Below the pieces are notes generated by a model that saw only the letters and a list, made by a program, of their open reading frames with translations, was not told the origin of the DNA and ran no database searches. Shown in pieces: positions 1 to 64,000 of a stretch of DNA of 64,000 nucleotides (its first letter is position 1; each line of letters opens with the position of its first letter). The translations under genes and the position numbers were made by a program. This DNA is from Beroe forskalii (Eukaryota > Ctenophora > Nuda > Beroida > Beroidae): contig WFMF01000021.1 in NCBI GenBank assembly GCA_011033025.1, positions 186,001-250,000 on the forward strand, given 5' to 3'.

Positions 1-129
1 CTTCTAATTTGGTCTGTTGTTTAATGTAAAGTAAGTTACCATGAGTCATCCCGAACATATTGTTATTATTGCTCTTCCCCGGCTGCGCTACGTTTCAGTG
101 TTCGTCCTCGCTCCTCGGTGCTTTTACAG

Positions 130-420
130 TTCACATGTGTGTGGTACACTTTGTACTACACATGTGTGTGGTACACTTACACAATGTGTGTGGTACACTT
201 TGTACTGCAGATGTGTGTGGTACACTTTGTACTACACATGTGGTACACTTGGTACTACACACATGTGTGTGGTATGAATAGTAGAATTGGGTAGCGTTAT
301 GCCTTCATCGTTCTTTTGTGTGTGTTTTTGATTGTAAGTTGTGGAGATCAATAAAAAACGTTGTTTACTTTGTACCACACACGTGTGTGGTACACTTTGT
401 ATTACACATGTGTGTGGTCC
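130..420. repeat. Short tandem repeat, CACATGTG/GTGTGGTACAC units
   Basis: Imperfect direct repeats of about 27 bp built from CACATGTGTGTGGTACAC followed by TTTGTACTA. The array is interrupted around 275-365 by unrelated AT-rich sequence and then resumes. Each unit has self-complementary cores (CACATGTG and GTACAC/GTGTAC). Short reading frames through it are repeat-driven and not credible genes. Confidence 0.8.
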
Positions 421-805
421 ACTTCGAACTGCACAATCACCCTTGCCCAACTGATGAACCATCTTAGCCCGTGAGCACCAGTTTATCTTTCCTGGTCTTA
501 AATTATTTTTAGTTTCAAGTACCCTTTTTACATGGATTTGGAGCCTTGTTCTTAGTTACTTCTACGTAACGCTTGAGCTTGTTCACCTACCTCCCTACTT
601 ATAATCATCGAGACAGTCCAGTTTAAATTAAAAATCTTTGAAATTATCTGGTAAACTGATCCATCTGACATTCCACCTAACATTCCACCTGACATATGGT
701 GCCATCATGATTATGATGTGAGAATGTTCAATGAACACCAGATCTTTACACTCGACAGCATATTAAAATATTAGCTTAACCATAGAATCGCGAAATCTTC
801 AAGAC

Positions 806-858
806 ATTGACCAATCAGTGCGCGAATTTACGGCCAACTCGGGCGCTGATTGGTCAAT
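806..858. repeat. Inverted repeat with CCAAT motif, dispersed family
   Basis: The arms read ATTGACCAATCAG and CTGATTGGTCAAT around a short loop. Similar CCAAT-bearing blocks followed by a GGGTAAGCTGATAC-like tail occur near 13195-13300 and 32570-32660, and a more degenerate one near 1650-1710. This marks a dispersed small repeat family, probably a MITE. Nothing else is recognised between 421 and 1720. Confidence 0.5.
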
Positions 859-1727
859 ATCAAATGGACCTGTGGGTAAACTGATACACCAGATCTCTAT
901 AGTCCTGGTAAGCTTTACTGACTGGTGTTTAACGAGGTAACAAACCATGAGATGTAACATATTATCATAGGTCATCATAAGATAATACACGGATAAAAAC
1001 TGAAAATAAATTGATTAATTAATCTTAAATTCTTTATCTTACATCTTTTTTAAGAATTTTAATTTGTTTTTTTTTTATTTACAACTATTTTTACGAGGTA
1101 CATTTTATTTTTTTATTAAACTTTTTTGTTCGTTTTTACTACCACTTTTTGTCGGTTTTCATCATCAGCAATGCATCGACAGGCAGCCTCTCCAGGCATC
1201 ACCATAATACCACTCCACGGCACACCACAAATTAAGGAAGGGAAATGTATTTAAAGAGGGCGAGGAGAGAATAAAATATTACCATGACGTCAACTCCTCA
1301 AATAGAAATATTTGGTCGAGGTCAAATATTAATGTACCGCTTTCCAGTCATTTCTCTTTGTCATGGTACTGTACATTGAAAAATAGAAATTTCTCGGAAT
1401 TATATCAGTACAAAAAAGGACTTATTGAATAATGACTTTCAAAACCTATTATGTAATATATCATGGCTATAATGGCATACGTGGAAGATAGGAACATCTA
1501 CTAATTCCGAGATTATCTAATGACAGTTGCTGATCCGTACTTCTGTTATAAAATCGCCGTAGTTTCTGCAGCCCAAATTCTACATTTACTCTGTACAAGT
1601 GAGTGGCATAATATGAGAGGTAGTGTATAACCCACATTTCCATCTAAAATTGACAACTCAGTGTGCGAGTTGACCCAAAACTAGCATACTCATTGGTCAT
1701 TTGGTCATGGTACTGAGTATAGTGTGT

Positions 1728-1968
1728 TGTGAGTACATAGTCTGACTCATAATCAAGAGGTCTCAGGTCAATTCCGTGCCATTCCCACTGAGAGATTAAT
1801 GTCAAGATTTATAACCAGCCACACGGTTCACTCAGCCAAGGAAAGTGAGGGTTAAAAGAGGAGCTACTCATTGCAGCGAAGTCTCGGACGATTGAAGTAT
1901 GGATTACACTCCCTTAACCGTCACTGGCTTGGTTACACTTGAATCCTTCGATTCCTGTCATTGGCTGT
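1728..1968 (+). mobile_element. tRNA-derived SINE, copy 1
   Basis: The 5' part looks like a decayed tRNA: an anticodon-arm-like CTCATAATC is followed by a box-B-like GGTCAATTCC. The body (ACACGGTTCA, GCTACTCATTGCAGCGAA, TCTCGGACGATTGAA, ACCGTCACTGGCTTGGTTAC, GATTCCTGTC) matches the reverse complement of 33445-33706 almost block for block. Two copies in opposite orientation sharing body and 3' end, with tRNA-like heads, support a SINE family. Copy 1 is the more degraded in its promoter half. Confidence 0.7.
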
Positions 1969-1975
1969 AAGGCTG

Positions 1976-4284
1976 CTGTACAAGTGGACACTGGGATGAA
2001 GTGATAGCAAAAAATAGGCTGGAGCGAACTTTTTATAGAGCCCAATACATCATTCCACCTTAGTGCAACACGTTTTGGCTGGTCTTATCCCAAGATATAA
2101 GTCTTGACATCTCACCCTTACCGATTTTGTCCTAAAATTTTGACATTTTAAGTGCACTTGCTGAAAATCGCGTACATTTCTTCAGAAAACTAGGGATATT
2201 CGAAATCTCATAAATTTCTATCTCTCTAGAGATCACGTTGTAGTTCTAAGCTGAGGCTGAAAGTAGACCTTGTGACGTCATCTTTTCTCCATTCCCCTGC
2301 ATGAAGATGACGTCACTCATTCCCACACACACTCGCTTTCACACCTGTGTGACATGCTCATTATATCCCTCTCTCTCATAACGCATCCTGAATCTGGATT
2401 CTGGATATATTTGTTAGACTTACACGTCCTGCGGATTTAAAGTACATCTTCAGTATATCTGAGATCTGTTGTTCAAACTTAGGTTTATTTTCTTCCGGAT
2501 ATTTGATTAATTCTGATGAATTTGATAAATCAGATGCTATTTTGTGGACTGTTTTTGCAATATTTATTCAGTTATTACTGACTCGAATGTATCCCAGAAT
2601 TGATACCCGTATAATCGTTGCTTCAATGGAATTCCCCCTGCTTCACCAGTAGCATGGCTAGTACCGAAGTCATGGAAAACACGCACTAAATTTGAATCTC
2701 CGGTTTAAGAGAAATATATATTTCAAAAACATGCAGCATATATCCTGACCCATATAACCGTAGATTTAGTTGATCTGTTGAAATTGAATTATCTTCTCTA
2801 ATATGTTGTGCGATTCAAAATTCCGCAATCGAGCCTGTCGTAGTGTCGTTCGATTTCAAAAATATGCTCAAGAATTAAATTCTTAATAACTAGCTGAGGA
2901 CTAAGTTTATTGAAATTGATATAGTCTATGCCAATTTCTATAGAATATTGATGTAGAATATTCCCAAATCGAAAGGGGATTTGTTCCACGGTGGTTTTTG
3001 TAAACATTCTTTACAAAAAAAACCCTGTGATATAAGAAAAACACAGTGGTTAAACTCCAAACTCGGCCATTTATCATCCGATTGATCTGGAACGAAGCAT
3101 GCAGTGTATAAGTTTTAGTGTTACCCTGGCAACGGCAAGTCCTCGAGCTCACGTAACAGACTCGTCTCCTTCGAAAGGATTGCCGGACCCAATGTTCGAC
3201 TCAGGGTCCCTCGGGCCCGCCAACCTCCACGGGGGGATATTACCAGCCCCTCATTTCGCTTTTTCATGCCACAAAAAGTATCGGACCAATTTGTTATCAA
3301 AGATTCTCGGAATCGAAGCAAGTTTTTAATCTCAATTTATATCTATTTTATATATTTCCGCTATGATCTGAGATATTGAGATAAGCACCTGAGCTCTATT
3401 AGAAACTATAATATCTATTATTTATCCAAGATCTGCTTGATCCGCTGTTTAAACACATATATCAATACATATGATTTTATTAGCTTGCTAAAATTTAGAA
3501 ATTCGCGTTATACTTTACTTAATATTTTATCATGCTCAATTGCTCAGTTAAATGATGCACCTGTATTCTCTTAGCTACATATTAGTTACAGATCAATTAG
3601 CTCCTCATCCGCGTTAGCTGGTTATTTTATTTTGTAAAAGAAGAGCTTGAAGAGTTTTTAGTATATACTCATATTTTACGTTTTGCGTTTTGAATTTCGG
3701 TTGGTTGAATTTCATATCTCTGTGCAGTAGCAATATGATAATCAGTTATATATCGGCAATAATGTTAAAACTACCATTTCCACACTTAATTGACAAAAAT
3801 AATAAATTCACTGAACCAACATTGTAATATAGAACAGCAGAAAAGTTTTAAATATATCAATATATTCCATGGATATTTTATTGAAATTCTTTTGATTCTA
3901 TTGTTTCAACGCAAAAAGCTCAGTTACCCGAGGTGGTGAAAGTTAACAATTTCACCAATTGGAAAACAGGATGTGTTTTAAATCCAATATTTATAGAGCT
4001 ATTCAATTTGGAAGGTTTCACATTGGCCAACAATTGAGTAGGTCTAGATGTTTTAGGGTTGGCAGCAAAACGTCTTCGTTGCGTTTATCTTTGCATTTTA
4101 ACATTAACCATATCAATCGTCTTTGGAATATAATTTTTAGATGAATTGTTGAACCATCCTGCCCTTTTGACTTTTTAAAAACAATAATATTACCTGCTAT
4201 GATTTTTATAGTTTTCAAACTTTCTCATTGTTCTGTAGGTTACTTACAATTTAACCTTTTCTACATATTCATGATGACTGATGA
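1976..4284. other. No gene recognised
   Basis: AT-rich sequence without credible coding signal. The only compositional outlier is a GC-richer stretch near 3090-3270 that is open on both strands. It shows no recognised family motif and no convincing splice sites. An upstream non-coding exon or promoter of the zinc-finger gene could lie here but cannot be shown from the sequence. Confidence 0.5.
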
Positions 4285-4442
4285 GGGATCGTTCACATTA
4301 CATTACGTAATCACACAGGGTGAAGGGGTTTCTGAATGATTACGTTAAAAGTAATTGTTACAAATAAAACTTGATTACGAGAGGGAGGGGGGTTAAAATC
4401 GGCCAAAAATTGATTACGTGTACGAAATATGTGAACGATCCC
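4285..4442. mobile_element. MITE family A, copy 1
   Basis: 158-bp element with terminal inverted repeats GGGATCGTTCACAT and ATGTGAACGATCCC. Internal features are a GTAATCAC block, a G-rich run (GAGAGGGAGGGGGG) and AAAAATTGATTACG. The same termini and order recur at 32841-32998 and, in a longer form, ending at 34974. No coding capacity. Confidence 0.8.
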
Positions 4443-4504
4443 TAATATGACGATCTCTAACAATTCTCGCCTTTTTCTAGCTAAAGTTTGAAGGAGATGG
4501 CAGC

Positions 4505-4554
4505 ATGATTATTGGCCAATCCGACAAAAAATACCTCTACTACCTTGTCATCAG
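4505..4554 (+). CDS. Exon 1 of the zinc-finger gene (start of CstF-50-like module)
   Basis: Encodes MIIGQSDKKYLYYLVI plus two bases of a split Ser codon. With exon 2 this restores ISQLLQDGH. The equivalent exon of the homeobox gene (17295-17356) ends in the same phase and reads KQYLYYLII plus AG. The ATG at 4505 was chosen because the frame has a TAG 25 bp upstream, unless that TAG is a 3' splice site. Confidence 0.8.
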
Positions 4555-7500
4555 GTATGCAATGTTGTTAAATGTAGTTTTATGTGGTTAAGGGGCAGGG
4601 GGTCTTTGGGGTGGCGATGGCCAAATGGAGTTTTGGCTTGAAATGACGAGGGGAGCATCCTAGCTACCAGAAAAACTTCTTTTTCTAGCATGAGTTATGG
4701 GATTTTGAAAATCGGAATTTGCCCCATATTAGAGTGTGAGGGCAAACTTTACCTCAATTTGCCAAAAATGAACTTAAGAATTTATCTCCTCCCCTTAATT
4801 AAGAGTTTTTCCCACCTTTCAATAGAGATTAAGATCCTGCTGCAGTTGCAATTCAAAAATACTACCTCAAATGATCAATGCCATTGATTTTGTCTTGTAC
4901 TGATGATAAGCAATTCTAATTAGTGTTTGTACAGAACGGCATCAATTAACTTTGTTAGTTGCTTATCACTTATTGAGAAATTGATGGCTCCCTATTCTAA
5001 CCCTTTTGAAAGTGGTTAGAACCACTATTCTGTCTGATTCCATAGTTTCGTACTAAAATAATTCCACTTCCTTATTGGCCATTATTTAACCGGCCCTTGG
5101 TTTGGCAACTGCTTGCAAAATTTTTGTCCAAGGGGCCGGTTGAAATGGATCAAAAATGATTCGATTTTTGTCCATATTGCCGGTTAAAAAAGGACCAGTT
5201 AAAAAAAGGCCGGCTAAATAAAGGCCAATAAGGTATTTTTGAAATAGGAACTAGTAACCCCTTATTAAAGAAAGTGAATAATGATCCACGTCTTGATCAT
5301 CTCCACTAACATGATATATTTCTGAACAGTAAATCTGTCTATCAACAGGGCGAAATTGTATAGCCTTCCTCTACCCAATCAGAATAAGTCTCATACGTAT
5401 ACTATATATATTTCCAATTACCCAGAGCACATGGTAAATTATTATAATTTGTAATAAATTTCATAAGTATCCCACAAATCGTAGGCGGTAACCTGTGACG
5501 TCATAGTCATGATCCAAAGTGGTGTGTTATGGCAGCCGAACCGCCTGTTCTGAAATGATTAGAAAAGATTACAGCTTCTCTGTACTGAATTAAATAAAAT
5601 TACACTGTCCAGATATGCCTGGAGATTTATTATTATATGTTATGAGGGAGAGAGCTGACTTTTCAATTATAAAATGAATAATTTTGGTATCTTTTCAACA
5701 GGTTGATGAATATTAAATTTATATATAAAAGCTATATAGTTATTCTAAGGATTTATCCAATACTACTGTAATTTGTTAATTTTCTGTAATTTACGATGCG
5801 CCAAACTGAGCTATTTTGAGATGTCTGATCTACCTGCAATATATTACGAAATTTAGAATTTCCTTCCTCGATTTTGTGTCTCCGACCAGTATTCTTGAAT
5901 TTGTTCTTTTGAATTGCACTTCCTGAAAATAGGAACTTAATACAAAGCAACATTAATTATTGTGTTATAATCAAAATTATAATTATCAATGAAAGATAGG
6001 AAAATATTTTGACAACTAAAAACTTAATTCTGTATTAAAAATGTACAAAAGATGTATGATCATTATAGCGAACAATGGTTAATTTTTTATCTTTATCTTC
6101 AGTGTAGTGTCCCGGACTTCTATCTTTAATAGTTTAATATACCTGAAGTGAAGCGAGTGGATGGGTTTTGTGTTGGTACCATAGATTAGGATGGTAAAAT
6201 GTCAAAATGTGTGTATGTGTCGGCGTGTGTATGGGACTCTGCGTCGGCATCAAAAATTAGAATTGGTAGAATGGGAAAATGTAAAAATGTGTGTATGGAT
6301 TTTGTGTCGGCGTGTGTATGGAACTCTGTGTCGGCATCATCAAAGATAAGAATGGGAAAATGTGTTACACATGGATTGTGTCAGCATGCACGTGCAGATA
6401 GGCAAACCTGTTTTCGCAGCCATTGTAAAATGTCTTATTTTCGTTTCCTGCTTTGTTGGAATTTGTTTCGCGAGTCCCCTGAACTTATGTTCTGATTGGA
6501 ATTTTACGTCGCTGTAATGTTGTGTCTGACTTTCGGAAAATGTCCGAATTCGGAATCTTGTCCGACACGGATATCTGTCCGAATAGCTAATTTCAGTTGT
6601 CGGACTGTCAGACCAATGTCCGTGTCGGACAAATGTCCTAGAATCAATTAAAGTTTTTCATAATTTGAATTGAATGGGTCGGACAAGACGCTGTTTAGCA
6701 GTGCTAAGTGAGCTGTGTAGTACTAGCAGGCTGTACGGGCCTGCTAAGCTACTAGTAAATCAGATTAAACATATTATTATGTTGTGTATTCAACATTCTA
6801 CTCAATAATGTACACTATAGGTGACGTCACATGTACATTCTAGCACTGACTTATAAGATAACAGATTGATGAAAACATTCTCAATAAACTCACAGATAAT
6901 TTGAAATTTGATATCACTAGGCATAATGATAATAATATTATTTCGTTTAAAGTTCGGCATTTTCATAAATTGGGTGTGTACAGTGTACAGTCTACTTGAC
7001 TTATTATATCGCTGTGAGAGAAAGGAAATTAATTGGATTAGCATGTTGTACTGTTGTGGAGGTCGCTTGTCGAGGATTGTATTGAAAACAACCGAAAGGG
7101 CTTGCCTCAAAAATATTACAGTTAAATAAATGAATTTTTATCATAATCATAATCACAGGTTTGTTGCCTGTTTGTTGCCTGTTTGTTGCCTATTTGTTGC
7201 ATGTTTGTTGCCTGTTTGTTGCCTGTTTGTTGCCTGTTTGCTTGGCAGTTCTAAGCATGGGCCTAGAAACGCGCTTGTCTATTTTTCAAAGAGGTATTGA
7301 TACTGGTACACCTCACTCAAATTATTTCACTCCTAGCTTATCTGGTCTGATTGGCTAGTACTATTTGTGTTAATTACAACAGGAAAACAATTTATCCTGA
7401 CAGGAAAACCTAAAACACCGTAATTAAATTGATTCGTTGTGCCATTCTATGACATATATTGAGATTTATGACTTTTTGAACAATAGATATCTGTAAGACT

Positions 7501-10112
7501 GAACCAGCCTTTACTCCAAGGGGGTGGCTTTTCTCGATCTCTGTAGGAAACGACCAGTTAACTGAACCAAAACCGAAATACCGGTTAAGTTCCGGCGTTT
7601 CTAGCGAACCAAAACCGAAACCGTAACCGGATTTATATGGAAATGGTAACCGGATTTATATGGAAATGGTAACCGGATTTATTGACAAATGGTAACCGGT
7701 CCTCTGACTGACTTTCCTGCAGCCAGCTGCTCCAGGACGGACACAAGCAACAAGCCCACCAACTGGAGCAGGTTACCCTGCAGAGCAGAGGTCTTGTGAA
7801 ACCCAGCGACAAACTCTGGAATCTCTTCTCTTCCTGCCTCCTCAGCGTCAATGAAGTGACCAGCTTCTTCAGTGCTAAAGGTGGGTACTGGGTGCCGGGT
7901 GGGCGTGGGTCTGGGTCTGGGTGTGTACGTGGGTCTGGGTGTGGACGTGGGTCTGGGTGGGTGGGTGTGGGTGGGTGGGTGAATGGATACCAAAAAGTCA
8001 AATAGGGGTTAAATTTATGGAAGTTATCTACCCTCTCCAAATTTATTTTATGCTATCAGAACGGTGATACCTACTTTGTTTTATATCATAACACATCGAA
8101 ATTTTTCAGATGTCTCCGATTCAGGTCAGACTGAATCCTCAGTGAAAGAACACCCCACCTCTTCAGTTTCCACCCCTACCACATCACCCTACCGTTCCTC
8201 CCTTCCTCCAATGTCCTCTCCAAGCATCCCTTCCACCACAGTTCCATCTGTCACAGCCCTTCCTCTCCCTGCCTCTCTACCCACCTCTTCTCAGTCCACA
8301 CATGAGGTGTCCAATTCCTCAGATTCAGGAGCTTCCCCACCAAACCCGAGCCATCAGAGTCTACAAGAGTCCCTGCAAGAGTTGCTGAGTAGTGAAGTAG
8401 TGCCAGTTACATCAGGTAATGTTCTGACGAAGGACTCTATCACAGAAGTAGTTCAGATCATCAACAACTTGTCCAAGCTGAATAATCCTTCGAATGTTGA
8501 AGATGGAGAGAATGCGGTTGTCAAGGAAGAACCCATGGAAGCAGACCCTGTGAAGATATCCCGAGCACTGGAAACACTGCAGCAAACTCTGAACGGAGTG
8601 ACAGTTGTCAATGGTGAGGATGGTGGTATTGGAGGGTTGCCAAATGCCCTGGAAGGGACGCCTAACATGTTAAGTCTGAGTGTTGAGAACGGGGGACATG
8701 TTAATGTAGAAGATCTGAGCGCTGACTTGTATGAACACAGTCCAGGAATGCTGAAGCAGTTCTCCCTCGCAGATAAGCAACTCAAGTGTACTAAATGCGA
8801 GTACCTGACGTTCAGTAAAAGGGCCTTTACACTGCACTTACGAAGTCACGATGATGCACCGGTGAGGAAAGGGGAAAGAATCTCATTTGCCAAACACAAC
8901 TACAGTGGCAACAAACTGGTGCTTCGACCTTATGCTTGTAAGCTCTGCAAGTACCGAGCTCCATCCCGGATACAGTTGACATTGCATGTCCGTACTCATA
9001 CTGGAGAGAAACCCCATTCATGTCCTTACTGTGACTACAGGACGGCTCAGAAGGGAAATCTGAAGAAGCACATAGAATTTAGGCATGCCAAGACAGAGGA
9101 CAACGTCCACACTTGCAACGTATGTGGGTTCAAGACTTCCTCCAAAATGCAGCTGTCCCTGCACATAACCTCCTCCCACAAGGAAGAACCGTCTTCTCAA
9201 GGGCTGGAAGAACCAGAGAAGAGATACATCTGCAAGTACTGTGACTTCAGGTGTGTTTGGGTGGGCAGTCTGCGGAGCCACATGTTTGATAAGCACCCTG
9301 ATCAGATGGACAGGTCCCGGTCAGATCCGCCGGAACACAAGTGCACTCTGTGTGACTACAGCTCGCAGTGGCGAGGCAACCTCAAAACCCACATCATGAG
9401 GAAACACGCCGAACCAACACCCACAGACGGCTACTTCCACTGCAAGAGGTGCACTTTCAAGTGCAACAACAAGGACGAGCTCAGCTTACACTACGATATT
9501 CATGTATCTGACGAGCGACCGTATCAGTGCACTTTGTGTGATTACCGGGCTGGTCTCAAGAACACTCTGGATACCCACATGAAGTACAAACACAGCACAG
9601 AGAAACCGTTCAGTTGCAGTGTCTGTAGTTACAGGTGTGTCACCAAGGGGCAGTTAACTATACACCAACGAAAACACACTGGAGAAAGGCCTTACAAATG
9701 TCCCTACTGTTCGTATGACACGGCCCAACAAAGTAATTTGAAGTCCCATGTCAAGCATCGCCACCCACATCAAGAACAAGACATATTCAACTCTAGGCGA
9801 GGGAGGAAGAGAAAATACCCTTCGCCTTATCTGGATGACAATAGCAATACTTTCTTCAGTGCAGCTACCATGGCAACAGGACCTTTTCATGCTGACTACA
9901 GTGTCAGCAGTGACAGCTACATGACTAATGTCTGTGAGAATGAGAGTAGTGTGGCTCAGCATGGCAATGTGACTTCTGAGGATCAGCAGGACAAGACCAA
10001 GTTAACAATAACCCAGAGACCAGAGTTCAGTCAGGCAGGTTTTAAGCAGGATGCACCTAATTCTTCCAAGATGGAGGTGATGGTTCCTTGTGATAGTAGT
10101 AATAGCTCATAG
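4505..10112 (+). CDS. C2H2 zinc-finger protein with CstF-50-like N-terminal dimerization module
   Basis: Model: exon 1 4505-4554, exon 2 7723-7880, exon 3 8110-10112. The joins keep one frame (phases 2 and 1) and give 736 codons plus TAG. Donors are ATCAG|GTATGC and AAAG|GTGGGT; acceptors are CTGCAG|C and TTTCAG|A. Residues 1-69 resemble the CstF-50 homodimerization domain (motif KKYLYYLVISQLLQDGH, then PSDKL). Next comes a long Ser/Thr/Pro-rich linker with a VKEEP sumoylation-like motif near 8515. Residues about 294-621 hold ten C2H2 fingers, mostly of the CxYCDY/CxLCDY type seen in REST- and hunchback-like factors. Finger linkers are canonical TGEKP-type only in places. A basic RRGRKRK stretch follows finger 10 and could be a nuclear localisation signal. 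Likely a nuclear DNA-binding regulator; targets unknown. A further 5' exon is possible because CTTTTTCTAG before 4481 also looks like an acceptor. Confidence 0.88.
4605..4870 (+). repeat. Intron 1 segment shared with the homeobox gene
   Basis: Blocks such as GGGGTCTT, GGCCAAATGGAGTTTTGGCT, GAGCATCCTAGCTAC, AGAAAAACTT, TTTGCCAAAAATGAA and TTATCTCCTCC occur in the same order at 17621-17830, just after exon 1 of the homeobox gene. This is either a paralogous intron from a local gene duplication or two copies of one transposable element. An inverted partial copy at 17930-17990 keeps the second option open. Confidence 0.65.
5070..5233. mobile_element. MITE family B, copy 1
   Basis: Terminal inverted repeats CCTTATTGGCCATTATTTAA and its near complement ending GGCCAATAAGG. 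The arms include CCGGCC blocks. The same termini flank a longer element at 33427-33840, where TA abuts both ends. No coding capacity. Confidence 0.7.
5234..7159. other. Zinc-finger gene intron 1: minor repeats only
   Basis: Intronic in the gene model. It contains a degenerate family C relic near 5486-5556 (GGCGG...TGACGTCATAG...CCGCC), a short duplicated GTGTGTATGG/GTCGGCGTG stretch at 6200-6390, and an inverted repeat TCCGACACGG/CCGTGTCGGA at 6561-6630. No further gene is seen. Confidence 0.5.
7160..7241 (+). repeat. 11-bp tandem repeat (TTTGTTGCCTG)
   Basis: About seven copies of TTTGTTGCCTG with single-base variants, within intron 1 of the zinc-finger gene. Another short repeat (AACCGGATTTATATGGAAAT, three copies, 7625-7698) lies immediately before the acceptor of exon 2. 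Confidence 0.85.
7882..7985 (+). repeat. G-rich repeat directly after exon 2 donor
   Basis: Degenerate GTGGGTCTGGGT units begin at the splice donor of exon 2 (GTGGGTACTGGG). There are many GGG triplets on the coding strand, so G-quadruplex formation in the pre-mRNA next to the 5' splice site is possible. That last point is inference. Confidence 0.7.
8784..9765 (+). other. Array of ten C2H2 zinc fingers
   Basis: Each finger shows C-x2-C, about 12 residues, then H-x3/4/5-H. Successive finger starts are LKCTKC, YACKLC, HSCPYC, HTCNVC, YICKYC, HKCTLC, FHCKRC, YQCTLC, FSCSVC and YKCPYC. A spacer of about 40 residues with basic character separates fingers 1 and 2, and a short acidic spacer separates fingers 4 and 5. 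All Cys and His ligands are present, so every finger can in principle fold. Confidence 0.92.
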
Positions 10113-10690
10113 GTTCTTTTACATTTTCATAGATCACAAGCTCTCAGTGGTTTGTAATATGATAATCCCACCAAACGATTATGACTCTGAATCTAATCCA
10201 AGTAAGCCAGAGATCCTGTCCAGCGATCAGATATCTCTGATAACAATTAATAACATCGATATATGAAATGTAGGTATGGACAATATTTTGTGTTATAATT
10301 TTTGAACTTTACATCCTTGCCTTGGCATTTGCAGGTTCTAAATGCACTGAGCTGAGGCAAATGTTGCTTTCCCTGAGACTCATTTATAATCGTGTTTATT
10401 TCAATGATAATTTAACATAATATGTTATACTAAAAGTAAACCATGCATAACATTTTGTATTTTTGAGTTTGTGTGTGCATTGACTTTATAAGGCTTTGGC
10501 ATGTTGAAAACTGATAACTGATGAGTGTTTTGTGGTTTTGGAGTGCATTTATTTCTATGTTTGAGACATTCTGAGAGGATCCTAGAAATATCAAATACAG
10601 GTGTGAACGATGATTTGATGTGTTTTATTAAGTGGTGATAAGATAATTATGAAGATTTGGATGTGAATAAAGGATTGCCAAAATCAAATT
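10113..10690 (+). other. 3' untranslated region and polyadenylation signal of zinc-finger gene
   Basis: The stop is TAG at 10110-10112. The first clear AATAAA is at 10666-10671, a plausible poly(A) signal about 555 bp downstream. No other gene starts in this segment. Confidence 0.5.
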
Positions 10691-12615
10691 CAAATTTTTC
10701 ATACGAAAATCATGAATTCTGAAATCGGAGTATTACGCCCTCTTTGAAGTGAAATAATATTCTTTGATTTTGGCATACAGTTATATTCCTTATCAAATAG
10801 AATGGACATTGAATTTCTTGGTCATGTACTATGATGCTTATTCAGATATAATATGCAATGCCTCTTAATTATATCCAGTTAATTGATAATTCAGTGATTA
10901 ACTAAAATTACATTTAATTCAGTAATTTCAAACTAACTTAAACATGAACGAGATACAAAATGCATATATAATGTATATTGTATTTGCTATATATTTGAGT
11001 TTATATTTTTTTAGGAAATGCTAACTGCATGGCAATATTATGTTTTAATTGATATCTTACATATAATCGGTACATATTTACCAGTTCACAAATACATATA
11101 TAAATCAAATCTTTTAGCAGCTAGTTTATATTTTAGTTATATATAATGTAATCTAATGGTGGTTATACGAGACAATCAGACAGTTTGCTAACGTATGCAT
11201 AATAACAGGCTACCCAACTTATTGAAGCATGTAGAGTACCTGAGTAAAGGGATTGTATGCATTAATCAGTGCAATTAACAATGAGTACAACCTTTCCAAA
11301 AGGTGCGTAGTGCGTACTTCTCATCATTAAATATAAACCAGCTTTTGTGATATATCATTTTCCTTAAAGCTAACCATTTATTGTGCACTTCATCATACAA
11401 CCATCTAAATTTTATAAATATTAATCCTATGATACTGTGATAATACCTTATATTAATGGAAATAGGAAATTCAGATAATTCGTCTTCTACCCAAACTGAA
11501 GGCCGAAGGGTTTAGTAACGAGTAAAAAGGGCGAACCGTAATATTACACACGAGTGGTCGAAGGTCCCAATGTTATCTATCACATTGAGACCGAGGCTGA
11601 AAGCCGAGGTTTTTATTGCAAGGGTTTTTTCTTTTTACGAGTTAATGAACTGAATCATGCACAACAATTGAATTAAGGTTCAGTCATTTTTGACTCCTTG
11701 AATGCACCTAAACCTAACTTACCTGAATTCTAGTGGTCGTGAAATTACTCATGCATAAAAACCACTGTTATAATCCACCTGATATTAACCCATTGCAAGC
11801 CAGGTCCTATTTATAGTACCTTTACATTGGAGTAGTTACTGACATAGAGGCATGTAGTGAGCTGAATATGTGCTCCTTTTGTAAAACTTAGGTAATTTAT
11901 AATTACCTTACAGCTCAACAATTGGTTAGTTTGACATCGTCAATTCGCCATTCTAAACCCTGGTCATGACTTCACTCCCCACCGTATGTTACCCATGTTA
12001 GGGTTGTAATTGAGTAATTGCACTGCCCCCACAGTAACTAATTGACAGTGGGGGCAATTAGTTAACCTTGTAATTATCATGTGTCCTGACGCTACGTCTA
12101 TTGTATGTTGTGAGGATAGATTCTAGACAATGTTTTGTTATAGTTTTCCCTCAGTTAATAAGGTTGCCACTCATCTTGCGGGAGATTGGTGCCATGTTAT
12201 AAGTGCTGCCCTCTTTTTGTAATTGCTTGGTGACGTCACTGATATATTGTTTTCCGAGTATCTCAGAATAGAATATAAAGTTTACTTCAGATAGTTTTCC
12301 CCCAAACAAAGGAACAATTGATCTAGGCCAGCGTAACACACCGTTGTCCCTGCTAGGGAAAACCTTTTTGTAACTTACGTAAATTTTTTTACATAAGTTA
12401 CAAAAAGCATTTGAATGGTTTTGCAAGCTCTCCCTATTAACAAATCAAATCAAGTAATTAAAAGGGGAAGGGAATGCTATGTTTGGGTATTGCCAACTAA
12501 AAATAATCTGAATTATCTGAATTATGATTTGCTTCATATCAAATTATTAATTTATGGGTATTATACAGATTATAATGGTGAAGCCCATTACTCCTTACAT
12601 ATTGTTGAAATGCTC
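10691..12615. other. Gene-free DNA with one MITE and one palindrome
   Basis: No coding signal. 11513-11646 is an inverted-repeat element with ends TAGTAACGAGTAAAAAG and CTTTTTACGAGTTAA; a relative lies at 16446-16527. 12364-12408 is a palindrome (CTTTTTGTAACTTACGTAA against TTACATAAGTTACAAAAAG). Confidence 0.55.
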
Positions 12616-12887
12616 TACCTTAGTACACCTAAGAACGGCATCACGTAATTGGCGCGCACTTTAAGATCGGCGCACTTTATTAGTGCGGTTTTTATGACTT
12701 GAGATCGAAAACGATAATCGATATGGAATTGAGAACCGAAATATGTATAAAAACGAATTCGAAAAACGCAAAATTCACGAAATTGTTCACTTAATTTCAT
12801 GTGCACTTAATTACTGTACACTTAATTAGTGCGGTTTTTCCCAAACCGCACTAATTAAGTGACGCCGTTCTTAAGTGTACTAAGGTA
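12616..12887. mobile_element. MITE-like element, TACCTTAGTACAC termini
   Basis: Terminal inverted repeats TACCTTAGTACACCTAAGAA and TTCTTAAGTGTACTAAGGTA, extended inward by ACGGC/GCCGT and AATTAAGTG-like blocks. An internal motif TTAGTGCGGTTTTT is repeated in both orientations. About 272 bp, non-coding. Confidence 0.75.
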
Positions 12888-14067
12888 TATCAAACCCAGA
12901 TTATTAACTATTTTATGTGAATGATGATTAAATTTCCATATAATTGTGAAGTACTTAATAAATCATATAGCATCATCTTATATATGATGGGACACTGAAA
13001 TAGGTTCACTTTAATTGTGTTACTGTTAGTTTTCATTTTTAGAAGTATGATGGGTAATAAGAGACGTTGGACACTTAAATTCTGGTATGGAACTCTAAAT
13101 TTATGGATTGAAGCTTTTGTTGATCAGTAAATTATATTCTAGCTTTATTACTATTGATAACACATTGATATCAACGGGCCATAGGCTTACACTTACCCAC
13201 AAGTCCTCTTGACACTGACCAATCAGCAAGTGTGTCAGAGGCATGGAGATTTCGGGGTGGGTATAAGCTAACACGCCGCAGATGTTAATAATGAAAGAGA
13301 AGCTGCGAGTGTGAAATTAAACCATTCATCGAGCCAAGGTTTTGATTCAAATATAGCTCCCATGATGCAGACGTTTTAGCGCAAGTTATTTTAGTGCGTG
13401 TAAATATTATATAGTCATAGAAAGCGTTATAATTGATGCATTGGATGTTGTAAAATTAAAAATTTCCCTTTTTCTATGCCATTCATTCAATTTATTCCCG
13501 CCCTGGCCAGGGCGGTAACCCCGGCGGGAAAGAAATTGAGGACCGGGACCTATCTAAAACGATTTGTTGTAAAATTTTAGGTCTAAGATAACATTTTTAT
13601 TGGTACACGACATGTACATAAACTTAAATCGCGTGCTACAGAGACGGAACTGACCAGGATATTGCCTCTTTGTAAATAGGGATGAGAAATAATGGACCAA
13701 ATTGTGGTGCACGTTAGTTTACGCGGAAGTTTTGTAGAAATTATGGAATTCAAAGAAATTGATATTTACACGGGATTTTTATCTTGATAACGTTGAAATA
13801 AGGTCAAATACGACTAATGCACGTGAAATTAGAACTGGTTATTTCAAATGGTTTCAATATTTCAGCTCGTGAGTTCACGTGGACGTTTTTAGGAATCAAG
13901 AAATACACCAATTTTGTTAATGAATACAAAATATACTAACAAGGCTTCCGATTGCATAAAGGTGTGTTACGTAGATTCTAACTGCGTGAGGACTAGTTAC
14001 ATGAGTTTCAAAACTGCGTTTCGGTAAGTTACGTGGGTTCCAACTGCGTACATCTGTAAAGATATTG

Positions 14068-14210
14068 CCACCAAAACCGTTAGACGGTTGGTCTAGTAAC
14101 CCCCTGCGAGGTTGGATGTGATAACGGGATCTTAAAATGAGACAAAATGGACTGACCCTGCACCCAACCTCGAAGGGGATTACTTGACCAACCGTCCAAC
14201 GGTTTTGGTG
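14068..14210. mobile_element. Inverted-repeat element (CCAAAACCGT arms)
   Basis: Left arm CACCAAAACCGTTAGACGGT and right arm ACCGTCCAACGGTTTTGGTG, continuing inward with GGTCTAGTAACCCC/GGGGATTACTTGACC and CGAGGTTGG/CCAACCTCG. The stem is about 48 bp with a loop of about 45 bp. The rest of 12888-15271 shows no gene; a palindrome around GCCCTGGCCAGGGC lies near 13501-13515. Confidence 0.75.
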
Positions 14211-15271
14211 ATACATCCTGGATAAAAACAGAAATTGTTACACGTTTTTATACACTTTCACTGAATTTCATATCATAATTTGCATCTACTTTAAAAGTTT
14301 AAAACTGATTATATAGCATATAATAATATACTGTGATAATTGTTAAAAGAATTAAAACAACTTATAGAGTTGCTGGTTTGAAATATAAGTTTGGTAAATT
14401 TAAAGTTAATTAAAAAGGTAATAAAATAATTTTGTCCTGTGCTAATTTGGCGCTCATGATATAATATAATTATGATAATTTTGTTTTATTTTTACTAAAC
14501 GTTAAAAAGATTAGATTTTGATGAGCCTTTGGGTAAATTTTTGGCGTGAATATGTTTTTACAAGATATATATTGTTTATTTTTATACTCGGTGTAATGCA
14601 AACCCCAATATTCAATGTCTAAAAATCTCTCTTTTTTATTTATTACGAGTGAACCGTTGTTAATAAATTTGAGATGTCATGTTAGGAAAGGAAGATCTTT
14701 TTAAATTGGTGTAATCATGCTTTCACTGATTAGTAAATTGAGCCACTAGTATAATTTATGAGTGAATTTTGAAGGTATATTTCTCTCGTCTCAATGTGAG
14801 TTAATGCTCATTTGACCTGCGTGATATTAAGAGATTGTTGAATTGCTAAATTAAACAAGTATCCAGGACAAGTTGTATAACCAAATATTACAATGGAGTT
14901 GAAAGGGCTTTCTGCTCTTGTTTCCGGCACCAAAACGACCGAAAAATACCACAAAAGTTATGACATTTTATTTTCTGGAGCTTTTTTCAACGGAGCGGTC
15001 AATCTTTATTTTCAGTTCCCAGAAATGCTGTTACCAACGACCTTGCAATCGAAAAAATCAGTGCTCAATCATGATTCACAAATTCCAAGAATTTGAAGCC
15101 TGGAGCCTTTTTTTCTTTTCTCTGTAATTGACCTAAAAACTTGCCCGGCTCTTGCCGAAATTATACCATCAAAATTATCCTATGCCTCTTTGACTTTGCT
15201 AACATTTCATCTGTTTGACCCGCTAAATTTTATATTCTGTATGGCTTGTGAATTGTAGGATATTAAATGCT

Positions 15272-15360
15272 GCGCACGAGAAATAGGCGGGTAGGATGAC
15301 GTCATTATCATAGCTCAATGTAGTGAGTTGATGACGTTGAACCGCCTATTTCTTGCGCGC
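15272..15360. mobile_element. MITE family C, copy 1 (carries TGACGTCAT)
   Basis: Termini GCGCACGAGAAATAGGCGGG and CCGCCTATTTCTTGCGCGC. The interior has GTAGGATGACGTCATTATCA and a second GATGACGTTGA. The CRE palindrome TGACGTCA sits inside. Further copies are at 23059-23175 and 32672-32754. Confidence 0.8.
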
Positions 15361-15749
15361 ACCGTATAAAAACAGCCTGTTTACGGAACGTTTATCCAAT
15401 TAAAAGGTGCTGGAATCATTAGTTGAAAATATATTTTCAAGGATTGAAAAGCAATTCTTTAGCTTGTATCTTACTCGTAGTATATATATTATAATGCCAG
15501 TCTTATAAACAATCATGCTCTTTGTTCTCATAATTACTTTGACATAATATAAAGTGAATAGATCCTGCAGGGTGATATGTTGAGATATTATAGCAGTCGG
15601 GAAATTCTAAAAACAACGCAAAATCGATAATTTTATCATGTCAGTATTTATTTCGTCGTTTTGACCTAATCATTCATCGATTTCAACTGAAAAGGCTCAG
15701 GCTGGATCACATTTTTAGTTTTTAAACACGACTATCGGTTTGCTGATGT

Positions 15750-15840
15750 GGGGGGTAAGGCAAACTTTTGCAAACCTTTCCACTTTTTTTGGAGTTTGCC
15801 ATAGTTTGCCCAAGTTTGTCATAGTTTGCCTTACCCCCTC
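15750..15840. repeat. Inverted repeat of GGGGGTAAGGCAAACTTTTG type
   Basis: Left end GGGGGTAAGGCAAACT and right end AGTTTGCCTTACCCCC-like sequence, with internal TTTGCCATAGTTTGCC repeats. About 90 bp and non-coding. Probably a small MITE. Confidence 0.6.
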
Positions 15841-15937
15841 CTGATGTCAAAGCGACCCAGCCACATGCTCACCAATCGTTAAAACCCTGTCGGATCTAAT
15901 ACACTTTATTAGCTCTTATTGAAATGTAGCCTTTAAT

Positions 15938-16136
15938 CAGGGGCGTAGCCTGATATCAGGGGCGTAGCCTGATCAGGGGCGTAGCCTGATATTTTTGAAA
16001 AAGATGCGGTGAGTTACATTGAAACCTGTTGATTTTTATTTTTCTTGGCTCAAAGCTCTTATCGTACAACAAACTTTTTATAAGTTGTTAGTCAAAAAGG
16101 GGAGGCCTGTGTCGCCTTCCCCCTGGCTACGCCCCT
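15938..16136. mobile_element. hAT-like MITE (CAGGGGCGTAGCC termini)
   Basis: The ends are CAGGGGCGTAGCC and GGCTACGCCCCTG, the CAGGGGC form common in hAT elements. The left terminus is tandemly repeated three times with a spacing of about 20 bp. No matching 8-bp target duplication is obvious. No transposase. Confidence 0.7.
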
Positions 16137-16445
16137 GTCCCTGATGTGATATTATGCTTTAAACTATTAAACGTCTTCCTCAGATATATAATGATAAATG
16201 ATATACATTGCTTTTACTTTGAAATCATCAACACCATATGTAAGTTATTACGATCCAATAGAACTCTCTGCTATTACATTCTACTTTTATTATATTTGAT
16301 AGAAATTCCCGCTGTTTTACTCTACATTTACATTTCATTTTTCTAAAAAAATAGTTTACTGTAAAAAAAGAAATTATAAATGGGCCCTTATTTATTAAAC
16401 GGACCAAATGTTCTTTTCAAAACCAATTGACATTTTAAAGGGTTA

Positions 16446-16527
16446 AGTAACGAGTAAAAAGTGCATCCGTGATTTTACACACGAGTATTTAATATCGCAT
16501 TGTAAAGGTTTGCACTTTTTGCGAGTT
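16446..16527. mobile_element. MITE family D copy (AGTAACGAGTAAAAAG)
   Basis: The left end AGTAACGAGTAAAAAGTGCA and the shared inner block TTACACACGAGT match the element at 11513-11646. The right end is TGCACTTTTTGCGAGTT. Short, non-coding. Confidence 0.6.
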
Positions 16528-16569
16528 CCCTATTAAACTGAAATATGGACCGACCATATTCGTTAAAAA

Positions 16570-17279
16570 CTTCCACAGTAGGAAGTTTAAATGGCTCCCA
16601 TAAACAACTCAATCAATGTAATTTAATTTAAATAATTTCCACCGTAGGAAGTTTAAATGGCTCCCAAAAACAACTCAATCAATGTTATTTGATTTAAATA
16701 ATTTCCACCGTAGGAAGTTTAGATGGCTCCCAAAAACAACTCAATCAATGTTATTTGATTTAAATAATTTCCACCGTAGGAAGTTTAGATGGCTCCCAAA
16801 AACAACTCAATCAATGTTATTTGATTTGACTAATTTCCACCGTAAGAAGTTTAGATGGCTCCCAAAAACAACTCAATCAATGTTATTTGAGTTAAATAAT
16901 TTCTACCGTAGTTAGTTTAAATGGCTCCCAAAAACAAAAACGACTCAATTAAGGTAATTTAATTTAACTAATTTCCACCGTAGGAAGTTTAAATGACTCC
17001 CAAAAACAAAACAATCAATGTAATTTAATTTAACTAATTTCCACCGTAGGAAGTTTAGATGGCTCCCAAAAACAACTCAATTATTGTTATTTGATTTCAA
17101 CCGTAGGAAGTTTAAATGGCTCCCAAAAACAACTCAATTAATGTAATTTAATTTAACTAATTTCCACCGTAGGAAGTTTAAATGGCTCCCAAAAACAACT
17201 CAATCATTGTAATTTAATTTAAATAAAACAACTCAATTATTGTTATTTAATTTGACTAATTTCCACCGTAGGAAGTTTA
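16570..17279 (+). repeat. 66-bp tandem array abutting the homeobox gene start
   Basis: About eleven imperfect 66-bp units containing TTTCCACCGTAGGAAGTTTA, ATGGCTCCCAAAAACAAC and TCAATCAATGTTATTTGA. The last unit stops at GGAAGTTTAG, 15 bp before the ATG at 17295. Most units hold ATGGCTCCC followed by a stop after about ten codons, so any transcript starting upstream would carry several minimal uORFs. Whether the array is transcribed is unknown. Confidence 0.85.
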
Positions 17280-17294
17280 GCGTATCATGTGAGA

Positions 17295-17356
17295 ATGAAG
17301 CTGGACAGTGTCCCTCTGCCAACGGAGAAGCAGTACCTTTACTACCTTATTATCAG
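17295..17356 (+). CDS. Exon 1 of the homeobox gene
   Basis: Encodes MKLDSVPLPTEKQYLYYLII plus AG of a split Ser codon. With exon 2 (18479-18546, T CAG TTA TAT...) it reads IISQLYRDGYMEAG. The 3' end of this exon and its donor are the seed of the 24-bp array that follows. Upstream sequence is the 66-bp array, so the promoter is not visible. Confidence 0.8.
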
Positions 17357-20300
17357 GTACCTTTACTACCTTATTATCAGGTACCTTTACTACCTTATTA
17401 TCAGGTACCTTTACTACCTTATTATCAGGTACCTTTACTACCTTATTATCAGGTACCTTTACTACCTTATTATCAGGTACCTTTACTACCTTATTATCAG
17501 GTACCTTTACTACCTTATTATCAGATACCTTTACTACCTTATTATCAGGTACCTTTACTACCTTATTATCAGGTACCTTTACTACCTTATTATCAGGTAC
17601 CTTTACTACCTTATTATCAGGTGGGGTCTTGGCCAAAGTGGAGTTTTCGGCTAGAAATGATAGTGGAGCATCATAGCTACTAGAAAAACTTAACGTAATT
17701 ACTAATTTGCCTGTAATTACAATATGCGCGCAAACTTCAATCACGATTTGCCAAAAATAATCTTAGAAAAAAATCTATCTCCTCCACATTTTTTGGAGAA
17801 TCGTCCTGAAACTTTCCAGAGATGTTCTAGGGTTCAAAATAAGGAGATTTGTCCAAGGGATTTTTGTTTCATGCCACAGAACCGAAAATATTCGATTTTG
17901 AATTTTCGCGCTTCCGTAAAGTGTTTCTGGTTGCTATCATGCCCCTCTATCATTTCTAGCCGAAAACTCCATAATTTGGCCATCGACATTCGACACCCTT
18001 TTCCGATTCTTCTAGGTTTTTTTCCTTCGTCTCCCCGCTGTACACACTGTACAGTGTACATGTGTACATGTGTAGAGCAATTAGCTAATGATCACCTAAA
18101 GTACAGTGCAGGTATAGTGAACATGTGTAGAGCAAATATCTAGTGATAATCTAAAGTACAGTGTACATGTGTACATGTGTAGAGCAATTAGCTAATGACT
18201 GGCTAATGTTAAATGATGCTCTGCATCTGCACTTGTCACGAACTGTTTTAACACAGATTCTTGAAGTACATTGCAATCAGTCAAAATTTCTTGAGAGAGT
18301 GAACAAGAGAGCCGATATTTTAATATTTTGCGAATCTGGACCCTCCGAAGGTGACTGATATGATACCAGATGGCCCCGGGTTAACAGAATCTACTCGGGG
18401 CATTTCCCCGGGGTAGCAGAGTTTCACCGGGGCATTTCCCCATCCTATCTTTGTAACCCCTCCCTCCCCATCCCTCAGTCAGTTATATAGAGATGGGTAC
18501 ATGGAAGCGGGAATGCGCCTCGAGATGAGTGTCCTCGAATCAGCAGGTATTGATTTACTATACCATATTCATACCATAGATTCATACCATGTTTATACGT
18601 TTATACCATCTTAATACCAACTTTATACCATCAATTCATACCAACTTTATACAATTCATTCAAGGGAATAAGTGCTCAGCGGTCAGCCCGATGCCGCCCC
18701 TTTTACGCCCCCATAGTGCCATGGATGTACTTTGGACACCCCTCCTGTAACTTATAATTCCTCTACTTCTAGAAGATTTAGTACTTTCTAGAACTTCCTT
18801 GAAGTTCTTCAACTAACAGAATTTAATCATAATGCTAAATTTTAAATGAAAATTGGGAAATTTATGCTGTTTTCATCATGCAGAACCTACCTTTTGTTTT
18901 AACCCCCTTTGGTCTTTTCCTTAAGACCAGTTATCGTTTCAAGCCCCGGGGTAGAGAAATAAACCACCACAAAATACCAGGTCTTGTAATATTCCTTTTA
19001 ATGAAATTCCTTTTCCAGGACAAGTGTTACCTAGCAACCGGCTAAGCAGCATTCTATCGGAATGTCTGCGGAGTTTCAGTGATCTGACTGATTATCTCTC
19101 CACCAGAAATAGCAATGGTATGTTGAACTATTGAGCTAAACACAGCTATAAAGCTCTTGACACCTAAAACCCCATCTACACTTTTATCCTTAGCGAATCT
19201 CCCCCAACGCCCCTCTAACCCCCATTATCCCCTCTAACTCCCAACACCCCTCTTACCCTTATTAACCTTTTATCCCCTCTAACACTAATGCCTCCCCTAA
19301 CCCCCAATACCCCCTTTATACCCCATTATCCCCTCTAACCCCCATTATCCCCTCAAACCCCCAATGCCCCCTCTAACCCCGTTGACACCCTTCTCTAATC
19401 CCCAATGCCTCCCAGCTTTGAAGCCGTTGACACCACCCTCGCCCCCCTCGTCTCTGGTGAACCCCCTGCAGCGGTCCCCCCTCACCACCTCCAGGAAGAG
19501 ACTCCACTCAGGACCAGCCACTACCTCCTCCTCCTCCTCCTTCTCTACCTCCTCCTCCTCCTCCTTCCCTGCCCCTTCCCCTCGTAACCCATCGGTGAGA
19601 ATTATTATCATTATGTTGTCTTAGACACTAACAAAGTAATAATATTATGATAATTTTGCAAAAATTTGGTTCACATCATAAATTGTAGACCAGCCAATTT
19701 ATAGACCAGCTAATTCATAGACCAGCCAAAAGCAGCAATAGGTGGAAATATTTTTTAATGTCCCCTCGTAACCCATCGGTGAGAATTATTATCATGATGT
19801 TGTCTTAGACACTAATAATAATGATAATTTTGCAAAATTTTATTCACATCATAAATTGTAGACCAGCCAATTATAGACCAGCCAATTCATAGACCAGCCA
19901 AAAGCAGCAATAGATGGAGGTATTTCTTTATGTCCTTCCACCTAAAGATTAAATGCTGCCCAAAAAGCAGACCTTATAAGTACTTGTATAGCTGTTTGTT
20001 TACGAGAACTTCCTCCTACAGTCAGCAAACAGTAACAAGTACACTAATTCCTAACACCCCCTCCAACTCACGATACCCCCTCTAACCCCCAATACCCCCT
20101 CTGAATCCCAACACCCCCTCTATCTCCCATGATACGCCCTCTAACTCCTAGTACCCCTCTAATTCCCAACACCCCTCTATCTCCCATGATACGCCCTCTA
20201 ACTCCTAGTACCCCTCTAATTCCCAACACCCCCTCTATCTCCCATGATACGCCCTCTAACTCCTAGTACCCCCTCTAATTCCCAACACCCCCTCTATCTC

Positions 20301-23300
20301 CCATGATACGCCCTCTAACTCCTAGTACCCCCTCTAATTCCCAACACCCCCTCTATCTCCCATGATACGCCCTCTAACTCCTAGTACCCCCTCTAATTCC
20401 CAAACACCCCCTCTATCTCCCATGATACGCCCTCTAACTCCTAGTACCCCCTCTAATTCCCAACACCCCCTCTATCTCCCATGATACGCCCTCTAACTCC
20501 TAGTACCCCCTCTAACTCCCAACACCCCCTCTAACTCAAAATATCCCCTCTAACTCCCAACACCCCCTCTAACTCCCAATACCCCCTCTAACCCTCTAAC
20601 CCCCAATACACCTAACTACCAATACCCCCTCTAACTTTCATTATCCCCTCTAACCCACATTATCCCCTCTAACTCCCAATAACCCCTCTAACTCCTAATA
20701 TCCCCTCTAACCCCCAACACCCCCTCTAACTCCCAACCCCCCTCTTACTACCAACACCCCCTCTAACTTTCATTACCCCCTCTAACCCACAACACCCCCT
20801 CTAACCCCCAACACCCCTTCTAACCCCTCCTCCTGACAGCAAACAGCAACACCCCCTCTAACTCCCAGTACCCCCTCTAACCCCCAATACCCCCTCTAAC
20901 CCCCAACACCCCCTCTATCTCCCAATGACCCAATACCCCTCTAACCCCCAGTACCCCCTCTAACCCCCAACACCCCCTCTAACCCCTAATACCCCTTCTA
21001 ACCCCCAACACCCCTTCTAACCCCCAACACCCCTTCTAACTCCCAACACCCCTCTAACCCCCAACACCCCCTCTAACCCCTCCTCCTGACAGCAAACAGC
21101 AACAAGCACCGTGTTCCCGGGCTTCCCTCCTTCCTCCGAAGGGGTCTACACTTCCTCCTCCTCCTCTCTTTCTACAGAACAACTCACTGAGGACACCTCC
21201 AGGGTGGGGACTCCCCGGGAGAACGTGAGGTCTCAACTTTCTAAGGTGAGGAGAATGTGTAATTTAATCATTATGATTCTCAGATTTGTCTGAAAACACA
21301 AAAACTGGAGACATTTTCAATTTTTGATTGAGTAAGAAAAATCCAGCATCTTAGGTTGAGTCTGCGCCATCTTCAAAAGAAAAACCTTACAGGAACTAGA
21401 GGAAATCTGCAACGAGACCGAGGCCGAGTTTGAAAAAAGGTCCGATTTTGGCCGAGGCCGAGTACTCGGTCGTTTACTGATTTGGTGCAATTTCGTAGCC
21501 ACTATTATTTCCCAGGAACTAGAGGAAATCTGCAACGCTGCAGTTGCTGATGTGAGACCGGACCCAGTCCCCACAAAGACACCAAGCTCTGTTCGACTCG
21601 ACCCCTCACCTGCTAAAGATCCTCTCCATCACCATACAACCACGCAAGGACATCTCCTACTGCTGCAATCCTAGTCGAAACAGGTAGTTGGGATCACTGG
21701 TTTCTGGAAAAATTTCTCATTGGCCATGTTACTCAATTTTCGGTCTTTTAGCGAAATGGCATCGTTTTTGTTTGGGATATTTGGGCTTTTCTGTAATGAA
21801 AAAAGTCAAAACAGGGTTTAATTTTTCTAGGTTTTATGGGTTTATCCGGTGTTAATAACTGTTGTCCCCCACCTTGGTTTCTCTCTAAAATCATGACTGA
21901 CTTCATTATATCTTTTCCACCTCGCCCCTTCTAACAGCACCTCTCCTCTTCACCCCCCATTGCCTTCTAACACCACATCTCCCTTAGTTCCAACTGCTGC
22001 AGTCAGCAGACAGACATCTGCCACCTCAGTCGACCCTACCACCCCCTCCCCAACCGTTACAACCCTCGACAAGCTAAAACTCGATCCTGGTGGCATCGCT
22101 GACACCCGTATAAAGATCGAGCCCGGTGTCGAGATTAAGATCGAGATGTCCGACTTGGAGGAGGCAGTGGATTCGGGTCTGACGGCTGCTTTGCTCAGCA
22201 AATCTCCGTCACTCGATCCGAGCAGTGATGTTCTGAACCACAGGTGCGAGCTTCTGGTTACTTCTTGTCTTTTCTCTCTCTTTTTCCCAGAAGAGAGGGA
22301 GAAGACTATATTCGGCGTATTAGAAATTGGCGGATTGCTCGGATTTTCCACAGCTTATCGCGTGATCACCTTCGTATGTGATAGCAAATGGAACAATCAG
22401 ATGGTTGTATCTGACGTTGACAATATCAGGTACAACCATCTGATTGGTCCATTTGGTATCCAACAATAAGGAGATCACGTGATATATCACGTGATTTTCC
22501 ACAGCCTATCATGATAGTTTTTGGAAAATCATAGCAATCCGCCAATTTCTAATACGCCGAATATAGCCTTCTCCCTCTCTTTTTCCCAGAAACGTGAGCC
22601 TAAAAATGGAATTTCCGTTCTCTCCTTTTTCCATTCAATTCCAGTGGTATTGCTCGTTCCGACAGCAACATTCTGGGCAATAACTTGATGTTGAATTCGT
22701 CCGGTTTTGATGTGAATGCTGTGTCACATTCATTATCACAACATATTACCCCATCGACAGAATGAAACGATTAACACACGGACACTGTAAATTCCTTTAT
22801 TTGTCTACCATAATGCCAAACAAATTCATAAATCACCAAAAATGCCCTCCTTACCTCCTCTTAAAATGATAATTTATGACAGTTGCGTATTTGTAATACT
22901 ATCGATATTACACTATTACAGACGATACATATGCATATCCAAGCTGATAATTTATGTCGCCTCGACTGGACTGAATTTTTTTTTTATTTACTGAAAAGCG
23001 ATTCCTTTTGATGACCGGGGCAATATGGATGTGAAGTTTGAATAACAAATTCCTCACACTATACGCCACGCGGGAGATATAGGCGGGTAGGATGACGTCA
23101 TTATCATAATATCAGTATATCATGATGTAGCGAGTTGATGACGTTGATCCGCCTATTTCTCGTGCGCCGAGTATAACCCTTTCACTATAATCCCAGTGAG
23201 AACCCGTGCAGTAGCGCTAACTCCACAACGACTGCCACTGACGAAGCAGCAAAAACCCTGCTCGACAATCTGAGCAGCATATCCAATATCAGCGAAATCG

Positions 23301-26300
23301 GGGATATTTCCGAGCTGACACAGAGCATCGTGGAGAGTTTAGTTCAGGTTAGTGGATTGTCTACAGTCTAGGTGTGTGGATGTGGGGTTTCATTATGTGG
23401 AGAGTTTAGTTCAGGTTTGTGGATTGTCTAGGTGTGTGGATGTGGGGTTTCATTATGTGGAGAGTTTAGTACAGGTTTTTGTGTTGTCTAGGTGTGTGGA
23501 TGTAGGGTTTCATTATGTGGAGAGTTTAGTTCAGGTCGGTGGATTGTCAAGGTGTGTGGATGTGGGGTTTCATTATGTGGAGAGTTTAGTTCAGGTTGGT
23601 GTGTTGTCTAGGTGTGTGGATGTAGGGTTTCATTATGTGGAGAGTTTAGTACAGGTTAGTGGATTGTCTACAGTCTAGGTGTGTGGATGTAGGGTTTCAT
23701 TACGTGGAGAGTTTAGTTCAGGTTTGTGGATTGTTTAGGTGTGTGGATGTGGGGTTTCATTATGTGGAGAGTTTAGTTCAGGTTGGTGTGTTGTCTAGGT
23801 GTGTGGATGCAGGGTTTCATTATGTGGAGAGTTTAGTTCAGGTTGGTGGATTGTCTAGGTGTGTGGATGTGGGGTTTCATTATCGTGGAGAGTTTAGTTC
23901 AGGTTGGTGTGTTGTTTAGGTGGGTGGATGTGGGGTTTTCATTATGTGGAGAGTTTAGTACAGGTTGGTGTGTTGTTTAGGTGTGTGGATGTGGGGTTTC
24001 ATTATGTGGAGAGTTTAGTTGGTGGATTGTCTAGGTGTGTGGATGTGGGGTTTCATTATCGTGGAGAGTTTAGTTCAGGTTGGTGGATTGTCTAGGTGTG
24101 TGGATGTGGGGTTTCATTATCGTGGAGAGTTTAGTTCAGGTTTGTGGATAGTCTAGGTGTGTGGATGTGGGGTTTCATTATCGTGGAGAGTTTAGTACAG
24201 GTTTGTGGATAGTCTAGGTGTGTGGATGTAGGGTTTCATTATGTGGAGAGTTTAGTACAGGTTGGTGTGTTGTCTAGGTGTGTGGATGGGGTTTCATTAT
24301 GTGGAGTTGGTTCAGGTCGTGTTGTCTAGGTGTGTGGATGTGGGGTTTCATTATCGTGGAGAGTTTAGTACAGGTTGGTGTGTTGTCTAGGTGTGTGGAT
24401 GTGGGGTTTCATTATGTGGAGAGTTTAGTTCAGGTCGGTGTGTTGTCTAGGTGTGTGGATGTGGGGTTTCATTATCGTGGAGAGTTTAGTTCAGGTTGGT
24501 GTGTTGTCTAGGTGTGTGGATGTGGGGTTTCATTATGTGGAGAGTTTAGTACAGGTTGGTGTGTTGTCTAGTGTGGATGTGGGGTTTCATTATGTGGAGG
24601 TTTAGTTCATTATGTTTGAGTTTAGTTCAGGTTGGTGTGTTGTCTAGGTGTGTGGATGTGGGGTTTCATTATGTGGAGAGTTTAGTTCAGGTTGGTGTGT
24701 TGTCTAGGTGTGTGGATGTGGGGTTTCATTATGTGGAGAGTTTAGTTCAGGTTGGTGTGTTGTCTAGGTGTGTGGATGTGGGGTTTCATTATGTGGAGAG
24801 TTTAGTTCAGGTTGGTGTGTTGTCTAGGTGTGTGGATGGGGTTTCATTATGTGGAGAGTTTAGTTCAGGTTGGTGTGTTGTCTAGGTGTGTGGATGTGGG
24901 GTTTCATTATGGAGAGTTTAGTTCAGGTTGGTGTGTTGTCTAGGTGTGTGGATGTGGGGTTTCATTATGTGGAGAGTTTAGTTCAGGTTGGTGTGTTGTC
25001 TAGGTGTGTGGATGTGGGGTTTCATTATGTGGAGAGTTTAGTTCAGGTTGGTGTGTTGTCTAGGTGTGTGGATGTGGGGTTTCATTATGTGGAGAGTTTA
25101 GTTCAGGTTGGTGTGTTGTCTAGGTGTGGGGTGGAGAGAGTTCAGGGGTTTCATTCATTATGTGGAGAGTTTAGTTCAGGTTAGTGTGTTGTCTAGGTGT
25201 GTAGATGTGGGGTTTCATTATGTGGAGAGTTTAGTACAGGTTTGTGGATTGTCTAGGTGTGTGGATGTAGGGTTTCATTATGTGGAGAGTTTAGTTCAGG
25301 TTAGTGTGTTGTCTAGGTGTGTGGATGTAGGGTTTCATTATGTGGAGAGTTTAGTTCAGGTTAGTGTGTTGTCTAGGTGTGTAGATGTGGGGTTTCATTA
25401 TGTGGAGTTTAGTTCAGGTGGGTGTTGTCAGGTGTTGGATGTAGGGTTTCATTATGTGGAGAGTTTAGTTCAGGTTAGTGTGTTGTCTAGGTGTGTGGAT
25501 GTAGGGTTTCATTATGTGGAGAGTTTAGTTCAGGTTGGTGTGTTGTCAAGGTGTGTGGATGTGGGGTTTCATTATGTGGAGAGTTTAGTACAGGTTTGTG
25601 TGTTGTCTAGAGGGGTTATTCATAAGAATGAGACTGAGACTTAAGCCAGAGACTCAAATCCGAGACTCAAAAAAGTAAGTCAAAAATTTTGTATTCATAA
25701 ACACGATCCAAGCCGTGAGTCTCTGGCTCATGGCTTGGATTTCAGCGAGTCTCGGATCATTGACTCATAATAATGGCTCATTGGCTCAGTCCTTTGGATC
25801 ACCGGCTTAAGTACCGGATTACTGGATTATGAGTCTCGGCTTGCCGCGCATTGAGTCTCGGCTTGCCGCGCATTGAGTATCGGATCACGGGATTTTGAGT
25901 CTTGACTCAGTGGATTGCACATTTTGGCTTCTTTTTTAAGTCTGCGAAGCTGAAACTCAATTTTTTGGATCATTCGGCGGTACGGCTCAGTGTCGGCTCA
26001 CTAAAAGTAACAATAAACTCATAAGCCTGCTAGATAACTGCATGATCGAAACGGGTAAATTGACAAGTCTTATATCACCTATCATAATTTCGTAAAAGCT
26101 GAAATATTAAAATGTGACATCATCATCGCGTAAAGGTAAATCCAACAAATAAATTCAAAAGAACGACGATCAAATGTAAAAGTTGAGGTCTAAATAGCTA
26201 ATAGCACGGATGGAGCAAACATAGATCACTTCGACGATTAAGTTGCACGGCTATTCTGGACTCAAATGTCTATGAAAGTTTGATACTGTCGAAAACAAAA

Positions 26301-29300
26301 AGAAAGCACGCTACTACCAAGCATTTGATAAAAATAAAAACAAAACAAACATGGTAACACACGGATGGAGTAATCAACCGCGTCTGAGTGGCACCACTTA
26401 TATACCATAGTGTTCCTTATCTCTATTTTACCTTGTGTTACCGTATATACCGTTTATATACCGTCGATAAAATGTGCGAAAACAATCGTGATTGAAATGA
26501 ACGTGATGGAAAGTGGAAACGAAGATAAACTACGGTTACTTTTTTCAATTATCTCCTTCTCTGCTATTGGTTCAGCGCAGTCACGTGACGCGCACACGTG
26601 ACCACTGACCTTCAATGAAAATTCGTTGTGGCACACAAGTCTATGATCGAATACATACGGTGGAGTTTATAGAGATAAGGAATCAATATACGGTTGGGTG
26701 TTTCATTGCACTGTCACCATATTTCACTTTGCGTTTTGATTGTACTTCCAGACTCTTCATAGTGTGTATAACTATTTGCGTGTTTGAAGCGTTGCCGTTA
26801 GGACAATAATATAGATGAAATGTGCATAAATTGTGTTTTATGTCTTTGTGAAACACGAATTTCAACTGTTTAATGAATAGAGTTTTCTACCTGAACGCTA
26901 AATTTACCATTTCAACGATTATCTTACGGTACTTGAGATTCATGAAACCGTTTTTTGCAATTTTTACGTTAATTTGCATCGGTAATCCATAAGTAATCCA
27001 AAAAATCCTGGCACTACCCGTCGGCTCAGAATTTTGAGAATATGCTCACTTTATGAATAACTCCGTTTTGAGTCTGAGCCGCTCGTTATCCAGTGTTATC
27101 CGATGATCCGAGACTCATAAGTCAGAAATCCGAGACTCAGATCCAGTGATCCAAAATTTTGAGACGGTGAGCCATGATTCTAAGCCAGTAATCCAGAACC
27201 GTGAGCCACTGATCCGAAAAATGAAGCCAAAATTGATTGTAAGTCAAAACTCACGAGTCAAGACTCTCGGCCGTCTCAGACTTACGGATTACCTGTTTTA
27301 TGAATAAGAAAACTGGATTTTGGCTTAGAAATTGAGTATATACTCACCGGATTACTTTTATGAATAACCCCTTAGGTGTGTGGATGTGGGGTTTCATTAA
27401 GTGGAGAGTTTAGTTCAGGTTGGTGTGTTGTTTAGGTGGGTGGATGTGGGTTTCATTATGTGGAGAGTTTAGTACAGGTTGGTGTGTTGTTTAGGTGTGT
27501 GGATGTGGGGTTTCATTATGTGGAGAGTTTAGTACAGGTTTGTGTGTTGTCTAGGTGTGTGGATGTGGGGTTTCATTATGTGGAGAGTTTAGCTCAGGTT
27601 GGTGGATTGTTTAGGTGTGTGGATGTGGGGTTTCATTATGTGGAGAGTTTAGTTCAGGTTGGTGTGTTGTTTAGGTGTGTGGATGTGGGGTTTCATTATC
27701 GTGGAGAGTTTAGTACAGGTTGGTGAGTTGATGGATTGTCAAGGTGTGTGGATGTAGGGTTTCATTATGTGGAGAGTTTAGTTCAGGTTGGTGTGTTGTC
27801 TAGGTGTGTGGATGTGGGGTTTCATTATGTGGAGAGTTTAGTTCAGGTTGGTGGGTTGTCTAGGTGTGTAGATGTAGGGTTTCATTATGTGGAGAGTTTA
27901 GTTCAGGTTAGTGTGTTGTTTAGGTATGTGGATGTGGGGTTTCATTATGTGGAGAGTTTAGTTCAGGTCGGTGGATTGTCTAGGTGTGTGGATGTGGGGT
28001 TTCATTATGTGGAGAGTTTAGTACAGGTTGGTGTGTTGTCTAGGTGTGTGGATGTAGGGTTTCATTATGTGGAGAGTTAAGTACAGGTTGGTGTGTTGTC
28101 TAGGTGTGTGGATGTGGGGTTTCATTATGTGGAGAGTTTAGTTCAGGTTGGTGGATTGTCTAGGTGTGTGGATGTAGGGTTTCATTATGTGGAGAGTTTA
28201 GTTCAGGTTGGTGTGTTGTCTAGGTGTGTGGATGTGGGGTTTCATTATCGTGGAGAGTTTAGTTCAGGTTGGTGGGTTGTCTAGGTGTGTGGATGTGGGG
28301 TTTCATTATGTGGAGAGTTTAGTTCAGGTTGGTGTGTTGTCTAGGTGTGTGGATGTAGGGTTTCATTATGTGGAGAGTTTAGTTCAGGTTGGTGTGTTGT
28401 TTAGGTGTGTGGATGTGGGGTTTCATTATCTACTCGAAATCTTTTATCTAGAGTAAAGGATACCCTTGTAGATAAGGTTAAGCCATTGGATACTCAAGAA
28501 AGCCTCACCAATAAGTTAAGTAGAAAAGAAGCTTATTGGCAACATCAACTTAAAACCTTTGAATCAGATGGGAGACTGAATATTCGTTATGAGCGCATAA
28601 TAACCAATAAGCACATGGAAATTAATCTGATGACTTAAGATACTAGATTTCTAAATCCCAGTCAGGTACATGCATAGACTTTAATCATTATTGGTAATCT
28701 ACTGGCCAGTATATTGAATTATTCTGCAGTGTTTGATCTTCTCAATCATTTATCCTGATTCATTTATATACGTTTCAGTATATCTAAAGTTAATGTTATG
28801 ATTTTCTAAAATGACAACCCCCAGGGCACTACAATCCTCTCACCTGACACCAATGACAACACCCCTTTTGATACTCCATCTTCGTCTACATCTCCTGTCA
28901 AAGAGCTAGTGGTGGACAGCGATGGTAAGTTATCACTTCTTTACTGATTATATTGATACGTGCGCTTAGAGCATGGCTAGCAATGCGCTAATATACGCTT
29001 AGAGCATGGCTAGCAATGCGCTTAATATGCGCTTAGAGCATGGTTTGGAAGGCGCTAACAGAAATTATTGCACGAGACGAAGCCGAGGGCAATAATTTGT
29101 ATTGTCGCACGAGGAGCAGGCCGAGTGCGACAATGCCAAATTATTGCGTACGGGGAGAAGCCGAGTGCAATAATTTTCTTAGCGTCATGACCATTTGCCT
29201 TGCTCTAAGTCGATCTTTAATCAGTAACCCCACATATTATATTTATTAGACTAGGTATTCATTATTCAATATCGCTTAGAACTTAGATACCATCTTATAA

Positions 29301-30715
29301 ATTACCGAACTCCATTTAACCCAGACCACGGACGCCAATCAGAACAGAAGGATTTCAACTGAAAACGAAATAAAAATGCTGCATTTCACCTTATATTCTG
29401 AGATATTTTTAAGGAGAATAGAAAATATATATATCAACTTTAAAACCGGCGCGCTGTGCATTCAAAAAAGACGTGGAAATTGGTTCTAATTGAAAAGATA
29501 CAGGATCGAGATTGATCTCCGCCAGTTTGACATTAGAAAGTGGTCCTTGATGGTCCACTGTGGAGCATTGGAGTCTGAAGACACGTGTGTTGTAGACCAA
29601 AAGCTTGCAGTTAGACGTCATCAATTCCTCACTCTAACTCATGATAATGACGTCATACTAGTACTGAGTGGGAGCGAGACTAGGGGAATGAAACATTTTC
29701 TAATATGTTTTAACAAACATGTAAATAAATGCTCATGTTTATGTTTGGTATTTAAATTGAATATATATGTTAGGTCAACACTTAAAACAAAAACCATTCC
29801 AATGCATCTCTACAGTCCACATATTTAAAAGTTTAAATGTTTCACAGTAGGTGTGCACTGTGCATCCTTGAATTTAAATCAAGGATTATTTTTGAAAGTT
29901 TACACATTGAAGTCACAAGTCAATCAAAATCAAAATAAAAAAGCTGTTTTCACCTGTATCAGTTCTCATTGATCCCCCTGATGTCCAATTGGAAAATCTG
30001 CTAAAATCTGAGTGGTCTCAAATGTCTTTTTTTCCCCTGCTGGCCTCATATGAGTTGTCAAAGCAAGTCCTAAAACTTTCAATTTTCAAAATATCGTCAA
30101 ACTGAAAACACCAATAGGCAGCTGGCTTATTTGAGTGATATGTATCTCAGTCCATAAGATTTTTACTTTTGCTACAAAAAATAGAGAAAGGTAAGCTGAT
30201 TCCGCATTTATAAGTACCAGCGGCCCCTGAGACTTTACCACCCTCACTCCCCTGCTCCCCTCAGGAAGCAAGACTGAGTGCTCCTCTGGAGGAGGGGGCA
30301 GCAGCTCCTCCTCTCAACTCCTACTCTCGAGTGGGGGAGAGGGGACCCACTCCATCCCCCTCTAACTCCCCCACTACCACCCTCACTCCCCTGCTCCCCT
30401 CAGGAAGCAAGACTGAGTGCTCCTCTGGAGGAGGGGGCAGCAGCTCCTCCTCTCAACTCCTCCTCTCGAGTGGGGGAGGGGGACCCACTCCATCCCCCTC
30501 TAACTCCTCGCAGTCGGAACAACTCAACTTGTACAAGCAGAGTAATACCCTGCTCAATATCATGGGGTACAACTGCCACAACTCACGGAATAGGCCCTTC
30601 AGACGACATAGAACACGGTTCAACGACGATCAGGTTTGCGGGGAGATTTGATTGCTTAATTTGTTAATTGGTTAATTGGTTAATTTGTTAATTGATTGAT
30701 TGATTGGTTAATTTG

Positions 30716-30805
<90 letters not shown>

Positions 30806-31965
30806 AATTGATTGAAAAGCCCCTGTACGATATTGCCTCTATTACGGGCGGTGAATTAAGTCAAAGAAGTCATGATACAATGATGTCAATAACATCGAAG
30901 AATTGAACCGTAAATAGGGGATTTTTTTTGATTTGATTAGAAATAGATGCTGAACAGCTCACTGTGGGATCAAAGTCAGGCTTGTGATATTTCAATGAAT
31001 ATATTAATCGTATACAATTCACTTGATTGTATTATTGTAAAGTTTAAAAACACTACTTTATACAATCAAATTTGAGTAGGTATGACTATGATGAATGATA
31101 TATTCATTGAAATATCACAAGAACACGACGTTTTAATTGTTACAATTGAAGATGTTCGTAACCACTCTACTCGTCCTATTTCTGATTAAATTATCGAAGA
31201 ATTAGTTCTGTCAAAATATGCTGTGAGGATCAGAGATTGACAATACTTATCAAATACTAAAATAATCGTATAAAATGCATTGTTGTTTATTGTATACAAT
31301 AAAACCTTGCACATGTGTTCAATGAGCGCAATCCCCAAATGTATTGTATATAATGATACATGCATACATGTGTACAGTATTATACCTTATAGTATACATT
31401 ATGCACATGTGTAGTGTAAAAATGTATAGTGTTAACATATTGTATATACTATACATGTATAGTGTATAGTGTATAACCCCCCCTGTGGCAGTTATAATGT
31501 ATACATGTATGTACTATACAACATCTATACTATACACTATACACTATACCTGTGTAGTGTAAAATGTATATTGTATAGTGTATACCCCCCTGGCAGGTAT
31601 AATGTATACATGTACACTGTATACACTATACTCCATACATGTGTATAAACTACATGTATACTGTATACACTATAAACTAACCCCCCCCCTGTGACAGGTA
31701 TAATGTATACATGTACACTGTATACACTGTATACACTAACCCCCCCCCGTGTCAGGTAGCGGCGATGGAGCGGTACTACAACCACGTGTCCCGGTACGCG
31801 CGCCCCGACAACGGTCTCCCCGAGCTGATCCGCGAGACGGGGCTCACCCACGACACCATCATGCTGTGGTTCCAGAACAAACGAGCCAGGGACAAGAGGA
31901 AGGGATGGGACGAGGTGGGGGGAAGTGAGGTGAAGAGACCCAAGACAGAGCACCAACTGGAGTGA
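17295..31965 (+). CDS. Homeodomain protein with CstF-50-like N-terminal dimerization module
   Basis: Exon model: 17295-17356, 18479-18546, 19019-19117, 19416-19594, 21093-21245, 21516-21551 (or longer), 21938-22243, 22645-22711, 23201-23347, 28825-28924, 30404-30633 and 31756-31965 (stop TGA). Phases agree at every join except exon 6 to exon 7, where I cannot find a matching donor; the 3' end of exon 6 is therefore open. The product is about 550 residues. The N-terminal module reads KQYLYYLIISQLYRDGY, then LPSNRLSSILSECL. The middle is Ser/Thr/Pro-rich, with runs of Ser, a SRKRL basic patch and KIEP sumoylation-like motifs. The C-terminus is a homeodomain split by the last intron. A nuclear transcription regulator is likely. 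The shared N-terminus with the upstream zinc-finger gene suggests a common dimerization partner. Introns are inflated by minisatellites and transposons. Confidence 0.82.
17333..17620 (+). repeat. 24-bp x12 array of the exon 1 splice donor
   Basis: Twelve head-to-tail copies of TACCTTTACTACCTTATT plus ATCAGG. Every unit ends ATCAG and, except the eighth (ends at 17524, AG|AT), is followed by GT. The donors fall after 17356, 17380, 17404, 17428, 17452, 17476, 17500, 17548, 17572, 17596 and 17620. The frame stays open throughout as the octapeptide YLYYLIIR. All donors share one phase. Confidence 0.95.
17621..17990. repeat. Intron 1 segment shared with zinc-finger gene, with inverted partial copy
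   Basis: 17621-17830 matches 4605-4870 of the zinc-finger gene intron in order and orientation. The block GGAGTTTTCGGCTAGAAATG at about 17640-17660 recurs inverted (CATTTCTAGCCGAAAACTCC) at about 17950-17970, so this segment also forms a fold-back. Confidence 0.7.
18030..18200 (+). repeat. Short repeats of GTACATGTGTAGAGCAA
   Basis: Three imperfect copies of a unit of about 60 bp containing ACATGTGTAGAGCAATTAGC and CTAAAGTACAGTG, within intron 1. No coding potential. Confidence 0.75.
18479..19117 (+). CDS. Exons 2 and 3 of the homeobox gene (rest of dimerization module)
   Basis: Exon 2 (18479-18546) follows a pyrimidine-rich acceptor ending CCCTCAG and ends GCAG|GTATTG. Exon 3 (19019-19117) follows TTTTCCAG and ends AATG|GTATGT. 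Together they encode QLYRDGYMEAGMRLEMSVLE and, further on, LPSNRLSSILSECLRSFSDL. Aligned without gaps to exon 2 of the zinc-finger gene over 52 residues, I count 19 identities. The CstF-50 signature positions QL..DG and PS..L are kept in both. Confidence 0.82.
19195..19415 (+). repeat. C-rich minisatellite before exon 4
   Basis: Degenerate CCCCCTCTAACCCCCAATA units of about 18 bp run into the acceptor of exon 4 (TGCCTCCCAG at 19415), so the array forms the polypyrimidine tract. The related but larger array is at 20040-21092. Confidence 0.8.
19416..19594 (+). CDS. Exon 4 of the homeobox gene (Ser/Pro-rich)
   Basis: Acceptor CTCCCAG, donor ATCG|GTGAGA. Encodes LKPLTPPSPPSSLVNPLQRS, then a TSRKRLHSG basic patch and two poly-Ser runs. 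Low complexity, presumably a disordered linker. The frame continues from exon 3 (phase 1) and ends in phase 0. Confidence 0.75.
19578..19940 (+). repeat. 184-bp tandem duplication spanning the exon 4 donor
   Basis: CCCCTCGTAACCCATCGGTG occurs at 19578 and again at 19762. It is followed in both copies by GAGAATTATTATCAT, a GTTGTCTTAGACACTAA block and repeated ATAGACCAGCCAA motifs. The second copy carries an intact duplicate of the exon end plus GTGAGA donor. Confidence 0.88.
20040..21092 (+). repeat. C-rich minisatellite before exon 5
   Basis: CCCCCTCTAACTCCCAACAC-type units of about 18-19 bp with a higher-order block of about 59 bp (ATCTCCCATGATACGCCCTC and CTAACTCCTAGTACCC) repeated about six times. 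A partial copy of the exon 5 acceptor and start (CCTCCTGACAGCAAACAGCA) lies at about 20827-20848, and the real one at 21082-21103. The array is the polypyrimidine side of exon 5. Confidence 0.88.
21093..21245 (+). CDS. Exon 5 of the homeobox gene
   Basis: 51 codons, phase 0 on both sides (TGACAG|CAA ... AAG|GTGAGG). Encodes TVFPGFPPSSEGVYTS, a poly-Ser run, then EQLTEDTSRVGTPRENVRSQ. No recognised domain. Confidence 0.7.
21393..21515 (+). repeat. In-frame insertion duplicating the exon 6 acceptor
   Basis: A 25-bp segment beginning CAGGAACTAGAGGAAATC and including the exon 6 acceptor is present at 21390-21414 and 21513-21537. Between the copies is GCCGAG-rich sequence (GGCCGAGTTTGAAAA, GAGTACTCGGTCGTTTACTG) related to 45240-45600. 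The distance is 123 bp, so the frame stays open from one copy into the other. Confidence 0.8.
21516..21676 (+). CDS. Exon 6 of the homeobox gene (3' limit uncertain)
   Basis: Begins CCCAG|GAACTAGAG and reads ELEEICNAAVAD. A donor GAT|GTGAGA ends it at 21551. The frame stays open and coding-like after that (VRPDPVPTKTPSSVRLDPSP) until TAG at 21674-21676, just before a strong donor CAG|GTAGTT. None of these ends gives the phase that exon 7 needs. A sequencing error, a polymorphism or an unseen micro-exon would explain it. Confidence 0.5.
21938..22243 (+). CDS. Exon 7 of the homeobox gene (KIEP motifs)
   Basis: Acceptor TCTAACAG, donor CACAG|GTGCGA. Encodes a Thr/Pro-rich stretch, then LKLDPGGIADTRIKIEPG and EIKIEMSDLEEAV. 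The two psi-K-x-E motifs are candidate SUMO sites. They parallel the VKEEP motif in the zinc-finger protein. Confidence 0.75.
22293..22579. mobile_element. MITE with 12-bp flanking repeats, in intron 7
   Basis: Arms GAGAGGGAGAAGACTATATT and AATATAGCCTTCTCCCTCTC, continuing inward CGGCGTATTAGAAATTGGCG. TTTTTCCCAGAA flanks both sides (22281-22292 and 22580-22591), consistent with a target-site duplication. The duplicated motif resembles a 3' splice site. An inner inverted repeat surrounds CAATCAGATGGTTGTA/TACAACCATCTGATTG. Confidence 0.85.
22645..22711 (+). CDS. Exon 8 of the homeobox gene
   Basis: Acceptor AATTCCAG, donor TTTTGAT|GTGAAT. Encodes SGIARSDSNILGNNLMLNSS plus GFD. If the donor is skipped the frame runs to TGA at 22763-22765, giving a possible short isoform without homeodomain. 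Confidence 0.65.
23059..23175. mobile_element. MITE family C, copy 2 (carries TGACGTCAT)
   Basis: The ends TATACGCCACGCGGGAGATA and TCTCGTGCGCCGAGTATA enclose AGGCGGGTAGGATGACGTCA and GATGACGTTGATCCGCC. Located in intron 8 of the homeobox gene. Confidence 0.8.
23201..23347 (+). CDS. Exon 9 of the homeobox gene
   Basis: Reads NPCSSANSTTTATDEAAKTL and then LDNLSSISNISEIGDISELT, ending IVESLVQ|GTTAGT. The acidic, leucine-containing helix could be an activation or interaction segment. An acceptor four bases upstream (CCCAG|TGAG) is possible, but only the start at 23201 matches phase 0 of exon 8. The last 18 bases plus the donor are the source of the 60-bp minisatellite. Confidence 0.75.
23330..25610 (+). 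repeat. 60-bp minisatellite from exon 9 end and donor, part 1
   Basis: About 38 units of 60 bp: GTGTTGTCTAGGTGTGTGGA, TGTGGGGTTTCATTAT(C), GTGGAGAGTTTAGTTCAGGT. The last block copies the end of exon 9 (ATC GTG GAG AGT TTA GTT CAG) and its GT. Some units keep the ATCGTGGAG form, most have ATGTGGAG. The period is a multiple of three and most units are open, but the first unit stops (GTCTAG) in the exon frame. Continues at 27373 after a transposon. Confidence 0.95.
25611..27372. mobile_element. 1.76-kb non-coding DNA transposon inside the minisatellite
   Basis: Ends AGGGGTTATTCATAAG and TTTATGAATAACCCCT. TAG is present on both sides (25608-25610 and 27373-27375). Both flanks are clean 60-bp array sequence, which fixes the borders. 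Subterminal regions are dense in GAGACTC, GGCTCA and GGATCA motifs in both orientations, and ATTCATAA recurs. No transposase is seen. A TAG 3-bp duplication would suit a Harbinger-like element, but superfamily is not established. Confidence 0.85.
27373..28428 (+). repeat. 60-bp minisatellite, part 2
   Basis: About 17 further units identical in structure to 23330-25610, ending within GGGGTTTCATTATC at 28428. It was one array before the transposon insertion. Confidence 0.95.
28429..28638 (+). pseudogene. Possible retroelement protein fragment (C-terminal end)
   Basis: Open frame reading DTQESLTNKLSRKEAYWQHQ and then LKTFESDG..LNIRYE before a stop. The R-E-x-Y/F-W-x4-L-x-T...G-x-LN pattern resembles the end of GIY-YIG-bearing Penelope-like or related endonuclease/RT proteins, from memory. 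No upstream domains remain, and the array cuts directly into it. Most likely a truncated transposon piece in intron 9, not part of the homeobox gene. Confidence 0.35.
28825..28924 (+). CDS. Exon 10 of the homeobox gene
   Basis: Acceptor CCCCCAG, donor GATG|GTAAGT. Encodes GTTILSPDTNDNTPFDTPSS followed by STSPVKELVVDSDG. Phase 0 in, phase 1 out, matching exons 9 and 11. Confidence 0.75.
28925..30234. other. Intron 10: short repeats, no gene
   Basis: Three copies of GCTTAGAGCATGGCTAGCAA (about 28965-29045) are followed by AATTATTGCACGAGACGAAG-type repeats with AGGCCGAGTGC cores (29060-29175). The rest is AT-rich and shows no coding signal. Confidence 0.5.
30235..30513 (+). repeat. 139-bp tandem duplication spanning the exon 11 acceptor
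   Basis: CTGCTCCCCTCAGGAAGCAA occurs at about 30252 and 30391, each followed by the start of exon 11. The first copy differs within the run (GGGGGAGAGGGGA against GGGGGAGGGGGA) and hits TAA in the phase required by exon 10. Only the second acceptor (exon start 30404) connects to the homeodomain in frame. Confidence 0.9.
30404..30633 (+). CDS. Exon 11 of the homeobox gene (homeodomain N-terminal arm and helix 1 start)
   Basis: Starts after CCCCTCAG, ends GATCAG|GTTTGC. Encodes a Gly/Ser-rich segment, then QSEQLNLYKQSNTLLNIMGY and NRPFRRHRTRFNDDQ. The last 15 residues are the basic arm and start of helix 1 of the homeodomain. Confidence 0.85.
30661..30815 (+). repeat. (TTGA)n simple repeat
   Basis: Degenerate TTAATTGG units pass into about 120 bp of almost pure GATT tetramer in the last intron of the homeobox gene. 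Confidence 0.95.
31360..31755 (+). repeat. TA-rich palindromic minisatellite before the last exon
   Basis: Repeats of TATAATGTATACATGTACAC and GTATACACTA, interspersed with CCCCCCC(T/G)GTGNCAGGT blocks at about 31478, 31585, 31681 and 31741. The C-tract plus GACAG/GTCAG resembles the true acceptor CCCGTGTCAG|GTAGCG at 31755, so the acceptor region appears to be part of the repeat. Confidence 0.8.
31756..31965 (+). CDS. Last exon: homeodomain helices 1-3 and C-terminus
   Basis: Reads VAAMERYYNHVSRYARPDNG, then LPELIRETGLTHDTIMLWFQ and NKRARDKRKG. The invariant W-F-x-N of helix 3 is present, with Gln at position 50 and Asn at position 51. Counting from the arm residues R5 and F8, Trp falls at 50 rather than 48, so the domain is two residues longer than the canonical 60. 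The extra residues map to the loop between helices 1 and 2. Helix 3 is closest in look to LIM/Islet-type homeodomains, but no LIM domain is seen. Ends KRPKTEHQLE and TGA. Confidence 0.9.
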   Translation, partial: VAAMERYYNHVSRYARPDNGLPELIRETGLTHDTIMLWFQNKRARDKRKGWDEVGGSEVKRPKTEHQLE

Positions 31966-32525
31966 GGGAGCCAGTGCCAGCTAGAAGGAGCTAGTGGCTG
32001 CTAGTGGCAGCTAGAGGCAGCTAGTGGCAGCTAGAGGCAGCTAGAGGCTGCTAGTGACTGCTAGAGGCAGCTAGTGGCAGCTAGTGGCAGCTAGTGGCAG
32101 CTAGAGGCAGCTAGTGGCAGCTTGTGTCTGCTAGTGGCTGCTAGAGGCTGCTAGTGTCAGCTAGTGACTGTTAGAGGCTGCTAGTGGCAGCTAGTGACTG
32201 TTAGAGGCTGCTAGTGGCAGCTAGAGGCAGCTAGTGACTGTTAGAGGCTGCTAGTGGCAGCTAGAGGCAGCTAGTGTCAGCTAGTGACTGTTAGAGGCTG
32301 CTAGTGGCAGCTAGAGGCAGCTAGTGTCAGCTAGAGGCAGCTAGAGGCTGCTAGTGGCTGCTAGTGTCAGCTAGTGGCTGCTAGTGTCAGCTAGTGGCTG
32401 CTAGTGTCAGCTAGAGGCAGCTAGTGGCTGCTAGTGGCAGCTAGAGGCAGCTAGAGGCAGCAAGTGGCTGCTTCTGTCAGCTAGTGGCTGCTAGTGCCAG
32501 CTAGAGGCTGCTAGTGTCAGCAGTG
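31966..32525 (+). repeat. Decamer array in the 3' UTR of the homeobox gene
   Basis: More than 50 copies of GGCAGCTAGT/GGCTGCTAGA-type decamers start just after the stop codon. On the sense strand they give CUAG and GCUGC/GGCAGC motifs at ten-base spacing. An AATAAA at about 32615 could be the poly(A) signal. Confidence 0.92.
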
Positions 32526-32671
32526 TGTTATAATTCACCTTTACGATCCTGAAATATTGTCCTGGCATAGACAATCAGCGTGCGATTTTGCAGTCAATTC
32601 CAGCGCTGATTGGTCAATAAAAATGGACCTTAGGGTAAGCTGATACGGCGCAGATATTAATAAGTGAATGA

Positions 32672-32754
32672 TGCGTAAGAGAAATAGGCGGTTTAACTCA
32701 CTACGTTATGATATGATAATGACGTCATCCTACCCGCCTATTTCTCGTGCGCGG
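32672..32754. mobile_element. MITE family C, copy 3 (carries TGACGTCAT)
   Basis: Inverted relative to copies 1 and 2: AAGAGAAATAGGCGG at the left, ATAATGACGTCATCCTACCC inside, and CGCCTATTTCTCGTGCGCG at the right. It lies just downstream of the homeobox gene, next to a CCAAT-type inverted repeat (32570-32660). Confidence 0.8.
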
Positions 32755-32840
32755 TGTCTAATAAGTGAGTGATGCGTAATCAATCTGTCAGTATTCGCGT
32801 TAGCTTACGATGGAATATTACGCGTGATGTGGTAAATTAT

Positions 32841-32998
32841 GGGATCGTTCACATATTTCGTAATCACTTAGGGGGGTTCCTAGTGATTACGTTTCATGTT
32901 ATTATAACAAATACAGCTATTGTAAACTTGATTACGAGGGGGAGGGGGGGGGGGGTAAAATCGATCAAAAATTGATTACGTAATATGTGAAAGATCCC
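32841..32998. mobile_element. MITE family A, copy 2
   Basis: Ends GGGATCGTTCACATATTTCG and ATATGTGAAAGATCCC. Inside are TAGTGATTACGTTTCATG, a G run and AAAAATTGATTACGTAA, as in 4285-4442. Confidence 0.82.
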
Positions 32999-33426
32999 AT
33001 ATTGCCTCCAATTATTATACACCTATATGCTAAGCCTCAGAATTGATCTGCAGCTGGTTATAGAGACTTATATACTGCCTGGTTGATAGACAGTATTACG
33101 CTGTAATGATTCATTTTAACAAAGGTCCTGAGGATTTCACGTTGATGGAAGTAGAAGTTTTCCAGTTTGAAGTTCAGTCTTAGATTTGGAACAAATTTCA
33201 TAATTTTCTGATTTTTGTGATATGATTTTAATTAATCATTTTAAAAGTACGTGTTATTTCCATATCAATGACTCGACATCTAGACTGTATATTACATTAT
33301 AAATATTACTATGATTGAAGGGTGTAAAATATAAATATTAAATTCATGATCTACCAAGTATATTATTGTAACAAAAATAATTTACTTATTTCATTTAGTA
33401 TTTTTATCGTAGTGCAACTTACAATT

Positions 33427-33840
33427 TACCTTATTGGCCCTTATTCAAACGACAGGAATCGTAGGATCTAAGTGTAACCAAGCCAGTGACGGTTATGAAG
33501 GAAGTGTAATCCATAATTCAATCGTCCGAGAATTCGCTGCAATGGGCAGCTCCTCATTCAACCCTCCCGTATGCTCGGCTGAATGAACCGTGTGACTGCA
33601 TATGCTTGATATATGATATAAATCTCTAACCCTTAGCTCAGTGGGGATGGCAGGGAATCGAACCCGGGATCTTAAGCCAAACTTTATATACCGTTACACC
33701 ACCTAGAATAAGGTTGGAAGTTATATTATCAACCTTGGAATTATGATCAGGATCAGGCTATCAGTGATAAACTAATGAAGGGTAGGAGCACCTAAAAGAT
33801 TTTTGAAATAAAATAGGGCTTAATGAAGGCCAATAAGGTA
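33427..33840. mobile_element. MITE family B, long copy with nested SINE
   Basis: Bounded by TACCTTATTGGCCCTTATT and AATGAAGGCCAATAAGGTA, matching the ends of 5070-5233. Most of the interior is a SINE in the minus orientation. Either the SINE inserted in the MITE or the two were mobilised together. Confidence 0.7.
33445..33706 (-). mobile_element. tRNA-derived SINE, copy 2
   Basis: On the minus strand the head reads GGTGGTGTAACGGT (box-A-like) and CCCGGGTTCGATTCCCTGCC (intact box B). It is followed by the body shared with 1728-1968, ending TACGATTCCTGTCG. The tRNA-like part lacks a complete acceptor stem, so it is a SINE promoter and not a functional tRNA gene. Confidence 0.78.
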
Positions 33841-34366
33841 TACAGTATACACAATATCGTAGGTTTTACTTTGTTTATTTTTGAAATTAAATGACTGATT
33901 TTAAATCTACCCAAAAATTTATTTGCACCCTGTGATAATAATGGAATGATTCATTCTTTTGCAATCAAATACTGGACGGGATTTTTGAATGTTGAATAAT
34001 TGTAAAATCATGTTAACGAATGAACTTTTCATTAACAGTATCATTAAAAACATGCCCGTCAAGTGATTTGATAGACATTTATTCGGGTTCTTTACATTTA
34101 ACTCGAATTATATAACATTACCCATATGTGTGCAGACCGCTCGATTGAAAAAGGCCTTGATAAAGACATGCGAAATTGTGTGCGTTTGACGGAATTTGTA
34201 TAGAAAGTTGAAGCGCGCAGAGGAAATCCGCGCGTCTTTATCGAAGCCTCTGTCAATCAAGTGGTGTGCAGACACATGCGTTACTGATAACAGTGAATGG
34301 ATATGTTGTGATTATTTTTTAGCCGTTAGTAACTGCGACTGGCTTCTTTTATACCTTTGCAGTGAG

Positions 34367-34485
34367 AGTTCGGACTGCAGTTTTGTGTGCGCGGCGTAAG
34401 TTTGCGCGGCGTAAAGACATGTTTTTAAATGTCTTAACGCCGCGCTTACTTGCTCCCCGCACACAGAACTGCAGTTCGGACTGTC
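34367..34485. mobile_element. Fold-back MITE, CGGACTGCAGTT ends
   Basis: Long stem: AGTTCGGACTGCAGTTTTGT and ACAGAACTGCAGTTCGGACT, continuing GTGCGCGGCGTAAG and AAAGACATG/ATGTCTT. Related termini and GCGCGGC blocks occur at 58047-58232 and 58680-58822. Confidence 0.8.
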
Positions 34486-34610
34486 ACCGTTGGAAGAAAT
34501 ATCAGCAATTCGTTTACCTTCCATTTTGCAGTCAGATTACAATATGTGATATGATGATTGGTTGTGGGCTTGTGGCTCATCCAAACGATATTGATTACCT
34601 GATCATGTGT

Positions 34611-34974
34611 CCCATTCACATCTTAGTGATTACGAAGGAGGGGCTCGACTCCGCCGCTGGGTCGGGAACGCCGTCCTGTTCCGACAGGATGGCAACGGGG
34701 AGGAACGGGACTCCCGTCCCATCCGGGCGCCTGGGAACACCGTCCTTGTTCCGGACAGGATGGCCGCCTGGGGCTGGCCCATCCCTCTAGTCCCTTCTAC
34801 TCAAATTATATGAGATTGTCTCGGCCAGTAGCAATTCTCCTGGCAATGCCTGTAATCCATACTAGGGCCCATCCCCCTTCTAGTAGTAGATTACGTAGCT
34901 TTTTCTACACAAATTATATGTGGGAGGGGGATGAAACCGGACAAAAATTGATTACGTAATATGTGAACGATCCC
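34611..34974. mobile_element. MITE family A, long divergent copy
   Basis: The right end ATGTGAACGATCCC with AAAAATTGATTACGTAAT is intact. The left end CCCATTCACATCTTAGTGAT is eroded. A GC-rich insert (34640-34790, with imperfect GGAACGCCGTCCTGTTCCG repeats) lies inside. Confidence 0.55.
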
Positions 34975-35494
34975 TTAGTCACCTTTGTGTCATTGAAAGT
35001 AATTCCAATACGCTGTACTGTTGTTCATTATGACACTGGGTTGCTGTACCCTCTCGTTCCTCGGTCAAATAATTCACTGAAATACCAGAACCAATTACTG
35101 TCCTCGAAGATTGGTGTTATTCGACTTATTTCAGCATGAAAACTAAAATTAGTCAGAGCTGCAATTAATGGAATCACGCCAAAATCGGACTGCCCTTTTT
35201 GAGCTGAGTCAAATTTTCTTATCTCGATTCAGGAAGGTCGTAGAGGCTTCGTATTGGGCTCGCACGAATCCCAATGGCGATGTTTACTATAAATAACAAG
35301 AGCACTTCCAGTTTCCACGAAACTTCCTTCTTAAAAGTGATCATAAATTTAGGAAGACCTTTCATAATTTAGGAATGCGAGTTATGACTGTTCATGAAAC
35401 TTTTCTTCTTAACCAATATTGTTCTTTTCATTCATCATTGTCCGTAAAACCCTGCATCATGACATGTCACGTGGATAAACAAACGCAAGTCACA

Positions 35495-36925
35495 TGTACA
35501 GTACACAAGCCAATCAGTCACATGTACAGTGCACAAGCCAATCAGTCACATGTACAGTGCACAAGCCAATCAGTCACATGTGCAGTGCACAAGCCAATCA
35601 GTCACATGTACAGTGCACAAGCCAATCAGTAACATGTACAGTGCACAAGCCAATCAGTCACATGTACAGTGCACAAGCCAATCAGTCACATGTACAGTGC
35701 AATAAAGCCAATCAGTAACATGTACAGTGCACAAGCCAATCAGTCACATGTACAGTGCACAAGCCAATCAGTAACATGTATACAGTGCACAAGCCAATCA
35801 GTAACATGTACAGTGCACAAGCCAATCAGTCACATGAACAGGCAAGCCAATCACATGTACAGTGCACAAGCCAATCAGTCACATGTTCAGTGCACAAGCC
35901 AATCAGTCACATGTACAGTGCACAAGCCAATCAGTCACATGTACAGTGCACAAGCCAGTCAGTAACATGTACAGTGCACAAGCCAATCACATGAACAGTG
36001 CACAAGCCAATCAGTCACATGTACAGTGAACAAGCCAATCAGTCACATGTACAATGCACAAGCCAATCAGTCACATGTACAGTGCACAAGCCAATCAGTC
36101 ACATGTACAGTGAACAAGCCAATCAGTCACATGTACAGTGCACAAGCCAATCAGTAACATGTACAGTGCACAAGCCAATCAGTAACATGTACAGTGCACA
36201 AGCCAATCAGTCACATGTACAGTGCACAAGCCAATCAGTCACATGTACAGTGCACAAGCCAATCAGTCACATGTACAGTGCACAAGCCAATCAGTAACAT
36301 GTACAGTGCACAAGCCAATCAGTCACATGTACAGTGCACAAGCCAATCAGTCACATGTACAGTGCACAAGCCAATCAGTAACATGTACAGTGCACAAGCC
36401 AATCAGTCACATGAACAGTGCACAAGCCAATCACATGTACAGTGCACAAGCCAATCAGTCACATGTACAGTGCACAAGCCAATCAGTCACATGTACAGTG
36501 CACAAGCCAATCAGTCACATGTACAGTGCACAAGCCAATCAGTCACATGTACAGTACACAAGCCAATCACATGAACAGTGCACAAGCCAATCAGTCACAT
36601 GTACAGTGTACAAGCCAATCAGTCACATGAACAGTGCACAAGCCAGTCAGTAACATGTACAGTGCACAAGCCAATCACATGTACAATGCACAAGCCAATC
36701 AGTCACATGTACAATGCACAAGCCAATCAGTAACATGTACAGTGCACAAGCCAATCAGTCACATGTACAGTGCACAAGCCAATCAGTCACATGTACAGTG
36801 CACAAGCCAATCAGTCATATGTACAATGCACAAGCCAATCAGTCACATGTACAATGCACAAGCCAATCAGTCACATTTACAGTGCACAAGCCAATCACAT
36901 GTACAGTGCACAAGCCCATCAGAGG
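35495..36925 (+). repeat. 28-bp minisatellite, about 50 units
   Basis: The unit is ACAAGCCAATCAGTCACATG plus TACAGTGC. Variants are TAACATG, GAACAG and deletions of CAGT. Each unit contains CCAAT and CACATG. The period is not a multiple of three, so open frames here are coincidental. Confidence 0.96.
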
Positions 36926-37984
36926 TCGTAAAAGGATAATCAGTTTTGTGTCACGTTTATAATTATACTATCGTGCCGCTGATCTTACGAGAACGCGTTC
37001 GTATTATCAGTATACACTATACATTATGCGCAGTATACACTTGGAGTAATCACTTGGAGTATACACAGTATAAGACACTTTGATTATTTGCCATTTTATA
37101 GCCCGTGTTTGGACGTTAGTGATTACGTTCAAAGGCAGATGATTCTCATTGCTCTGGCACTCGGCATAAAAAGGACAAGGAGCCGGGATAGGGTTACATG
37201 TGATCTGTAAAGTTGATAATCTTATGTAAATTTAATATTAGATATTTTCCACAACTTTTGTCCTGGAATTTTGATTTTAATTATTGCTTGAGAAAAATTT
37301 TACTGTATTGGATAACTTCAGTGAGTTTACAATCACTTATTAATTTTGTTTTTTATTGATGTGCATTTATACGGTGGCGTATCGAACTCCTACCCGCGTC
37401 GCTTTCATGCGCCCTTTTTTGCACCCCAAATGCACCCTATATGCATTAATAAAACTTTGATCGTAAGTATTCCTAACTCCTGTACCGTGCACCTTGTGCA
37501 CTTATCTCCGTTCGTGAGGAGCAACTTAACTGATATGTGTGCTCATAGGTTGAAAGCAACAGGTCGAAAAGTAGGTCGAAAAGACCCTTCTTGGCTTGGA
37601 AATTGCAGATCATGCTTTCAAGGGTTTCAATCTTCAAGAGAGATGAGGAAAAGATAGTTCCTTTTTGTGAAAACCATCCAGACTCGGGCAAAGTAAAACT
37701 CTACATGTCCTTTCGACCTTCTTTTCAACCTGTTGTTTTCGACCTATGAAGACACATATGCGTCACGAACGGAGATAAATGCACGAAACTTTGTCCCAAA
37801 AAGTGGTCGTGAGGTTGTTAGAATACTTATAGGATTAAGAACGTGAGTTTTGAAGCACGAAAGTGTCACGCATCGTTAAGTCCATTGGGTCAGATCGTTA
37901 TTTACGGTGTGCGCAGAAAGGAGATTTTTCCGCGCCGCGCTCTGTCCCAAATCTACATCTAATTCGCGGATTCATCATTCTTAT
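36926..37984. other. No gene recognised
   Basis: AT-rich with a TATACACT-type short repeat near 37010-37065 and an ATCGAACTCCTACCCGCGTC block near 37380 related to the 58680 element. No credible coding frame. Confidence 0.5.
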
Positions 37985-39760
37985 GCGGAAGGAGTTCATG
38001 AATCCGCCGAATTACCGGCAAATTACCGGCATGTAACAATTTTGTTTTTTAAACGTGACAAAAACGTGACAAAAACGTGACAAAGCAAAATAACGAGTTT
38101 CTGTCTACTTTGACTCACTTTAGTGATAAGATATCATAGTAGGAGGTCCTTAGACACTGTCTGAGCCGTTTTAGAGTCAATGATGACACAGTGATGACAT
38201 GACGACATCATGGTGACACAAAAAAAATTCAAAAATTTTCCAAATTTGTTCAGAATCACTTTTAAACCGTTCAGAATGTCAAAGTAAGTCATAAAAGCAT
38301 GATTCTGATCCAAAATTTTCGATTTTGTCAGGTAATATTGCGTTATTGACATAGCCTGAAAATACAGTAAAAAAACGAAAAATCGGTCATCACGGACGAA
38401 AAATCGACTTTTTTGTTGAGATGGTGATTTATTTCTTCTAGTAAACATTCAACTGACGCGCCTGCAAAATTTGGTGTGGCTATCTATTCCAGAACTCGAG
38501 ATATGACACTTGTCACCATTTTCATGACCTGAGAGTATCCCTAAAATTACCGGCACTTGTAACAAAATGTGACAAAATTGAAATGCGTGTTTCTGTGTGT
38601 TTGAATATGCTCTGATGATTTTATTATTTATATATGATCAGATATGATTGTTCATGGTCATAAGATACTGTTTGAACCATCTTGAGGCCTTTATTCCTGA
38701 AAATGGTGACGCGGTGACACCTTAGTGACACCATGACACCCATTTCAAAAATTTTCCATATTTGTTCGGAATCACTTTTAAACCGTTCAGAATGTCAAAG
38801 TAAGTCACAAAAACATGATTTTGAATGAAAATAATCGGTTTGTTTACCAAATTTTCGATCTTGACTTAGCCTGAAAATCTTGAATTTAGCTGAGAATCAA
38901 AAAATGCGATTTTGGAATAATGATTTAAATTTTCTAGTTTTGAATTAACTAATAAGGCAGCAAAATTTGGTCATGTTATATCGGATCACATTGTGCCTGT
39001 GTTGGTGTCATCATGATGTCATCTCTGACTCTGAAATGGCACATGCAGTGTCGCATGACCTCCTCCTACCGTACTGGAACATTTAAAACCATCAAAACAA
39101 TCATGAATTTGGCCATCGGTAGTCATATTTGATCATATAAAATCACCAGAACATGTTGAAACACCCAGAAACACGCATTTCAATTTTGCCACATTTTGTT
39201 ACAAGTGCCGGTAATTTGGCTGATACTCTCAGGTCATGAAAATGGTGACAAGTGCCATATCTCGACTTCTGCAATAGATAGCCACACCAAATTTTGCAGG
39301 CATGTCAATTTTATGGTAACTAAAAGATATAAATCGCCAGCTTTACAAAATAGTTGTTTTTTCGCCTAAAATGACCGATTTTTTTCGTTTTTCGCTGTTT
39401 TTCCGGCTATGTCAATATCACAATATTACCTGACAAAATCGAAAATTATGGGACAAAATCGAGTTTTTATGACTTTTTGTGACCAACTAAACGGTTTTCA
39501 AGTCATTTCGATTCAATTTATTTTTGAGTCATCATGATGTCATTATGTCATCACTGTGTCATCACCGATTCTAAAATGATTCAGACAGTGTCAAATGAAA
39601 TCCTACTATCTAATCTGGTTGTTTGGAACCAACAAAACAGGTTAAATGACCCAAAAACACAACTTTCTATTTTGTCACAAGTGCCGGTAATTCGGGGAGT
39701 AGATGTTCTAGCAGAATTGTCATGGAATCGTCATGATCTACATGGGGGTTCCTCTTGATT
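37985..39760. mobile_element. Large nested inverted-repeat region
   Basis: ACCGGCACTTGTAACAAAAT (about 38539) is inverted as ATTTTGTTACAAGTGCCGGT (about 39191). CCGAATTACCGGCAAATTAC at 38018 faces CAAGTGCCGGTAATTCGGGG near 39680. A block around TTCAGAATGTCAAAGTAAGT is directly repeated at about 38269 and 38784. CACACCAAATTTTGCAGGCA near 39283 is the complement of sequence near 38460. It reads as one or more fold-back elements inserted in each other. No protein domain is seen. Confidence 0.6.
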
Positions 39761-40799
39761 TTTGTCATGAATTTCCCAGTAATCCGTAAATTAAAGTATC
39801 CCATCTGCCGCCTTGTGGCTTGCATCATGTCTGCTTAGCAAAACATTCTAAGTTTTAGGACGTAATTATCACAGAGCAAAGTGGGTAATAGATCACTCCG
39901 AGTCGCCTGCTTGATTGGATGAAACCTTATCCGTATCATGATATCATTTGCAGATATTCTTAGAAATTAGTTGGAGCTTATTTGCGTTCCCAACGGAATG
40001 CGCGACATGCTATGTCGAGGATCAATAGGTAAATCAACATGTAGAATCATGACAATTTTGGGCTAGAACATCTACTGAATTCGGGGGATTCATCTACTGT
40101 GCGGGAGGCGCGGCGACATTTTAAGAACACAAATCAGATGTATGAATAACTTCCTTTGCGCGTCTTAGCTTAGATCTATCTATCATATTACTCAGATTGA
40201 ATGTTGAACGCATTTTGACACACGAACTTAATGTCACGTGACATTTCCTGTGTACAACATTGAACAGTTGCGGACCTAAGGTGATGCGCGGATTTTTCGA
40301 TCAAATTACTGATGAAACCATTTTACAGTCAATGTCAATCGATACCAAAATTTTCATGTATACAGTTAATTTGTCAGGCGACTCAGGCGTTGCTTCCCCA
40401 AACCAAGGGTGCCGCGGCGCATACACACCTATATGGGCTTAGGAAGCCGCGCGCGAAACCAGGGCGCTGGTTAGGGCAAGCAAGTTTGCTGGGACATAGG
40501 ATTGGGAGCAAACTGCAAAGCCAATCGTTGCCTGGCTCGAGTCGTTAAAAAACTAAGGGCTTGCCCGTTGCCGCGCACTCCGTGCGCGAAACCTTGTCTG
40601 ACGTCGTCAGACCCATTATAATTATTTGAAATTTATTTGCGAGTCGTGGCGCGCGAGGGGCCGGGGTCAGGCAACGCCTGACAAGCGAAACCAGGGCCAG
40701 GGTCCTGGTAAGGTCAAGTGCGTACGTACGCGTACGCTGCGCAACGATTGCTGGCCCTCTCACGCGCGCACAGACTCGGAGATTTCAAAATATGGGCAA

Positions 40800-41160
40800 G
40801 TATGGTGGCCGAGGTGGCTCACTTGAAAATAATTTTTCATGTTTTTGAAAAAGTGAGCCATTTCGGCCACCGCGTGGCCGAGATGGCTCACCTATATTTT
40901 TCCAACTTTGATGCAAAATTGAGATGCCAATTTTAATCCGAAAAGACAAAATTCGGCATGTATCTGAAACTAGAAAAGTTGCTCTTTCCAACGGTGTAAA
41001 GATTAGGACCAACCGAACCAAAATGGAGGAGTTATAGCGCTCCAAAAAAGTGGGACGCCTCGGCCACGCGGTGGCCGAACTGGCTCACTTGTAGTTTCAG
41101 TCTTCAAAGTGAGCCACGCCGGCCACCGCGTGGCCGAACTGGCTCATTTGAAGAGCAACA
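40800..41160. repeat. Palindromic GGCCACCGCGTGGCC modules
   Basis: Hairpin units such as GTGAGCCATTTCGGCCACCG followed by CGTGGCCGAGATGGCTCAC occur at 40852-40890 and 41099-41147, with half-units at 40806-40823 and 41060-41090. The GTGAGCCA/TGGCTCAC arms enclose a CGGCCAC/GTGGCCG core. Another copy is at 57463-57570. Confidence 0.8.
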
Positions 41161-43857
41161 AATGCGCGTTTCATACGTACGTGGTATATTAAAACGCTTT
41201 CGCGCCGTACATACATCAGTAATTTACAGCTAATATTGTGGCAAATTTTGACGCGCATTCACAGATTGGCAACCGTATTATCTGGAACTAGCACTTAACG
41301 AGGAGGGTATCGATCCTCTTCCGAGCCGGACTGCTGCCTTGCTTTCGGTTGACCGCGATTTCATCTCACTCACCAAACCCTAACCATATCATCCATCCAA
41401 ACTCATAAAACCACACTTCTCATTAACTTCAGGGTGTATGGGAAATATTACAAATGAAGTGAGCTCATTTCAACCGCCTGTATGTACTCATCAGTCAAAA
41501 GCATCCAATGGGTAATAAAATGAGTCAGTTAGGTCCCGAAGCCTTCCATGGTGGAAATAACAACGTATCCAAAGAACCCTTTATAGTTTATACCAACGTA
41601 TTTTTCCATGACTTTTCACTGATGAGCAGACATAGCCGGAACGACTGATAGTCTATTTTTGCACTTAGCTTGCCCCAAGCAAGGTTGCCCTCTTCGCCTT
41701 TATTCAAGATATGCTCCACCGTTATTATTGTAAGTGTGCAAAACTACAACAAAAGTTCAGATTTAAGAACATTGGAACTACTTGGGAAAAGGCCGGGAAA
41801 TTTGACCAAGGAAGTGTACCTAATTATGTGGATGGATTTTAAGGGTAGAAATATTAGTAAAGGCGCAAAAGGGGTCACCAAGTTAGAAGTTGATACTTAA
41901 ACTTCTGTGTCTATTGATCAACATTTGGAGCACGCATCGCACATGAACAAGCTCGAGAGTAGAATCAACTAAGTCTCATCAAACAAATTGAAAAAAAAGA
42001 AACACAGTTATGGTTGTAATTTTCGAATATCAGGTTGATGCTTACAACAAACTACAATTAGTAGGTAATAATAAAATATCTCTGAGCGGCATGAGATACT
42101 TCAGTATCTAGAAAGTTTAGCTTTAGAATGAACGATATTATAGACTAATTTGGAAGATTATGCAATGCTGTTATAAGCACATAAGTCGGCATAAGTTCAA
42201 GAAAATTCTAAATCATTCCCTTGTCACAGTTGCTACTTAATATAATGTTAACAAAAAATAGCAATATCAAACTTTAAACTTCGAAAGAAATATTGTATGA
42301 AATGTCAATATATAAGTACACCAAAGCTAAATCTTAAGCTTAAGAAACGCAATTTTCGCCACTCAACTGCTTATACAGTAGCCTCACGACGATAATTTCA
42401 AGTTAGTAATTTCTAAGTACGTTCGGCTACCATGGTACTGCCTCTCTTTGCACTCTAATCAAAATGCGCTGTTGGCTTTAAATAATGTATTCTCTGCGCG
42501 TTAGGTACATAAAAAGTGGAGAGATACACTAAGCAGTTAGCCAGGCCATGCATTATAATTCTTAATTCTTAATAACCTTACAAGACAATATAACATGGGA
42601 CAATAATTTGGGATCGAAATTTTGGGAGTTCGAAAATATGGGGATTTTTCTCAGAAATCCCCAAATTTCGTACCCCAAAATAAAGTAGGGGATTTTCGCC
42701 TTTTTTTCAAATTCGAAAAAATAAGGTAACTTTTGGGAATAAATCAGAACTTCAGAAAGGCCAATATCACTGAGGTGATCGATGTAGTAGAATTTCCAAT
42801 ACAAGATCTCTTTTATCGAGTCGAGTTTAGAATGTTCTATTTGGAATTACTGCATTTTAGATATTTTGAACTCTTCTGCACATATATACTCATTGAAATT
42901 TGTCTGGGAATCCCATATTTTATGCACTGTTAATCAAATCACAAACCCGCAATTTACTAATTTGGGGGAAATAATTTTGGGGACCGAAATTTTGGGAGTA
43001 CGAAAATATGGAGATTTTTTCGAAAAATCCCCAAATTTCGTACCTTTTAAATATGTCTCCTAAGGTAATAAATTTCTAATATTTGACTTGAAGACAAATG
43101 ATAAATTCCTGGACTATACTGTAAAAGTATAAACACTTTATGTTGAACCACTTACTTTTGGAATTATAATCTTTTATAAAGTCTGACTACTCAATGTCCA
43201 CTTTACATAATTTGTCATGCAGTTAAATTCGCGCTACGACTTATCTATTGCCAAGCAAATAGATGAAATAGCAATGTATCCACTGTTCATACTCCTAACA
43301 GAATATCCAGTGAAGCAGTGAGTAGTTCATTCATCTGAAGGACAAAGCTACCAAGGTACACTCCAAAATCATTTGCGTAGAACACGAAAGCGTAGAATAG
43401 TCATGACTCATGAGTCACCGATTGCACCATCACGGAAATCTGAGGAAGGGAAATTAGAAATGTTATAATACCAATCATTTGAATGGGCATATTTCATTAA
43501 ATCTAAGCACAATCTGAGCATGATAAGCATATTAATTTAATGTATTACATAACAGTAGGTATTTAGGTAACTTTATTGCCTTTTTGGTTCGGAGGTATAA
43601 AAATGCGAATCAATATACTAGAGCTCTTGATATTCATTGAACATTACAAATTTGTGCGATTTTAAAAATCAATTTACTTTCAATGTTTTGAATTTGAACC
43701 TAAATAGTAAAATAATGGCATCTATTCGGAATGTGATGACGCGATAAAAAGGTGCACCAGTTCAACAGAACTTTATATATCGTCCTTTTCAGGCTTCAGA
43801 ACTTATTCTCGAGTACAAGATTTCAAGATAATGATAATTATTGAATTAATGTATGCT
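41161..43857. other. Gene-free DNA with a direct duplication
   Basis: An 80-bp segment (GACCGAAATTTTGGGAGTAC, AAATATGG, AATCCCCAAATTTCGTACC) occurs at about 42606-42675 and 42980-43047, and forms a weak internal stem. Otherwise AT-rich sequence without coding signal. Confidence 0.55.
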
Positions 43858-43865
43858 GAGTCTTT

Positions 43866-44435
43866 GAGTATGCGACTTTTTACCCCCCGACTTTTTATCC
43901 CCCGACCTTTTACCACCCTAAGGATCATGTGCGACTTTTTACCCCCCGTCTTTTTATCCCCCATTGGTATAGAAATGGAAAGTGTTTAATAAGCGAATCC
44001 AATTCCACGAAGTGTGTCAGCTTGAGGGAGAGAGTACTCTGAGACCAGCTTCTGGATCCGTTCGTTCTCCTTCTCTCTGGTAGAGTGGGCGAAGGAATTT
44101 CCTCTCTGGAGTTTCTCCTCAAAATGTGATCCAGTGGGGGGTAAAAGGTCGCAGTTCTATGGTAAGGTACGACTGTTTATCCCCATCGAAGCTTGAACGG
44201 GGATAAAAGGTCTTAGTTCTACTGCTATCTACGACTTTTTATCCCCCTGCTTCATTTGGAGCTCGTTTTCAATAGGGGATAAAAAGTCGCAGTCTATGGC
44301 AGAAGTGCGCCTTTTTATCCCCCTTAGAAAACAGTACAGATCAAAGGCAAAGCAGGGGGTAAAAGGTCGCACCTGTACCCTAGGGTGGTAAAAGGTCGGG
44401 GGATAAAAAGTCGGGGGGTAAAAGGTCGCATCACC
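43866..44435. mobile_element. Fold-back DNA element with 8-bp target duplication
   Basis: GAGTCTTT flanks both sides (43858-43865 and 44436-44443). The arms hold GCGACTTTTTACCCCCCGAC, TTTTTATCCCCCGACC and TTTTACCACCCTA on the left, with complements on the right. The interior repeats (A)AAAAGGTCGCAGTTCTA and GACTTTTTATCCCCC several more times. The 8-bp duplication fits hAT-type integration, but the termini are not hAT-like. Confidence 0.8.
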
Positions 44436-44846
44436 GAGTCTTTACACTGAACAGTGCTAAGTAATCCTTGTAGATAATGTAAGTGTGCCATTCGAATTAA
44501 AAGAAGCCTAGATAAACCCGATCGATGCAGGATTGGACGAGTGCGTTGTGTAGTCTGGGAGCCGTTTGGCCGGACACTTCGAGGGTACACAGTACAAAAC
44601 ATAATCTGTTAAAAATATAGTTTGTCTTCGTAAATAAATTTTGTTTTCAAATTTGCCAATCAGACCATTATGTAAGTTAACATAAAATAAGTGGAGTCCA
44701 ATGTCTTATCCATAGAGGTGTATGGGTATACTACAAACATAACAAAAAATTTGAAAATTTGCAGTAAGGGTGAAGTGCAGTATTTCATACTTCATATACC
44801 GATTATTGGTCACAAAGATAATGGCAACATGAATGGCAACATGTGT

Positions 44847-45700
44847 GAGCACCTTAGTGGTAAAAATTATGATGCGTACTAATAATGATAATTTTAACAA
44901 AATGATCATAATTATTAGACGTACGCATCATATTTTCTACACATCATAATATCTACAGGTCATAATTTATGCACTCACAAAAATCAGCTATTTTATCAGC
45001 TATTTTTAGATACAGGTACGTTAAGGCAAGGATGATCGATGGTTTATGGTCATTGGTCCATAGTGATAATGTGGACATTTGAGAGTAGGGACAGAGGTGG
45101 GTATTGGGTTAACACTCGTCATAGGTCATAGCAGCTGGGGCGTACGCCATATTCTCGAATAATAACGAAAGTTTAAAATTTCCGAACTCCGTGATGAGCA
45201 ATCTGTAATATCATACTATCATTATAGTACTAAAATAGTGAAAATCAGTAAACGACCGAGTTCAGGATCTTAGCCGAGGCCGAGTTCAGCCGAGTTCATA
45301 TAACATTCCTGTAGCTACAATTATATTTTGCCGTGATTTTCTGTAAGAATATTTTGAAAGAATCTTTTGAAAATTGAACTAGTGAAATTTGATAAAGTTA
45401 TTAAGTTAAATATCAATCCGGTGAAAATTTCAGTTTGTTACACCCAAAAATTCAACATAAGTTGTGAAATAACACATGAAATTCTGGCAATTACCTAGGT
45501 ATCGAACACGGCAAAATGAAGCAAAATTTTGCCAAGGCCGAGTTTGAAAAAAGGGCCGATTTTGACCGAAGCAGAGGCCGAGTACTTGGTCTTTTCCTGG
45601 TGAAAATCACTGAAAATTTCTTTATCATAATATTTAGTACTGATCATAATTTCATTTGTCATAATTAAAACGGCTCTTAATTTCTACCACTAAGGTATAT
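44847..45700. mobile_element. MITE-like element with ACCTTAGTGGTA ends
   Basis: Left end CACCTTAGTGGTAAAAATTA, right end complement of TACCTTAGTGGTAGAAATTA. Nested inside are a palindrome around ATGCGTACTAATAATGATAA (44872-44931) and the GGCCGAG-rich repeat (45245-45600) also seen at 21414-21480. Confidence 0.6.
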
Positions 45701-45866
45701 AACTAAGAATTAGTGCTTATGAGTTTCTGAATAGGCGGGGGATATCAGAGACCTTATGCCCACTTATTCACGTGATGGTCGGGCTCCAAAATTTCAAAAT
45801 GCAGTTACTCGCATTATAGACGCCTACCTGGCTATTCTTGACTTTCATGCGGGTCTATAATACATA

Positions 45867-47090
45867 CGCCGACTCATCTTCGGCGGACCTAAGGCGGACT
45901 CGCTTAAGCGGACCTACGGCGGACCTAAGGCGGACCTACGGCGGACCTTAAGCTGAACAAGCTTGAGCGGACCTACGGCGGACCTAAGGCGGACCTACAG
46001 CGGACCTACAGCGGACCTACCGGCAAGCAATCAGATGCTAAGGGCAATAAGCCAGCAAGCAATCAGTTGCTAATCAGGGACACACGAGGTGTATATAAGC
46101 CGCAGTGTTTTGAGAGATTTATCAAAATGCCTTTTCATTCTACTCAACCGAGTCCCCACGACGAGATCGTCCAGCTTACCTTGACAGAAGATGCAGCTCG
46201 CTCCTTCCTCCTCCAAGCGCTGAATGTTGGGGAGGAGGACAGAACCGGAGCGGGAGTTCCCAGGACAGGGCACCAGGAAGCAGTCCTCGGTCTCTCTGTC
46301 GACTCCGCCAAGCACCCACATGCCCTCTCTGTAAGCCCCTCTGTTGTTCTTCATCTTCCCAAACTTTGCCTCATCCACCTCCACTATCTTGCCAGGACCC
46401 CCGATAGGAGAGCTGTTCTGTAGGAACCAGTCTGCTACAGCATTGGACAGGATGGATCTCCACTCCCCAACTCCTTTCTGACTGATCCCAGTGATGGCAG
46501 CAACTTCCACATTGGTGAGAGATCGGATGCTGAGGTAGTAGATGAGGGTGAGGAATGCCTTGAAGGAGAGCTTCTTTCCGGCCAGGACACTGTCTGTTCT
46601 GATGTTGGTGAACTTCTTGCAGGTGGTGCACTTCCAAACTCTTAGGTCTGCAGACTTTGAAGCGGCACAGGCAATGAAGTCCATCTGAGAACCACATCCA
46701 CAGGTCATCGTCTGTCTCAGAACATCCCGTTGGAGGAGGAAGGAGCGAGCTGCATCTTCTGTCAAGGTAAGCTGGACGATCTCGTCGTGGGGACTCGGTT
46801 GAGTAGAATGAAAAGGCATTTTGATAAATCTCTCAAAACACTGCGGCTTATATACACCTCGTGTGTCCCTGATTAGCAACTGATTGCTTGCTGGCTTATT
46901 GCCCTTAGCATCTGATTGCTTGCCGGTAGGTCCGCTGTAGGTCCGCTGTAGGTCCGCCTTAGGTCCGCCGTAGGTCCGCCGTAGGTCCGCTCAAGCTTGT
47001 TCAGCTTAAGGTCCGCCGTAGGTCCGCCTTAGGTCCGCCGTAGGTCCGCTTAAGCGAGTCCGCCTTAGGTCCGCCGAAGATGAGTCGGCG
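45867..47090. mobile_element. Fold-back Merlin (ISXO2-like) DNA transposon
   Basis: Terminal inverted repeats of about 350 bp: 45867-46215 and 46731-47090. They start CGCCGACTCATCTTCGGCGG and include 11-12-bp GCGGACCTAAG/GCGGACCTACG tandem units; the right arm has one extra unit. Both arms contain TATATAAG (46092-46099; complement 46847-46854) and, about 45 bp later, the ATG of the transposase. No matching 8-9-bp target duplication is evident next to these borders. Confidence 0.85.
46216..46819 (-). pseudogene. Merlin transposase, 3'-truncated
   Basis: The start MPFHSTQPSPHDEIVQLTLT lies within the right inverted repeat. A zinc ribbon follows (CGCGSQMDFIAC...WKCTTCKKF), then a helix-turn-helix-like LTNVEVAAITGISQKGVGEW, then IVEVDEAKFGKMKNNRGAYR with the first catalytic Asp of the ISXO2/IS1595 DDE domain. 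The reading frame then crosses at NIQRL into the antisense of the left inverted repeat. The second and third acidic residues are absent, so no active transposase can come from this copy. Family proteins are normally about 270-330 residues; only about 200 are authentic here. Confidence 0.85.
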
Positions 47091-49199
47091 TTCCTCCAGA
47101 CTGCCGAAATTTGCCTGATCGGGCCCATATTTGTTTGGAACCTCGCACCACGGGCTGCGGGTCAAACCGGATAGATCCCTCGGGCTGCGCCCTCGGGAGC
47201 TATCCCAAAATGGGCCCGACCCGCGCGTGTCTATGTATTTTGTAGATAATCATAGGAAATTCTTAGAAATTAAATCAAAAAATTTGAAGCGAAATCTTAG
47301 AATTAAATCTAAAATTTGAAGCGAAATCACTTACTCAAATTGTGAGAAAGTGCACATGAAAAGCATACATTTTGAAGCCTTTTGGAACATATTTTTTATT
47401 GAACTCATAATGAATATCAACGACAAAAAATGAGTCCTAAAATTTGAGATAGTGTTATCAGTTAGTGTTATCAGTTAGTGTTATTGCTTTATTGCATTAA
47501 TTATGTGCATTGTGCAATATAGACTGGGTGGTATCCAAGGAGTTTGGCTTAATGCAGTATTTCGCCATATATGTCTCTGCACTTACTCACTATGTGTCAA
47601 GGATTGTGTCGCTTTATAGCAGTCGCATAGTTCAATAATTTATTTATCATCTCTTCACAAGGTTGTACTGGCATAAGATAAACTATGACGTTCTTCACTT
47701 AGAATTAATTTCGCCGTTCAGCAACATCTTCAGGTCTGTAAGCATAACAATTCATATACACTATTGAAAAACTATCGTATAATAATGAATCAATAGGCTG
47801 AAACGTGGAAAAACATTCAAATCACTTAAGATTACGGATTAGAACTAAAACCTTACACCAATCCTGCTACTAAAGTACCTAAACAAAATTTAATAACCAT
47901 GCATTATTATTCCATCTTACTATATATAATTTCTAGCATTATTTTTCTATACCAGTGTCTCGAATTGTGAGTAGTATTTTACCGTCGAGTAATTAGCTTT
48001 AATCAAAATATAAAATGGTATATATCTGTTGCAGTTCTCGGTTCGTCGTAAGGTGCAGTCACCCGGATAATCCATCCCGAGCGCACATAACCAGTTAAAA
48101 GTAATGAATGAATGCACGAAATCTTGACGTGACGCATCACTTGTTTTAAAGTTTCAACTTATCGTGATGACGTGACGCACCACGTCACTATTACAGATTA
48201 GTTACAACAATTGACGCATGATGTGACGCATCACGTCACGCTTAGCTAGAGCCTTAGTAATACTAATGTATTTTTACGCACACTGATTAAAACAGACTTT
48301 TGCACGCCCTAAAATCACCATACATATTTGTAGTACAGAGGCTCAGTACACAGTTGGCCTAGATAACTAGATTGTCAAGAGTAAATGTCATGAGTTACTT
48401 CAAAAAAGTAAATAGACACTTCATAGTTCATCAATGTAAGGAAAGAAATTTCATAGGACAAACCTTGTCTTGTGGGAGACATTTTGCTTTAGGATAGCAA
48501 TTAATATCACGATCTTTTGTCATGGACTTCTCAGGTCCTTAGTTGCACTGAAAATTTTTAAAAATAACAGTCAGGTTAATTTGATCTAACTTCTATTATT
48601 TCAGCATCTCAACAGACAGAGATAGTTAAAAGCATATAATAATGAAAATTTAGGTACTTCCATATTCAAATCAATTCAGATTGTCAAGTGAAACAAGTAA
48701 TCAAGTGAAACAAGTAATCAAATTTTTATCCCATTTTACAATCTATTATAAACCAAATTTTACACTCAGTTAACAATATACATAATGTACTCATCTGTAA
48801 CAAGAGTTTAAAACTGACAAAGTTTTTCATGACCATGTATCCTATGATTAGGTGTTGAACCTTAACTTGGAAGTATGTTTTGGAGTGTTTTCAGAGGAGA
48901 CATTTCACAATGAAGGCATAATTTCAACATGCCAAAGGTTGTCAAATTCTGGGGGAAAGGAAACACACAGGCTGTTGCTATAGTGCGAACCTGAACAGAA
49001 TTGACAGATTAGTTTGGTTTTTGAGTACCAACTGGGCAAGTGGTAGTTGAATTTTGTGCTAAAGTTTTACTTATTTGCTATGTTGAGATTTGCCTTTTTC
49101 ATTAAAAACTTTCCAGCTGATGCAGTAGTATCTTAGAATATGGAGAATTTGTTTAATGGTGCCAATTGGGCTTCTATAAATTGCAAATGGTAAATTAGG
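47091..49199. other. No gene recognised
   Basis: 47120-47230 is GC-rich with inverted GATAGATCCCTCGGGCTGCG/CGCCCTCGGGAGCTATCC. 48125-48241 has three GTGACGCATCACGTCAC-type palindromic blocks. The remainder is AT-rich and non-coding by eye. It may include LINE 3' flank. Confidence 0.5.
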
Positions 49200-49504
49200 T
49201 AATAAGCTTTATTTCAAATATAAATCAACAATAAATAAATAACTTACATAGATATCAATTTCAGGGAGAACTATGAAAAACACTTAACGACTCATAGATG
49301 GATGAAGCCAATTCCCTCAATACCATTCTTTGTAATATATGCAATCATAGTGATAGTCAACTATGGGCATATTTAATAATATGCAGTTGCTGAATGGGGA
49401 CATTGCATTTGGGATAGTTATTTGGGATATGTTTTGCCCCTGATAGAAATCCAGAACCAACAAGCCCAAGCATGGGTCAAATAAGCTGACAAGCTGGTTG
49501 GAAA

Positions 49505-52500
49505 TTAAATTTTCTTTATATCAAAATCATGGCTTGGAAGCCAGTGGAGGTTGTCATGCTTATGCTGGTTATCAAGTAGCATTTTCTTAAGGATTTCTTT
49601 GACAGAAGCAATTTTACATGAAAAATCGTCAGATATACCAACTTTTTTCTAAGCAAATTCCACATAACTGATGATTGATGAATGAATTGGTGGTTTGATG
49701 GAGGAGGAATGAGGTTCATGTCATTATGGGTTGAAACATTATAGATAGAGTACAGTGAAATTGGGGTTCGAAATTTAAGTATTTTGAGGGATTCCATAAA
49801 GCAGTGGAAGGAGTAAAGATTTTGCACTGAGAGGATTCCATATCTTTGAAATAGTGGCTTAGTGTGCTCTTTTTCATAAAATTCAGGCCCTAAGAATTGA
49901 GCATTTATTGTTCTTGCACGAGCACAAGTTTTGAACTTATTCTTGTATGCTTCAAGGTCACCAAATAACACCCTGATGCACTTTTTTTGAATTCTATGTA
50001 CTTCATTCATTTGATATTGTGGTATGCTGCCCCAAACCGATATGCAGTAGGATAAGTGTGATTCAAAAAGTGTGTAGTATAGATCCTTGTGCAGTTCCTC
50101 TGGAACACATTTTTTAATTCTGGATATGGTAGATATAGTAAAATTTAGCTTCTTTTTAAGCTCTTTTATGTGCGGACTCCAGCACAATTTGTCGTCAATT
50201 ATGACACCTAGAAATTTTGTTGATGTCACTTTCTTTATCTTACATTCATTTATTTTCAATTCGAGATGATCAGCACAAGGTTTCTTAGCTTTGGGGCAGC
50301 TTTTGGGAGTGAAGTGAATGAAGCAGCATTTACCCATATTGACATGCAGTTTGTTATGATTCATATATGCGTTAAGTGATTTAAGCAAAGCATTTCCCTT
50401 TTGGTAGACCTCTTCTAGGGTTGGGGCATCGACAAAGATATTTGTGTCATCAGCAAAAAGGATAAAATTCCCATCTTTACTACAATTTATAATGTCATTG
50501 ATATAGATTATAAATAATAAGGGCCCCAGTACAGATCCCTGTGGGACACCAAATATAACAGTGAGTTCTTCGGAGTTTTCGCCAAGAGTGCTGGTGTACT
50601 GGAGCCTGTTTGATAGGTAGCTTTCTAGAAGTTTATGGGTTGTCCCTCGAACACCATATCTATCAAGTTTGCATAAAAGTTTTCCATGGTCTATTGTATC
50701 AAATGCTTTGCTTAAATCAATGAAAATCCCAAGGACATGATTCCTTTTCTTCAGGCACTTATTAATATGGTCAACAGAGTAATTGATAGCATGGCTAGTA
50801 GAATGGCTTGGTCTAAATCCAAATTGATTCTCATGCAGCGAATTTTGGGATAAAAGAAAATCATATAACCTAGTATAGATTATTTTTTCAAATATTTTCC
50901 CAAAGATTGGTAATGTTGATATAGGTCGATAATTTTCTATAGATTCTGGATCCTCTTTTTTGTAAACTGGAGTTATTTTACCTACTTTTAGTACCTCTGG
51001 GAAAGTTCCAATATTCATAAGAACATTGAAATGGTCAGAAAGAATTGGGCTTATGACATGGGAAGCCTTTTTGATAATTCTTACAGGTATATCACTGGCC
51101 TTGTTATTGTCTAGCTCTGAAATTATACTATTTATTTCATCTGGTGAGCACTCAAACAATGCCATGGAGTTTTCAACTGGTTTATAGAGGTAATCTTCAA
51201 ATGAGTTAAATTCACAGTCAGAGAGATCAGAATCATTGATACTCTCATTTAATTTTGATGCAATGGAGTTAAAGTACTCATTAAATTTGGTAGCAATTAT
51301 CCGCCTATCAATGATGCGTTGGTTATCTATAACAAAGGAGGGTTTGATTTGATTTTTACTCTTACCTCTAAGTTCATTAATTATTTTCCATGTTTTTCGC
51401 TTATCTCCGGCACTGTCTGAGATTTGCTTACACCTATATGATGACTTAGCAGAATTTATAACATGCTTCAGAGTTCTTCTGTAGGTACTAAAAGTATTAT
51501 AGAGAATTTGGTCACCATCAGGATTTTCTTTTGAAATTGTGGCTTTCCATTTGTCTTTAAGTTCATGTTTTTTATTGCAGGCTTCAATTATTCCTTTGGT
51601 AATCCAGGGGTTGTTAAGGGGAGTTCGTTTAGTTGTCTTTGGGACTTTCAGTTTACAGTGTTTATCAAGTATGGTAGTGAAGGTGTCGGTGAAAATATGG
51701 AAATTGTCGGTAGTTGGTATGATCTGGAATTCTTCTGCAAGATTTTTCACAAAACTATCAACATTTTTATTGCAAAAATCATAGTATTGTACATGTTTTA
51801 TCTTGGACTCTTTAATTTTCACTTTGAAGTCAGCAAGCTGAAAAACAGGCAGGTGGTGAGTCAAGTTGTCACTTATGGTCCCAGATAGGATAACTTTTTC
51901 AGTGCTATTTGTAAAAATGTTGTCAATGCAGGACTTTTTGGTGCCTGGTCTCTCATGCGTGTATGTTGAAATCAAGGGAGAATAGCCCCCAGAAAGAAAG
52001 CAATCCTCAAACTTGCTACAATTTGCATTTGACAAAAGATTTATGTTAAAGTCTCCCATGACGAAGACATTTGACTTGGGCAAGGTCTCAAAAATTTCAT
52101 TGATTTGCTCATAGAATTGATCTATGTCACCATCATTTGGGCGATATACAACTCCAAATATTAATGGTTCTATGGTGTTGGTGGTTTTTAAAAACAAGGT
52201 TTCAATATTGGTGGAACAATCTGAGACATTGTCCATGACTGTGCAATTTATTGAATCATGTACATATAGAGACACACCTGTACCTGACTGCTTCTCATCC
52301 CGTGTGACTTGGTAATAGCCTTTATATCCAGGTAGGATGTAAGTTTCACCACAATTTGGATGTGTGTTTGTTTCAGCAAAGCCTATTGCACAAAATTTAT
52401 TTTTAATGTTCTTTAGATCAGCTGAAAAAAGATCGAAATTTGTTGAATTTCCATCAATATTCAAGAATAAAGTTGACAACAGATTTTCATTATGGTCAGC

Positions 52501-52869
52501 AGTAGCTTTACAATATGTTAATAAGGCATTGTTTAAGTCCTTGATTGAGTAAGTTCTGCAATTGTTAAGGATATTTGATATTTCAAAAATAGATTGATCA
52601 TAGCTCTCATTTTCATTATGCTTTTCATCCTCATTTTCAAGCCAGGCTTCAAAAGGATTGTACCTTAATTCCATGCTCAGCTGACAGGTGTGACACACCC
52701 ATGAGTTTTCAATTTTTGAAAATTTGGCATTATTATAACATCTGGAGTGGATGGCAATTTGGCAATTACTACATTCTACAATAGGATGTCCAATACATAT
52801 GCTCTTAATACAATGTCCGCATTTTTCTCTTATGGTACATTTGAATTTAAATACAGCTAAGGTGGCCTC
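49505..52869 (-). CDS. LINE ORF2: endonuclease and reverse transcriptase
   Basis: The open frame begins at 52869 (after TAG at 52872-52870) and overlaps the end of ORF1 by 13 bp. Its first part encodes a PHD-type finger (CGHC, CSNC, HSRC, CHTC spacing) that lies upstream of the first ATG at 52698. Then come APE-type endonuclease motifs (AETNTH, VMGDFNINLL, CIDNIFTN) and RT motifs (YRPISTLP, FIDLSKAFDTIDH, GVPQGSVLGPLLF, FADD, KFLGVIID). Catalytic FADD is intact. The usual SDH near the endonuclease end reads THH. A one-base change in an A6 run near 49651 shifts the tail: in the conceptual frame the end is TIFHVKLLLS..., while the neighbouring frame gives the natural-looking KVGISDDFSCKIASVKEILK and stops at 49505. 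Confidence 0.85.
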
Positions 52870-54920
52870 CTAGAACCACTGGTATGGTTATTGGCATCAC
52901 CCATCCATGGCTTACTCTCAACACGTTCTCTCTGGTAAACTGCATCCTTAATTATTCTAATAAACATGCTAATACCCTTTTCACCAAGGTGAATTGGGTC
53001 CCCACCACGTGTAAGATTACTATTGAGCATACCAGATCTGTCAAGGAAACTATACAGGCCAGGTATCCAAACATTGAATCTAGAAACAAATTCACTTTTC
53101 AACAATAGTCTATTATATGCAATGATGTTTTTATTCATGATTTGGTCTCTGGATGGGAGTACAGGAATCACAAATATCTTGGTTTGAGTCAATGCATTTA
53201 TTTCTTCTACTTTTGATTTGAGTGTGTTAACTAGATTGTAAACATAAGTATCTAGTGAGCCTGTCACCTCAGTAGGCCGAAGATCATTTGTTCCACAGGC
53301 TATGACAATGTTTGAATATCCAACACATTCTCTTGGGTCAATCTGATGGATTTTGGCTGCTTTTATTCGTTTTCCAGGATATTTTTCCCCAACAGTTCCT
53401 GTTCCTGAGCCAAATTTAATGTTTTTGGTGTTGGAGTCACCAATCATTAGAATACTACGTCTGTTGAACTTGTTGACGTGTCTAAAGGTGACTGAAAACC
53501 TCTCTTCACATTTTTCAGCATCAAGAATTTCATGCTTATACCATGACTGAGACTTCTTTGACATAACATATAATGAGTTGTTTAAGGCCTCATAAACTTC
53601 GGTCTCATCTGCAAAGTTAGCAGAGAATACAACATTTCGAGGTCCACCAACTGAATATGTATAGATGGCAGAATCTGGATTGATCTCTACCTCATCATCT
53701 GAGTGCTTTGGAAGACTACTCTTAGCACTTCTGGAATTGAGTTTTTGGGGTAAGTGATTAATCAGAACACTGTTGGGGATTTGATTTCCTTTGAGGTTGT
53801 AGTCTTTGCTAATTTTTGTGATTATGCATTTTAAGGCAGGTGGGATTTCTTGTGAAGCTGGTTTATCACTTGATCCAGCATATGCATAGTGTTCTCCATA
53901 ACAGATTGTTGAGCGACCATTTTTGTTCCTGAATAGTTTCTTTTCTTTGAGGGTTTCCAGGAGTTGGTGAACACTTTCCTGCTCTCCTGGGTTCAGGTAC
54001 TCAGTCCTGTGGTCAGTAATGTACTTTTCATTGCTTTTGAGGTTGAAACAAGGGGGCTCAATGCCGATACTTAGTGTACCTGGTGGATGGTAGTCAGGGA
54101 TTATTTGGGGAGCTGAAGGTCTGTTCTCATGTAGTTCTTGGATTTCCTGACTAAGTCTATCTAGCTGTGACTTTATGCCGGCAATGTCAACTGTATGGGT
54201 TGCTGCTGAGAGCTTCATTGTTTCTGCAACTGATTCTGTGAGCTCCTGGATAAAGTCAGCAGTAAGGATCCTATCTCCCAATTCCTTTGCTCGTTTGACA
54301 GATATATGGTTCTGTGGCCTAGGGAAGGGACAACAGTAGCACCATGGACATTGCCAGCTCTTTGTCAGAGAGTTAAGAACTGGCTGTGTAAAGTCAGCCT
54401 TTAGCCCTGCACATGAGTTGTGCCAAACCTGTTTGCATGTGCTACAGGGAATGTTCCATGACTGACCTCCAGATGATTTTCCACATGGACATTGATTCTT
54501 CTTGTTTTTTCTTTGACTTGCCTTAGAGTCTGAACTTTCAACATCTACATTTACATTTTCAAACCCAGAACTGTCTTCCTGACTGGAGACATCAGGAGAA
54601 TTGAGCACAACAAAAGATGGGCTGGTAGCAGTTGGGCTAACAGCAGGAAGGCCAACAGGTGATAATGAAGTTCTCGGTCCAAGATCTAGTTTGAGTGAAG
54701 ATGCTTGGCTGGCCAGAGGACTCTGAGGACGTGATCTCTGACCAGGTCTGGTTACAGTGGAAGAAGTTGGTAAGCTGGTACTCCTTCCCCTGGTTACCAT
54801 AAGTGGGGGAGATGGCTTCTCAGAGCGTGCAGGTGGGGTATCAGGCTTCTTGTTTGATTTGTTCATCATGAGGAGAATAAGGATGCAGAGGATGCAGTGC
54901 ACTTTGGATCCACCAGTCAT
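52857..54920 (-). CDS. LINE ORF1: PHD finger and esterase-like protein
   Basis: 687 residues. A Ser/Pro-rich N-terminus is followed at about 135-200 by a PHD-type zinc finger (CPCGKSSGG, CSTCKQVWHNSCAGL, WQCPWCYC). A coiled-coil-like stretch follows (SQLDRLSQEIQELHENRP). From about 490 comes an SGNH/GDSL-like domain with ILMIGDSNTKN (Ser block), IVIACGTNDLRP (Asn block) and GGDPIHLGEKG (Asp-His block). Such ORF1 esterases are thought to bind membranes or lipids in CR1-group elements; the function is not settled. The PHD region suggests chromatin or nucleic-acid contact. Confidence 0.85.
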   Translation of the reverse strand: MTGGSKVHCILCILILLMMNKSNKKPDTPPARSEKPSPPLMVTRGRSTSLPTSSTVTRPGQRSRPQSPLASQASSLKLDLGPRTSLSPVGLPAVSPTATSPSFVVLNSPDVSSQEDSSGFENVNVDVESSDSKASQRKNKKNQCPCGKSSGGQSWNIPCSTCKQVWHNSCAGLKADFTQPVLNSLTKSWQCPWCYCCPFPRPQNHISVKRAKELGDRILTADFIQELTESVAETMKLSAATHTVDIAGIKSQLDRLSQEIQELHENRPSAPQIIPDYHPPGTLSIGIEPPCFNLKSNEKYITDHRTEYLNPGEQESVHQLLETLKEKKLFRNKNGRSTICYGEHYAYAGSSDKPASQEIPPALKCIITKISKDYNLKGNQIPNSVLINHLPQKLNSRSAKSSLPKHSDDEVEINPDSAIYTYSVGGPRNVVFSANFADETEVYEALNNSLYVMSKKSQSWYKHEILDAEKCEERFSVTFRHVNKFNRRSILMIGDSNTKNIKFGSGTGTVGEKYPGKRIKAAKIHQIDPRECVGYSNIVIACGTNDLRPTEVTGSLDTYVYNLVNTLKSKVEEINALTQTKIFVIPVLPSRDQIMNKNIIAYNRLLLKSEFVSRFNVWIPGLYSFLDRSGMLNSNLTRGGDPIHLGEKGISMFIRIIKDAVYQRERVESKPWMGDANNHTSGSRRPP

Positions 54921-54950
54921 TGAGCTACAGAGGAACCCCTGAAAAAAGAC

Positions 54951-57900
54951 GAGTCATTGCGCAGTGTTCATAGACAATTTGAAAAAAAAAGATAAATTAG
55001 CTTAGCTTGGTTTGCACTGCAAATAATTATCAATTTCAGTTTCAATTTTCATAGGAAGAGGAAGACAGACAGACAAACATACAACTCAAGTGATTGATTG
55101 ATTGAACTTGGTTTGTTAAGTGGTGATAATGATAATATAATAAGTCCAGTTCTACACTGAAAAATATATTCAATAATAAATTATCAAGGGTTATGAAATT
55201 CATTTAATTAATACATTTTACACCAAAACATATATACAATCAAATTCAATCACTATGGATGTACTTTGTCATGGCAAAGAGCCCACCAAGATGCAGCTTT
55301 GGTTAGTTGGGGATTTTTGATCATGCTCAGTGAATGTGTTCTTATGAACTGATGCACAAACTACTCATCTCTTCCAGGAGTATCCACTGCAGCCTTCATT
55401 CATGGTTTCACCTCAGCACACTGCAATCCCCTGCATCCCTGTTATCTTTTACTGGTATAGTGGTACTAGTATATATTATAGGACCTGGCTTATAATGGGT
55501 TAAGCTTTGCAGTTTGAAGCACATTATGTCACGTTATGTCTATGAATCATGCAAACTTATACCATGCACACGATGACACACAGAGTACAGTTTAAACTGA
55601 CCCTGTTAGAATCAAAATATGGTTCAAACAGTTCGAAATGTGCTTTAGTGTCAATTTATTGATGATTTATTGTTAATTCATTGTTGCCATATAGTTCAAA
55701 ATAGATTCACAGTTGAAAATTAATTGCCATAATGCCATAACTTACAATTTAGTGTTGCCACTGCCTTCCATTACATATCATGCTTATTGGCAATAGATTC
55801 ATTTTCACCATTTTCACCAATGAATGCTCATAGTAATTCAATGAATTGCTATTGCTGACAATAAAATCAAAGCTGCCTTTGCAAAAAAAATTGTCATAGT
55901 AATCAGTGAACCCTGAGTCATATGCTGACTCTTACACAAGCCAGAATGAAGTGTGGGGTTTGTTTAGGGTTTAGGGTTTGGATTTATAAGTTAAAGTTCA
56001 ATTTCGTTACTAAAGATCCATTTTTGACAATGACGATCATATTGAATTCATTGTCAACAATGACGGTTCATTGTCAACACTGGCGATTCATTGACAATTA
56101 TAGAAAATCACTATAGCTGGCATGTTAATGTGCTATTAGATATCTTGACCTTATTAATATTTCTTTACTATTTAAGTTATTATGTTTGTATGTTAATTTA
56201 ATCTTAATCACAATTGTCATATGACCAGAAAGAATTAAGCTGTTCAAATTATGGTGTAATGTGCTACTAAATGTAAACTTATTTGTTTTATTAAACTTAT
56301 TTGTTTTATTAGTTAATCCATAACTGTCAATATTGCCACAAATGGCAGATTCCCTGTACTGTGTCCAACCTTTTGTTGATTGATGTATTTTGCTCAAATC
56401 TAGATGTCATGAAAACTTCCTCCTTGTCTGACCAGATGATATTTATTTACTTGAATTGTTTTAAATAAGACAAGTGATAACTTTGATACCAAATGAACAT
56501 GAAACTTATTATGAAACTATACACTAAATTGTGGTAGGAAGAGTATTAAGGTGTCCATCTAATCTAATCTAATTTGGGCTCTATTTCTAGTGTCAATTGA
56601 CTTGATACTTTGATCTTGTCTAACCAGATGAAGTTTCCCAATAAAGATAAAGAATTCCCAATAATGCACAAGGACCTACTTATGACACTGCAGCTCATGA
56701 AACAAACACACTCCATTGTGGTAGGGGGCATTAAGTTAATAGGTTAGGTACCTTTTGCAAGCATTTTATTATTTGGACCTTGCATGTTCTTAGTCTGTAC
56801 CCTGTGTGTGTGACATAGTTAGCTTTTCAAAACATGGTGATATCAATTTGTTGTCTTACCAATAATTATAGTATTTTGCCCTGTTTCAAGCTACCAACGC
56901 TATGATGAAGGCATCCCATCAAGCCCTAAGGATAGAGATTAGAACTGATGGAATTAAGTTTTGCCGACAATCTTATTATTATAGAAGTGTATCAGAAATG
57001 AATAAATAGTAATATGAGTAATGCAATATTTAGCAATGCAATATTTGACAATGCTATATTTGCCAACAACCAACAAACTTAATCAGTACTCAATTCCAAT
57101 AAACAGGTTGCTGCCTTGAAGAAACAGGGTAGTTCTCCAGAGACGAAGTCAATAACAATCTACAACTACAAAGAAGAATCTACAACATAACACAGATTGT
57201 AAATATATTTTATTGTCATAATTTCAACAACACATCATCAAAAAATATTTTGTGCTGATGATTTTTCATCAGATTTTTTCAGAAACAAAAACCAAGACAA
57301 GAATAGCACAAATATTGTATTATTTGATGATTAAAAAATTTCCAAGACATTCGTGTAATTTTTATTGCAAAATATTATAATTGCAAAATTATTCAAATTT
57401 GAGCCGCGCGCGCCGCGCACACCGATCACTGAATGCGCGAAAACGTGGTCAAGGTACCCGAAATGAGCCTCGTCGGCCATGGTTTGGCCGACGTGGCTCA
57501 CTTTTAAAACAATTTGGACCTAAAAATTGAATTCAAAAAATTTTTCCCAAGTGAGCCACCTCGGCCACCATAGGCAAGGGCCGGACAACTTCTGGTAAAA
57601 CCTGTTGTCGGCCGTTGACAGACCCTCGTGAGAATTCAGCGCGCGGCGCTAATTCTCATCAGCGGGTCAGACATCGTCCGAAAAAAACAAACAAAAAAAC
57701 TGCCAGAGTGCCAGCGCCATACTGCCATGGATAAGGTGTAATATAGAAGATAAATCCAGTAGCTTTTGATTAAAAATAAAAGTTTAAAGAATCTGACAAA
57801 AGCAGAGAAATATTATCAGAAATAAATAAACCACGTCATATCACCTAAAAGTGGGGACAAACTGGGGTTAAACTTAAAAACCTGTTTTTTTAAGAAGGCT

Positions 57901-58046
57901 GTGGATGTGTTAAAAACTAAAAGTAAAATGTTCCTGTCAGACGTTGTCTCACCTCCTCTGTCAATTAATTTAACATTAACAATTAAAACATCGTTGCTGA
58001 ATGCTAGCATGTGTCAGCCTAATTTACTGGAAGTTCAAACCTTTTA
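54951..58046. other. No gene recognised; possible LINE 5' flank
   Basis: 54951-57200 is CpG-poor AT-rich sequence, in composition like the LINE body, and may include its 5' UTR. 57400-57680 is GC-rich and carries a copy of the palindromic module (57463-57570: GAGCCTCGTCGGCCATGG, TTTGGCCGACGTGGCTCAC and GTGAGCCACCTCGGCCACC). No credible ORF. Confidence 0.5.
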
Positions 58047-58232
58047 CTTGTAGAACCGTATTTCGAACTTCACTTTGCGCGGCTTTTCCGTGCGTGACAT
58101 AATTTTGCGCGACGTATACTTATAGTTATTGACATAATCATATGACATATCTATTAATTTATCTGTACGTCGCGCGAAAATATGTCACGCACGCAAAAGC
58201 CGCGCAAAGTGCAGTTCGAAGTACGGTTCTTC
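58047..58232. mobile_element. Fold-back MITE, GAACCGTA ends
   Basis: Arms GAACCGTATTTCGAACTTCA and GCAGTTCGAAGTACGGTTC, then CTTTGCGCGGCTTTTCCGTG / CACGCAAAAGCCGCGCAAAG, then CGTGACATAATTTTGCGCGACG. Same design as 34367-34485. Confidence 0.82.
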
Positions 58233-58299
58233 AAGGTTTGAAGTTCCAGAAAATTGGGTGACGCATGCCATTCAGCCATTGCCAGCAGCTCAATAAGCT

Positions 58300-58427
58300 A
58301 TGACGTTTAATTAATTGATGTTTAATTAATTGAGGTTAAATCCTAATTAGTTGATGTCTAATTAGTTGATGTCTAATTAGTCGATGTCTAATCAGTTGAT
58401 TTCTAATTAATTGATGTCTAATTTAAA
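58300..58427 (-). repeat. 17-bp repeats in the RRP5 3' UTR
   Basis: About seven copies of TGATGTCTAATTAGT-like units directly after the RRP5 stop codon (minus strand). Likely transcribed as the proximal 3' UTR. On the mRNA strand they read ATTAGACATCAACTAATT. Confidence 0.8.
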
Positions 58428-61400
58428 TTAGTCAGCGTCTTGGGCAGCCTCCAGGTACTCCCGTGCCCTCTTCCGGACGCTCTGGAGATGGGATTCGTCT
58501 GCGCCGTGCGCGGTCTCGAAGTCAACGTACCGTTTGAAGAAGAATCGCATCTTCTTCGGCGGAAGCTTCAAGCTCACAGCTCGATCCAGTAGGAGCCTGC
58601 AGTGATTGATTTTCAATTGTTTTATAGATGTACAGATTTGGAGTATTTTATTGATCGCAGTACATTGATAACTTGAACCTTCCCGGAATCTTACGAGGGC
58701 GTGTCGAACTCCTGCTTGCGCTACATTTTCATGCGCGGCGTAATCGTTCGCGGCTAACTGCCTTTCATAAACAACCAGTGAGCCGCGCATGAAAAAGATG
58801 CAAACGTAGGAGTTCAACCCGTCACCTTTATTTTCCCAACATTTGTCTTTTAAGGTCAGAAAACAATAAAAGTGAAAGTGTCCAGTCACATATAACGATC
58901 TCTGAGCGTCGAGCAATGTGCCCTGGTGTCAAGCAATGTACCCTGGGCCCTGGTGTCAAGCAATGTACCCTGGACCCTGGTGTCAAGCAATGTACCCTGG
59001 ACCCTGGTGTCAAGCAATGTACCCTGGACCCTGGTGTCAAGCAATGTACCCTGGGCCCTGGTGTCAAGCAATGTAGCCTGGACCCTGGTGTCAAGCAATG
59101 TAGCCTGGACCCTGGTGTCAAGCAATGTACCCTGGAGTCAAGCAATGTACCCTGGACCCTGGTGTCAAGCAATGTACCCTGGACCCTGGTGTCAAGCAAT
59201 GTATCCTGGGCCCTGGTGTCAAGCAATGTACCCTGGGCCCTGGTGTCAAGCAATGAACCCTGGGCCCTGGTGTCAAGCAATGTACCCTGGACCCTGGTGT
59301 CAAGCAATGTACCCTGGACCCTGGTGTCAAGCAATGTACCCTGGGCCCTGGTGTCAAGCAATGTACCCTGGGCCCTGGTGTCAAGCAATGTACCCTGGAC
59401 CCTGGTGTCAAGCAATGTACCCTGGACCCTGGTGTCAAGCAATGTACCCTGGGCCCTGGTGTCAAGCAATGTACCCTGGACCCTGGTGTCAAGCAATGTA
59501 CCCTGGTGTCAAGCAATGTACCCTGGACCCTGGTGTCAAGCAATGTACCCTGGAGTCAAGCAATGTACCCTGGACCCTGGTGTCAAGCAATGTACCCTGG
59601 ACCCTGGTGTCAAGCAATGTACCCTGGACCCTGGTGTCAAGCAATGTACCCTGGAGTCAAGCAATGTACCCTGGACCCTGGTGTTAGGAGTATCTGTTGA
59701 AAGCATCGCAATGTACCCTGGTGTCAAGCAATAAAAACCATGGTGTCAAGGACTCTTCCACCCTGGCCACTGGTATCAATGTACCAAGGACCCACAGGAC
59801 CCTCCGGGGTGTCAAATGTTCTCGAACATCGTGCCCTGGTGTTAGGGAGTATCTGTTGAAAGCGAATGTCCTTCTGCCGATCTGCCGAAAGGGGAAGACT
59901 TTGAGAGGGTGATTATACAATAAAAACCATTGAAGCTCATTAAAAGTGAAATACCTGGATATCTGAGAGGGTGAGAAGTTGAGCAGTGACAGTCTTATCT
60001 GAGAGGGTGAGAAGTTGAGCGAAGTGACAGCGGATATCTGAGAGGGTGAGGGGCGAAGTGATAGATAACCCGGATATCTGAGAGGGTGAGAAGTTGAGCG
60101 AAGTGACAGATAACCCGGATATCTGAGAGGGTGAGAAGTTGAGCGAAGTGACAGATAACCCGGATATCTGAGAGGGTGAGAAGTTGAGCGAAGTGACAGA
60201 TAACCCGGATATCTGAGAGGGTGAGAAGTTGAGCGAAGTGACAGATAACCCGGATATCTGAGAGGGTGAGAAGTTGAGCGAAGTGACATACTACCCGGAT
60301 ATCTGAGAGGGTGAGAAGTTGAGCGAAGTGACATATAACCCGGATATCTGAGAGGGTGAGAAGTTGAGCGAAGTGACAGATAACCCGGATATCTGAGAGG
60401 GTGAGAAGTTGAGCGAAGTGACAGATAACCCGGATATCTGAGAGGGTGAGAAGTTGAGCGAAGTGACAGATAACCCGGATATCTGAGAGGGTGAGAAGTT
60501 GAGCGAAGTGACAGATAACCCGGATATCTGAGAGGGTGAGAAGTTGAGCGAAGTGACAGATAACCCGGATATCTGAGAGGGTGAGAAGTTGAGCGAAGTG
60601 ACAGATAACCCGGATATCTGAGAGGGTGAGAAGTTGAGCGAAGTGACAGATAACCCGGATATCTGAGAGGGTGAGAAGTTGAGCGAAGTGACATATAACC
60701 CGGATATCTGAGAGGGTGAGAAGTTGAGCGAAGTGACAGATAACCCGGATATCTGAGAGGGTGAGAAGTTGAGCGAAGTGACAGATAACCCTGATATCTG
60801 AGAGGGTGAGAAGTTGAGCGAAGTGACAGATAACCCTCACCCGGATATCTGAGAGGGTGAGAAGTTGAGCGAAGTGACAGATAACCCGGATATCTGAGAG
60901 GGTGAGAAGTTGAGCGAAGTGACAGATAACCCTGATATCTGAGAGGGTGAGAAGTTGAGCGAAGTGACAGATAACCCGGATATCTGAGAGGGTGAGAAGT
61001 TGAGCGAAGTGACAGATAACCCGGATATCTGAGAGGGTGAGAAGTTGAGCGAAGTGACAGATAACTCGGATATCTGAGAGGGTGAGAAGTTGAGCGAAGT
61101 GACATATAACCCGGATATCTGGGAGGGTGAGAAGTTGAGGGTGAAGTGACAGATAACCCGGATATCTGAGAGGGTGAGAAGTTGAGCGAAGTGACAGATA
61201 ACCCGGATATCTGAGAGGGGTGAGAAAGTTGAAACTGAGAGGGTGACATATAACCCGGATATCTGAGAGGGTGAGAAGTTGAGCGAAGTGACAGATAACC
61301 CGGATATCTGAGAGGGTGAGAAGTTGAGCGAAGTGACAGATAACCCTGATATCTGAGAGGGTGAGAAGTTGAGCGAAATGACAGATAACCCGGATATCTG

Positions 61401-64000
61401 AGAGGGTGAGAAGTTGAGCGAAATGACAGATAACCCGGATATCTGGGGAGTGAGAGGGTGAGAAGTTTAGCGAAATGAGTGTTATAGAGTTGATAGAATG
61501 TGCGTGAATTGGTCAATCATTGACCAATTCACGCACATTTAAATGAGAATAATGCCAAATAACTTTCATGGAATTATCGGGAAATGGATGATGTGAGAAT
61601 GGTCACAAATAGAATAATCGAGGCGCTCTTTACAATTACATGTGTGCACATGCATGGATCGATGAAGGTGCGCATTTAACAGCGCGCGCATTTTGATTTT
61701 CATGAAATTTCTGTCGCACATTACGCGTTTTCATCGATGGATGCACGAACACACGTATGGTTTCTTTCCCTCTTTAATCTTTCTCTCACGTTTGTGTTTG
61801 CCGAGAGTCTTGAGGGCACGGGGCAAAGTGTCCCTCATCTGGTCGAGGGAGCCCTGCACAGCAAGGGAGGTTCCATAGGATGTCCAGACTTTGCGACTCT
61901 GTTTGTACTTCTTCAGGAGAACTGACTTGTAAACTTCCTCTAGTTCCTGATGAAGCAGGGGGTTAGAGGTATAGATTTGCGACTTGTCCTTACCAAACTT
62001 CTGCTCTTCAATTTATTCCAATAGGGTGATCAGCACATTGATTTACATTTTTGCTTTAAGAACTATGTATTTTTACTCAGCTGTAATTGTTGATGTATAT
62101 TATTATTACTATTTCGGCACATTGCCAGCCCCACCGTGGGTTTACAAACAAGTCTTGATTTTAAAAGAAAACACCGAGTCTCGGCAGGATTTTACCGCTT
62201 GAAAAATATTTTTCTAAGCCTGAGTTACAAGATCCTCTTTTGATTTAGGCCTCAGGAGTGGAAACATAATTGGTCCCTGACAAAAATCATCAAAAATGCA
62301 GGTTTCAAGCCCCAGTGCAAGAGTGCAGTAGCAGAAGTGTTTTACCAATATGGTCATTGGTCAACAATTTAAAGGATTTCTCCTTTATCTCCCAAACCCG
62401 ACACTACCCATATTTTTCCTTCAGCTCCCTAACCTGATATTTCCCAGATTTCTCCAGCACAGCCGCCAGTCTGAGAAACACAGCTTTCCCGTCGTTGACT
62501 GCTGCCGCTTCCTGACAGCACTTCAACAGCCTGAATTATACAAGGAGCTGAATAGTGAATACAGGTAAACTATTAATATATTGATAGGGGGCCGGGGGTA
62601 AACTATTAACATATTGATAGGGGGCTGTTTGGTTGAGAAATATCACAATAACAAGGAGTCAGCATCGTAGTCATACGCGCGTATTACGCCACACTTTTCT
62701 TTTCACAGCGTGTAATAGCGGCTAGTCTCCCATGTTAAAGTGTAAACGGGAGCCTTCATTATCTATGACAATGACGTCACTCAGAAAAATATAATTAAGC
62801 GCATCTAGCGCTTTAAAGGTTAAGGTTAGGGTCGGGATTAGGGTCAGGATTTGTTAGGTTTACAGAAAGGATTAAGGTTAGGGTTTTGGTTAGGTTTAGG
62901 ATACAGAAAAATGGACGTTTAGATCTGTGACGTCACTCAGCCCCGTTTACATGGGAGACATACCGTAATAGCACTCAAATTTACTAAATTGTTTACGGCA
63001 TACAGACATTCTATACAAATGTCCATACAGACTTAAGTCAAGACGCAGACTTAAAGCCGCGCAAACTCAAGTCCAAGACGCGCAAACTAAAGCCGCGCAG
63101 ACTTAAGCCGCGCAAACTCAAGTCCAAGACGCGCAAACTTAAGCCGCGCAAACTTAAGCCCCGCAGACTTAAGCCGCGCAAACTAAAGCCGCGCAGACTT
63201 AAGCCGCGCAAACTCAAGACGCGCAAACTCAAGACGCGCAGACTTAAGCCGCGCAAACTCAAGACGCGCAGACTTAAGCCGCGCAAACTTAAGCCGCGCA
63301 AACATAAGCCCCACAAAGGGCAGTTGGAACTGTGCCAGTAATTTAGTAATCCAAATCAGGAAAAAGCCTGTCGTGTGTCCCGAATGAGTTCTCAAGGTTG
63401 AACAGTGCTGACCATACGTTTAGTTTCTCAGTTTCCAATCTGAGATGCATTATGTTAAATGGAATGAAAGTGCTGAAACTTCGGTGAAAAGTTATAAGCT
63501 AATTCCAGGGCTATTTGATACTTTGTTTTGAAATTGAAATGTGTCCTAAAAACTTTATGTGCCGCCTCTTGGAAACTCGCCTGTGGTATCAGATAATTGT
63601 TTATGAGCCGCATAATAGAATGAATAATTTTCTTTATTCTCTTCTTAGCTCAGCGAAGTGAAACGAACTTTTTCTGAAAAAGTTCGTTTCACTTCGCTGA
63701 GCTAAAAAGAGAATAAAGAAAATTATTCATCCTAACGGGTGATAACTAAAAATGGGACTTTTTTGTAACGGTCACTGCAGCCAAAACATTGAACCATCAT
63801 ATTTTTGGTATTCTGAGTAAGATAGCCATTTTCCAATGTGCTCCGAGAATTTCAGCTGTTCAAGTTGTTGGAGTGGAAGGTTATGATACATTTTGTAAGG
63901 CAATTCCGAAAATGGTTTGTACTCGCCTGTAGTTGATGGTGTCGAGGGCTCGTCTTGCAGTGGCCCTGGCCTTATCCACGTTGCTGAGACCGAGCCAGTA
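58428..64000 (-). CDS. PDCD11: RRP5/PDCD11 C-terminal HAT-repeat exons (partial, continues beyond window)
   Basis: Minus-strand exons: 64000-63927, 63439-63368, 62530-62434, 61946-61790 and 58596-58428. They read YWLGLSNVDKARATARRALD...; EKLNVWSALFNLENSFGTHD; LLKCCQEAAAVNDGKAVFLR...KYQ; ELEEVYKSVLLKKYKQSRKV...TLGKHK; and LLLDRAVSLKLPPKKMRFFF then KRYVDFETAHGADESHLQSV with stop after QDAD. The order and spacing match the C-terminal HAT/TPR-like repeats of RRP5, a nucleolar factor for pre-18S and pre-5.8S/25S rRNA processing. A segment of about 50 residues expected between KTLGKHK and LLLDRAV (in human PDCD11 it holds VDVI..FAQLEF and FENTL) has no clear exon; the gap is filled by two minisatellites. 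Two donors appear to be GC rather than GT. All phases otherwise agree. Confidence 0.9.
58680..58822. mobile_element. Inverted-repeat element, CGAACTCCTGC ends
   Basis: Arms GTCGAACTCCTGCTTGCGCT and AAACGTAGGAGTTCAACCC, then TTTTCATGCGCGGCGTAATC / GAGCCGCGCATGAAAAAG. It lies in the last RRP5 intron. Related to 34367 and 58047 elements through GCGCGGC arms. Confidence 0.65.
58917..59695. repeat. 27-bp minisatellite in RRP5 intron
   Basis: About 29 units of CAAGCAATGTACCCTGGACC plus CTGGTGT, with GGACC/GGGCC alternation and a few 15-bp short units. Open in several frames because 27 is a multiple of three. On the RRP5 sense strand each unit reads ACACCAGGGTCCAGGGTACA. Confidence 0.96.
59940..61490. 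repeat. 45-bp minisatellite in RRP5 intron
   Basis: About 34 nearly identical units: CGGATATCTGAGAGGGTGAG, AAGTTGAGCGAAGTGACAGA and TAACC. A few variants cluster near the ends and at 61135-61250. High homogeneity indicates recent expansion or ongoing gene conversion. Confidence 0.96.
61495..61540. repeat. Near-perfect palindrome
   Basis: AATGTGCGTGAATTGGTCAA and TTGACCAATTCACGCACATT separated by about two bases. It sits at the edge of the 45-bp array. Confidence 0.9.
62727..62961. mobile_element. Inverted-repeat element with TTAGGG-like core
   Basis: Ends GTCTCCCATGTTAAAGTGTA / complement of CCGTTTACATGGGAGACAT, with TGACGTCACTCAG on both sides. The core (about 62818-62912) is degenerate GGTTAGGGTTAGG-type sequence. 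Non-coding, in an RRP5 intron. Confidence 0.7.
63030..63320. repeat. 15-bp repeat array (GCGCAGACTTAAGCC)
   Basis: About 17 units alternating GCGCAGACTTAAGCC, GCGCAAACTCAAGAC and GCGCAAACTAAAGCC. It ends in CAAAGGGCAGTTGGAACTG, which recalls the termini of the GCGCGGC fold-back MITEs. Lies in an RRP5 intron. Confidence 0.92.
63627..63733. repeat. Near-perfect palindrome of about 100 bp
   Basis: Arms of about 50 bp: ATGAATAATTTTCTTTATTC, TTAGCTCAGCGAAGTGAAAC and GAACTTTTTC, then complements. There are only one or two mismatches and almost no loop (CTGAAA region). RRP5 intron. Likely a young fold-back MITE. Confidence 0.92.

Follow-up and report, generated by a model that had tools for sequence, protein, structure and literature searches.

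Two genes of the window

The window, i.e. the whole stretch of 64,000 nucleotides of Beroe forskalii DNA that was analysed, contains two neighbouring genes whose predicted proteins start with the same module, see Table 1. The first is a C2H2 zinc-finger (ZnF) gene. Its three exons join into a single frame of 736 residues, which is in phase from start to stop, and a pattern scan finds ten C2H2 matches in exon 3. The second is a homeodomain gene, for which exons 1-3 are in phase and are followed by seven more with AG/GT borders. The resulting model has 529 residues and its stop ends at 31965; the splice sites beyond exon 3 were picked by hand to keep the phase. The homeodomain profile scores 42.2 bits on this spliced model (E=7.2e-11, cut-off 22.9). 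The homeodomain is divergent and was placed in no class.

Two minisatellites touch the homeodomain gene. The 24-bp one contains 11 in-frame LYYLII-AG/GT sites, the first of which is the donor of exon 1. A second, 60-bp minisatellite repeats sequence that is found at the end of exon 8.

Table 1. Exons of the two module genes and the minisatellite at exon 1 of the homeodomain gene.
Feature	Position	Strand	Content
ZnF gene exon 1	4505..4554	+	start codon and first half of module helix 1, MIIGQSDKKYLYYLVI, with AG of the split Ser codon; donor GT
ZnF gene exon 2	7723..7880	+	remaining CSTF1_dimer module (QLLQDGH...) after one base of the split Ser codon; AG/GT borders
ZnF gene exon 3	8110..10112	+	Ser/Thr/Pro-rich linker with KEEPME motif, C2H2 zinc fingers, basic tail, stop; acceptor AG
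Homeodomain gene exon 1	17295..17356	+	start and first half of module, MKLDSVPLPTEKQYLYYLII with AG
24-bp minisatellite	17333..17622	+	12.1 copies, 99% alike; unit is the end of exon 1 and its splice donor (homeodomain gene)
Homeodomain gene exon 2	18479..18546	+	middle of module, (S)QLYRDGYMEAGMRLEMSVLESA
Homeodomain gene exon 3	19019..19117	+	end of module, QVLPSNRLSSILSECLRSF...
Homeodomain gene exon 4	19416..19594	+	linker, predicted
Homeodomain gene exon 5	21093..21245	+	linker, predicted
Homeodomain gene exon 6	21516..21551	+	linker, predicted
Homeodomain gene exon 7	22014..22243	+	acidic linker IKIEPGVEIKIEM; start picked for phase
Homeodomain gene exon 8	23197..23347	+	linker, predicted
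Homeodomain gene exon 9	30232..30633	+	linker and N-terminal arm of homeodomain, RRHRTRFNDDQ; start uncertain
Homeodomain gene exon 10	31756..31965	+	remaining homeodomain (...IMLWFQNKRARDKRK...) and stop

The two modules align without gaps over 69 residues, of which 27 are identical. A preliminary description of this DNA had counted 19 identities over the 52 residues that follow the split Ser codon. The recount agrees, and none of 200,000 shuffles reaches 19 (maximum 15). A local alignment of the modules scores 147, while 2000 shuffles do not exceed 44. The module exons had also been placed correctly, and the common phase described for them is found in both genes: exon 1 ends with AG and exon 2 opens with one base followed by CAG. 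The two genes do not stand alone as a pair, as both belong to a genome-wide set.

Identity of the shared module

A search with the CSTF1_dimer profile (Pfam PF16699, curated cut-off 26.6 bits), suggested earlier as a check on the proposed identity, matches the two N-termini at 41.6 bits (E=1.1e-10) and 36.5 bits (E=4e-9). This is the only Pfam family that exceeds its cut-off for both modules, and its score on the complete predicted homeodomain protein is 30.9 bits. A comparison with solved structures puts CstF-50/CSTF1 first for both, namely 2xz2 for the homeodomain module (E=0.00045) and 32pv for the ZnF module (E=0.002), while the first matches to anything else have E=0.12 and 0.5. The nine further modules of the genome (below) all match CSTF1_dimer, at 18.3 to 42.5 bits. 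Six of them reach 26.6 (one exactly) and three are below, C283 (18.3 bits, E=0.0019), C199 (24.9) and C259 166k (25.2), the latter two scored on exon 2 alone.

Together, the profile and structure matches support that the shared N-terminus is a probable descendant of the homodimerisation domain of CstF-50 (CSTF1). By profile and sequence it belongs to the same domain family, and it has the same N-terminal position. However, the domain of CSTF1 stands ahead of WD40 repeats and works in mRNA 3'-end processing, while here it precedes linkers and C2H2 fingers, a homeodomain or a forkhead. When the whole C283 protein and the whole predicted homeodomain protein were searched against Pfam, WD40 was absent at the E-value limits set and the fingers or the homeodomain were listed instead.

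A genome-wide family

Besides CSTF1, a separate gene of 431 residues on C494, the genome contains 11 module genes and one inverted duplicate. A profile search of the whole genome gives 13 places at E<=10: CSTF1, 11 members (ten genes and one duplicate) and C170, which was dropped as a chance match (15.9 bits, internal stop). The homeodomain gene of the window, with its module split into short exons, is a further member, missing from this search. Consensus queries for more members returned 11 places and then three, every one already known. In a leave-one-out test, profiles built from ten modules recover the eleventh among 11,169 six-frame peptides at E from 9.3e-23 to 1.3e-5; all rows that outrank the held-out module are genomic sequence of members, and the best reversed peptide has E of 0.23 to 2.1. 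In a set of 5.8 billion proteins, which includes animal CSTF1s, the N-terminal queries found no relatives at E<=1 (7 and 469 candidates; proteins of 0.55-1.75x the query length).

The gene structure is also shared. A phase-2 intron splits the same Ser codon in six genes, i.e., ZnF, homeodomain, C259 166k (and its duplicate), C1079, C199 and C1047; the joins within the modules of C525, C1025 and C1047 are guesses. In the members for which exon 1 was found, the module is at the start of the protein with a Met a few codons ahead. No convincing homology was found between the linkers of different members. The module closest to that of the ZnF gene belongs to a third gene, which is on the same contig but beyond the window, ~28 kb upstream of the exon that carries the ZnF module (60% identity over exon 2; tree grouping 97/64).

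In a tree with 17 CSTF1s, all 11 modules are on one side of a branch with support 94/95; 4 of the 25 inner branches are starred, this one not among them, three rows are long and the bootstrap had not settled. This split fits one capture followed by shuffling, and we infer that the module was captured once.

One member and the module itself are under purifying selection. The long exon of the C259 166k gene has dN 0.008 and dS 0.044 when its two copies are compared, and their module exons are identical over 159 bases. Between the modules of ZnF and C259 166k, dN is 0.34 and dS is saturated. One copy of C259 166k has an interrupted long frame.

Partner domains

The partner domains over the 11 genes are C2H2 fingers in five, a homeodomain in one and a forkhead in one; one gene has no Pfam domain and in three no partner was found. 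In C283, the module and six C2H2 fingers are in one open frame of 545 residues, and this fusion is thus independent of splice prediction. That the module is joined to C2H2 fingers and to a homeodomain, as first proposed for the window, is supported by this paralogue and by the phase-consistent models of both window genes.

The fingers of C283, C14 and C525 are over the zf-C2H2 cut-off of Pfam. In C1079 one finger scores 21.8 bits, under the cut-off of 25.2, and a second candidate finger exon has no match. In C474, the single forkhead match that scores highest in the genome (116.5 bits, cut-off 27) lies 1.8 kb downstream of the module exon and on its strand. The link from module to DNA-binding exon is by position and strand in C14, C1079, C525 and C474, and we infer splicing between them in the members other than C283.

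Downstream of C199, C1047 and C1025 (~16.4, 8.8 and 9.7 kb, respectively) no DNA-binding domain was counted in pattern scans for C2H2, homeodomain, bZIP, HMG, GATA, forkhead, nuclear receptor, MADS, THAP and PHD, with ETS, T-box, POU, SAND and bHLH left out. These three genes are also absent from the 150 zf-H2C2_2 candidates that were scored out of 872, and from the 24 forkhead matches of the genome. A lone C2H2-like match downstream of the C1025 module is isolated and was not counted. The DNA-binding pattern matches around the two C259 copies lie in repeats, in stop-broken frames or in frames other than that of the gene, and the sole Pfam match on the long C199 exon, CfAFP (E=0.037), was judged to be chance. 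A homeodomain is found on C1025 at 516963, ~43 kb from the module.

Origin and possible role of the module

We suggest, as the likely history of the family, that a single capture made the dimer domain of CSTF1 a 5' module, which the phase-2 intron within the Ser codon interrupts in most members, and that duplication and exon shuffling would then have carried it onto C2H2, homeodomain and forkhead proteins in a ctenophore lineage. The lineage evidence favours a ctenophore; the best match to the Mnemiopsis fragment ML032222a is only 48%. By analogy with SCAN, ZAD and BTB in zinc-finger proteins, the most likely job of the module would be to let these regulators bind as homodimers, possibly as heterodimers within the family. 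Those domains are likewise N-terminal protein-protein modules on a set of DNA-binding paralogues. However, they are unrelated to CSTF1_dimer and mainly tied to C2H2 proteins, while the module described here is found on at least three DNA-binding classes.

The module may let unrelated gene regulators pair up. It can be speculated, though we hold this tentatively, that one captured domain provides a pairing code private to ctenophores, with heterodimers across the C2H2, homeodomain and forkhead classes and perhaps also a link to Pol II or CstF.

In CSTF1 the domain reportedly not only homodimerises but can also bind the Pol II CTD (PMC3287031). The module could then be a tether of a DNA-bound factor to the CTD or, if it pairs with CstF-50, to the CstF complex, and so link transcription with 3'-end processing. 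The LIISQL..DG core of the other-animal CSTF1s compared is indeed kept in most modules. However, the same core is LIIGQLR.DK in the CSTF1 of this genome, and likewise in P0001 and P0002, the two CSTF1s nearest to it, so that pairing between module and CstF-50 is not an obvious expectation, and we regard the tether, although the main alternative to dimerisation, as improbable.

It is still less probable that the module exons act mainly as a 5' exon with its promoter, in which case a promoter is what was shuffled and the peptide itself does little. The position at the protein start agrees with such a role, but the module is recognisable across 11 genes where the linkers are not, and dN is far under dS.

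A chance or generic helical resemblance is hardly credible: LisH proteins do have a similar short, helical, N-terminal dimerisation motif, but no LisH family is listed for the window modules in a Pfam scan to E=10 (where HMMER filters drop most matches above ~0.1), against the low E-values of CSTF1_dimer and first structure matches that are all CstF-50/CSTF1. We give as little credence to the module exons being separate or broken genes, unjoined to the DNA-binding exons; introns that reach several kb, minisatellites at splice sites and the broken C259 166k frame would allow it, but C283 needs no splicing and both window models keep their phase throughout, up to the stop.

Significance

In vertebrates and insects, zinc-finger families have expanded together with lineage-specific N-terminal pairing domains such as SCAN and ZAD. 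Proteins of the kind found here are not described in the titles and abstract openings of the open-access literature searched, a scope that most subscription papers fall outside. A captured dimer domain predicts heterodimers across classes of regulators. The family would place a pairing domain of RNA 3'-end processing on at least three unrelated classes of transcription factors, probably in an animal phylum that was among the earliest to branch off, and it offers a testable route by which a lineage may rewire its regulators through the shuffling of 5' exons.

Identity of the module in the two window genes

Both N-terminal modules match Pfam CSTF1_dimer (PF16699; CSTF1 is CstF-50) above its 26.6-bit cut-off, at 41.6 bits (E=1.1e-10) and 36.5 bits (E=4e-9), so the identity proposed in the preliminary description stands. 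The top PDB match is 2xz2, CstF-50 isoform B, for the homeodomain-gene module (E=0.00045) and 32pv, CSTF1, for the zinc-finger (ZnF) gene module (E=0.002), while matches beyond CstF-50/CSTF1 start at E=0.12 and 0.5. The 19 identities over 52 residues counted earlier between the two modules are exact and exceed chance, as none of 200,000 shuffles reached 19.

On reading the sequence, all exons described earlier are present with proper borders. The three ZnF exons give a single frame of 736 residues and the ten homeodomain-gene exons one of 529 residues, whose stop ends at 31965. The latter model is plausible rather than proven, since its AG and GT borders were selected by phase.

A family of module genes

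A PF16699 search of the genome (216 Mb, 1134 contigs; the window is a piece of contig C259) hit 13 places with E<=10. One, on contig C494, is CSTF1 proper, a 431-residue protein in a single open frame; another, on C170 (15.9 bits), contains an internal stop and was excluded as chance. The remaining 11 and the window homeodomain gene form a family of 12 places, i.e., 11 genes and one inverted duplicate: the 166k gene (C259:166164+) and its copy (C259:278640-) agree at all of 159 bases compared in the module exon.

When a module was held out, the profile of the other ten recovered it from 11,169 six-frame peptides, with E between 9.3e-23 and 1.3e-5. All rows outranking a held-out module were genomic sequence of family members, and the best reversed peptides reached E 0.23 to 2.1. 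No fusion-protein relative in a second species was found at E<=1 in a 5.8-billion-protein set (lengths 0.55-1.75x query).

In both window genes, 166k and its duplicate, C1079, C199 and C1047, exon 1 spans about 11 to 20 codons from Met and closes with AG/GT (slash, exon end) within a Ser codon. This intron is absent from C1025, C525 and C283; no convincing exon 1 was found in the 10.4 kb searched for C14 or the 1.5 kb searched for C474.

Partner domains

Family genes with partner domains, and repeats and putative mobile elements in the window
Feature	Location	Strand	Content
ZnF gene	window 4505-4554, 7723-7880, 8110-10112		C2H2 fingers
Homeodomain gene	window 17295-31965		homeodomain
C14	contig C14		C2H2 fingers, ~16 kb downstream of module
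C1079	contig C1079		one C2H2 finger, under Pfam cut-off
C525	contig C525		C2H2 fingers
C283	contig C283		six C2H2 fingers
C474	contig C474		forkhead
24-bp minisatellite	window 17333-17622		12.1 copies, 99% alike
60-bp minisatellites	window 23366-25610, 27373-28429		
DNA transposon-like, putative	window 45929-47249		transposase-like frame 46070-46990, minus; by sight
LINE-like, putative	window 49516-54953	minus	two long overlapping frames; named by sight

The key case for module-finger fusion is C283, in which the motif LLYNLIRSQLEFDGYKR and the fingers share one intronless 545-residue frame. Its module scores only 18.3 bits against CSTF1_dimer, under the cut-off, and the profile built from the remaining ten modules finds it at E=1.3e-5 among the 11,169 peptides, with only members' sequence above it. 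The forkhead of C474 is the genome's top single forkhead match (117.7 bits in the genome search, 116.5 bits in another scan). A second candidate finger exon of C1079 has no Pfam match, and no partner domain was found in the downstream stretches scanned for C199, C1047 and C1025. Downstream of the 166k module lies a long frame, rich in Ser, that includes a basic stretch and ends in a stop; it has no Pfam domain, and is interrupted in the 166k copy and 595 residues long in the inverted one.

C2H2 matches at C1073:2741-2797 and C525:85476-85532 score equally; the former may be another copy of the C525 member.

Origin of the module

The tree comprises 28 modules over 80 columns: 11 from the family and 17 from CSTF1 (the genome's own and 16 from its best 120 CSTF1 matches). 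One branch, with support 94/95, parts the family modules from the CSTF1 domains; it is unstarred, its bootstrap is not settled, and three rows are long. This split fits a single capture of the module, as all 11 family modules lie on one side. A starred group (98/94) unites both window modules with that of neighbouring 166k, and their downstream parts are unlike: ZnF, homeodomain and no partner known. Such a pattern is expected from exon shuffling, or from local duplication and later fusion.

The LIISQL..DG core is kept in most family modules and in the other animals' CSTF1s examined; the genome's own CSTF1 reads LIIGQLR.DK, as do P0001 and P0002, the proteins closest to it. The C494 CSTF1 (C494:24285-24464, minus; loci L001, L023, L024), an intronless single open frame, has lost the ISQL..DG core retained by most family modules. 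This CSTF1 has 639 matches at E<=1e-20. Among the best 120, two have 93% and 80% identity; the others share 45-52% with the query across 96-100% of its length, except P0068 (55% over 79%).

Other gene families

One glutamate-receptor frame has as its top PDB match ML032222a, a Mnemiopsis protein, which gave only 48% identity when searched back; a second receptor is closest to kainate receptors. Antennapedia has six homeodomain matches at E<=1e-6, none above 50% identity, and SIX domains form an expanded set, with 23 exon matches. In Mnemiopsis, PMC2959044 reports 18 homeodomains of the SINE class and no clear member of the Hox or ParaHox genes. Together with the CSTF1 matches, this gene content points to a ctenophore host, probably other than Mnemiopsis.

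Repeats and duplication

An inverted duplication, C259:159384-176630 versus 262895-286562 (loci L015-L017, L019-L021), about 85-96% alike, lies on either side of the window. Several other homeodomain exons form equal-scoring pairs on opposite strands of the same contig; such inverted pairs are either real palindromes or joined haplotypes.

By sight, the LINE-like frames comprise a PHD-like ORF1 with an esterase-like part, and an endonuclease with reverse transcriptase; the transposase-like frame sits between repeats recurring on the opposite strand.

The 60-bp minisatellites begin just past the predicted homeodomain-gene exon end at 23347 and include its sequence, GTGGAGAGTTTAGTTCAG/GTT; they form a second array in this gene with a splice-donor seed. 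In the 24-bp array the unit is the end of exon 1 plus the splice donor. Because this array holds 11 in-frame LYYLII-AG/GT sites, donor choice within it could insert RYLYYLII copies into the first helix of the homeodomain-gene module.

Selection and function

Between the two C259 copies (166k and inverted), which may be duplicates or haplotypes, dN is 0.008 and dS 0.044 in the long exon; for the module exon of ZnF compared with that of 166k, dN is 0.34 and dS is saturated. These values show selection on the family. The CSTF1 domain homodimerises and is capable of binding the Pol II CTD, according to PMC3287031. From this homodimerisation and the selection, we infer that the family module is a working dimeriser.
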